A stretch of DNA of 32,519 bases, from the NCBI GenBank assembly GCA_903882645.1, contig CAIRXZ010000184.1, positions 1 to 32,519 on the forward strand, written 5' to 3'. The notes below the pieces were generated by a model. The model searched no databases. It was not told the origin of the DNA and saw only the letters and a program-made list of their open reading frames with translations. This document shows, in pieces, positions 1-32,519 of this stretch. How positions within the stretch are numbered: the stretch's first letter is position 1; the number at the start of each line of letters is the position of its first letter. This DNA is from an uncultured Acidobacteriia bacterium (GTDB lineage: Bacteria > Acidobacteriota > Terriglobia > Bryobacterales > Bryobacteraceae). A program made the position numbers and the translations under genes.

Positions 1-1186
1 CCGCGCCCCCTCGACCGGCGCCGGCTCCCGGAGCGCCCGCGGCCCCTGGGGCTCCCGCCGCGCCGCGGCCACCTGCGGCGCCGGCACCGAAGCCACCCGC
101 GCCGCCACGTCCGCCGGTGACGCCCAAAATCGCCCAGTTCGGCGCGGCCCAGGCGCTGACGATCACTGGCATTCCGCGCTGGGCCAGCGTGCGGGCCATT
201 TCCATGGCCTGCTGGATTCGCGGGTTGAGATTGCCGGCCCTGGCTGCCTCAAGCGGATCGACCTCCTCGTTGGGCTGCCAGGTGCTCCACGGCATCTCGA
301 CCCGTCCCCAAGCGACGCGCACGTTGTCGAGGTTGTATTTGATCACGGCGGGGTCGGTCCCCGGATTCTGAAGGCGGAAATTCCCGCCGACGCCGTCGAA
401 AAGCTGGCCGGGATGCGACGCATCGACCACCAGCTCCACCGGATTCCTGTCAACCTCGCCCGTGACTTTCAGCGCAAAACTTCTCTTCGCGGTCTGCGCG
501 GCCGCGGCTTTGCCGGAGAGGACGGCGATGAAGACCTGGAGATCGTAGTTGCCGGTCCGGCGATCGTCGCGGATGATGACCTCGGTCGGCTGGTCGAACG
601 TCATCTCGATTTCGCGGCGCGGAGAGACGATGCGCGCGCTGCTAACCGTGGCGTGCAGGTACTCGTTCTGTTCAGCCGCGCCGGGGGCGAGCGAGATCCT
701 CCCCCACCCGGTCATGCCCGCCGATCCCTCGACCGTACCGCCGGAGTAGATCGAAGCCGGAAGATCCATGCAGTAATAGGCTCCCTGAATGTTGGCTTCG
801 TTCGGGAAGGTGTATTCGAGGCCGATTTTGGCCGTGCCGGCGCCGGTTTCTTCGACCGTTTCCGTGCCCGACATGGTCCAGTCGGCGCCCGAGGGGTCGC
901 GGTTCTCGCGCTCCGGGCGCACGCCGGAGACCGTGACGGTCTCGATCTTCCCGTTGCGGCGGTAGTTGTTGGTCTGCCGTTCCCGGCCGGTCTTGCTGAC
1001 GCCGGTCCAACCCGGCTGAACCACGCACATGCTGCTGTTGAGTTCCATCAACTGGCCGTCGACGCGTATACCCGTCAGGTTGCCCCAGGCCATTACCTCG
1101 GGCTGGCCGAACGCCGTGCCGGCAAAACCCGCCAGCAGCCAGGCGCAGGCTCCCGCGAGAAACACATAAGGTCTCTGGATCGTCAT
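1..1186 (-). CDS. Secreted glycoside-hydrolase-like protein, 3' end outside window
   Basis: The frame is open from an ATG at 1186 to the window edge (395 codons, no stop). Residues 1-28 form a signal peptide ending near AFGQ. Residues 30-245 look like a beta-rich domain. From about residue 262 (FDGVGGNF) the sequence resembles the start of an O-glycosyl hydrolase TIM barrel such as GH30: 'DNVRVAWGRVEMPW' and, around 341-351, 'VIVSAWAAPNW' match strand/loop patterns of that clan. Residues 358-395 turn into a Gly/Ala/Pro-rich stretch that runs off the window, probably a low-complexity loop inside the barrel. A GGGAG purine run lies about 14 nt before the ATG. The substrate cannot be told, and the catalytic acids are not visible or lie outside. 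GH30-like is an inference; a secreted carbohydrate-active enzyme is fairly likely. Confidence 0.72.
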   Translation of the reverse strand, partial: MTIQRPYVFLAGACAWLLAGFAGTAFGQPEVMAWGNLTGIRVDGQLMELNSSMCVVQPGWTGVSKTGRERQTNNYRRNGKIETVTVSGVRPERENRDPSGADWTMSGTETVEETGAGTAKIGLEYTFPNEANIQGAYYCMDLPASIYSGGTVEGSAGMTGWGRISLAPGAAEQNEYLHATVSSARIVSPRREIEMTFDQPTEVIIRDDRRTGNYDLQVFIAVLSGKAAAAQTAKRSFALKVTGEVDRNPVELVVDASHPGQLFDGVGGNFRLQNPGTDPAVIKYNLDNVRVAWGRVEMPWSTWQPNEEVDPLEAARAGNLNPRIQQAMEMARTLAQRGMPVIVSAWAAPNWAILGVTGGRGGAGGFGAGAAGGRGAAGAPGAAGAPGAGAGRGGA

Positions 1187-1376
1187 GGCGATTTCTTTCT
1201 CTCCCGCGCCAGCCGGTCTCGGCGCGAGCCGCCGGCGCGTATCCGGAACGTCCTGGCCGGAGTTCCGTTGCGTTCGAGTATAACCCGTGGCGCCGGGACA
1301 TTCACCAGCCGTGGCGCACGCTTCAGCGTGCCGCCGCGGGCTTCAGCCTGCGGAGAGCCGGCACGGCTGTACAGGG
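1187..1376. repeat. Intergenic region with two tetraloop hairpins
   Basis: There is no gene here. Two neighbouring stem-loops are present. GCACGC/GCGTGC closes on a TTCA loop at 1316-1331. CCGCGGGC/GCCTGCGG (one G-T pair) closes on a second TTCA loop at 1334-1353. They belong to a hairpin type seen in several other gaps of this window. Confidence 0.6.
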
Positions 1377-1904
1377 TCAGATCACCAGACCCGTGATGGC
1401 GATCGCCGTTCCGGCGACGCCGGCAATCACGCCGATCGCCGGAAACATCCTTTTGCGCGAGATGAAGTAGAGGGAACTCAGGACCAGCGCGATCTCGATC
1501 AGTCCTTCGCCGATGTCGAAGCGCAGGGCGCGATGTTCGGCCGCATCGGCGGCCAGGTCCGACTTCTCGGCATCGGCCTGGATGGTCCTGCTGCGTTCCT
1601 CATAATCCTTCTTCTGGGCGGCGTAGGAGGCGAGAGCTTTTTCGACGGCTTCGCTCCTGGCGCCGAGAACACCGACCAGGCTCTCTCCCAGGTCCAGATT
1701 GTGGTACTTAACGCGCGTGGCCTGATAGTGCGCCCAGGCGTCGTTGGCGGCCGATTTTTGCATGATCGCTTCGGTGTGGGTGCGGTGCGAGGTGATGCTG
1801 ACGATGGCCAGCGCCACGGCCAGAACGGCGGCCAGGACCCCGACTTTCTGGCCCATGGGGTCGATGGCGTGTTCGCTTTCGTGATGGATTTCGAGTTCGG
1901 GCAT
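1377..1904 (-). CDS. DUF4337 family membrane protein
   Basis: A 175 aa protein. A short acidic/His-containing N-terminus (EIHHESEH) is followed by a hydrophobic helix at about 20-38 (VGVLAAVLAVALAIVSI). A soluble helical section of about 90 residues rich in A, E and K follows, then two closely spaced C-terminal hydrophobic helices ending in AIAITGLVI. This order (helix, coiled middle, helix pair) and the phrase 'KSAANDAWAHYQA' match DUF4337, an inner-membrane family of unknown function. It is divergent to tadA with only 26 bp between the start codons. A TATAAT on the minus strand (1920-1925) may be its -10. Nothing in the neighbourhood points to a specific role. Confidence 0.85.
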   Translation of the reverse strand: MPELEIHHESEHAIDPMGQKVGVLAAVLAVALAIVSITSHRTHTEAIMQKSAANDAWAHYQATRVKYHNLDLGESLVGVLGARSEAVEKALASYAAQKKDYEERSRTIQADAEKSDLAADAAEHRALRFDIGEGLIEIALVLSSLYFISRKRMFPAIGVIAGVAGTAIAITGLVI

Positions 1905-1918
1905 ACCGTGTTTCCCCG

Positions 1919-1926
1919 TATTATAA
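1919..1926. promoter_or_regulatory. Possible shared -10 region for tadA and the DUF4337 gene
   Basis: The 26 bp between the divergent start codons holds TATTATAA. It reads TATTAT (1919-1924) toward tadA and TATAAT (1920-1925) toward the DUF4337 gene. Neither direction has an obvious -35. For tadA it lies so close to the GTG that the transcript would be leaderless. Confidence 0.35.
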
Positions 1927-1930
1927 GCTA

Positions 1931-2380
1931 GTGGAGTCCGACGAAGAGTTCATGCGCGAGGCCCTGCGGCTGGCGCGGGAGACCGGCGGGAGCGAGGAGG
2001 CGCCGGTCGGGGCGGTGGTGGCGATCGGCGGCGAGATCGCTGGCCGCGGCGCGAACTCTCCCATCGCCCGCCTCGACCCGACCGCTCACGCCGAAATCCT
2101 GGCTCTGCGGGAGGCCGCCGCGCGAACCGGCAACTACCGGTTGCCGGGCGCCACGCTCTACTGCACGCTGGAACCGTGCGTAATGTGCGCGGGCGCCCTG
2201 GTGGCCGCGCGCGTGGCGCGGTTGGTTTTCGGCGCGCGCGACCTGCGCTTCGGAGGCGTCCGCAGCAAGTTCCGCCTCGCCGATTCGGACCTGCTGAACC
2301 ATTCCGTCGAGGTGACTGAAGGCGTCCTGGCGGCGGAATGCGTGAAGCTGCTTCAGGAGTTCTTCCGCGCGCGGCGGTGA
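1931..2380 (+). CDS. tadA: tRNA-specific adenosine(34) deaminase
   Basis: This cytosolic enzyme deaminates A34 to inosine in the tRNA-Arg(ACG) anticodon. The 149 aa protein matches TadA length and has the zinc deaminase signature: HAE with zinc ligand His53 and proton-shuttle Glu55, then PCVMC with zinc ligands Cys83 and Cys86. The N-terminus (DEEFMREALRLA, then APVGAVV) and 'RSKFRLADSDLLNHSVEV' are typical. The GTG start at 1931 was chosen because the conserved DEEFMREAL block begins right after it; the next in-frame ATG (1952) would cut that block. There is no Shine-Dalgarno before the GTG. It is monocistronic, convergent with the TonB receptor gene. Confidence 0.95.
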   Translation: MESDEEFMREALRLARETGGSEEAPVGAVVAIGGEIAGRGANSPIARLDPTAHAEILALREAAARTGNYRLPGATLYCTLEPCVMCAGALVAARVARLVFGARDLRFGGVRSKFRLADSDLLNHSVEVTEGVLAAECVKLLQEFFRARR

Positions 2381-2399
2381 GACAAGGCGAAGCATCGCC

Positions 2400-2427
2400 G
2401 TAGGGGTCGGGCATGCCCGACCCCTAC
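2400..2427. terminator. 28 bp perfect palindrome between convergent genes
   Basis: GTAGGGGTCGGGCA is followed directly by its exact reverse complement, centred at 2413/2414, 20 bp after the tadA stop. It could fold as a bidirectional terminator or REP-like hairpin for tadA and the convergent receptor gene. No T-run follows, so classical intrinsic termination is uncertain. Confidence 0.5.
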
Positions 2428-2563
2428 CCTGGCATCCGAAACGTCCCGGGGCAGAGCCGCGACCCTCAGGGTGCGGTGATCCGGGCGCCATGTCACGCTC
2501 CCGTGTCATCCGGCGCCGCCGGAGGCCCCGCCGACTTTTGTCTCCCGACTCCTGTCTCCTCGT

Positions 2564-5500
2564 CTAGAAGACCAAACGAAACGCGACCTGCAAGCGGCGC
2601 GCGTTGGTCCCGTCCGGGAAGGCTTGCGAAGCGTTGCCAAACCCGAGGATGGACACTCCGTTGGTGAGCGCCGGCTTGATAATGCCGCTGCTGGCGGTGT
2701 ACGCCGTGGTGTTGACGGCTGTGTTGTACTGGGTGTTGAACACGTTGAACCCCTCGAACATCAGCATGCCCTTGACGCGCTCGCCGAAGGGAAGATTTCG
2801 CGTGAGCCGCGCATCCACGCGGTACTCGCGGTCGATGTTCAAGCTGTTCACGGGCCAGAACGGAACGCGGTTCCAGCCGCCCGAGCCGTTGAGCGTCGAG
2901 GTGTAGGCCATCGAGATGCCGGTGAACTGCTGGCCGCTCGCGCTCACCGTGGCCGCCGTCGGCTCCGCCGACGCCATGGTGGTGATGGCGGAAAGCTGCC
3001 ACCCGTTCACCAGGAACTTGGCCGCCGTGGAGTTGCTCGAAGTCAGGGTCGGCTGATACACGAAGCTGACCACCGCGCGGTGCCGCTGGTCGGTGCCCGA
3101 GCTCCCCTTGTCGGCCCCCCAGCCGCTATAACCGTAATCCAGACTGTATTGTTGGAAATAGAGTACGCCGCTCGATCCGGCCCCGGACTGGTTGGCGTCG
3201 TCGATCGCGTGCGACCATGTGTACGACACGTCGGCGCTGAGCCCGTGCGACAGGCGCTTCTTCAACTGGACCGCCAGGCCGTTGTACCAGGACTGGCCGC
3301 CGTTGTCCACCAGCCCGATGCGGCCGTATCGCGAATCCACCTTGTTCGTGGAAAGAAAGATCGGCGTGGACCACGAACCCACCGTGTTCCCGCTGGCATC
3401 CTGGATCGTATAGGTCTTGATCGGTCCCGGCGCGCCGAGGTTCAGGTCGCGGTTGGTCCAGATCTGCACTCCGTGGCTGTTCAGGTAGCTGATGGTCAGG
3501 CCGACGTCGTGCCCCAGTTGCCGCTCGATCGAGAGCGTGCCCTGCTCGGTGTAGGGGTTGCGCCAGTTGGGCGTCGCGAACACGAGCGCCTTCGTGCCGG
3601 CCGGCACGCTCGCCACGTTCGGGACGATGTTGGGGAACACCGGCGCGCCGGCCTGCGTGGAATTCACGGAGATGGAGGTCTGGTAGAGGGCGTTTCCGAT
3701 GATCACCAACTCCTGCATTCCGTCTCCCAGGAAGCGGGCGTAGGACATGCCCCATCCGGCGCGGAGAACGGTCTTGTCGTTCAGCGAATACGCCAGGCTG
3801 ACGCGCGGCGCGAAGTCGTTATTGGGCGAGTGTATGAACCCGGTCTGGGCATAGTTGGCGTCCTGCATTGGAGGCTGAGGCAGAAACGTTTTCTCGTACC
3901 GCACTCCGTAGTTCACGATCAGGTTGCGCGAGGCCTTCCAGGCGTCCTGCGCGTACAGGTTGATGTCCTTGGTGTAGAAATCCTGAATGGGGTTGCCGAA
4001 GTTCTGGGAGAAGCTGCTGTAGTTCTTCGCCCCAGTCGTATTGCCCGTGAAGTCCTTGGCGAAATTCGTGAGGGACGTATAGCTGTAGGTGCCGAACCCG
4101 TTGGAAAGCTGCTTGATCCAGTCTTCGGTGTTGGAATAGTCCGCGCCGAACTTCAGGGAGTGAGATCCGCGGATCCAACTGTAGTTGTCCACAAGCTGGA
4201 AGCGCTGCTCGCTGGGGAACGTGCGTGGATAGCTGCTGGCGGCCCCGATGGCGGCGCCGTTCAGTGAAATGGCGAGCGGGCCGGTCTGAGCCGGCCACAA
4301 GTTGCTCGCGCCCGGGTCCGAGAGCCGGTCCTTGAACCACCCGAAACGCAGTTCGTTCACGGAGCTGTTGGTCGGAACCGCGGTCCAGGACGCCTTGCCG
4401 TAACGCGTCTCCACCGTGGAGCTGCCGTTGCCGCCAAGCATGTTGCCGCTGGTGAGCACCGCTTGCGTCTGGATGCCGTTCGGCGAACGCCAATGCATGG
4501 CGTTGAGATCGACGGTGAAAGAATTGCGCTCGTTCGGACGCCAGTCCAGCTTGCCGAATCCCATCGTGGAGGCGACCGTGCGAGGCACCAGCACGTTCAT
4601 TTGCGGCTGGATGAAAGCGATGGCGGCGGCGCACTGCGCGGCCGTGGCCGTACATGCCCCGTTGATGGTATTGCCGTCCGTGCTGACGGCGCTGTTGATG
4701 ATGCGGTTGATGCCCGGGAAGTTCCGCTCCACCACCTCAAAATCCGAGAAGAAGAACAGCTTGTCTTTCTTGATCGGACCGCCGAGCGTCCCGCCCGCCT
4801 GGTGCCGCCACTCGGGCGGGTTGACGCCCGCGGGAGTGTAGCGGTCCGTCGCGTTCAGCGTGCGGTTGCGGAAGTACTCGTAAGCCGTACCGTGGATGTC
4901 GTTGCTTCCGCTCTTGGTCACCGTGTTGATCACGCCGCCCGCCGCGCGGCCGAACTCCGCCGAGAACCCGTCGGAGAGCACCTGGAATTCCTGCACCGCG
5001 TCCTGCGAGATCTGCGTGGTGATGCGCGTGCGGCCCGCGTTCTCCTGGTAGAAGCTGTTGGTGGTATCGTTGCCGTCGGTCAGGAACGAGTTGCTGCCCA
5101 CCGTGCCGCGGAAGCTTACCAAACCGAAGGTGCCGTCGCGAGTGACCGCCGGCGTCAGCAGCGCGAACGTATCGGCGCGCCGGCCGTTGATCGGCAGTCC
5201 ATCGATCTGCGCGGCGCCGACCACCTGCGAAACGCCCGTCTTGGTGGTTTCCACCAGCGGCGCCTCCCCGGTGACCTCCACCGTGGTGGCCGTCGTACCC
5301 ACCTTTATTACAGCGCTGAAGTCCACGGTCTGCCCGACGAGGATTTCAACATCCTTGGCTTCCCATTTGGCGAAACCCTCCTTGGTGACCGTAACGGTGT
5401 AGCCGGAGGAGGGCGTCAGGGCCGGGGCGGAGAAGGCGCCCGCGTCGGTGGTCTGGAGCGTGCGCATGATGCCCTTGGAGGCGTTGGAAACGATCACGGT

Positions 5501-5632
5501 TGCGCCGGGCACCGCCGCGCCCGACGGGTCTCGTACTGTGCCGGAAACTGCGCCGAGTCCGGCGGCTTCCTGTGCGAACGCACCCACGGCCCAAACGAGC
5601 GTGAGCGCGAAGAGCGCCAATGCTTTCCTCAT
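2564..5632 (-). CDS. Oar-like TonB-dependent outer-membrane receptor
   Basis: A 1022 aa outer-membrane protein of the TonB-receptor/Oar type abundant in Acidobacteriota. It has a signal peptide (MRKALALFALTLVWAVGAFAQ) and then a carboxypeptidase regulatory-like Ig domain (SGTVRDPSGAAVPGATVIV ... VTKEGF). A plug-like domain follows (LPINGRR, FRGTVGSNSFLTDG, EFGRAAGGVINTVTKSG), then a long beta-barrel ending in the aromatic F-R-L-V-F. The frame also opens 52 codons further upstream (ATG 5788), but the ATG at 5632 directly precedes the signal peptide and has AAAAGGGG upstream, so it is used. Such receptors import large ligands, often oligosaccharides or peptides, powered by TonB. The ligand is unknown; no SusD-type partner is adjacent. 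Confidence 0.93.
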   Translation of the reverse strand: MRKALALFALTLVWAVGAFAQEAAGLGAVSGTVRDPSGAAVPGATVIVSNASKGIMRTLQTTDAGAFSAPALTPSSGYTVTVTKEGFAKWEAKDVEILVGQTVDFSAVIKVGTTATTVEVTGEAPLVETTKTGVSQVVGAAQIDGLPINGRRADTFALLTPAVTRDGTFGLVSFRGTVGSNSFLTDGNDTTNSFYQENAGRTRITTQISQDAVQEFQVLSDGFSAEFGRAAGGVINTVTKSGSNDIHGTAYEYFRNRTLNATDRYTPAGVNPPEWRHQAGGTLGGPIKKDKLFFFSDFEVVERNFPGINRIINSAVSTDGNTINGACTATAAQCAAAIAFIQPQMNVLVPRTVASTMGFGKLDWRPNERNSFTVDLNAMHWRSPNGIQTQAVLTSGNMLGGNGSSTVETRYGKASWTAVPTNSSVNELRFGWFKDRLSDPGASNLWPAQTGPLAISLNGAAIGAASSYPRTFPSEQRFQLVDNYSWIRGSHSLKFGADYSNTEDWIKQLSNGFGTYSYTSLTNFAKDFTGNTTGAKNYSSFSQNFGNPIQDFYTKDINLYAQDAWKASRNLIVNYGVRYEKTFLPQPPMQDANYAQTGFIHSPNNDFAPRVSLAYSLNDKTVLRAGWGMSYARFLGDGMQELVIIGNALYQTSISVNSTQAGAPVFPNIVPNVASVPAGTKALVFATPNWRNPYTEQGTLSIERQLGHDVGLTISYLNSHGVQIWTNRDLNLGAPGPIKTYTIQDASGNTVGSWSTPIFLSTNKVDSRYGRIGLVDNGGQSWYNGLAVQLKKRLSHGLSADVSYTWSHAIDDANQSGAGSSGVLYFQQYSLDYGYSGWGADKGSSGTDQRHRAVVSFVYQPTLTSSNSTAAKFLVNGWQLSAITTMASAEPTAATVSASGQQFTGISMAYTSTLNGSGGWNRVPFWPVNSLNIDREYRVDARLTRNLPFGERVKGMLMFEGFNVFNTQYNTAVNTTAYTASSGIIKPALTNGVSILGFGNASQAFPDGTNARRLQVAFRLVF

Positions 5633-5918
5633 GTTGTTTTGAACCCCTTTTGAACGGTGAATGGTCAGAATAGCAAAAAACCGAGTCGCAGGTCCGTGAC
5701 GGGAAGCGGCCGCGGAAATCGCGGCGGATGCCGCAACAGCGCCGGCTGGCGCCGGCGAAGGCCACCACAGATCCGCTGCTTTCCTCATGTCGCGACCCCC
5801 CGCGAACCTTGCGCATAGAATACCAGATAATCGGGTTACAAAAACGTATCAAAATGTGTTGGAAACGGTGCGATCCGGCGCTCCATCCGGCGTGGAATAA
5901 TGGAGCGTGTCTCCTTCC

Positions 5919-6584
5919 ATGGAAACGCTCTCGGAAAGGCTGCCCGCGGTCCGGGAACGCATCGCGCGGGCGGCCGGGCGGGCCCGGCGCGATCCCTCGG
6001 AAATCACCCTGCTGGCGGTCACGAAGATGTTCCCGGCGGAGGCCATTTGCGAGGCTTACGCGCTGGGCCTGCGCGAGTTCGGCGAGAACTACGTGCGGGA
6101 ATTTGAAGGCAAGGCGCCGGCCACGCGGGACTTGGCGGGGGCGCGCTTCCACCTGATCGGCCATTTGCAGTCCAACAAGTCGAAGAAAGCCGCCGATCTG
6201 TTCCAGGTGGTCCAAACCGTGGATTCCGCCCGCTTGGCGCGGCGGCTCAACGAGGCTGGGACGCCGCTCGACATCATGCTGGAAGTCAAGCTGGCGGAGG
6301 AGGATGCCAAGAGCGGGGCCGGTCCGGCCGACCTGCCGGGATTGATCGATGCGGTGGCGGGCTGCGGGAATCTGCGGCTGCTCGGTCTGATGACCATGCC
6401 GCCGTGGGCGGACGACCCGGAGGCTTCCCGGCCCTATTTCCGGCGGCTGCGCGAGCTGGGAGAGCGCTTCGGACTGAAGCATCTCTCGATGGGCATGTCG
6501 CACGACCTCGAGGTTGCCATTGAAGAAGGCGCCACCTGCGTGAGGGTCGGCACGGCGCTGTTCGGCGAACGGGTGAAGGCGTGA
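5919..6584 (+). CDS. YggS-family PLP homeostasis protein
   Basis: A 221 aa member of the YggS/PLPBP family, a single-domain alanine-racemase-like PLP-binding protein that buffers pyridoxal phosphate and affects amino-acid pools. Visible hallmarks: ITLLAVTK with PLP lysine Lys36, EFGENYVRE, HLIGHLQSNKSKKA, LMTMPPWADDPE, LSMGMSHDLEVAIEEGAT and VRVGTALFG. The ATG at 5919 fits the family N-terminus (ETLSERLPAVRERI). An in-frame GTG at 5907 would add four residues; GGAG at 5902-5905 suits the ATG better by spacing. It heads a short plus-strand run with the glycosyltransferase and hydrolase genes, although a 238 bp hairpin-containing gap separates it from them. Confidence 0.93.
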   Translation: METLSERLPAVRERIARAAGRARRDPSEITLLAVTKMFPAEAICEAYALGLREFGENYVREFEGKAPATRDLAGARFHLIGHLQSNKSKKAADLFQVVQTVDSARLARRLNEAGTPLDIMLEVKLAEEDAKSGAGPADLPGLIDAVAGCGNLRLLGLMTMPPWADDPEASRPYFRRLRELGERFGLKHLSMGMSHDLEVAIEEGATCVRVGTALFGERVKA

Positions 6585-6822
6585 GTTTGGCGATAGCGCC
6601 TGCCCCGCCTGAACACACAAACCGTGGCGCGGACTCTCAGTCTGCCGCGCCGGCACTCATGCCGGCGCTTGGTGGTGGCGCCAGGAGGCGGGTCGAGATG
6701 AGTCTCCACCCCGCAGGAAAGAGTGCCTGCGCCACGTTGCGGCGGCTCGCAGCAGCCGCGCGGGATTTCATCCCGCCCCACGGGGTGGCGAAGAAGGCAG
6801 ACCGGGAGGTCCGCCCCACGCT
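6585..6822. repeat. Intergenic hairpin cluster
   Basis: There is no gene here. The gap contains several short stem-loops, for example GCCGGC-ACTCAT-GCCGGC and CGGGAT-TTC-ATCCCG, in the same style as other gaps in the window. A GGAGGT at its end may serve the next gene, with a long spacer of 12 to 13 nt. Confidence 0.5.
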
Positions 6823-7926
6823 ATGACCGTCGGCTTCTTTTCTCCTCTTCCGCCGGCGCGCACCGGCGTGGCGGATTACGCCGCGGCGCTGCTCCCGGAA
6901 TTGCGCCGCCATGGCCGCGTCGAAATCGCTCCGCGGCGCTGCGGCGTGGCCCTCTATCATTTGGGAAATAACCCGCTCCACGCGGAGGTCTACCGGCGCG
7001 CGCTGGAGCATCCGGGCGTCGTCGTCCTGCACGACGCCGTGCTGCACCATTTTCTATTGGGGCGGCTTGGCGAATCGGACTACATCGAAGAGTTCGCCTA
7101 CAACTACGGCGAAGCCGGCCGCGCGGCGGCGGCGGAACTGTGGCGTGAGCGCGCGGGGGCCGCGGCCGATGCGCGCTACTTCGAGTTCCCCATGCTGCGG
7201 CGCGTGCTGGAGCGGGCGCTGGCAGTGGTGGCGCACAACCCGGAAGCGGCGCGCATGGCGCGGGAACACGCGCCGGAGGCGCGCGTCGTGGAAATCCCTC
7301 ACCTCTTCCAGGCGCCCGCGCCGCCGCCCTCCGAAGCCGCCGCGGCGCGCTACCGCCAGCGCCTGGGCGTGCCGCCGGGCGCGTTTCTGTTCGGGATCTT
7401 TGGGCATTTGCGCGAATCCAAGCGCCTGCTCCCGGCGCTCGAGACTCTGGCCGGGCTGCGCCGCGAGAACCCGCGCGTGATGGCGCTGGTGGCGGGCGAC
7501 TTCGTTTCGGCGGCCCTCGAGCGCGCCGTTGAGCCTTACTTCCGCGAGCCGGGCGCGATCCGGCGGCCGTATCTGCGGGAAAGCGAATTCTGGCTGGCGG
7601 CGGCGGCGGTGGACGCCTGCATCAACCTGCGCGACCCGGGCGCGGGCGAGACTTCGGGCATCTCCATACGGCTGATGGGCATTGGCAAGCCCGTACTCAT
7701 GACGGACTCGCCGGCCTGCGCGCGCTTCCCCGAGGATGCCTGCGTGCGCATCGCGCGGGGCGTGGCGGAGCGGGAGTCCTTGCGGCAAAATGCGCGTTTG
7801 CTAACATCGGTGGCTGGGGCCGCCGCGGCCATCGGCCAACGGGGAGCCGAACACGTCCGCGAGCGCCACCGGCTGGAGCAGGTTGGAACGCAGTTTTGGG
7901 AGTTGTTGTGCGAGTACTGTACCTGA
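6823..7926 (+). CDS. Glycosyltransferase, GT4-like
   Basis: A 367 aa protein with a GT-B layout. The N-terminal Rossmann half begins FFSPLPPARTGVADYAAALL, the usual GT4 opening with a donor-facing glycine. A C-terminal half starts with FLFGIFGHLRESKRL and 'VMALVAGDF'. The C-terminal nucleotide-sugar site is represented by GAGETSGISIRLMGIGKPVL, equivalent to the E-x7-E region of GT4 enzymes; its first Glu is in GAGETSG and the second position is occupied by another residue. It has no membrane helix, so it probably acts in the cytosol or at the inner face of the membrane. Donor and acceptor are unknown. Its last 19 bp overlap the start of the following hydrolase gene, so the two are probably co-transcribed. 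Confidence 0.85.
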   Translation: MTVGFFSPLPPARTGVADYAAALLPELRRHGRVEIAPRRCGVALYHLGNNPLHAEVYRRALEHPGVVVLHDAVLHHFLLGRLGESDYIEEFAYNYGEAGRAAAAELWRERAGAAADARYFEFPMLRRVLERALAVVAHNPEAARMAREHAPEARVVEIPHLFQAPAPPPSEAAAARYRQRLGVPPGAFLFGIFGHLRESKRLLPALETLAGLRRENPRVMALVAGDFVSAALERAVEPYFREPGAIRRPYLRESEFWLAAAAVDACINLRDPGAGETSGISIRLMGIGKPVLMTDSPACARFPEDACVRIARGVAERESLRQNARLLTSVAGAAAAIGQRGAEHVRERHRLEQVGTQFWELLCEYCT

Positions 7927-9650
7927 TCACGGCATGCTCGGCGGCGCTCTCCGCGGCGCCCGCGGTCAAGCATTTGCGCGTGAAGGTTCCCATGCGCGAC
8001 GGCGTGCGGCTCTCCGCCAACCTCTTCCTGCCATCGGAGCGCGGGCGCGCGCCGGCCGTTCTCGAGCGGACGCCCTACGGTATGGGCGCGGACATCACGC
8101 CGCTCTACCAGACGTTCGTCGACCGCGGCTATGCCGTCGTGGCGCAGGATGTGCGCGGCCGCTATGAATCCGAAGGCGAGTTCCGGCCGCTCACGCAGGA
8201 GTCCGCCGATGGCGACGATACCCTGAACTGGATTGCGCGGCAGCCCTGGTGCAACGGCAAGATCGGCATGATCGGCGGCTCCTACCGCGGCATCGTGCAA
8301 TGGAAGGCCGCCGTGCTTGGCAATCCGCACCTCAAGGCCATCTTCCCGGTGGTCTCGGGCTGGGACGACTACCGCGACCGCTTCTACTCCACCGGCGGGG
8401 CCATGAAACTGGGCAACCGGCTCGGGTGGATGGCCGAGAACCTGAAGCTCCCGGAGTACCGGCCGGACTTCGGCAAGTACGTGTTGCACCTTCCATTGCG
8501 AACCTCCGACGTTGCGGCGACCGGGCAGCCGTCGTCCATGCTCCAGCAGGCCTTGGATCATCCGGCCTTCGACTCCTTCTGGCGGGCGATCAGCGTGCGC
8601 GAGGCCATCGGCGCGGTTCGCATTCCCGTCTTCGCCGTGGGTGGGTGGTACGACAACTTCGGGGAGAGCGATCTGGACGCCTATGCCGCCCTGCGCAAGG
8701 CGTCGGGTCTGAACCGGGTGGTGATCGGGCCGTGGCCGCACGACATGTCCTATAAGTTCCCGCACGCGGACTTCGGGCCGGACTCCGGGATTCCCGTGGG
8801 AGCGCTGCAACTGGCGTGGTTCGACCACTGGCTGATGGGGAAGGACGAGCCGTCGCTCTCCGAAGCGCCGATGAAGATCTTCGTCATGGGCTCCAACCGT
8901 TGGAGGGAGGAGCGGGAGTGGCCGCCTTCCCAGGGACGCCCGCGCGACTGGTACCTGGGGGGCCAGGGCCGCGCCAATTCGCTCGAAGGCGACGGCGTAT
9001 TGACCGACCGTCCCCCGGAGCGCGCGGCGCAAGATACTTTTGTGTTCGACCCGCTCGACCCCGCGCCCACCCGCGGCGGCGCGGTGTGCTGCAATCCGCG
9101 CGTGTTCCCCTGGGGACCAATGGACCAGCGCCCGGTGGAACAGCGCAGCGACGTGCTGGTCTACACCTCCGGACCTCTCGCGAGCGATCTGGAAGTCATC
9201 GGACCCGTAAAAGCGATCCTGTACGCGGCGACCACGGCGAAGGACACGGATTTCACCGCCAAACTGGTGGATGTGTTTCCGGACGGCGAAGCGCGCAACC
9301 TGACGGACGGCATCCTGCGGCTGCGCTATCGCGACTCGCTGGAGAAACCCCAGCCGGCCACGCCCGGCGAGGTCTACAAGATCGCCATCGACGCGGGCGT
9401 CACCGCCAACGTGTTTCTAAAGGGCCATCGGATCCGCGTGGAGATCTCCAGCAGCAACTTCCCCCGTTTCGACCGCAACTCGAACACCGGGGGCCGGATT
9501 GCCGACGAAACCAAGCTGCTCAAGGCCACCCAGACGATCTACCACGGCCGCGAGCATCCTTCGCGGTTGGCGCTGGTGGCGATGCCGCGCGGGGCGCGGA
9601 CGCGCAATTTGAAGCCCGGCCGCCAGTCTGCGGGCCCTCAAGCGCGTTAA
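7908..9650 (+). CDS. CocE/NonD-type alpha/beta hydrolase (X-Pro dipeptidyl-peptidase family)
   Basis: A 580 aa secreted hydrolase of the CocE/NonD (peptidase S15) family. A short signal peptide (VLYLITACSAALSAAPA) precedes the catalytic domain (VPMRDGVRLSANLFLP, RTPYG, AQDVRGRYESEGEF). The nucleophile is Ser125 in GGSYRG, with the acid Asp249 (GGWYDNF) and His278 (GPWPHD). The C-terminal third has the jelly-roll domain of the family (SGPLASDLEVIGPV, VFLKGHRIRVEISSSNFPRFDRN). The GTG at 7908 was chosen because GGGAG at 7898-7902 sits 5 nt upstream; a TTG at 7896 is also in frame. It overlaps the glycosyltransferase gene by 19 bp. Family substrates include acyl esters and beta-lactam or proline peptides; the real substrate is not evident. 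Confidence 0.92.
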   Translation: MRVLYLITACSAALSAAPAVKHLRVKVPMRDGVRLSANLFLPSERGRAPAVLERTPYGMGADITPLYQTFVDRGYAVVAQDVRGRYESEGEFRPLTQESADGDDTLNWIARQPWCNGKIGMIGGSYRGIVQWKAAVLGNPHLKAIFPVVSGWDDYRDRFYSTGGAMKLGNRLGWMAENLKLPEYRPDFGKYVLHLPLRTSDVAATGQPSSMLQQALDHPAFDSFWRAISVREAIGAVRIPVFAVGGWYDNFGESDLDAYAALRKASGLNRVVIGPWPHDMSYKFPHADFGPDSGIPVGALQLAWFDHWLMGKDEPSLSEAPMKIFVMGSNRWREEREWPPSQGRPRDWYLGGQGRANSLEGDGVLTDRPPERAAQDTFVFDPLDPAPTRGGAVCCNPRVFPWGPMDQRPVEQRSDVLVYTSGPLASDLEVIGPVKAILYAATTAKDTDFTAKLVDVFPDGEARNLTDGILRLRYRDSLEKPQPATPGEVYKIAIDAGVTANVFLKGHRIRVEISSSNFPRFDRNSNTGGRIADETKLLKATQTIYHGREHPSRLALVAMPRGARTRNLKPGRQSAGPQAR

Positions 9651-9656
9651 CCCGAA

Positions 9657-9686
9657 TTGACTTCGCGCCTTCCGGCGCGCTATTTT
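9657..9686 (+). promoter_or_regulatory. Promoter for tRNA-Cys, overlapping a small hairpin
   Basis: TTGACT (9657-9662), 18 bp spacer, TATTTT (9681-9686), about 20 bp before the tRNA. The spacer holds a CGCGCC-TTCC-GGCGCG hairpin followed by TATTTT, which could also end the hydrolase transcript. Confidence 0.5.
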
Positions 9687-9706
9687 GCAGATAGACCATC
9701 CACGCC

Positions 9707-9781
9707 GGCGCGGTAGCCAAGTGGTAAGGCAAAGGTCTGCAAAACCTTTATTCGTCGGTTCGATCCCGACCCGCGCCTCCA
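9707..9781 (+). tRNA. tRNA-Cys (anticodon GCA)
   Basis: The acceptor stem GGCGCGG (9707-9713) pairs with CCGCGCC (9771-9777). The discriminator is T, as is usual for tRNA-Cys, and CCA is encoded at 9779-9781. The anticodon stem is AAGGT/ACCTT with loop CTGCAAA, giving GCA at 9739-9741. The T-arm has GGTTCGATCC. Its 3' half (9732-9782) is the attachment site of the integrative element that follows, and the insertion has left the tRNA complete. Confidence 0.97.
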
Positions 9782-9782
9782 A
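9732..9782. repeat. attL: left attachment site of the tRNA-Cys element
   Basis: This 51 bp segment, from the anticodon stem of tRNA-Cys to just past CCA, is repeated without mismatch at 16955-17005 in the same orientation, 7223 bp away. The integrase gene begins the element right next to this copy, the usual arrangement for tRNA-targeting tyrosine recombinases. Confidence 0.93.
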
Positions 9783-9921
9783 CTAAATTGCCGCAAGCTG
9801 CTGGTTTTAGAGTTCATTCCCGTTACCGCCGCTTCACGCTGATTCCTGCCCCTTAGCGGACTTTCCTTGTGGATATGTCCGGGGTCGGACGGACAAAGGC
9901 GGGCTGCACACCGGACAATTG

Positions 9922-11055
9922 TCACTTGACCCTCCGCAGCTTGCCCTGCTGCATCGCCGCAGCGTATCGCTGCATGGCTTCTTTGTGCTGCTGCTGGTCC
10001 GGGTGGACGTATCGCATGATGGTACGAAGGTTCGCGTGACCCATCATCGCGGCGAGCGTGAATGGGTCCGTCTTCAAGACCGTGGCGTGATACGTCCCGA
10101 AAGCGTGACGAAGATCATACAGCACGAAGGAAACGCCCGCATCCTTGGCTTCCTGGGGTCTGCCGGCCTTCTCCAGTTTCGCCTTCAAGGTCGCCGTAGC
10201 CTCGCGGCAGGCGCGGTCGTGGCTATTGTTCAATTTGGTGACGTAGCGCTCGGAATAGCGTTCACTCGGGAAGAGCCAGGGACCCGCGTTCGGGAGTCGA
10301 GCGGAGAGGATCTCCAAAACTTCCGGCGTGAGGTAGAGCGTCCGCCTTGCCGCGCGGCTTTTCCCGCCTGGGATAGCCCAGGTACCGGAGCTTGCATCAA
10401 GATCAGATTTGCGGGCGGACATGATCTCCGCTGGCCGACAACCCTGCTGTCGGATGACCTTCGCCACGTCATAGAGGTTTCGGCGTCCAGAGCGGTCAAT
10501 CACCTTGAATGCAGCCTCAAAGTACGCTTCTTCCTCTTCGGCTGTAGGGGGATTCATGCGGACCGCATCAGCATCGCTCGGAATACTGACCTGACGCACC
10601 GGGTTGTCTTCGCGCCAGCGCATCTTTTCTGCATACTGGAAAAACAGGCTGAGCGCGTGCAGGTCGTGGCGGAGTGTGACGTCCTTTACGGCGTTGATCT
10701 GGATTCGATGGATCTTGTACCGCTCAATATCGCCGGCGCCGATGGAGACCACGGGCATGTCTCCGAGGAAATCCACCAACGAAGCGAAGCTCACGCGTAT
10801 ACGTTCGGCGGTGCTTGGCTTCTGCCGATACTCCACGTCCCGGCACCAAGCAACGAATTCGCCGGCCGCGGTGGCGAAATCCTTGCGGGCCTCGGTCAGC
10901 CGACCCTGCTTTGCAAGGTCCCGTTGTGCCCTTTCAAAACGCTCAGCGGCTTTCCGGTTGGCTTCGGTGGCCGGTAATTCCGTCGAACCCGCGTACTCCT
11001 GCCCCGCGATGGTGAATCGGTAGTGCCAACGGGGTCCTCGTCTTCTGATTGGCAT
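9922..11055 (-). CDS. int: Tyrosine recombinase (integrase)
   Basis: A 377 aa integrase. It has an N-terminal arm/core-binding region (WHYRFTIAGQEY; SAM-like domain about 60-150) and a C-terminal catalytic domain with Arg207 (GCRPAEIM), Lys232 (GGKSR), Arg316 (YDLRHAFGTYH), His340 (MMGHANLRT) and nucleophile Tyr349 (MRYVHP). The first residue of the usual HxxR box is Tyr313 instead of His, a tolerated variation in the family. The ATG at 11055 is preceded at 6 nt by GGGAG; an upstream extension in the same frame is unsupported. It lies next to the intact tRNA-Cys, consistent with integration and excision at the 51 bp att repeat. The upstream HTH gene overlaps its start by 113 bp. Confidence 0.95.
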   Translation of the reverse strand: MPIRRRGPRWHYRFTIAGQEYAGSTELPATEANRKAAERFERAQRDLAKQGRLTEARKDFATAAGEFVAWCRDVEYRQKPSTAERIRVSFASLVDFLGDMPVVSIGAGDIERYKIHRIQINAVKDVTLRHDLHALSLFFQYAEKMRWREDNPVRQVSIPSDADAVRMNPPTAEEEEAYFEAAFKVIDRSGRRNLYDVAKVIRQQGCRPAEIMSARKSDLDASSGTWAIPGGKSRAARRTLYLTPEVLEILSARLPNAGPWLFPSERYSERYVTKLNNSHDRACREATATLKAKLEKAGRPQEAKDAGVSFVLYDLRHAFGTYHATVLKTDPFTLAAMMGHANLRTIMRYVHPDQQQHKEAMQRYAAAMQQGKLRRVK

Positions 11056-11245
11056 ATGATCTCCCGCGCTGCTCTTGGAGAAAGGCCTCCAGGTCTTCCT
11101 CAAAATAGAAAACAGACCGCCCGATGCGCATCCACACCGGCCCTTTTCTTTGGGTCCTCCAGTTGGCCAACGTAGCTTCGGACACGCCAAGCTTCGCCGC
11201 CGTCTCCGTGACGCTGAACCGCTGGGCATGAAGTAGCGAGGTCAT
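10943..11245 (-). CDS. Excisionase-like HTH protein
   Basis: A 100 aa protein. Residues 9-70 form a winged-helix excisionase/MerR-type HTH (FSVTETAAKLGVSEATLANWRT, then the basic wing and FYFEEDLEAFLQEQ). The ATG at 11245 lies two bases after the TGA of the repressor gene, so translation is probably coupled. The recognisable domain ends near residue 75; the remaining 25 residues are read within the start of the integrase gene in another frame and look unconserved. Position between repressor and integrase suggests a recombination directionality factor or int activator. A short frameshifted tail is possible. Confidence 0.8.
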   Translation of the reverse strand: MTSLLHAQRFSVTETAAKLGVSEATLANWRTQRKGPVWMRIGRSVFYFEEDLEAFLQEQRGRSYANQKTRTPLALPIHHRGAGVRGFDGITGHRSQPESR

Positions 11246-11247
11246 GG

Positions 11248-11877
11248 TCAAGACGCATCTAGCGGGCGGCTCTTCTGGCTGACACTCATCCGCCACTCCG
11301 AACCATCAGGAAGGCGCAACTCCAGATTGAAACTTTCGCCGTCCCGCTTGATCCCCGTCATTGTCACGCCCATATGTGCCAGCAGGCCGGTTATCTGCTC
11401 TAACCACGCGCGCAGCAGTGAGGCGTTTACCGTTGCCGAGAGATCGCAAGGAAGGGCGCTGGCCCCTTGCACGCGATCTCCTAATACCTCTTCGGCGCGG
11501 GGCCGCAGCCCAAACTCCCCAAGACCCCGATGACCCGTAACGGGTGTGGATTGGTCTACCCCTCCACCGCCCAGCACGTACACGATGGCACCTTCCCCAG
11601 AGGACTCCCGGCCGAAGCGTTCTCGGTACGCCACGTCCACAAGTTCCTTGAGTTCGGTTGAGCCTTCCATGAAACCGAAGGCGGCGGCAATTCGGTGAAC
11701 ATGCGGTACGATCTGCGGGGCTGGCCTTTTCCCGGTCTCGATCTTCGAGAGAAGGCCCTGATCAATGTCAATTTTGCGGGCGAGTTCGTTTAGAGTCATC
11801 CCGAGACGTTCGCGATGACTGCGAACGATACGTCCGAAATCACCCCTGGACCGTGCTCTCTCACGTTTGGCCGCCAT
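11248..11877 (-). CDS. Xre/cI-like transcriptional repressor
   Basis: A 209 aa protein with an N-terminal Xre/Cro HTH at about 15-70 (RIVRSHRERLGMTLNELARKIDIDQGLLSKIETG, written here in two parts: helix 2 is LNELARKI, helix 3 is QGLLSKIET). A linker and a C-terminal domain of unknown fold follow; no LexA-type Ser-Lys protease pair is obvious. A strong promoter lies directly upstream (11885-11914). Its -10 is only 7 bp from the ATG, and no Shine-Dalgarno is present, so the mRNA is probably leaderless, as for lambda cI from PRM. The likely role is repression of its own gene and of the element's other promoters. Confidence 0.88.
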   Translation of the reverse strand: MAAKRERARSRGDFGRIVRSHRERLGMTLNELARKIDIDQGLLSKIETGKRPAPQIVPHVHRIAAAFGFMEGSTELKELVDVAYRERFGRESSGEGAIVYVLGGGGVDQSTPVTGHRGLGEFGLRPRAEEVLGDRVQGASALPCDLSATVNASLLRAWLEQITGLLAHMGVTMTGIKRDGESFNLELRLPDGSEWRMSVSQKSRPLDAS

Positions 11878-11884
11878 GAAACTG

Positions 11885-11914
11885 AGTATATGACAATAGT
11901 CATGTCCAAGTCAA
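11885..11914 (-). promoter_or_regulatory. Repressor promoter with embedded operator
   Basis: On the minus strand TTGACT (11914-11909), 18 bp spacer, TATACT (11890-11885). The spacer contains ATGAC-TATT-GTCAT (11890-11903), a 14 bp dyad that would place a dimeric repressor between the -35 and -10. A related half pattern (CTATTGACAT) lies a little upstream near 11920-11931. Together these suggest autoregulation by the Xre-type protein. Confidence 0.72.
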
Positions 11915-11991
11915 GTCCAAATGTCAATAGTGCAGTTTTCCCTAAAACCTTGATTCCTATACCAGTTAACCCAAACTGCGATCCGCGAGTT

Positions 11992-12010
11992 ATCCCTTAA
12001 GTATCAAGAC
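11992..12010 (-). other. Candidate double-strand origin (rolling-circle nick site)
   Basis: On the minus strand the sequence reads TCTTGATACTTAAGGGATAA. CTTGATA (12008-12002) matches the conserved nick motif CTTG^ATA of the pC194/pUB110 and phiX174 replicon families, which use Rep_1-type initiators such as the one in this element. It lies in the only non-coding gap of the element, downstream of rep and primase. Assignment is by motif and context only. Confidence 0.55.
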
Positions 12011-12070
12011 AAGATGGGGAAGCGTGCGAAACGGGCCTCAAGATTCGCGTGTTTTGTGGGCCTGGACCGA

Positions 12071-12097
12071 GTAGAAACACGGGGGGCAGGTTTCTAC
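12071..12097. terminator. Hairpin at the primase stop codon
   Basis: GTAGAAAC (12071-12078) and GTTTCTAC (12090-12097) form a perfect 8 bp stem with an 11 nt G-rich loop, spanning the primase stop codon. It may end the rep-primase transcript or serve the adjacent origin. There is no T-run. Confidence 0.45.
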
Positions 12098-12930
12098 CCT
12101 TTGCGGGCTGCTGCAGCGCGTTGAGCGGTCCGTAGTGCGTAGCGCGGGCCATTCTGGCGGGCCTTGCCGCTCTCCTGCATGAGCCTGGCGGCCGTCTCGG
12201 CAATGCTCCAACCCCAATCAGTTGCGATCAGACACCACGTGAAGTCGGCGCGGCTGATATCCGGCCCGGTCCTGCTGTGGGTCGGGGGCGCACCTTCAAC
12301 GCACCGCTGATAGCTCGGCCACTTCTCGAGACCTGGGGATGTCCGCGCCGGCGTTGCATTCCGGGCGGGTATCCGTGGTTCCTCAGAGAGCAGCCCACGC
12401 TGAGCGAGCCTTTCCTTGCGGGCTATCAGGCCGGGCGCGCTGTGCTCGATTGCCACTCGCGGGAACGCGGGTGCATACTTCTCCTTGAAGTTGAGGCTTC
12501 CAGCAATGCGGGTTGCTCCACTGGCTGTTGGATCCGCTGTAGCGGCATTTCGGACGCGGCGCGCCAAGTTCTCATCGGCTTCCGCTGCCGGCATTGCGAG
12601 CCATGCCTGAAAGTTGCCAGGGCTGGTCTGCAATGCCAGGAAGGCGGCTTCCCGGACGTGCTGCAGGGCTGCGGCGGTTAGATCATCCAACTGGATGAAA
12701 ACAACACCGGGTCCGCGCGGGCGCACAATCACATTCCGTTCCAGCTCGGCCGCTCGGTCCAATTCTGCGGCTATGACGCGGCGCAAACTCTCGTAGCGCA
12801 CGGCCCTTTGAAATCCGACCTTCTGGCCTTGCCGGGTGGTGATGGTGAGGTCGAAGGTCGTTGCGCCTACGCTTCCGAATGCGTCCAGCATGGCGCCGGC
12901 TTCCTGGTGGGCGTTTGCAAGGGGTCTCAC
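12094..12930 (-). CDS. RepB-family DNA primase-like protein
   Basis: A 278 aa protein resembling the RepB/archaeo-eukaryotic primase domain of plasmid and integrative elements. VVFIQLDDL (Asp82, Asp83 in the LDD) is the expected metal-binding strand. GNFQAWLAMP and GATRIAGSLNFKEKY match the family's downstream blocks ('FQ-WL' and 'R-aG--N-K'). The C-terminal 90 residues have an RADFTWCLIATDWGWSIAETAARLM segment typical of primase-associated helical tails (given here as one continuous helix-rich region). The start is GTG 12930, which overlaps the rep stop as GTGA and has GGGGGG about 8 nt upstream. An ATG at 12978 would extend 48 nt into rep. It probably primes the lagging strand during rolling-circle replication. 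Confidence 0.78.
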   Translation of the reverse strand: MRPLANAHQEAGAMLDAFGSVGATTFDLTITTRQGQKVGFQRAVRYESLRRVIAAELDRAAELERNVIVRPRGPGVVFIQLDDLTAAALQHVREAAFLALQTSPGNFQAWLAMPAAEADENLARRVRNAATADPTASGATRIAGSLNFKEKYAPAFPRVAIEHSAPGLIARKERLAQRGLLSEEPRIPARNATPARTSPGLEKWPSYQRCVEGAPPTHSRTGPDISRADFTWCLIATDWGWSIAETAARLMQESGKARQNGPRYALRTAQRAAAARKG

Positions 12931-14024
12931 TGGATAATCCCCCCACGTCGTTTGTACCTCCGCACCGGTCGATGCCAATCAAAGTAGAACTTCGGGCTTT
13001 CATCGGCTACGCCGTCTCCGAGCAGCGTCAACTCCTCGTCGGTCTCCTGGTTCTCTCGCAGCACGCCTTTGAAGGCTCCGCCCGTCGTAATGAACTTCAG
13101 GTTATGCACTTGCCGGGTTAATTCCAGAAGCCAACTTGGATCAGCCATCATATCGGAGGGCTTCACACAGTATTTGAGGGTCTCACGCGCGGCATTCAGT
13201 AATCCTGAAAGGGTACGCTGGCCTTTCGCTGGCCTTCCACGCTTCGCTGTGACGGCTTCCACATACACGGTAGGATCGTAATCCAGCCTGAGTGATTCGC
13301 GCCAGGCCTTCAACCATTCGGCGTGCGTGACGTATTTGTCGGGCCTGCGAAAGTAATCCCCAGACACCATCATCAACGTATGGCAGTGGGGATGCGCCGA
13401 GCCATCTTCCCCGCGCGTGATCTCGACCGCTCGGAGCCAGCCGAGTACCGCCGCGAACTCCCTCCGTTTGCTTAACCGGCCCCATGCTTTACCCATTTGG
13501 GCGCACGTCCCGCGCAGTTCATTGACTGCGACATTTCGGAGAGTCAGCGTAAGGAAAAGGAACCGCGCCTTCGGGTATTCATCAAGAACGTGAGGCAGCG
13601 CTTGCAGAAATCGGGCGATCCACATCAGTGACCGCCGCCACTGGCAAACTGGGCAATGGCGCACCCGGCAAAAGTAGGCCTTTTGCAATTTCGGAGTGAG
13701 CACGCTCGAATCGTCTTTCTCAAATACCCACGCGAATTCCAGGACCGGCGAGCAGAGGTTCATCCGTTCGCCCAAACGCGAAAACCAGACAGAGCTACGC
13801 GCCCTTGAATAGATGGCCGCGACATCATCCGCCTGGCTTCGGTGTTCGTCCCAGGGCCGATCCTTCGGGCTACAGTCGGACAGGTACTCCGGCTCAGCGA
13901 TAGCGGGTTGACCGGGGCCAGCAGGAAGAACGGGCGGGCCAGGCTCTTCAAGCGCATACTGAGGGTTCTGCTTGTGCTCGATTCCGTGATCTGGTAAACT
14001 GTTGCTGTCCGATGTCAGTAGCAT
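12927..14024 (-). CDS. rep: Rolling-circle replication initiator (HUH, Rep_1 type)
   Basis: A 365 aa Rep of the pC194/pUB110 type. A Cys cluster CRVRHCPVCQWRR (Cys119, Cys124, Cys127) precedes the three HUH motifs: motif 1 FLFLTLTLRN (155-164), motif 2 HPHCHTLMMV with His211, His213 and His215 for metal binding, and motif 3 KYCVKPSD with candidate nucleophile Tyr285 and Lys288. The first 75 residues are Pro-rich and unlike the core. AGGTGA lies 6 nt before the ATG. A 9 bp GC hairpin (14042-14072) sits just ahead of that site and could control its translation. The enzyme would nick the origin and start rolling-circle copying; it may also act as a relaxase, as many HUH proteins do. Confidence 0.93.
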   Translation of the reverse strand: MLLTSDSNSLPDHGIEHKQNPQYALEEPGPPVLPAGPGQPAIAEPEYLSDCSPKDRPWDEHRSQADDVAAIYSRARSSVWFSRLGERMNLCSPVLEFAWVFEKDDSSVLTPKLQKAYFCRVRHCPVCQWRRSLMWIARFLQALPHVLDEYPKARFLFLTLTLRNVAVNELRGTCAQMGKAWGRLSKRREFAAVLGWLRAVEITRGEDGSAHPHCHTLMMVSGDYFRRPDKYVTHAEWLKAWRESLRLDYDPTVYVEAVTAKRGRPAKGQRTLSGLLNAARETLKYCVKPSDMMADPSWLLELTRQVHNLKFITTGGAFKGVLRENQETDEELTLLGDGVADESPKFYFDWHRPVRRYKRRGGIIQ

Positions 14025-14041
14025 CGGTCACCTATCTCAAG

Positions 14042-14072
14042 GCGGCGCCGCTTCTCCCCGAATCGGCGCCGC
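14042..14072 (-). promoter_or_regulatory. GC hairpin before rep
   Basis: GCGGCGCCG (14042-14050) and CGGCGCCGC (14064-14072) form a perfect 9 bp stem with a 13 nt loop between the 61 aa gene and the rep Shine-Dalgarno. It could act as an attenuator or as a control of Rep dosage; the role is inferred from position only. Confidence 0.45.
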
Positions 14073-14086
14073 TGCTCTTTTCAGCC

Positions 14087-14272
14087 TTACAATTCGCACC
14101 GCCAGGACGCTACAGAGTCCGCCCAGTTATCGAACTCCAGTTCCCGAAGCGTCGTACCCTGCCGTTCGAGAATTTGCAGGGCGGCCAGTTTCACACGTGG
14201 ATCTGTACTGCGTTCCGCCTCTTGGATCATCTGACGGACGGACATGAGGTAGTTAGAGATCCACCGGGGCAT
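14087..14272 (-). CDS. Small unknown protein of the element (61 aa)
   Basis: 61 aa, with AAGGA about 7 nt before the ATG at 14272. It is predicted mostly helical (VRQMIQEAERSTDPRVKLAALQILERQGTTL is amphipathic; quoted here only to mark residues 12-42). It has no recognised family, no membrane helix and no cysteine motif except one C near the end. It lies between the 69 aa acidic protein and rep in an unbroken minus-strand run, so it is likely co-expressed with rep. A copy-control or packaging role is possible, but nothing shows it. Confidence 0.6.
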   Translation of the reverse strand: MPRWISNYLMSVRQMIQEAERSTDPRVKLAALQILERQGTTLRELEFDNWADSVASWRCEL

Positions 14273-14314
14273 GGCGTTTCCTTGCGCGGCCGTGGTGCGT
14301 GCGGGCGGGCGGCG

Positions 14315-14524
14315 TCAGTCTTCCTCTTCTTCGCCGTTGCCGTTGCCCCCCTCTTCTTCCTCTTCTTCACCGCTCAACAGGTCGAGGGCCTGGCTCACGG
14401 CGTCAACGAGATCGGCCCGGGTTGCCTCCGGGGTGTACGCGTCCTCCAAAAGCGCCACGGCGTCGCCAACGCTGTCCTGGAGCTCGTCGAGATCCGCTTG
14501 AACTTCCTTCATGCTTCGTGCCAT
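14315..14524 (-). CDS. Small acidic helical protein (69 aa)
   Basis: 69 aa from the ATG at 14524, which has a perfect GGAGG 9 nt upstream; the longer in-frame start at 14569 lacks one. Residues 1-45 are a heptad-like helix (VQADLDELQDSVGDAVALLEDA), and the tail is a run of Glu broken by GNGN (SGEEEEEE ... GEEEED). Such acidic tails occur in DNA-mimic and chaperone-like proteins, but no function can be assigned. Confidence 0.72.
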   Translation of the reverse strand: MARSMKEVQADLDELQDSVGDAVALLEDAYTPEATRADLVDAVSQALDLLSGEEEEEEGGNGNGEEEED

Positions 14525-14544
14525 TTCAGAAACCTCCAGGAAGA

Positions 14545-15054
14545 TCATGCACCAGAATCGATCTGACAATTGCGAGTCGGTAATTGTTTACCTGACAATT
14601 GCGGATCGGTAATTGTCAGCTTCGGGGCACGGAGACCCTGCCCCTGGCCCTCGGGCGCTTCTTCGGGAGGTTTCAAAATCGGCCGGCGCGATGTTGATTT
14701 TCGCCGTCCCTCAGATCCCGCGTTTTTCTTCTCGCGGCTCTCCCTCTGGTGAATTGCCGCCATCAACCGACGTTGTTCTAAGCCGCGCCTCCAAGCCGCC
14801 AAATGCTTATACCCAACGATGAACCTCCTGAATAATTTGACCCCGCGCACTCCGGCCTTGTACTGCGCGTGTGCGCGGTCAATGCGCCGGTCTCTCCTCT
14901 TTCCAGGCGTCCCAGGCGTCCGCTTGGAAACGATCAGCCGGTGGACCGCAAGCGCTACTTTGCGACGCATGGCCCGAGCGAGACCCGCTTTATCTACAGC
15001 CAGCCGCAGCCGGTCTATTGCCGCCGCAACCGATTTGGGTATGCCCGCGTTCAT
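14545..15054 (-). CDS. Basic unknown protein of the element (169 aa)
   Basis: 169 aa, strongly basic (many RR and KR pairs), with ATG 15054 overlapping the stop of the 76 aa gene as ATGA. Residues 1-45 are a helical region (SVAAAIDRLRLAVDKAGLARAM). The rest is Arg/Lys-rich with low complexity and a Pro-rich section near 125-140. The last 20 residues are encoded by the tandem hairpin repeat at 14563-14619, so this tail may be a by-product of a DNA site rather than functional protein. A nucleic-acid-binding role would fit its charge; no family is recognised. Confidence 0.65.
   Translation of the reverse strand: MNAGIPKSVAAAIDRLRLAVDKAGLARAMRRKVALAVHRLIVSKRTPGTPGKRRDRRIDRAHAQYKAGVRGVKLFRRFIVGYKHLAAWRRGLEQRRLMAAIHQRESREKKNAGSEGRRKSTSRRPILKPPEEAPEGQGQGLRAPKLTITDPQLSGKQLPTRNCQIDSGA
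14563..14619. repeat. Two tandem 25 bp repeats, each an inverted repeat
   Basis: Copies at 14563-14587 and 14592-14616 (period 29) agree at 23 of 25 positions. Each carries ACAATT ... AATTGT. Copy two, with the next three bases, is a perfect 9 bp inverted repeat CTGACAATT/AATTGTCAG around a 10 nt centre (14592-14619). The same GACAATTG word lies in a GACAATTGTC palindrome at 9914-9923, at the end of the integrase gene. They may be binding sites for an element protein, such as iterons or arm sites. Confidence 0.7.
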
Positions 15055-15281
15055 CGTCGTTTGCGCCTCCCGTGCCGATCATCAGAAGGCCCAAGGAAAA
15101 AAACAACGAGGCCAGCCAGAGCGCAGCCGTAGAGTAAGAGCTTGCGAGGCTCCATCGCTGCCACTCTGGCCAGACCTTGAGCGATCAGCTCAGCGGTTGC
15201 CTCGGGCCAGGCAGTGAACCGAAGCTCCCCATCGGGAAACCTCACCGGGAAGAGATCCACGCTTTTTTCACTGGCCGTCAA
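15051..15281 (-). CDS. Small membrane protein of the element (76 aa)
   Basis: 76 aa, with ATG 15281 overlapping the stop of the upstream 481 aa gene as ATGA, and its own stop overlapping the next start the same way. It has a soluble N-terminal 45 residues (FPVRFPDGELRFTAWPEA), one transmembrane helix at about 48-65 (LLLYGCALAGLVVFFLG) and a short basic tail (DDRHGRRKRR). The topology is probably N-out or N-in with the basic end cytosolic. No family is recognised. Confidence 0.7.
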   Translation of the reverse strand: MTASEKSVDLFPVRFPDGELRFTAWPEATAELIAQGLARVAAMEPRKLLLYGCALAGLVVFFLGPSDDRHGRRKRR

Positions 15282-16723
15282 AGTTCGATAACCTCGGCTT
15301 CGCTGGCTTCCGATTCAGGCTCATCATCCGCAGCCGGTTGCCATTCAACAAAACCTTCAACAAACTCCTGGAATTTGGCTTCCATCGGGGCAAGCGTTGC
15401 CCAAAACGGAGAGTGCCGGTACAAATCAACGATGGCCCCCGCGCCGATCCCTTGTAGAAGTTTCAAGTCTTCGAGGCCCCATCCATCGCACACATAAGCC
15501 GCAAACTCCGCGCCCTGTTTCGCGGGCGGCACATCTGCGAGCAACCAGCGCAACATAACCGGAGTAATCTGGGCCGCTAGAGCTATGATTTGCGGCTGCG
15601 GTACTGACGGCGGTGCGGTGGCGGCCGAACGCGCGGCGTCTGGCTGGCCGTCCGGCGGAGCGGTGGCCGGCGGAGCGGGGGGCGGCTGTGGCTGCTGAGT
15701 TCGAGCGGGCGCGGCCGGCGCCCCCGCTGCGTTTCCGGCCTTGGATGCTGCCCACATCTCCATGCCGATGCGCAATGGATCACGAATCAGGGTCGCGATC
15801 TCGTGTACAATCGCGGAAACCGCAGCCAAATTTCCGCCTTCCTCCGTCACGATCGAGGCAGCGCTTTGTGAGGGCCGCAACTTGTCGGCCAGGGTCAAGA
15901 CCTTATCGACATAGGTCAACGGGTCATCCGGTTCGGATTTTGCCTGGGTAAGTGCAGGTTGCGGCTGCAATTTCTTGAGGATCTCCGCTGCTCGGTCAAG
16001 GGCAGTAAGAGCATCAACCGCTGCAACTTTGCCGTCTGCGGGCTGTAATTTCTTGAGTAAGTCCACAGCGGCGGACAAAGTGGCTATCGGGTCGCCGGCT
16101 GATGGCTGCGCGGTCAGACCCGCCAGCTTTTCCGCGAGGGCGTCTCTTCCTTGCGCCATGCCCAAAAGCAGCGTGTCGCTCACTTCGGTCTTGGGTTTCC
16201 GCATCGCCTCGCGTGCGATTTCAGCCACTACCGCACTCGCGCCGTTTTCCGATCCGGTTGTGGTGGCGTCGGATTTCTTTTTCCACCTCAGAAACGGTTC
16301 GTTTTCCGGGCAGTCAACAATCAGGGCCGGATCAATCGACGGGGGTTTATTCGGGTCGTAAACAGAAAACAGGTGAGTGGCGACGGTCTTCCGCAGTTTC
16401 TTATCGTTCAACCGAGCGTGGTACTGGCCGCTGCCATAGTTCGCCAACACTGACGATTCATCGAAGCTTGAGTTGAGCCGCGCTATGTGATGCCGGTCAC
16501 CTGGAAGGCTGATCTTGGGGGCCGTCTGGTATAGGTAGACCACGTAACGGCTCTCCCATTCGGCGTCAGTGATAGCCGCGATCCGATCAAAGAAGAAGCC
16601 GTCGCTGGCTTCTGGTGTTGGTGCTTCTGCCGACGGCTCCGATTCCACCGGCAACGGTTCCGCCGATGTCGGCTCCTCGGCGGTTGCCAGTTTTTCCTGA
16701 TTGTGTTTGGTTGGGCGTTTCAT
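15278..16723 (-). CDS. Large unknown protein of the element (481 aa)
   Basis: 481 aa from ATG 16723 (GGAG 12 nt upstream). It has four zones. Residues 1-42 are disordered and rich in E, P and A. Residues 43-150 are a compact domain with conserved-looking aromatics (GFFFDRIAAITDAEWESRY, VVYLYQ, NYGSGQYHARL, VYDPNKPPSIDP). Residues 160-330 are helical with recurring KKLQP/DKLRP repeats (three copies about 35-45 residues apart). A Pro/Ala/Gln-rich linker leads to a C-terminal globular domain of about 90 residues ending in acidic EAEVIEL. No enzymatic motif or membrane helix is seen. It is the first gene of the operon. It could be structural, scaffolding or transfer-related, but this is not shown. 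Confidence 0.82.
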   Translation of the reverse strand: MKRPTKHNQEKLATAEEPTSAEPLPVESEPSAEAPTPEASDGFFFDRIAAITDAEWESRYVVYLYQTAPKISLPGDRHHIARLNSSFDESSVLANYGSGQYHARLNDKKLRKTVATHLFSVYDPNKPPSIDPALIVDCPENEPFLRWKKKSDATTTGSENGASAVVAEIAREAMRKPKTEVSDTLLLGMAQGRDALAEKLAGLTAQPSAGDPIATLSAAVDLLKKLQPADGKVAAVDALTALDRAAEILKKLQPQPALTQAKSEPDDPLTYVDKVLTLADKLRPSQSAASIVTEEGGNLAAVSAIVHEIATLIRDPLRIGMEMWAASKAGNAAGAPAAPARTQQPQPPPAPPATAPPDGQPDAARSAATAPPSVPQPQIIALAAQITPVMLRWLLADVPPAKQGAEFAAYVCDGWGLEDLKLLQGIGAGAIVDLYRHSPFWATLAPMEAKFQEFVEGFVEWQPAADDEPESEASEAEVIEL

Positions 16724-16954
16724 CGTTTCGATGACTCCGGTACCGCTACGGTACTGTACTGTACACACGCCTGATGCGCGGGCGTGACTCTGGAGACGGG
16801 GTAGGCGTCCACCCTGTTCTTGTACGGTTCACGCGTGCGACGCGCGGGGTGCGATCCGGGAATCGCTGGCTCCGCTGCTACACGCGGCTTTGTGTCAAAC
16901 TGGACATTAAACCGGACGCTTGGGCATAATGGCTTTTGAACTGAAGAGGCTTGC
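16724..16954. promoter_or_regulatory. Element leader region with GTAC repeats
   Basis: This non-coding region lies between the first gene of the element and attR. Within 16740-16764 GTAC occurs four times. The first two form a perfect inverted repeat GTACCG-CTA-CGGTAC (16740-16754), followed by two copies at 5 bp spacing. Placed 17-41 bp before the start codon, it is a candidate operator. TTGACA occurs on the minus strand further upstream, but no matching -10 is clear. Confidence 0.45.
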
Positions 16955-17005
16955 AAGGTCTGCAAAACCTTTATTCGTCGGTTCGATCCCGACCCGCGCC
17001 TCCAA
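16955..17005. repeat. attR: right attachment site (displaced tRNA-Cys 3' half)
   Basis: An exact 51 bp copy of 9732-9782. It contains the anticodon arm and T-arm of tRNA-Cys but no D-arm or 5' acceptor strand, so it cannot yield a tRNA. It marks the far end of the element; the PIN gene stop lies 9 bp beyond. Confidence 0.93.
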
Positions 17006-17013
17006 TCCAACAT

Positions 17014-17439
17014 TCAGTAGGGTATTCGGGCAAGTCCGGTGATGAACGTGATTCCCGAAACAACTAGTCCTGACAGCCGGCTGTCGTTTGTCACGAACAG
17101 ATCGGTCCGGGCGGCGGCGGCGCACGCGAGCTGGATTGCGTCCGCCGGCCGCACCCGCTCACGGCTGCGGATCTCTGCGTACCGCCTGGCGGCTTCCGCC
17201 TCGAAGGCGACTAGCTCGACGGACCCACCCAGGAAGAAGTTGAGGTAACTCTTTTCGAGTATCGCGTTGCCTGCCTCTTTCGGTTTGGTAAGTGTTTCGC
17301 CGACGGTGAGCCAACTCGTCAACAGTTTGTCGCGTCGCGACCGCATCCCCTCCCTGAACTCGACCACCCGCGGCGACCACTCGGCGTTGCTCTCAAACAG
17401 GTATATGAAGAGATTGGTGTCCCAAAAAACTCTGGCCAT
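17014..17439 (-). CDS. PIN-domain ribonuclease toxin (VapC-like)
   Basis: 141 aa, a complete PIN domain with the four acidic residues of the active site: Asp7 (FWDTNLFIY), Glu48 (TVGETL), Asp100 (PADAIQLA) and Asp119 (VTNDSRL). VapC-type toxins cut tRNA or rRNA. The gene starts 6 bp after the stop of the upstream 153 aa gene, and both read from a strong promoter with a palindromic operator, the usual layout of a toxin-antitoxin pair. It sits just outside attR, so it is chromosomal with respect to the tRNA-Cys element, or belongs to an older neighbour insertion. Confidence 0.9.
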   Translation of the reverse strand: MARVFWDTNLFIYLFESNAEWSPRVVEFREGMRSRRDKLLTSWLTVGETLTKPKEAGNAILEKSYLNFFLGGSVELVAFEAEAARRYAEIRSRERVRPADAIQLACAAAARTDLFVTNDSRLSGLVVSGITFITGLARIPY

Positions 17440-17445
17440 CCGGAT

Positions 17446-17907
17446 CTACCAGGCCCCGCTTCGAATTCGCGGGTCCATCAGAAGCGCAAATAGATACGCA
17501 TAATCCATCAGATCCTTGATCTCCGTGGTGCTTGCCAGCGGACAACGCGAAACTGCCACGTCAACCTGTGTTCGAGTGAGCTTTCGATTGATACGCCGCC
17601 CCTCCCGGAAGAACCAAATCCCGGCGCCCGCCACGTCGAAGGTGAAGGGCAATCCCCTGCTCGTGTGAAACTCCTCTCTCTGGTGGCTCTCAATTCGTCG
17701 CCACACTGCTTCCAGGAGACTCTGTTCCGGACGCTCGGGTTGCCTGAACGTTGGAGCGGGCAGCGTTTCCGACCGGAGGCGTTCGATAAAACAGTCGCCC
17801 GATTCCTGCTGCCATAATTGCTTTCCAACGCCGAGCATTAACAGGACTGGATCGTCTCCATCGAGATCCTCACGTGTCGTGGCGCCGCTCTCTGTCATAA
17901 CCGTCAT
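17446..17907 (-). CDS. Partner protein of the PIN toxin, putative atypical antitoxin
   Basis: 153 aa, immediately upstream of the PIN gene. It does not resemble AbrB/MazE, Phd, RHH or Xre antitoxins. N-terminal part: DDPVLLMLGVGKQLWQQESGD and FIERLRSE. Middle: 'VWRRIESHQREEFHT' and GLPFTFDVAGAGIWFFREGRRINRK. C-terminal helix: TEIKDLMDYAYLFALLMDP. The length exceeds usual antitoxins (70-90 aa). A role as antitoxin is inferred only from the gene order, spacing and the autoregulatory-looking palindrome ahead of it. The start may be ATG 17907 or ATG 17898; neither has a strong Shine-Dalgarno. Confidence 0.8.
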   Translation of the reverse strand: MTVMTESGATTREDLDGDDPVLLMLGVGKQLWQQESGDCFIERLRSETLPAPTFRQPERPEQSLLEAVWRRIESHQREEFHTSRGLPFTFDVAGAGIWFFREGRRINRKLTRTQVDVAVSRCPLASTTEIKDLMDYAYLFALLMDPRIRSGAW

Positions 17908-17925
17908 AGCATAGAGAAACCATCC

Positions 17926-17966
17926 ATCTCTCTATAGATCATATAGAGAGATAAAGAGAATGTCAA
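17926..17966 (-). promoter_or_regulatory. Consensus promoter with 27 bp palindromic operator
   Basis: On the minus strand TTGACA (17966-17961), 17 bp spacer, TATGAT (17943-17938), almost the full sigma70 consensus. A perfect inverted repeat of 11 bp arms, ATCTCTCTATA and TATAGAGAGAT, around a 5 bp centre (17926-17952) covers the -10 hexamer. A protein bound here would block transcription, as expected for autoregulated toxin-antitoxin operons. Confidence 0.85.
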
Positions 17967-18096
17967 GCATCTTCCGATTCTACATTCGCGAATTGCGAAT
18001 GCGCTACCCCTGACTTCTGTCTCCCAAATCGCGCAGGGATTTCAAGGGCGAACCACTTGCCTGGACCTTTATTCGCGAGTATTTCGCCGCGCTGAC

Positions 18097-18504
18097 TCAA
18101 CCCCGCGCGCTTCTACCCCCTGCAAAGCCCGAATCCCCCTTTTTCATGCGCTGTACGATCAGGATCAGCTCGCGGTCCCGCGCGTTGCTGCACGGCGCGT
18201 CGCACGCCTCCAGGTCCTCCAGGTGGAGGCAGTGCCCCCGGCATTGGTCCGTGCCCAGCAGCCTCGCGGGCGGGTCGCCCGGGTCCGGCTCGGGCAGGAG
18301 GTGGCGCAGCCGCCTGGAGAGGATCGAGATGGTGCTGCCGCAACCGTGCTCGAAGACCAGCAAGTTGATGTCCGGATTGGCGATCGTGGACTGCAGGCCC
18401 AGCAGGCGCACCGCCGGGTCCAGGACGAAGCTGTCCCACGTCGGCCACGCGCCTTTGCAGGACCCGCAAATCTGGAAGGGAAGGTCGGCGCGCTCGGCGG
18501 TCAT
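18097..18504 (-). CDS. Small Cys-rich protein, unknown
   Basis: 135 aa from ATG 18504; the same frame is open further upstream, but that part is a shadow of the neighbouring gene. It has cysteines in pairs typical of a metal site: QICGSCKGAW near the start, EHGCGSTIS in the middle, then CRGHCLHLEDLEACDAPC. The C-terminal 30 residues are charged (RDRELILIVQRMKKGDSGF). A zinc-ribbon-like or redox role is possible; no family is recognised. A TATAAT (18517-18512, minus strand) lies 7 bp before the ATG with no Shine-Dalgarno, suggesting a leaderless mRNA. Confidence 0.68.
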   Translation of the reverse strand: MTAERADLPFQICGSCKGAWPTWDSFVLDPAVRLLGLQSTIANPDINLLVFEHGCGSTISILSRRLRHLLPEPDPGDPPARLLGTDQCRGHCLHLEDLEACDAPCSNARDRELILIVQRMKKGDSGFAGGRSARG

Positions 18505-18562
18505 AGCCTGGATTATATGGCGGCCGGTGTGCGATTGCCAGGTGAATCCGGTGGGCCGCGCC

Positions 18563-20218
18563 TCACGCCCACTCGAATCGGATTGTGTGATCGAACGGCG
18601 TGTAGCCCGTGATGTACACGCTTTGTCCGGGAAGTTTGGGCTCGGCGCCGCGCAACTGGGTGACCAGGTGCGGGGCCGCTCCGGGTCCGAAACGGATGGC
18701 GTCGCCGCCCACGCGGTAGATGCCGAAATCGCGCTCCAGCAGCCAGGCGTCCTCGGCGTGCGGCGCCGGACGGCAGCCTTCCAGCGTTCCGCCTTCCCGA
18801 AAACTGATCTCGATGGCCAGCGGGACGCCGTTCGCGCCGCGGGATTGCACGCGAACCTGGAACCCGCTTTGGAGTTCGGTGACCGTGGCGATCTGCTCCA
18901 GCCGGCATACCTGGGTTTTGGTCCTGGTTTCACGGAGCGCCGCCCAGTTGCGGTACGTCACGCGCTGGCCCAGTGGCTGGTAGTATGGCGCGTCGAGCGA
19001 CTGGCGAAACACGTAGCCGGTTTCCTTGGATGCCGAGGCGGGCACGAATTGCCCTTTGCCGAAAAACGAGGCCGCAAACCGCACGGCATTGATCGCGGCG
19101 GCTCCGTTGCGAAGGCTGAAGAAACGGCTGTTGTCCTGAAGCGCCATGGTCGCGTCGCGCGGTCCGCGGCGAATGCGCGCCAGCCCGGCCAGCGGAAACG
19201 TTCGCTCGTAATCGTCCGGGAGCGGCGCGGATTCCGGCAGCGGGCCCGCCAGTTCGGGATACTCCAGCATGGCCGAAAGCCGGGCCGGCTCCGGCCCGAG
19301 CCGCCGGACCAGCGAGGCCAACTGGCCGTCGCGCTCGTGCGCGGCCATGTAGTTCAACGGAAACCAGTACCCCGCCATGGTTCCGCGGGCGAACTGGTCC
19401 TGGCGGCGCGAGACCTCGGTCACCACTTCGCCATCGGGATGCAGCAGATACAGCATCGCGTGGAGGTTGCGCCGCACCGGCTCCAGCAGCTTGGGGCGCT
19501 TCAGCTTCGCGGCCATCACGCAGAAGGCGCGATCGGTAACGGCGTTGTACGTCACCGTGCTGCGCTCGATGTACTGGCCGTCGTCGTCGATATCGATTCC
19601 TTCGCCCAGCCACTGGTCGATGCGCCGGATGTAAGAGGGATCCGGGAACACGCTGTCGATCTGCGCCAGCGCGGAAGAGACCACCCAGCGGTGATTGGGC
19701 GTGTGGATTCCCCCCGCCGCCATGCCGGCGCCCGCCTTCACCAGGAACGGCCGCAATAGGCCCGCCAATTCGCCGATCCCGTAGAGTTGTCCGATGGCCG
19801 CCGCGGTGGCCACGCTGTGGACCACAAAGCCGGTATCCGGGGGCGAGTTGAAGTTGGTGGTGAGCAGGTCGATGTTGCCCTCCCTGCTTTGCGAGCGTTC
19901 CAGAAACGTCGCGGCCAGGCGGATGCGCTCCAGCAGGGCTTTGTCGCCGTGAAACTTCGATTGCGGATGCGCGAAAGAGGCGGATGCTGTTTCGATCAGA
20001 CCGCCGGCCGAACTGGCGTGATGGAGCAGATATTCGTCGGGCACGCTTCCGGTCCAATGGCTCGGCGGGCCGGTGATCTGGTTGCGGAGCAGCGTCTGAA
20101 CCGCGGCGTCGTTGCGGTCGATAATGGATTGCTCCACTTGGGGCGCGGCGGCGGCGCGCAGGGTCGCCGCGGCGCCGGCTGCGAGCAGGGCCTGGCGGCG
20201 CGTGATGACGTGATCCAT
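18563..20218 (-). CDS. Tat-exported alpha/alpha-toroid-type enzyme, unknown substrate
   Basis: 551 aa. The N-terminus has a twin-arginine signal (TRRQALLAAGAAATLRAAAA). The next 300 or so residues are helical with repeated aromatic/His segments (NHRWVVSSALAQID, DGQYIERSTVTYNAVTDRAF), as in alpha/alpha-toroid polysaccharide lyases and glycoside hydrolases. The C-terminal third is beta-rich (FQVRVQSRGANGVPLAIEISF, LLERDFGIYRVGGDAIRF), recalling the heparinase II/III-like beta-sandwich. The family assignment is by overall pattern, not by a catalytic motif. It lies 53 bp after the Gfo/Idh/MocA gene on the same strand, so the two probably act on the same sugar-derived material in the periplasm. 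Confidence 0.8.
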   Translation of the reverse strand: MDHVITRRQALLAAGAAATLRAAAAPQVEQSIIDRNDAAVQTLLRNQITGPPSHWTGSVPDEYLLHHASSAGGLIETASASFAHPQSKFHGDKALLERIRLAATFLERSQSREGNIDLLTTNFNSPPDTGFVVHSVATAAAIGQLYGIGELAGLLRPFLVKAGAGMAAGGIHTPNHRWVVSSALAQIDSVFPDPSYIRRIDQWLGEGIDIDDDGQYIERSTVTYNAVTDRAFCVMAAKLKRPKLLEPVRRNLHAMLYLLHPDGEVVTEVSRRQDQFARGTMAGYWFPLNYMAAHERDGQLASLVRRLGPEPARLSAMLEYPELAGPLPESAPLPDDYERTFPLAGLARIRRGPRDATMALQDNSRFFSLRNGAAAINAVRFAASFFGKGQFVPASASKETGYVFRQSLDAPYYQPLGQRVTYRNWAALRETRTKTQVCRLEQIATVTELQSGFQVRVQSRGANGVPLAIEISFREGGTLEGCRPAPHAEDAWLLERDFGIYRVGGDAIRFGPGAAPHLVTQLRGAEPKLPGQSVYITGYTPFDHTIRFEWA

Positions 20219-20271
20219 ATCTCAGCCTGTGTCTTTGCAAGGCCGGGCGCGGGATTCCCGGCCCGCCCCGC

Positions 20272-21645
20272 TCAGACGAACTTCCACCCTTTGCGGAATC
20301 TCGGCTTCAAAAGCGCGTTAGCCGCGTTGTTGTTGGTAAACCGTTTCGCCCGCGCATCCCAAAGCAGCTTGCCTTCCACCCGCATGGCGATCACCCCGAG
20401 CAGCATCCACTGAACGAACGGCCCCGAGACGCTGAAGTTCGAGCACGCCGCCTCGCCGCCTTTGCAGGCCCGCAGCCAATCGCGGTAGTGACTCCGGACC
20501 CAGTCCGTCGCGGAACCCGGACAGCGCGTCAGGACCTGCGGCGGCATCCTGTAGTCCTTCATCTTCGACGCTGGCACGAGGCGCGTCCTCTCGCCGTAGC
20601 AACCCGTGGTCACCATGCCCTTGCTGCCAATGAACAGGCTGCCGTTGATGTCCTGGTCGCCGAGCGGCTCGCCCTCGGGGACCCCCTCGAATTTGGGCTG
20701 CGCCAGCAGACGGTCGTACCAGAACAGCTTAAGCGGGGGCATGGCGGCCCGCGCGGGAAAATCGAAACGGATGGCCGTGCGGTAAGGAAAAGTGTACTTG
20801 GCCTTGCCTTCCAGCTTGATGCATTCGACGCTGGTGGGGTTCGCCAGCCGCATCGCCATGTTGGGCGTGCCCAGGATATGACAGGCCATGTCGCCGACGG
20901 CCCCGCAGCCGAAATCGGGATATGCGCGCCAGTTGATCGGTATGTACGCCGGGCTGTAAGGCCGGGTCGTGGCGTCGCCCAGCCAGGCTTCCCAGTCCAG
21001 CGTGGCGGGCACGGGCTCCTCCTTCGGAACCACGTCCGGACCTTGCGGCCAATACGGGTCCGGGCGGTTGGTCCAGGCATGCACCTCCGTCACGTCGCCG
21101 ATCTCGCCGCTCCAGATGATCTCGCAGCACTCGCGCGCTCCGGGTTGCGAATACCCTTGGTTGCCCATCTGGGTGGCCGCCCCGGACCGGGCCGCCGCCT
21201 CGGTCAACTGCTGCGCCTCCCAAACCGTGCGGGTCAGCGGCTTCTGACAATAAACGTGCTTGCCCCGAGCCATCGCCCACATGGCCGCGCTGGCGTGCAG
21301 ATGATCCGGGCAGGACACCAGCACCGCGTCGATGGTTCCGCCCTCCTTATCGAACATCCGGCGGAAATCCTGGTATTTCGGGACCTTGGGATAGGCCGCG
21401 AACGTCTTGGCGGCGCGCTTCGCGTCGGGGTCCGTCAGCGCGACGATGTTCTCGCTGGCGCACCCCGCGATGTCGCTTTCGCCCTTGCCGCCCGCCCCGA
21501 TCGCGGCAATGTTCAGTTTCTCATTGGGAGACTTGTAGCCCGCCCGCTTCAGCGAAGCCGAGCTGCCGAACCCCGCTGCCGGCACGGCCCCTGCCAGCAG
21601 GGTCCCCTGGAAAAAACGCCGCCTGGAAACGCCCTCTTGCGCCAT
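20272..21645 (-). CDS. Tat-exported Gfo/Idh/MocA-family oxidoreductase
   Basis: 457 aa. It has a Tat signal SRRRFFQGTLLAGAVPAAGF, then a Rossmann fold starting LNIAAIGAGGKGESDIAG (GxGxxG-type NAD(P) site). SCPDHLHASAAMWAMARGKHVYCQKPLTRT holds the signature in which the usual EKP lysine motif appears as QKP (quoted as two halves around ARGKHV). The C-terminal substrate domain is alpha/beta (GCGAVGDMACHILGTPNMAM). Secreted members of this family are very numerous in Bryobacterales and Planctomycetes and are thought to act on sugars or polyols. It is the first gene of a two-gene run with the toroid-type enzyme. Confidence 0.92.
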   Translation of the reverse strand: MAQEGVSRRRFFQGTLLAGAVPAAGFGSSASLKRAGYKSPNEKLNIAAIGAGGKGESDIAGCASENIVALTDPDAKRAAKTFAAYPKVPKYQDFRRMFDKEGGTIDAVLVSCPDHLHASAAMWAMARGKHVYCQKPLTRTVWEAQQLTEAAARSGAATQMGNQGYSQPGARECCEIIWSGEIGDVTEVHAWTNRPDPYWPQGPDVVPKEEPVPATLDWEAWLGDATTRPYSPAYIPINWRAYPDFGCGAVGDMACHILGTPNMAMRLANPTSVECIKLEGKAKYTFPYRTAIRFDFPARAAMPPLKLFWYDRLLAQPKFEGVPEGEPLGDQDINGSLFIGSKGMVTTGCYGERTRLVPASKMKDYRMPPQVLTRCPGSATDWVRSHYRDWLRACKGGEAACSNFSVSGPFVQWMLLGVIAMRVEGKLLWDARAKRFTNNNAANALLKPRFRKGWKFV

Positions 21646-22019
21646 GTGGAAATCCTCCGCGAGTTCATACTACCAGACCTCGATCGGCGTCCGCGCCGGC
21701 GTTCTTCCGCCGGGTTCGCCTCGGCCGTCGGGTCGCAGGAATTCGAATGGCTTGCATCTATGCCGCTATGCGGCCAGGCGCTTTCGCTTGCTACCGGAGT
21801 TTCTACCTTCTCAGCCGCTCGCCGCGCCTCGATGCCAGGATCGCCGCGTCGCGTCGGTTCGCGCCTGCCGCGCAATCCCAAGCCCCGTCAGGGGCGCGAG
21901 AAGATAGCCCAGGGCGCAAGCCCTGTGGAACCCGTCCGGATACACGCCAGCCCCGTAGGGGCGTAAGACACACCGTTATGTCCGGTCATCGATCGCCCGC
22001 TGGGAAGCCGTTTCCTTCC
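21646..22019. repeat. Gene-free region with hairpins
   Basis: 374 bp between the oxidoreductase and DinB genes. Three compact stem-loops are clear: GCCCC-GTCA-GGGGC (21882-21895), AGGGC-GCAA-GCCCT (21911-21924) and GCCCC-GTA-GGGGC (21950-21962). No gene or convincing promoter was found. Confidence 0.55.
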
Positions 22020-22550
22020 CTACGGCGCCGCCGAGGCGAGCGCCGCCTTGATCTCCTCGATCTGCTTCGAATGCCGGTGCGCGTGCGCGGCCATGATCAG
22101 GAGCATCTCGTAGCAATTGACGGTTTCGGCAAGCGGATGCGATGTCAGCCTGCAACGAAGATCCTCGCCGCAGTCCTCGACAAAGCGCATCGTCCGATGC
22201 CTGCTGGCGAGGAAATGTTCCTCCGCTCCGCGCAATGTGGAAAACCGCCCCGTCGGCCTCCCTGCTTCCGGTGTTTGCGCGGCTCTCGTTCGATCCACGC
22301 CGCGGGAGGGGATCAGCGCTTCGCGGTCTTTGTTTGCCATCGCCACATCGGAATAACGTGACGCGGCGATCTGCGAGAACAGATAATCCTCGGAAATCGC
22401 CAGATGTTCGACGCATTCGAGCACCGACCACCTCCCCGGCGCCGGCCTTTTCGCGGCAACCTCCCCGGTGACGCCGCCGAGGACATCGAGGAGAGCCTTT
22501 CTGCCCTTTTCCAGGTCCGCGAGTATTCCTTGCTTCTCGTGCGCTTCCAT
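22020..22550 (-). CDS. DinB-family protein
   Basis: 176 aa, a four-helix DinB/YfiT-type metal-binding fold. Helix 2 has WSVLECVEHLAISEDYLF with metal ligand His49. The last helices contain AHAHRHSKQIEEI with two further candidate His ligands. Members act as thiol transferases or metal-dependent hydrolases; the substrate here is unknown. The start at ATG 22550 fits the domain start (LADLEKGRKALLDVL). It is a single gene. Confidence 0.9.
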   Translation of the reverse strand: MEAHEKQGILADLEKGRKALLDVLGGVTGEVAAKRPAPGRWSVLECVEHLAISEDYLFSQIAASRYSDVAMANKDREALIPSRGVDRTRAAQTPEAGRPTGRFSTLRGAEEHFLASRHRTMRFVEDCGEDLRCRLTSHPLAETVNCYEMLLIMAAHAHRHSKQIEEIKAALASAAP

Positions 22551-22592
22551 GCCGGGCCATTGTACTACGAGGACCGGCGCTGGTTCCGTGAC

Positions 22593-22765
22593 GCTGATGG
22601 CTGAAGGCTTCCTTCAGTTCTCCGTCGGCGTCTTCTCCAGATGATCGATCACCAGCACGTCGATCGGCGCCTTGCGGGGCTCCAGCCTCAGCCCAAGCTG
22701 CTGCACCGCCGCGAAAATCGAGGATGACCCCGAAGGGTCGGACGCCGCGTCGGCCGGCCGCCCCG
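22593..22765. repeat. Left copy of 173 bp direct repeat flanking the DGR
   Basis: Matches 27371-27543 in the same orientation with four mismatches, 4778 bp apart. It contains the 3' end of a TIGR03435 gene, its stop codon and two heptamers of a CTGANGG tandem repeat. The whole DGR cassette lies between the two copies. Confidence 0.9.
22614..22765 (-). pseudogene. 3' remnant of a TIGR03435-family gene
   Basis: Only the last 50 or so codons remain (PADAASDPSGSSSIF ... VIDHLEKTPTEN), nearly identical to the end of the full TIGR03435 gene at 27392-28360. Upstream of 22765 the similarity stops abruptly. A short frame from ATG 22867 (MKTRNARRFLAITALI) looks like a signal-peptide start in another frame and may be the 5' relic of the same gene, but that is weak. 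Confidence 0.8.
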
Positions 22766-23072
22766 GCGGGAATCGGGCTTTCCGCCGCGCTGTCTGGAAA
22801 CCTGAGCCCGGTCGGTGATGATAAGGGCTGTTATCGCCAGGAACCGCCGGGCGTTGCGAGTCTTCATGCCTTTGGAGCCAAGCCTGTGCCGAACCCGGGC
22901 TGACGTTCGCCTGGAGGCTACCGGAAAACCCGGGTCCGCTTGCTGTTTGACGCCCTTGACGCCGGCGTCGGGATCGACGGCCCGGAAACGGAGTTGGCGC
23001 CCCCGGAATCTCCGTGGAGGAAACCGGCTCCGGCCCGCGGACCTCGGAACCGCTGAGGCCCCGCTCCGCATA
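22766..23072. other. Spacer between TIGR03435 remnant and template repeat
   Basis: 307 bp without a convincing gene. The minus strand is open across it in continuation of the TR reading frame, but the translated product has no recognisable feature beyond the TR itself. This position, downstream of TR, may be transcribed as part of the DGR template RNA. Confidence 0.5.
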
Positions 23073-23179
23073 CCCGGCGCAACGAAACCCGATGTTGTTG
23101 TTCCGGTTCGTTGGCTCGTTCCTGTTACGGTTCGAGACGCGGACGTTCTGTGGATTGTTGTTCCACGAACCCCCGCGCA
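23073..23179 (-). repeat. DGR template repeat (TR)
   Basis: 107 bp matching the VR at 24164-24270. The minus (sense) strand is rich in AAC codons (reads [14 protein letters not shown] then [13 protein letters not shown]). All 15 differences from VR fall on its 29 adenines; the 78 other bases are identical. Homology may extend to 23183, adding three more adenine-only differences. The A-free 3' end GGGTTTCGTTGCGCCGGG (23090-23073) would be the IMH-like end. The TR overlaps the last 55 bp of the RT frame. Confidence 0.93.
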
Positions 23180-23945
23180 TTTCGGCCGTGTTCCGCTGCC
23201 TTCAGGATAAACTGTCCGAACAGGTTCTGCCGAAGCCGCCATGTGTCGCCGAAGGCGGCATGGCCTATCCAGGCCCGCACCCGGCACTGCACTTGCTCGA
23301 ACCGCAATCGCCCCGCATGGTAAAGAGCCGCCATCTTCCTGAGCCGCCGTCTCATGCGTACCGCGTTGGGGCGCGCCAGCCGCATCTGTCCCGGCAGAAT
23401 CCGCCAACCCAACAGCGTCACTCCCTCGTTGCAACAATAAATCTGGAATTTGCGCTCGTGCGGGACCAAACGCAGGCGATCGAGGAACTCCCGAATCCGC
23501 TCCGCCATGCAAACCAATTCCCGCCGGTCGTCGCCGAAGAGAACGAAATCGTCCACGTATCGGAGATACAAGGCCGGCCGCAATTCCCGCAACGCGAAAT
23601 GGTCGAGCGGATTCAGATAGACGTTCGCGAAAAACTGGGACGTTTGATTTCCGATCGGCAGTCCGCGCCGCCTCTCGAATGGCGTGAACAGTGAGTCGCC
23701 CGGAAAGTACGCCGTCGCTTCCTCCTGTTCGTTCGACGCGTCGATGATCAGCCCCGCCAGATCCAGAGTCCTCCGGCACTTGATCGCTCGCGCGATCAGG
23801 TCCTTCAAGATCGCGTGGTCGATCGATGGGAAATACTTCCGGATGTCGCACTTCAGGACGTAGCGGCGCCGCCGGCAAGCCTCCCGCGCCAGGCTCAGCG
23901 CCCGATGCTGGCCGAATCCCTTGCGCGATGCGAACGAGAAATCAG
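23125..23945 (-). pseudogene. DGR reverse transcriptase, 5'-truncated
   Basis: About 272 codons of a DGR-type reverse transcriptase. Present: '[14 protein letters not shown]' (the SYACRKGKG block of the family), catalytic Asp in [17 protein letters not shown], the DGR-specific IGNQTSQ (23655-23635) in place of the QG-SP of other RTs, catalytic YVDD (23559-23548), and the later motifs [11 protein letters not shown] and GVTLLGWRI. Missing: the N-terminal 100 or so residues with fingers motifs 1 and 2. Upstream of about 23945 the sequence becomes avd in another frame. The frame runs open to ATG 24039, but that extension is avd DNA out of frame. The 3' end overlaps TR and stops at TAA 23127-23125. 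It is likely inactive unless complemented. Confidence 0.88.
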
Positions 23946-24131
23946 CAGTTCGATCGACGCCGCAACCAGGTTCTGACCGAGCGAGAACCGGTACGACTTC
24001 GGGAACTTCTCCACCTTGGGAAAGACCCAAAGCGCCCAATCATAGGCTTTCTGTACGACTACCGCCGGTTCCGTCGAATGGCTCAAAAAATTCCCCCCAG
24101 GGGGGAAGTGTCCCCCCTGGACCCCCCTCAT
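23937..24131 (-). pseudogene. avd: avd fragment (DGR accessory variability determinant), 3' half missing
   Basis: The protein frame gives [19 protein letters not shown], then [22 protein letters not shown], which is the N-terminal half of Avd-type four-helix-bundle proteins of the S23-like group that deliver template RNA to the DGR RT. After about 23940 the Avd similarity stops and the RT similarity begins in another frame, so about 70 residues of Avd are lost. ATG 24131 overlaps the stop of the target gene (ATGA); a TTG at 24086 after GGGGGG is an alternative start. The frame closes at a TGA near 23895. Confidence 0.82.
24097..24120. promoter_or_regulatory. GC hairpin downstream of VR
   Basis: CCAGGGGGG (24097-24105) and CCCCCCTGG (24112-24120) form a perfect 9 bp stem with a 6 nt loop, 44 bp past the VR 3' end and just after the target stop codon. 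DGRs such as that of phage BPP-1 need a hairpin/cruciform just downstream of VR for homing. In the transcript it is followed by GGGGAATTTTTT, so it could also act as a terminator. Confidence 0.6.
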
Positions 24132-27082
24132 AAACTCAAAACACTAAACTCCAAACTTAATTCCCCGGCGCAACGAAACCCGAAGTTGTAGTACCGGATC
24201 GACGGCCCGAGCCTGATACGGTACGAGACGCGGACGAGCAGTGGAATGTTGTTCCACGAACCCCCGCGCAACACTTTTGAATCTCCAACCTTGGGACCGC
24301 CGGGGTTGTCTCGATTCTCAGCTTCATAAGGGCCGTACCAGTCTCCGCACCATTCCCAAACGTTGCCCAGCATGTCGCACAACCCCTCCGAAGTATCACC
24401 CTTTGGATACAAGCCTACCGGCGTTGGATGCCCAACCGCCTTATCGTGATAGTAGTTTGCGCGCGAGGGGTCGAGCGGCGGTTCATTTCCCCATGGATAC
24501 CTGCCGCCCTCCGGACCTCTCGCCGCCCGTTCCCACTCCGCTTCCGTCGGCAATCGGCCTTTCGCCCATGCGCAGTAAGCGGCCGCTTCGAACCAACTGA
24601 CGCCCACCACCGGCCGGTTCGGATAGCCCTTCTGCCGCTCCCAGTCCTCGGGCGCCTCGAACTTGCCGTAGCCTTCCACCCAGTACTTTCGCGCCGAGTA
24701 GCCCCTGCCCTTCACGAACACGTCGAATTCCTGCACCGTCACTGGGTACCGCCTGATCCGGAACCCCCGCAGCGTCACGTCGTGCACCGGGGACTCGTCG
24801 TCGTATGCCTCCTTGTCGTAGTTCCGGCCTTCCTCGCTCGCTTTCTGCGCTCCCATGTGGAAGGTCCCCGGCGGAATCGCGACCCAGTTATCCTCGTCCA
24901 GCCGCGGGTCGCCCACTTGACCCAGCAAGTCCGCGGCTTCGATTCGTTTCCCGATTTCGATCTTTTCCGCCTCGCCGGTCTCGAAGATTCCCATCACTGC
25001 CTTTACGGTCCGCTCGTAGTCCGGCGTTTTCGGCGTGTACTTCATGCGCGAGAGGTCCCGCATCATCGCGCTGAGCAGCGCGGCGCATCGCACCTGGTCC
25101 GCCAGAGCGGGCCGTGCTCCGAGTCCGCCCAGGATCGCCTGGAAGAGTCCTTCGATTTTGGCCTCGCCTTGCAGGCGCAGCACCCCGCCCAGCAGGCGCA
25201 TGGTCTCGCGCCACTCCGGCTGGTAGAGTTTGCCGCTCCGCACCACCCGCTCGATCTGCTGCTCTTCGCCCAGGCTGGCGATTTCGCGCGCGGCCAGGTA
25301 TTCCTGGAAACTCAAATGCCAGAACTTCAGGTCGCCGCCGTCGGATGAGATGATGCCGGTCTCCTGGGTTTCGCGCTCCAGCAGTTCCTCGTTTTCGTCC
25401 ACGCTCCCGCCAAACTCCCTGGAGAAAAGCTCCGCGGCCGCTCGCTTGCTCATCTGCACGCGGCGTCCGCCACTGGCGTCTTGCAGGCTGAGGGCCAGCT
25501 TGCGCATGGATTCCAGGCATTTCTCGGCGGAGGGGCGGCCTTCCATGTGCTCGTGCGCCATGGCCAGCCACCGCAAAATGTTCTCGTACAACTCCACGCG
25601 ATATTCCGGCAGCCGCTGGTCGTTGTGTTGCAACACGGCCAGCGCCGTCAGCATCACCGGATTCCCCGCCATCTCGCGGATCTCCGGGCGGCTCGCCAGC
25701 GCCGTTTCCAGCCCGTTTTCGAAACTCTTCGCTTCGGCCTCGCTCAGCGCCAGAGCGCGCGTGAAGTGCTGGAAGAAACTCCGGATTTCGGGGGCTTCCA
25801 ACTCCCCGATGCGGACGGGCTGGAAGTCCGCGAGCACGGCATCCCCCACGTTGGTTTGCGGCCGCGTGCTCACCAGGAAATCGCACTTGGGGAAGGCCCG
25901 CGTGGCATGTTCGAACAGCCGGGCCATCCGCTCCCGCATCCGGCGTCCCGGCGCTTCGTCCAGGCCGTCCACCATTACGAGGCAACCGCCGCGCTCCAGC
26001 CGTTGGGCGAGAAACGCCTCGTCCAAGCCCCACCGGTACTCCCCGCTCCGCTTGCCCAGGAAATACGGAATCCAGTCCGGGGAATCGTCCTGCCTGCCCG
26101 ATTTGTCCGCCGCCAGGAACTTCACGAGGTCCGCGACGCGGATGAGGATCGGGAATCGCCGGTCGTCCGGCGTCAGAAACGGCGGCGATCCCTCCGGTCG
26201 AGTCCCGCGGAGATTGCGGCACAGCTCGAAAGCCACCCGCCGCAGAAACGTCGACTTGCCCGACCCGGGGTCGCCCACGATCACCACCCTGCGGGAGGAC
26301 GCCGCCTCTTCGAGCGTCACGCGCCGCTGTTCCATTTCCTGGACTGCGCCCTTGCCGCGCGCGTCCCGGCTCGCCAGGGTCGTCAGAGGGATGTATATCT
26401 CGTCGATTCCGAAGACATACGGTTCCGCCCGCTTGGTCCTCAAGCCCCTGATGCGGATCTGCCGCGTATCGTCTTCGAGCGCCCGCAAATAGGCGTCGGG
26501 GTCGCGGTGTTGTCCCGCTGCCATCGCCGGTTGATGCCGCAGGCGCCACTCGAACAGAGCGGCGGAAACCACCGGCCGCACGCTGGCGGCATCCGTGAAC
26601 GTAGCGCGGATATGGCGGCTCAGTTCCTTCTTGAACTGTTCCAGCTTCTCCTCGTTCCGCTTCACCTCTTCGACGACCCCGAGGTATTCGGCCGTCGGTT
26701 TGTTTCTCTCCTTGACCAGGCGAAAGTTCTCGGAGAGTTCCGGCGGCCAGGCGTAGTTTGGGTCCACCAGAAACGCCAGCACTTCCTTCTTGGTCACGTG
26801 CCGCGCGTGATCGCATTCCAGCCACGTAATGCTCTTGGCGTCGGGGTTCTTGGGGCCGCCCGGAACCCACCCGTAGCGGTGCGCCACCAAAACCACCACG
26901 ACCTCGGCTTCCGCCACCTTCTCCAGGCAAGCCTCCAGAGCCGGCGCGTGTCCGCTCGCCGGGAAGTACTCCATCATGCGCGGCGAAAATCCGCTGGCCA
27001 GGGCAGCCTTGGCGGCCTGCTCCCGGTGCTCCTTCAAATCGTCTGAGGTGGAAGAAATGAAGACAACTGGATCGTGGGCCAT
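24128..27082 (-). CDS. DGR target: DUF4062-NACHT-FGE protein with variable C-terminus
   Basis: 984 aa. Residues 5-115 are a DUF4062 domain (VVFISSTSDDLKEHREQA, VVVVLVAHRYGWVP, SITWLECDHA). A coil follows (130-160). Residues 260-420 are a NACHT-type STAND NTPase with Walker A GDPGSGKST (270-278), Walker B LVMVDGLDEA (368-377) and a sensor-like FLVSTRP. Helical repeats (420-725) contain FWHLSFQEYLAARE. Residues 731-973 are a formylglycine-generating-enzyme/sulfatase-modifying fold, a C-type-lectin-like scaffold used by many DGR targets (PPGTFHMG, RLPTEAEWERAARG, DMLGNVWEWCGDWYG, LRGGSW, FGFRCAG). The VR encodes 939-973. The layout suggests a sensor whose ligand-binding face is diversified and whose N-terminus signals, as in biological-conflict NTPases. 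It is probably cytosolic, with no signal peptide. Confidence 0.93.
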   Translation of the reverse strand: MAHDPVVFISSTSDDLKEHREQAAKAALASGFSPRMMEYFPASGHAPALEACLEKVAEAEVVVVLVAHRYGWVPGGPKNPDAKSITWLECDHARHVTKKEVLAFLVDPNYAWPPELSENFRLVKERNKPTAEYLGVVEEVKRNEEKLEQFKKELSRHIRATFTDAASVRPVVSAALFEWRLRHQPAMAAGQHRDPDAYLRALEDDTRQIRIRGLRTKRAEPYVFGIDEIYIPLTTLASRDARGKGAVQEMEQRRVTLEEAASSRRVVIVGDPGSGKSTFLRRVAFELCRNLRGTRPEGSPPFLTPDDRRFPILIRVADLVKFLAADKSGRQDDSPDWIPYFLGKRSGEYRWGLDEAFLAQRLERGGCLVMVDGLDEAPGRRMRERMARLFEHATRAFPKCDFLVSTRPQTNVGDAVLADFQPVRIGELEAPEIRSFFQHFTRALALSEAEAKSFENGLETALASRPEIREMAGNPVMLTALAVLQHNDQRLPEYRVELYENILRWLAMAHEHMEGRPSAEKCLESMRKLALSLQDASGGRRVQMSKRAAAELFSREFGGSVDENEELLERETQETGIISSDGGDLKFWHLSFQEYLAAREIASLGEEQQIERVVRSGKLYQPEWRETMRLLGGVLRLQGEAKIEGLFQAILGGLGARPALADQVRCAALLSAMMRDLSRMKYTPKTPDYERTVKAVMGIFETGEAEKIEIGKRIEAADLLGQVGDPRLDEDNWVAIPPGTFHMGAQKASEEGRNYDKEAYDDESPVHDVTLRGFRIRRYPVTVQEFDVFVKGRGYSARKYWVEGYGKFEAPEDWERQKGYPNRPVVGVSWFEAAAYCAWAKGRLPTEAEWERAARGPEGGRYPWGNEPPLDPSRANYYHDKAVGHPTPVGLYPKGDTSEGLCDMLGNVWEWCGDWYGPYEAENRDNPGGPKVGDSKVLRGGSWNNIPLLVRVSYRIRLGPSIRYYNFGFRCAGELSLEFSVLSL
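24164..24270 (-). repeat. DGR variable repeat (VR)
   Basis: 107 bp at the 3' end of the target gene, differing from TR (23073-23179) at 15 sites, all opposite TR adenines. Twelve residues change: 946, 948, 949, 954, 956, 958, 959, 961, 962, 964, 965 and 967 (mostly Asn in TR to Ile, Leu or Tyr). Pro960 changes silently. The variable residues lie on the last strands of the lectin-like fold, where ligand contact is expected. Confidence 0.95.
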
Positions 27083-27391
27083 TGCACCGCCAATTCTAGC
27101 CCAAAAAGGCCGCTCCCTATCCGTAGGCCAATGCCCACGCCGCGAAATTCGTGTTGTCTTGGCAAGAGTACTCGGGCTGCATTACGCCGGTGCGCAGCAG
27201 TTCGCGCGTTCCTCCGCTCCCTCCGCGCGCGAACTCCGGGAACAACGCAATCCCGACTCACCAACCGATCCTTTCCGGACGGTTTTCTCCGCGCCTCGGC
27301 GTCTCGGCGGTAAGCTCTTGGCTTCCTCCGCCTCCCCGCGTCTCCGCGTGCTGAAAGCTGAAGGCTGACGGCTGATGGCTGAAGGCTTCCT
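27083..27391. other. Region upstream of the DGR target, with heptamer repeat
   Basis: 309 bp without a gene. The last part (27351-27385) is five tandem copies of a CTGANGG heptamer, running into the 173 bp repeat. The section at 27280-27350 is C/T-rich and repetitive (CCTCCGCCTCC, CGTCTCCGCG). No clear promoter for the target gene was found. Confidence 0.5.
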
Positions 27392-27543
27392 TCAGTTCTC
27401 CGTCGGCGTCTTCTCCAGATGATCGATCACCAGCACGTCGATCGGCGCCTTGCGCGGCTCGAGCTTCAGCCCAAGTTGCTGCACCGCCGCGAAAATCGAG
27501 GATGACCCCGAAGGGTCGGACGCCGCGTCGGCCGGCCGCCCCG
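27371..27543. repeat. Right copy of 173 bp direct repeat flanking the DGR
   Basis: Same orientation as 22593-22765 and about 98% identical by eye. This copy is the native 3' end of the intact TIGR03435 gene, so it is probably the parental copy, and the left one is a duplicate or recombination scar. Confidence 0.9.
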
Positions 27544-28360
27544 CGTCCCCGCCCGCGCTTCGCGCTTGTACGACGCCTATGCCCGCCGTCCTCGCCATGT
27601 TTATCAAGTCCGCCTGAGTCACATCGAGCGCCACCTGGTAACTCCCTGTCAGCTCCGTCATGTCCACCACCGGGCGGTCCACCAGCCGCGTCAGCAAATC
27701 GGCCAGCGCCGGAAGCGTGGTTTTGTCGGCTTCCACCCGCATCGCGCCTTCCGGCGTCACCACAATCCGCGTCTTCCCGCCCAGTCCGCCTGTGACCACC
27801 ATGCCCTTGCCCTGGAGGTTGCCGCTGATCTTCACTTCCTCATTCCCGACGCTGATGGCGACGCCGTCTTTGGGCGCCTCGCCTGCCGCCGCCGGCTCGT
27901 CCGGCGGCGGTTCCTTCAGCTTCGGCCCGCCCTTCCCCACCACCAGGGCGTACACCGGGTGGTCCGTGAACGAGCGATGCAGCGCCAGCTTGAACCGTTC
28001 CGCCAGCAGCCCTTGCAGCATCTCCGGGATCTGCTCGGTGGTCGCGCCCTCCGGCAATTTGGCCTGTATGTCGAACCTCGCGCCGCCCATCCAGTCCGGT
28101 CCCGACACTTGGTGCGGTTTCACTTTGTAGGCCGCGCACACCAGGTCCATCAGCGACATGCTCCCGATATCCACCCGCGCCGCGTTGGTCTTCATGCCTA
28201 TGCGCATCTGGCCCGACAGAATCATGCGCGCGTCGAGCGGCGCGGCCGGCTTCACCGACGCCACTTCAAACGCCGGCCTGGCCGCCGGAGCCTGGCCCGA
28301 AGCCACGCCCCCCGCGAGCGCCAGTCCGACGGCAATTCTCCTCAGAAGACAATTAGGCAT
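27392..28360 (-). CDS. TIGR03435-family secreted protein
   Basis: 322 aa from ATG 28360; a TTG-initiated extension to 28405 lacks support. Signal peptide: LLRRIAVGLALAGGVASGQA. The body is the TIGR03435 pattern: FEVASVKPAAP, then MSLMDLVCAAYKVKPHQVSGPDW, FDIQAKLPEGAT, EQIPEMLQGLLAERFKLALHR, HPVYALVVGKGGPKLKE. The C-terminal repeat of the domain ends IFAAVQQLGLKLEPRKAPIDVLVIDH. This family is expanded in Solibacter-type acidobacteria; its function is unknown, and some members are fused to BlaR1-type sensors. Its 3' end is duplicated on the far side of the DGR. Confidence 0.92.
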   Translation of the reverse strand: MPNCLLRRIAVGLALAGGVASGQAPAARPAFEVASVKPAAPLDARMILSGQMRIGMKTNAARVDIGSMSLMDLVCAAYKVKPHQVSGPDWMGGARFDIQAKLPEGATTEQIPEMLQGLLAERFKLALHRSFTDHPVYALVVGKGGPKLKEPPPDEPAAAGEAPKDGVAISVGNEEVKISGNLQGKGMVVTGGLGGKTRIVVTPEGAMRVEADKTTLPALADLLTRLVDRPVVDMTELTGSYQVALDVTQADLINMARTAGIGVVQARSAGGDAGRPADAASDPSGSSSIFAAVQQLGLKLEPRKAPIDVLVIDHLEKTPTEN

Positions 28361-28398
28361 ACCCTTTAGACTGCGTGCGGAAGCCAGTTTTAGCGTAC

Positions 28399-28426
28399 TT
28401 GCCAATTCTCATAATCATGCTATACT
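28399..28426 (+). promoter_or_regulatory. Promoter of the metY-cysK operon
   Basis: TTGCCA (28399-28404), 16 bp spacer, TATACT (28421-28426). The roughly 145 nt leader that follows holds a GGCGTCCGC/GCGGATGCC stem-loop (about 28458-28490). No known SAM or T-box riboswitch pattern was recognised in it. Confidence 0.6.
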
Positions 28427-28575
28427 AGATAGGGAATAGGATATTCGCAACGGCGACGTGGCGTCCGCTTGCCCCGCAAGGCGGATGCCCCTATACTCGA
28501 TAGGATAAGAGGTTAAACCGCCCTGAAAGACTCGACCAGACAGTCTGAAGCGCACACGGAAGGAAACCACATCAC

Positions 28576-29883
28576 ATGTCGAATCCGGAACGCAAACCGG
28601 GGCTTGGCACGCTTGCTTTGCACGCGGGCCAGGCGCCCGATCCCACCACCACTGCTAGAGCGGTCCCGATCTATGCCACATCCAGCTACGTTTTCAAGGA
28701 CGCCGAAGCGGCCGCGAACCTTTTCGGCTTGAAGGAATTCGGCAACATCTACTCCCGGCTGATGAATCCGACCAACGACGTGCTGGAGAAGCGTCTGGCC
28801 GCGCTCGATGGCGGAATCGGCGCGCTGGCGTTCGCCTCGGGCCAGGCCGCCATCACCGCCGCCATCCTCACCATCACCCACGCCGGACAGAACTTCATCT
28901 CCGCGACAAGTCTTTACGGCGGCACTTGGACTCTCTTCACGCAAACCCTCAAGAAACTCGGCATCGAGGTGCGCTTCTTCGATCCGGACCGCCCGGAGGA
29001 CATCCACAAACTGGTGGACGAGAACACGCGCCTTGTCTACCTGGAGTCCATCGGCAATCCCAAGAACGACGTGCCGGATTTCCGCCGGATCGCCGAAATT
29101 GCGCACGCGCACGGCCTGCCGGTGATCCTCGATAACACGGTGACCACGCCGGCCTTGTTCCGTCCCTTCGAGCACGGCATCGATGTCGCCGTCTACTCCA
29201 CGACCAAGTTCCTCGGCGGCCACGGCGTCCACGTCGGCGGAGCGGTCGTGGATAGCGGCAAGTTCCTCTGGGCGGACGATCCCGCGAAATGGCCCGAATT
29301 CACCGCGCCCAGCGACGCCTACCACGGCGTGGTTTTCACCGAGGCGCTCAAGCCGCTCGGCAACCTCGCCTATATCATTCATATCCGTACCCACTGGCTG
29401 CGCGATACGGGCGCCTGCATGAGCCCGTTCGCGGCGTTTCTCTTCCTTCTCGGCATTGAGACGCTTCACCTCCGGCTGGAACGGCACACGCAAAACGCGC
29501 ATGCGCTGGCCGAATGGCTCGAGCGCCATCCCGCCGTCACTTGGGTCAATTATCCGGGCCTCCCCGGACATCCGCATCACGCCAACGCCCAAAAGTACAT
29601 GCCTCAAGGCCCCGGCGCGATTCTCGGCTTCGGCGTGCGCGGTGGCAAGCCGGCCGGCGTGAAGTTCATCAATAGCGTGAAGCTGGCGAGCCACCTCGCC
29701 AACGTCGGCGACGCCAAGACGCTCGTGATTCACCCGGCGTCCACCACGCATTCCCAGCTCACTGAAAAGGAACAGGCCGAAACGGGCGTCACGCCGGACT
29801 ACATCCGCGTGTCCGTCGGCATCGAGGATATCGAGGACATCAAGGCCGATCTCGACCAGGCCTTGCGAGCTTCCCAGGAGTAA
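28576..29883 (+). CDS. metY: O-acetylhomoserine sulfhydrylase (aminocarboxypropyltransferase)
   Basis: 435 aa, fold-type I PLP enzyme of the Cys/Met metabolism family. It makes homocysteine from O-acetylhomoserine and sulfide (or adds thiols). Hallmarks: [47 protein letters not shown], Asp186 (ILDNT) and the PLP lysine Lys211 in [12 protein letters not shown]. The length of about 430 aa with a GTWTLF insert fits MetY rather than the shorter cystathionine enzymes. GGAAGGA precedes the ATG by about 12 nt. Four bases separate it from cysK, so they form an operon for direct sulfur incorporation. Confidence 0.95.
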
Positions 29884-29887
29884 CCGC

Positions 29888-30841
29888 ATGAGATACTTCA
29901 ACGACAACTCACTTAGCATTGGAAAGACTCCGCTCATCAAGCTGAACCGCATTGTGGACGGCGCCGGCGCGACCGTGCTCGCGAAAATCGAAGGCCGCAA
30001 TCCCGCCTACTCGGTGAAGTGCCGCATCGGCGCGTCCATGATTTGGGACGCCGAAGAGCGCGGGCTGCTGAGACCCGGCGTCGAGCTGGTCGAGCCGACC
30101 AGCGGAAACACCGGCATCGCGCTCGCCTTCGTAGCCGCCTCGCGCGGCTACGGCATCACCCTGACCATGCCGGAAACCATGTCCCTCGAGCGCCGCAAGG
30201 TGCTCAAGGCCTTCGGCGCGAACCTGGTCCTGACCGAGGGACCGCTGGGCATGAAGGGCGCCATCGCCAAGGCCGACGAGATCTATAACTCCGACCCGAA
30301 CCATTGGGTGCTGTTGCAGCAGTTCAAGAACCCCGCCAATCCCGAGATTCACTTCCGCACCACCGGTCCGGAAATCTGGGACGATACCGAAGGCGGGATC
30401 GACGTCCTGGTCAGCGGCGTGGGCACCGGCGGCACTATCAGCGGCATCTCGCGCTACATCAAGCGGACCAAGGGCAAGCCCATCCTCTCGGTGGCCGTCG
30501 AACCGGCGGGCAGCCCCGTGATTGCTCAGACGCTCAGAGGCGAACCCGCCAAACCCGGTCCGCACAAGATCCAGGGCATCGGCGCGGGCTTCATCCCGGA
30601 TACGCTCGATCTCTCGCTGGTCGACCGCGTCGAGGAGGTCTCGAACGATGAGGCCATAGAAGTCGCCCGGCGGCTCGCTAAGGAGGAAGGAATTCTCAGC
30701 GGCATCTCGAGCGGCGCCGCGGCCGCCGTCGCGGTCCGTCTCGCTAAGTTGCCCGAGTTCGCGGGCAAGACCATCGTCGCCATTCTGCCCGATTCCGGCG
30801 AGCGCTACCTGACTTCCGTGCTCTTCGAAGGCCTCGTCTAG
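29888..30841 (+). CDS. cysK: Cysteine synthase A (O-acetylserine sulfhydrylase)
   Basis: 317 aa, fold-type II PLP enzyme making cysteine from O-acetylserine and sulfide in the cytosol. The PLP lysine is Lys44 in [14 protein letters not shown]. The substrate loop is [10 protein letters not shown] (71-80), the phosphate-binding loop is GTGGTISG, and [11 protein letters not shown] lies near the end, all typical of CysK type A. It follows metY by 4 bp, without an obvious promoter of its own. Both enzymes use sulfide, so the operon channels reduced sulfur into both homocysteine and cysteine. Confidence 0.96.
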
Positions 30842-31026
30842 TGGCGCGGGCCTCCTGGCCTGCGTTTCTTTCCGTGGAGTGGGCCTCCTGGCCTGCCATG
30901 CCCGCTTTCGTGCGGGCATCTGCCGGCCATTGAGAGGATGCCGCCAGGAATGGCGGCATGGCAAGCCGGAGGCTCGCTCCACACAATCGCAGCTATGATG
31001 GTGGGGCAGGCGCTTGCGCCTGCCCC
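30842..31026. repeat. Intergenic hairpin cluster after cysK
   Basis: It holds several stem-loops, including GCGGGCC-TCCT-GGCCTGC right after the cysK stop, GCCCGC-TTTCGT-GCGGGC, ATGCCGCC-AGGAAT-GGCGGCAT and a perfect 10 bp stem GGGGCAGGCG-CTTG-CGCCTGCCCC (31003-31026). The last one ends directly at the ATG of the next gene. Confidence 0.6.
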
Positions 31027-32040
31027 ATGGTTCTACCACGCGCAATTCGCTTGCTTGCGGCGGCGGCCCTGGTCTTCGGCCTGCGCGCCGCCACCCCCGC
31101 CGACTACCGCCAGAAGCTCGGCGTCTACGTTTGGGGCAAGCTGGCAGCGGGACTCCCGGCCGCCGCGGCGGACGTCCGTCGGCTGGGCGCCACCGGCGTG
31201 GTCCGCGTCGCCATTGGACCCACATGGGACCCTTCCGGAAAGATCGACGCATCTCCGCTCGATGTGAAGGTCCGCCGGGCGGACTACCGCGCGTTTCTAG
31301 CCGCTTTCCCCGTGGTCATGCTGACGGCCTACGACAGCGCCTCGTCCGAAAAGTACAAATACGGACGGCTGGACGCGCCCCATCTCGCCGCCGCCAGGGA
31401 CGAGTTCCGGCGCTTCGCTCTCGAACTGGCCAAGACGCCGGGGCGCAAGATCGTCTCCAACTGGGAGTTCGAGAACGATTGCCCGGCCGCGCAATGGATC
31501 TCCTGCGAGGAGTATTACCAGGCGCGCCTCGATGGAATTCTGGAAGGCCGGAAGCAGGCCAAGGCCCTCGGTTTTCCCGGCGAGATTCTCACCGCCTTCG
31601 AGTTCACCATCGTGCCCGGATTCACCGGCCGGCAATCCGGCCTGGCCGACGCCGCCACCAGGCTGAAAGGCCTCGACTTCATCTCCTACAGTTGCTGGTG
31701 GTCGATCGGCTCCGATGCCAACGCCTCCAAGGTCTTCGAGGATTTCAAGTACGTGGTTCCGCTGCTCCGCAACTTCGCCATGGGAAAGAACCTGCCGGGC
31801 CGGGTCATCATCGGGGAATTCGGCGAGTATTGGAACATGCATCCCACCTCCGAGCGCATGAAGGCGCTCGTGGACGCGAGCATCGACGCCGGCGCCGAGT
31901 ACCTCTTCGACTGGGTGCTGTACGATCAGCCCGGCAACAAGGACGAGTGGGGCCGCGACGCCTCCTACTTCGGCAAGTACACCCAGGATCGCGCGCTCAC
32001 CCCGCAGGGCAAGGAGTTTCAACGCTGGTTCGCCAGGTAG
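31027..32040 (+). CDS. Secreted TIM-barrel-like protein, putative glycoside hydrolase
   Basis: 337 aa from ATG 31027, which starts a signal peptide (PRAIRLLAAAALVFGLRA). The mature part begins LGVYVWGKLAAGLP and then alternates strands and helices as in TIM barrels: VVRVAIGP, VVMLTAYD, IVSNWEFEND, ILTAFEFTIVPGF, FISYSCWWSIG, RVIIGEFGEYWN, YLFDWVLYDQPG. Glu in NWEFEND and Glu in IGEFGEYWN are in the positions of acid/base and nucleophile in retaining glycosidases, an inference. No CAZy family is assigned with certainty. The same frame is open to 30958, but that part is hairpin sequence. Confidence 0.82.
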   Translation: MVLPRAIRLLAAAALVFGLRAATPADYRQKLGVYVWGKLAAGLPAAAADVRRLGATGVVRVAIGPTWDPSGKIDASPLDVKVRRADYRAFLAAFPVVMLTAYDSASSEKYKYGRLDAPHLAAARDEFRRFALELAKTPGRKIVSNWEFENDCPAAQWISCEEYYQARLDGILEGRKQAKALGFPGEILTAFEFTIVPGFTGRQSGLADAATRLKGLDFISYSCWWSIGSDANASKVFEDFKYVVPLLRNFAMGKNLPGRVIIGEFGEYWNMHPTSERMKALVDASIDAGAEYLFDWVLYDQPGNKDEWGRDASYFGKYTQDRALTPQGKEFQRWFAR

Positions 32041-32111
32041 GGGCCGGGCGCACCGGACCCTGGCGCTTCGAGATTCTGGGAACGCAAAACGTAAGATCGG
32101 CCTTGTATCAG

Positions 32112-32164
32112 GGCATGGCTTTAGCCGTGCCGTACCGTCACACAGCAATATTGGGCTTTAGCCC
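32112..32164. repeat. Two tetraloop hairpins after the TIM-barrel gene
   Basis: GGCATGGC-TTTA-GCCGTGCC (32112-32131) and GGGC-TTTA-GCCC (32153-32164). Same style as 1316-1353, with TTTA instead of TTCA loops. They may end the transcripts of both flanking genes. Confidence 0.6.
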
Positions 32165-32519
32165 CTGACGATGGCAAGACCCGCACGCAACGCAGGACTG
32201 CGCGCCCGATCCCTACGGTGGGCCCTTCTGCGGAGGCCGCGAAGCGGCCCGCGCAAAGCTGACGGCTGATGGCCGAAACCGTCCGCGTTCGTGACGACCA
32301 TCGGCGCGGTGAAGCCGCCGAGAGGGCCAGCGCTGAGAATGCCGAGCGAGTCGGCGTATCCCGATTCATCACGATACGCGACCATCAGCGCGCTGGCCAG
32401 GAACGCATAGAGGGGATTGCCGCCGCTGTTGCACCAGATCTCCGGCAGCGCCAGCCCCCAGACCGTATCCGAGAGGATCGACGTTGCCGTGACGGTGTTG
32501 CGCCCGAAGCCGAGGAAGC
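32158..32519 (-). CDS. Unknown protein, 3' end only
   Basis: The frame is open from the window edge to TAA at 32158-32160 (120 codons, no start in view). The first 80 residues look like real protein (GFGRNTVTATSILSD, VWGLALPEIWCNSGGNPLYA, VVTNADGFG). The last 40 or so, from about 32275 to the stop, are Arg/Gly-rich and encoded by intergenic-repeat-like DNA, so the native stop may have been lost by a frameshift. The family was not recognised. Confidence 0.4.
   Translation of the reverse strand, partial: FLGFGRNTVTATSILSDTVWGLALPEIWCNSGGNPLYAFLASALMVAYRDESGYADSLGILSAGPLGGFTAPMVVTNADGFGHQPSALRGPLRGLRRRAHRRDRARSPALRAGLAIVRG

What the first reader, a model, noticed from the sequence alone, without database searches (positions are those of the whole stretch)
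23073..24270. Diversity-generating retroelement with a clean adenine-mutagenesis signature
TR (23073-23179) and VR (24164-24270) align without gaps over 107 bp. Counted by hand, 15 differences occur and all fall on adenines of the TR sense strand (15 of 29 A positions; 0 of 78 other positions). If the alignment is taken four bases further, three more A-only changes appear. Direct evidence plus the known DGR mechanism make this close to certain. The changes replace 12 residues, mostly Asn by Ile, Leu or Tyr, in the C-type-lectin-like end of the target.
Basis: partly seen in the sequence, partly recalled or inferred. Interest (0 to 1): 0.92.

Follow-up and report, generated by a model that had tools for sequence, protein, structure and literature searches.

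The report
Broken mutation cassette beside immune-receptor gene
A soil bacterium carries an immune-receptor-like gene whose sensing tip was rewritten by a targeted-mutation retroelement, but a deletion has since removed part of that machinery, so the receptor is probably frozen in its last version unless related machinery elsewhere in the genome still serves it.

Summary
TR (23073-23183) and VR (24164-24274) align without gaps over 111 nt with 18 differences, all at TR adenines (18 of 32 A; 0 of 79 other positions). The locus is a diversity-generating retroelement (DGR) in an unnamed, probably Bryobacterales, genome. TR, a covarying TR/spacer RNA, VR and a VR-downstream hairpin remain. The target (984 aa) is NLR-like: DUF4062 (TIR-like NADase family), NACHT, then an FGE/C-type-lectin domain holding the VR. 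Most likely the DGR diversified this receptor and was disabled recently, leaving a fixed variant. Rescue in trans by one of four other DGR loci of the genome is not excluded. DGR-diversified NACHT-lectin receptors and degenerate DGRs are already described; the DUF4062 pairing, the structured RNA and repeated RT lesions in this lineage are the new parts.

The parts
24128..27082 (-). DGR target gene, 984 aa: DUF4062 (residues 7-93), NACHT (264-441), FGE-sulfatase domain (731-972)
   Evidence: Pfam E-values 9.7e-20, 3.6e-8 and 6.3e-58; dN/dS outside the VR 0.16-0.22 against four related targets
24164..24274 (-). Variable repeat (VR), 111 nt, at the 3' end of the target gene
   Evidence: 18 of 32 TR-A positions differ, 0 of 79 others
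24097..24120 (-). Hairpin downstream of VR, 10-bp perfect stem and 4-nt loop (CCAGGGGGGA-CACT-TCCCCCCTGG)
   Evidence: a perfect stem of 7 bp or more with a 3-4 nt loop follows 13 of 14 VRs examined; no shuffled control was run
23895..24086 (-). 5' fragment of avd (about 49 codons from a presumed TTG start, then 14 out-of-frame codons and a stop)
   Evidence: NF033474 Avd 6.2e-7, positions 3-41 of 104, below cut-off; bAvd 8.2e-5, below cut-off; reading frame
23941..23943 (-). Deletion joint, GAT shared by both sides
   Evidence: Read by eye, located; the two sides lie 485-525 bp apart in four related loci (512 in G049C49, 513 in G109)
23125..23943 (-). RT remnant: catalytic part kept, N-terminal ~100 residues (fingers) lost; not in frame with the avd fragment. 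The mechanical ORF runs to 24039.
   Evidence: RVT_1 profile positions 39-205 only; C358 and C313 RTs match only from residues 100 and 105 on
23073..23183 (-). Template repeat (TR), 111 nt; the RT frame runs into it, as in related loci
22889..23093 (-). TR 3' end plus spacer: conserved structured RNA
   Evidence: 24 of 51 pairs with changes on both sides in 11 sequences, 0 of 500 shuffles as high; no Rfam match; model R1
22589..22765 (.). Direct-repeat copy of the 3' end of the TIGR03435 gene, on the far side of the cassette
   Evidence: 97% identical to 27366-27543 (alignment)
27366..27543. The other copy of that repeat, inside and just after the complete TIGR03435 gene (27392-28405, minus)
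27134..27349 (.). Dispersed repeat just upstream of the target gene
   Evidence: 34 other places in this genome among the 45 matches returned (only 40 of 244 candidates were scored)

Best explanation
A DGR locus whose target is an NLR-like receptor. Shown by sequence: the VR at the C-terminus of a DUF4062-NACHT-FGE protein was written from the adjacent TR with adenine-specific errors, and avd and RT are joined and truncated by a deletion of about 0.5 kb. Inferred: the FGE/lectin surface senses an invader's ligand, NACHT oligomerises, and DUF4062 depletes NAD+ to abort infection; the loss of Avd and RT was recent and leaves the receptor fixed in its last written specificity.
For: A-only differences, p = 1.0e-10, 0 of 79 non-A changes over 111 nt. 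Domain matches. Truncation of avd and RT, while six of 20 fetched related loci and four other loci of this genome keep avd and RT frames open. Hairpin after 13 of 14 VRs. Covarying TR/spacer RNA. In 13 related targets mean residue entropy is 2.17 bits at the 20 codons with a TR adenine against 0.41 at the other 17 VR codons. DUF4062 stretch matches TEP1 11gz (1.3e-4) and KpSwz 10wc (0.037); FGE domain matches Treponema denticola variable protein 1, 2y3c, at 1.1e-12. Recent loss: no non-A TR/VR difference here, against 2, 1 and 2 in the three other lesioned loci with a detected pair.
Against: No activity, ligand or NADase evidence. E89 lies in a stretch shared by 10 of 13 related targets, but that it is the catalytic Glu was not established. 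The model of the N-terminal region is modest (pLDDT 66.8); 7 of its 9 best Foldseek matches are TIR-containing, the other two are an EF-Tu complex and WrbA. Four other DGR loci could act in trans. The assembly cannot be checked against reads.
Confidence: 0.72

Rival explanations
1. The locus is still diversified in trans: Avd and RT from another DGR locus of the same genome (C358, C313, C293 or C277) use this locus's intact TR RNA and target.
For: Those four loci have avd and RT frames without stops; C358, C313 and C293 carry the same class of TR/spacer RNA; TR, spacer, VR and hairpin are intact here; trans use is inferred for some loci of Thiohalocapsa PB-PSB1 (PMC10907252, Results read).
Against: RT identity to the remnant is only 47-60% for C277, C313 and C358; no other TR of the genome can be the template (13 of 62, 17 of 61, 25 of 66 and 26 of 82 non-A mismatches), so it would need cross-recognition of this locus's RNA. 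C277 has no match to the RNA model.
Confidence: 0.2
2. The deletion is an assembly error or a minority variant, and the cassette is intact in most cells.
For: The genome is a 366-contig assembly and no reads are available. In Thiohalocapsa, intact and disrupted variants of one DGR locus coexist (PMC10907252, Results read).
Against: A 3-nt joint is unlikely to mislead an assembler (inference). Other loci show other lesions: G094 has a deletion with different ends.
Confidence: 0.12
3. TR and VR are an ordinary duplication that diverged by chance or selection, without a DGR.
For: Large direct repeats do occur around the locus.
Against: p = 1.0e-10; the same A-biased pattern at the 12 other loci with a detected pair; avd, RT, hairpin and spacer RNA beside it.
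Confidence: 0.01

Closest known systems
DGRs of Thiohalocapsa sp. PB-PSB1 and relatives that diversify STAND/NACHT sensors (PMC10907252; abstract, all of Results and part 1 of 2 of Discussion read)
   Same: DGR-diversified C-terminal lectin/FGE domain on a NACHT or STAND protein, several DGR loci per genome, degenerate loci with broken RT, repeats shaping the loci, N-terminal effectors including TIR
   Different: N-terminal DUF4062; acidobacterial lineage; lesion is a microhomology deletion rather than a transposon or MITE-like array; RT clade not determined here
Bordetella phage BPP-1 DGR (PMC3240598 and PMC12875486; passages read)
   Same: TR/VR with A-specific changes, Avd, RT, spacer RNA after TR, hairpin after VR
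   Different: Cellular NLR-like target instead of a phage tropism protein; TR lies after RT here; 3-4 nt loops here do not follow the GRNA consensus in every case (window loop CACT); avd and RT broken
Swarozyc (KpSwz) and human TEP1, DUF4062 TIR-like NADases (PMC13174449; abstract, part 1 of 2 of Results and passages read)
   Same: DUF4062 domain; DUF4062 next to NACHT as in TEP1, NWD1, NWD2 and NPHP3
   Different: C-terminal part is a DGR-written FGE domain, not the KpSwz auxiliary domain or WD40 repeats; NADase activity untested
Remote or orphan DGR targets of cyanobacteria (PMC7517822; passages read)
   Same: Target kept without nearby machinery; [quoted passage not shown]
   Different: Here the deletion scar, the avd and RT remnants and the intact TR are still visible

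Membership tests
Diversity-generating retroelement | TR/VR pair with differences confined to TR adenines | tested here: met
   18 of 32 A, 0 of 79 others
Diversity-generating retroelement | Intact error-prone RT gene | tested here: not met
   RT remnant lacks about the first 100 residues and is out of frame with what precedes it; so it is a degenerate DGR, not a complete one
Diversity-generating retroelement | Intact accessory protein Avd | tested here: not met
   Only positions 3-41 of 104 match
Diversity-generating retroelement | VR at the 3' end of a gene for a C-type-lectin-fold protein | tested here: met
   FGE domain 731-972 of 984; structure matches
Diversity-generating retroelement | Hairpin-forming inverted repeat downstream of VR | tested here: met
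   10-bp stem, 4-nt loop, 43 nt after VR; no shuffled control
Diversity-generating retroelement | Structured RNA downstream of TR | tested here: met
   the structure was predicted on the same alignment that was counted
Diversity-generating retroelement | Retrohoming activity | not testable with these tools
   Needs reads or a bench assay
DGRs with STAND/NACHT targets (clade 5, PMC10907252) | NACHT or other STAND NTPase joined to a DGR-diversified lectin domain | tested here: met
DGRs with STAND/NACHT targets (clade 5, PMC10907252) | RT falls in clade 5 | not tested
   No tree with the published clades was built
DUF4062 TIR-like NADase | DUF4062 domain | tested here: met
   71 bits against a cut-off of 24.7
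DUF4062 TIR-like NADase | Conserved catalytic Glu | tested here: inconclusive
   E89 is invariant in 6 aligned sequences and in a stretch shared by 10 of 13 related targets, but the alignment to KpSwz stops before it
DUF4062 TIR-like NADase | NAD+ hydrolysis | not testable with these tools
   Needs an enzyme assay

The most novel reading that the evidence does not exclude
Bryobacterales soil bacteria keep modular repertoires of DGR-rewritten NLR-like receptors on a NACHT-FGE chassis with exchangeable effectors (TIR-like DUF4062 here; SIR2-like, a NACHT N-terminal helical domain and a calcineurin-like phosphoesterase at other loci of this genome). Once a useful specificity is found the writer is lost, repeatedly, and the receptor becomes heritable: a bacterial counterpart of a somatically tuned receptor turned germline.
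Probability: 0.3. Interest if true: 0.78.

Novelty: new member of a known kind. Interest (0 to 1): 0.5.

Why it matters
It joins a TIR-like family recently reported to include NAD+-depleting antiphage proteins (DUF4062, PMC13174449) to a DGR-diversified sensor, with the DUF4062-NACHT neighbourhood of human TEP1, NWD1, NWD2 and NPHP3. RT lesions at several loci that keep target and TR make 'diversify, then fix' testable, and the covarying TR/spacer RNA gives a handle for finding such loci and for testing cross-talk between loci of one genome.

Tried and rejected
Templating by another TR of the genome: rejected; non-A mismatches against the window's VR are 13 of 62 (C358), 17 of 61 (C313), 25 of 66 (C293) and 26 of 82 (C277), against 0 of 79 for its own TR.

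Known RNA family for the spacer: none. The one match at E up to 1 is PhotoRC-I at 15.2 bits (gathering score 45), at 22726-22741, outside the spacer.

Empty site in the same genus: not shown. In G002 the flanking genes lie on different contigs, and no DinB or target match was found in the three stretches fetched.

PADLOC: best model for the target is mad8, 6.3e-7, over the NTPase stretch. NCBIfam gives the target only matches below cut-off, among them antiphage EruA 5.2e-8.

Phage origin of the RT: 96 phage records match, all below 60% identity, the best-ranked at 38.7%; five are Bordetella records. Not pursued. No RT tree was built.

Literature: of the 10 papers listed none holds both 'diversity-generating retroelement' and 'DUF4062'. 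The library is open-access PMC; no supplement was read. Searches listed only 15 of 1,153 and 20 of 218 papers. PMC10053308 was only searched for six domain or taxon terms, with no occurrence. PMC3521204 was seen in a listing only. The cryo-EM paper on the BPP-1 ribonucleoprotein, that 8ub7 is its RT, that 2y3c is a DGR target, and the DGR RT motif in LPIGNQTSQ are recalled, not seen.
Full report
CHECK. The repeat pair is real. The repeat finder returns 23073-23179 and 24164-24270 as one family, 107 nt, 86% identical. On the minus strand the alignment has no gaps and 15 differences, all at TR adenines: 15 of 29 A, 0 of 78 others, hypergeometric p = 1.0e-10. Four bases further (111 nt) it is 18 of 32 A and 0 of 79 others.

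TARGET. The VR ends a 984-aa ORF (27082-24128, minus) with Pfam DUF4062 at 7-93 (9.7e-20), NACHT at 264-441 (3.6e-8) and FGE-sulfatase at 731-972 (6.3e-58). DUF4062 is reported as a TIR-like NADase family active in antiphage defence (PMC13174449; abstract, part 1 of 2 of Results and passages read). The window's N-terminal stretch matches TEP1 11gz (1.3e-4) and KpSwz 10wc (0.037) by sequence. A modest model of residues 1-240 (mean pLDDT 66.8, six sequences) gives nine Foldseek matches at E up to 0.001: seven hold TIR domains, two do not (an EF-Tu complex, WrbA); TM-scores are low, 0.31-0.43 by query. The FGE model (pLDDT 87.3) matches formylglycine-generating enzymes best, and by sequence the domain also matches Treponema denticola variable protein 1 (2y3c, 1.1e-12). 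Outside the VR, dN/dS is 0.16-0.22 against four related targets.

MACHINERY. The RT-like ORF (24039-23125) is a remnant. RVT_1 matches from profile position 39 of 205, and the C358 and C313 RTs match only from residues 100 and 105 on. Upstream, in another frame, lies the start of avd (NF033474, 6.2e-7, positions 3-41 of 104, below cut-off because it is a fragment). In an alignment with seven loci that carry the whole region (C358, C313, G109, G049C49, G086, G147, G008), the window lacks the end of avd and the start of RT (the aligner misplaced the window's avd piece, and I read the joint by eye). The joint is GAT at 23943-23941; the two sides lie 512 and 513 bp apart in G049C49 and G109, and 485 and 525 in G147 and G086. 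The avd and RT frames differ, so no fused enzyme can be read. That the RT frame runs into TR is shared with related loci. Against three loci where the comparison covers 246 codons (G109, G086, C358) the RT remnant has dN/dS 0.12-0.23, as after a long functional past; a fourth, G151, aligned over 47 codons only and gave 0.61.

OTHER LOCI OF THE GENOME. The genome (366 contigs) has four more DGR loci, C358, C313, C293 and C277, with avd and RT matches free of stops. Their TR/VR pairs show 21, 19, 20, 25 and 20 A differences and 0, 1, 0, 0 and 0 others (C277 has two VRs). Pfam on targets: C313 Metallophos-NACHT-FGE; C277 SIR2-like-NACHT-FGE and NNH2 (0.2 bits below cut-off)-NACHT-FGE; C358 FGE only. 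The window's VR fits only its own TR, so another template is excluded; another locus's RT is not.

RELATED LOCI. One search examined 25 loci: the window's, four of this genome and twenty from other genomes. RT match over most of its length, without stop or frame change: 10 (C358, C313, C293, C277, G109, G086, G151, G008, G006C520, G018); all ten also have avd open, three with a stop only before the start codon. Lesion: 6 (C184 and G094 deletions, G015 internal loss with frame change, G049C49 frameshift, G081 frameshift and loss, G147 in-frame stop at residue 28). Cut by a contig start, with one stop near the end: 1 (G022). No RT found: 8 (G079C43, G085, G049C321, G108, G125, G006C79, G007C4, and G123, whose contig ends inside avd). 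Some lesions may be assembly errors. Non-A TR/VR differences are 0, 1, 0, 0, 0, 1, 1, 0, 0, 0 in the ten pairs of nine loci with open RT, and 0 (window), 2, 1, 2 in four lesioned loci; G018, G015 and G081 gave no pair. The scan penalises non-A mismatches and breaks at indels, so these are lower bounds. The numbers are small, but fit drift after loss elsewhere and recent loss here.

HYPERVARIABILITY. In 13 related targets, codons that carry A in the window's TR have mean residue entropy 2.17 bits (20 codons), against 0.41 for the other 17 VR codons and 1.16 in the 60 residues before (Mann-Whitney p = 1e-6). Five of the 13 have no RT in the fetched stretch. Ten of 13 show the SITWLEC stretch of DUF4062; G147 and G123 align to the window only from about residue 192 on and G151 differs there, which suggests exchange of the N-terminal module. 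The TR could encode about 10^17 variants without creating a stop.

SIGNALS IN DNA AND RNA. A perfect stem of 7 bp or more with a 3-4 nt loop follows 13 of 14 VRs, 32-75 nt downstream, with differing sequences; G147 is imperfect (no shuffled control; hairpins of 7 bp or more also follow 4 of 13 TRs: C277, G109, G151, G008). BPP-1 needs such a structure for target recognition, and phage DGR loops there follow GRNA (PMC3240598, passages read); the window's loop, CACT, does not. Downstream of TR, 11 sequences share a structure that pairs the TR 3' end with the spacer: 91.9% of cells paired (shuffles 80.4%), 24 of 51 pairs changed on both sides (15.9), covariation 0.385 (0.186), each 0 of 500 shuffles as high; further pair types 53 (45.9), 3 of 500; slid versions reach at most 51.8% and 0.137. 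The structure was predicted on the same alignment, which favours it. C293 and C277 were left out of the 13 TR loci; C277 lacks the GGTAG...GCGAA word that follows the other 12 TRs. Rfam has no match there. Model R1, from the 3' half of 11 sequences, finds the window, C358, C313 and, weakly, C293 (33.4 bits, not a training sequence) in this genome, and a match in 28 of 150 family genomes, training sequences included.

HOW IT GOT HERE. The 3' end of a complete TIGR03435 gene (27392-28405) is repeated on the far side of the cassette (177 bp, 97%), and a dispersed repeat lies just upstream of the target. Seven targets at 66-77% identity over more than 850 residues lie in other genera of the family, while the three other genomes of the genus have only weaker matches (best E 6.7e-29). 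This fits acquisition as a unit; the empty site could not be shown.

MECHANISM. Shown by sequence: A-specific rewriting of the VR from this TR, and truncation of avd and RT. Inferred from homology: FGE surface as sensor, NACHT as switch, DUF4062 as NAD+-depleting effector. Inferred from pattern: the receptor is now fixed. Trans rescue stays open at about 0.2, an assembly or minority variant at about 0.12.

KNOWN OR NEW. DGR-diversified NACHT/STAND-lectin receptors, several loci per genome, degenerate loci and trans use are described (PMC10907252), and removal of machinery after selection of a variant has been suggested (PMC7517822, passages read). New as far as the searches reached (open-access papers, partly capped lists): the DUF4062 pairing, the acidobacterial TR/spacer RNA, and RT lesions at several loci of this lineage.

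Noticed in passing
L030 (C358), L031 (C313) and L032 (C293), VR regions: VRs with frame-changing indels against their TRs: -1 nt in C358, +1 nt in C313, net -5 nt in the second VR of C293 (alignment ambiguous). They shift the target's C-terminus out of frame; the next retrohoming could restore it, which would amount to on/off switching.
   Followed up: partly
window 9707-17005: A 51-nt perfect direct repeat (9732-9782, the 3' part of a tRNA-Cys gene at 9707-9781, and 16955-17005) encloses an integrase gene (9922-11229), a helix-turn-helix gene, a RepB-like primase and a Rep_1 replication gene: an integrated mobile element of about 7.2 kb.
   Followed up: partly
L033 (C277): One TR serves two VRs, in a SIR2-like-NACHT-FGE and an NNH2-NACHT-FGE protein, and a truncated second copy of the avd start (about 8031-8272) follows the second target.
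   Followed up: partly
L032 (C293): The DGR lies near FGE-only genes, an Hsp70-like gene and an AAA ATPase gene, recalling the multi-gene conflict systems described for other DGRs.
   Followed up: no
window 21875-21968 and 27134-27349: Two dispersed repeat families with many copies in this genome.
   Followed up: no
L078 (G094C73), about 3350-3958: An independent avd-RT deletion that, unlike the window's, leaves avd and the RT C-terminal part in the same reading frame; whether a fused protein is made was not examined.
   Followed up: no
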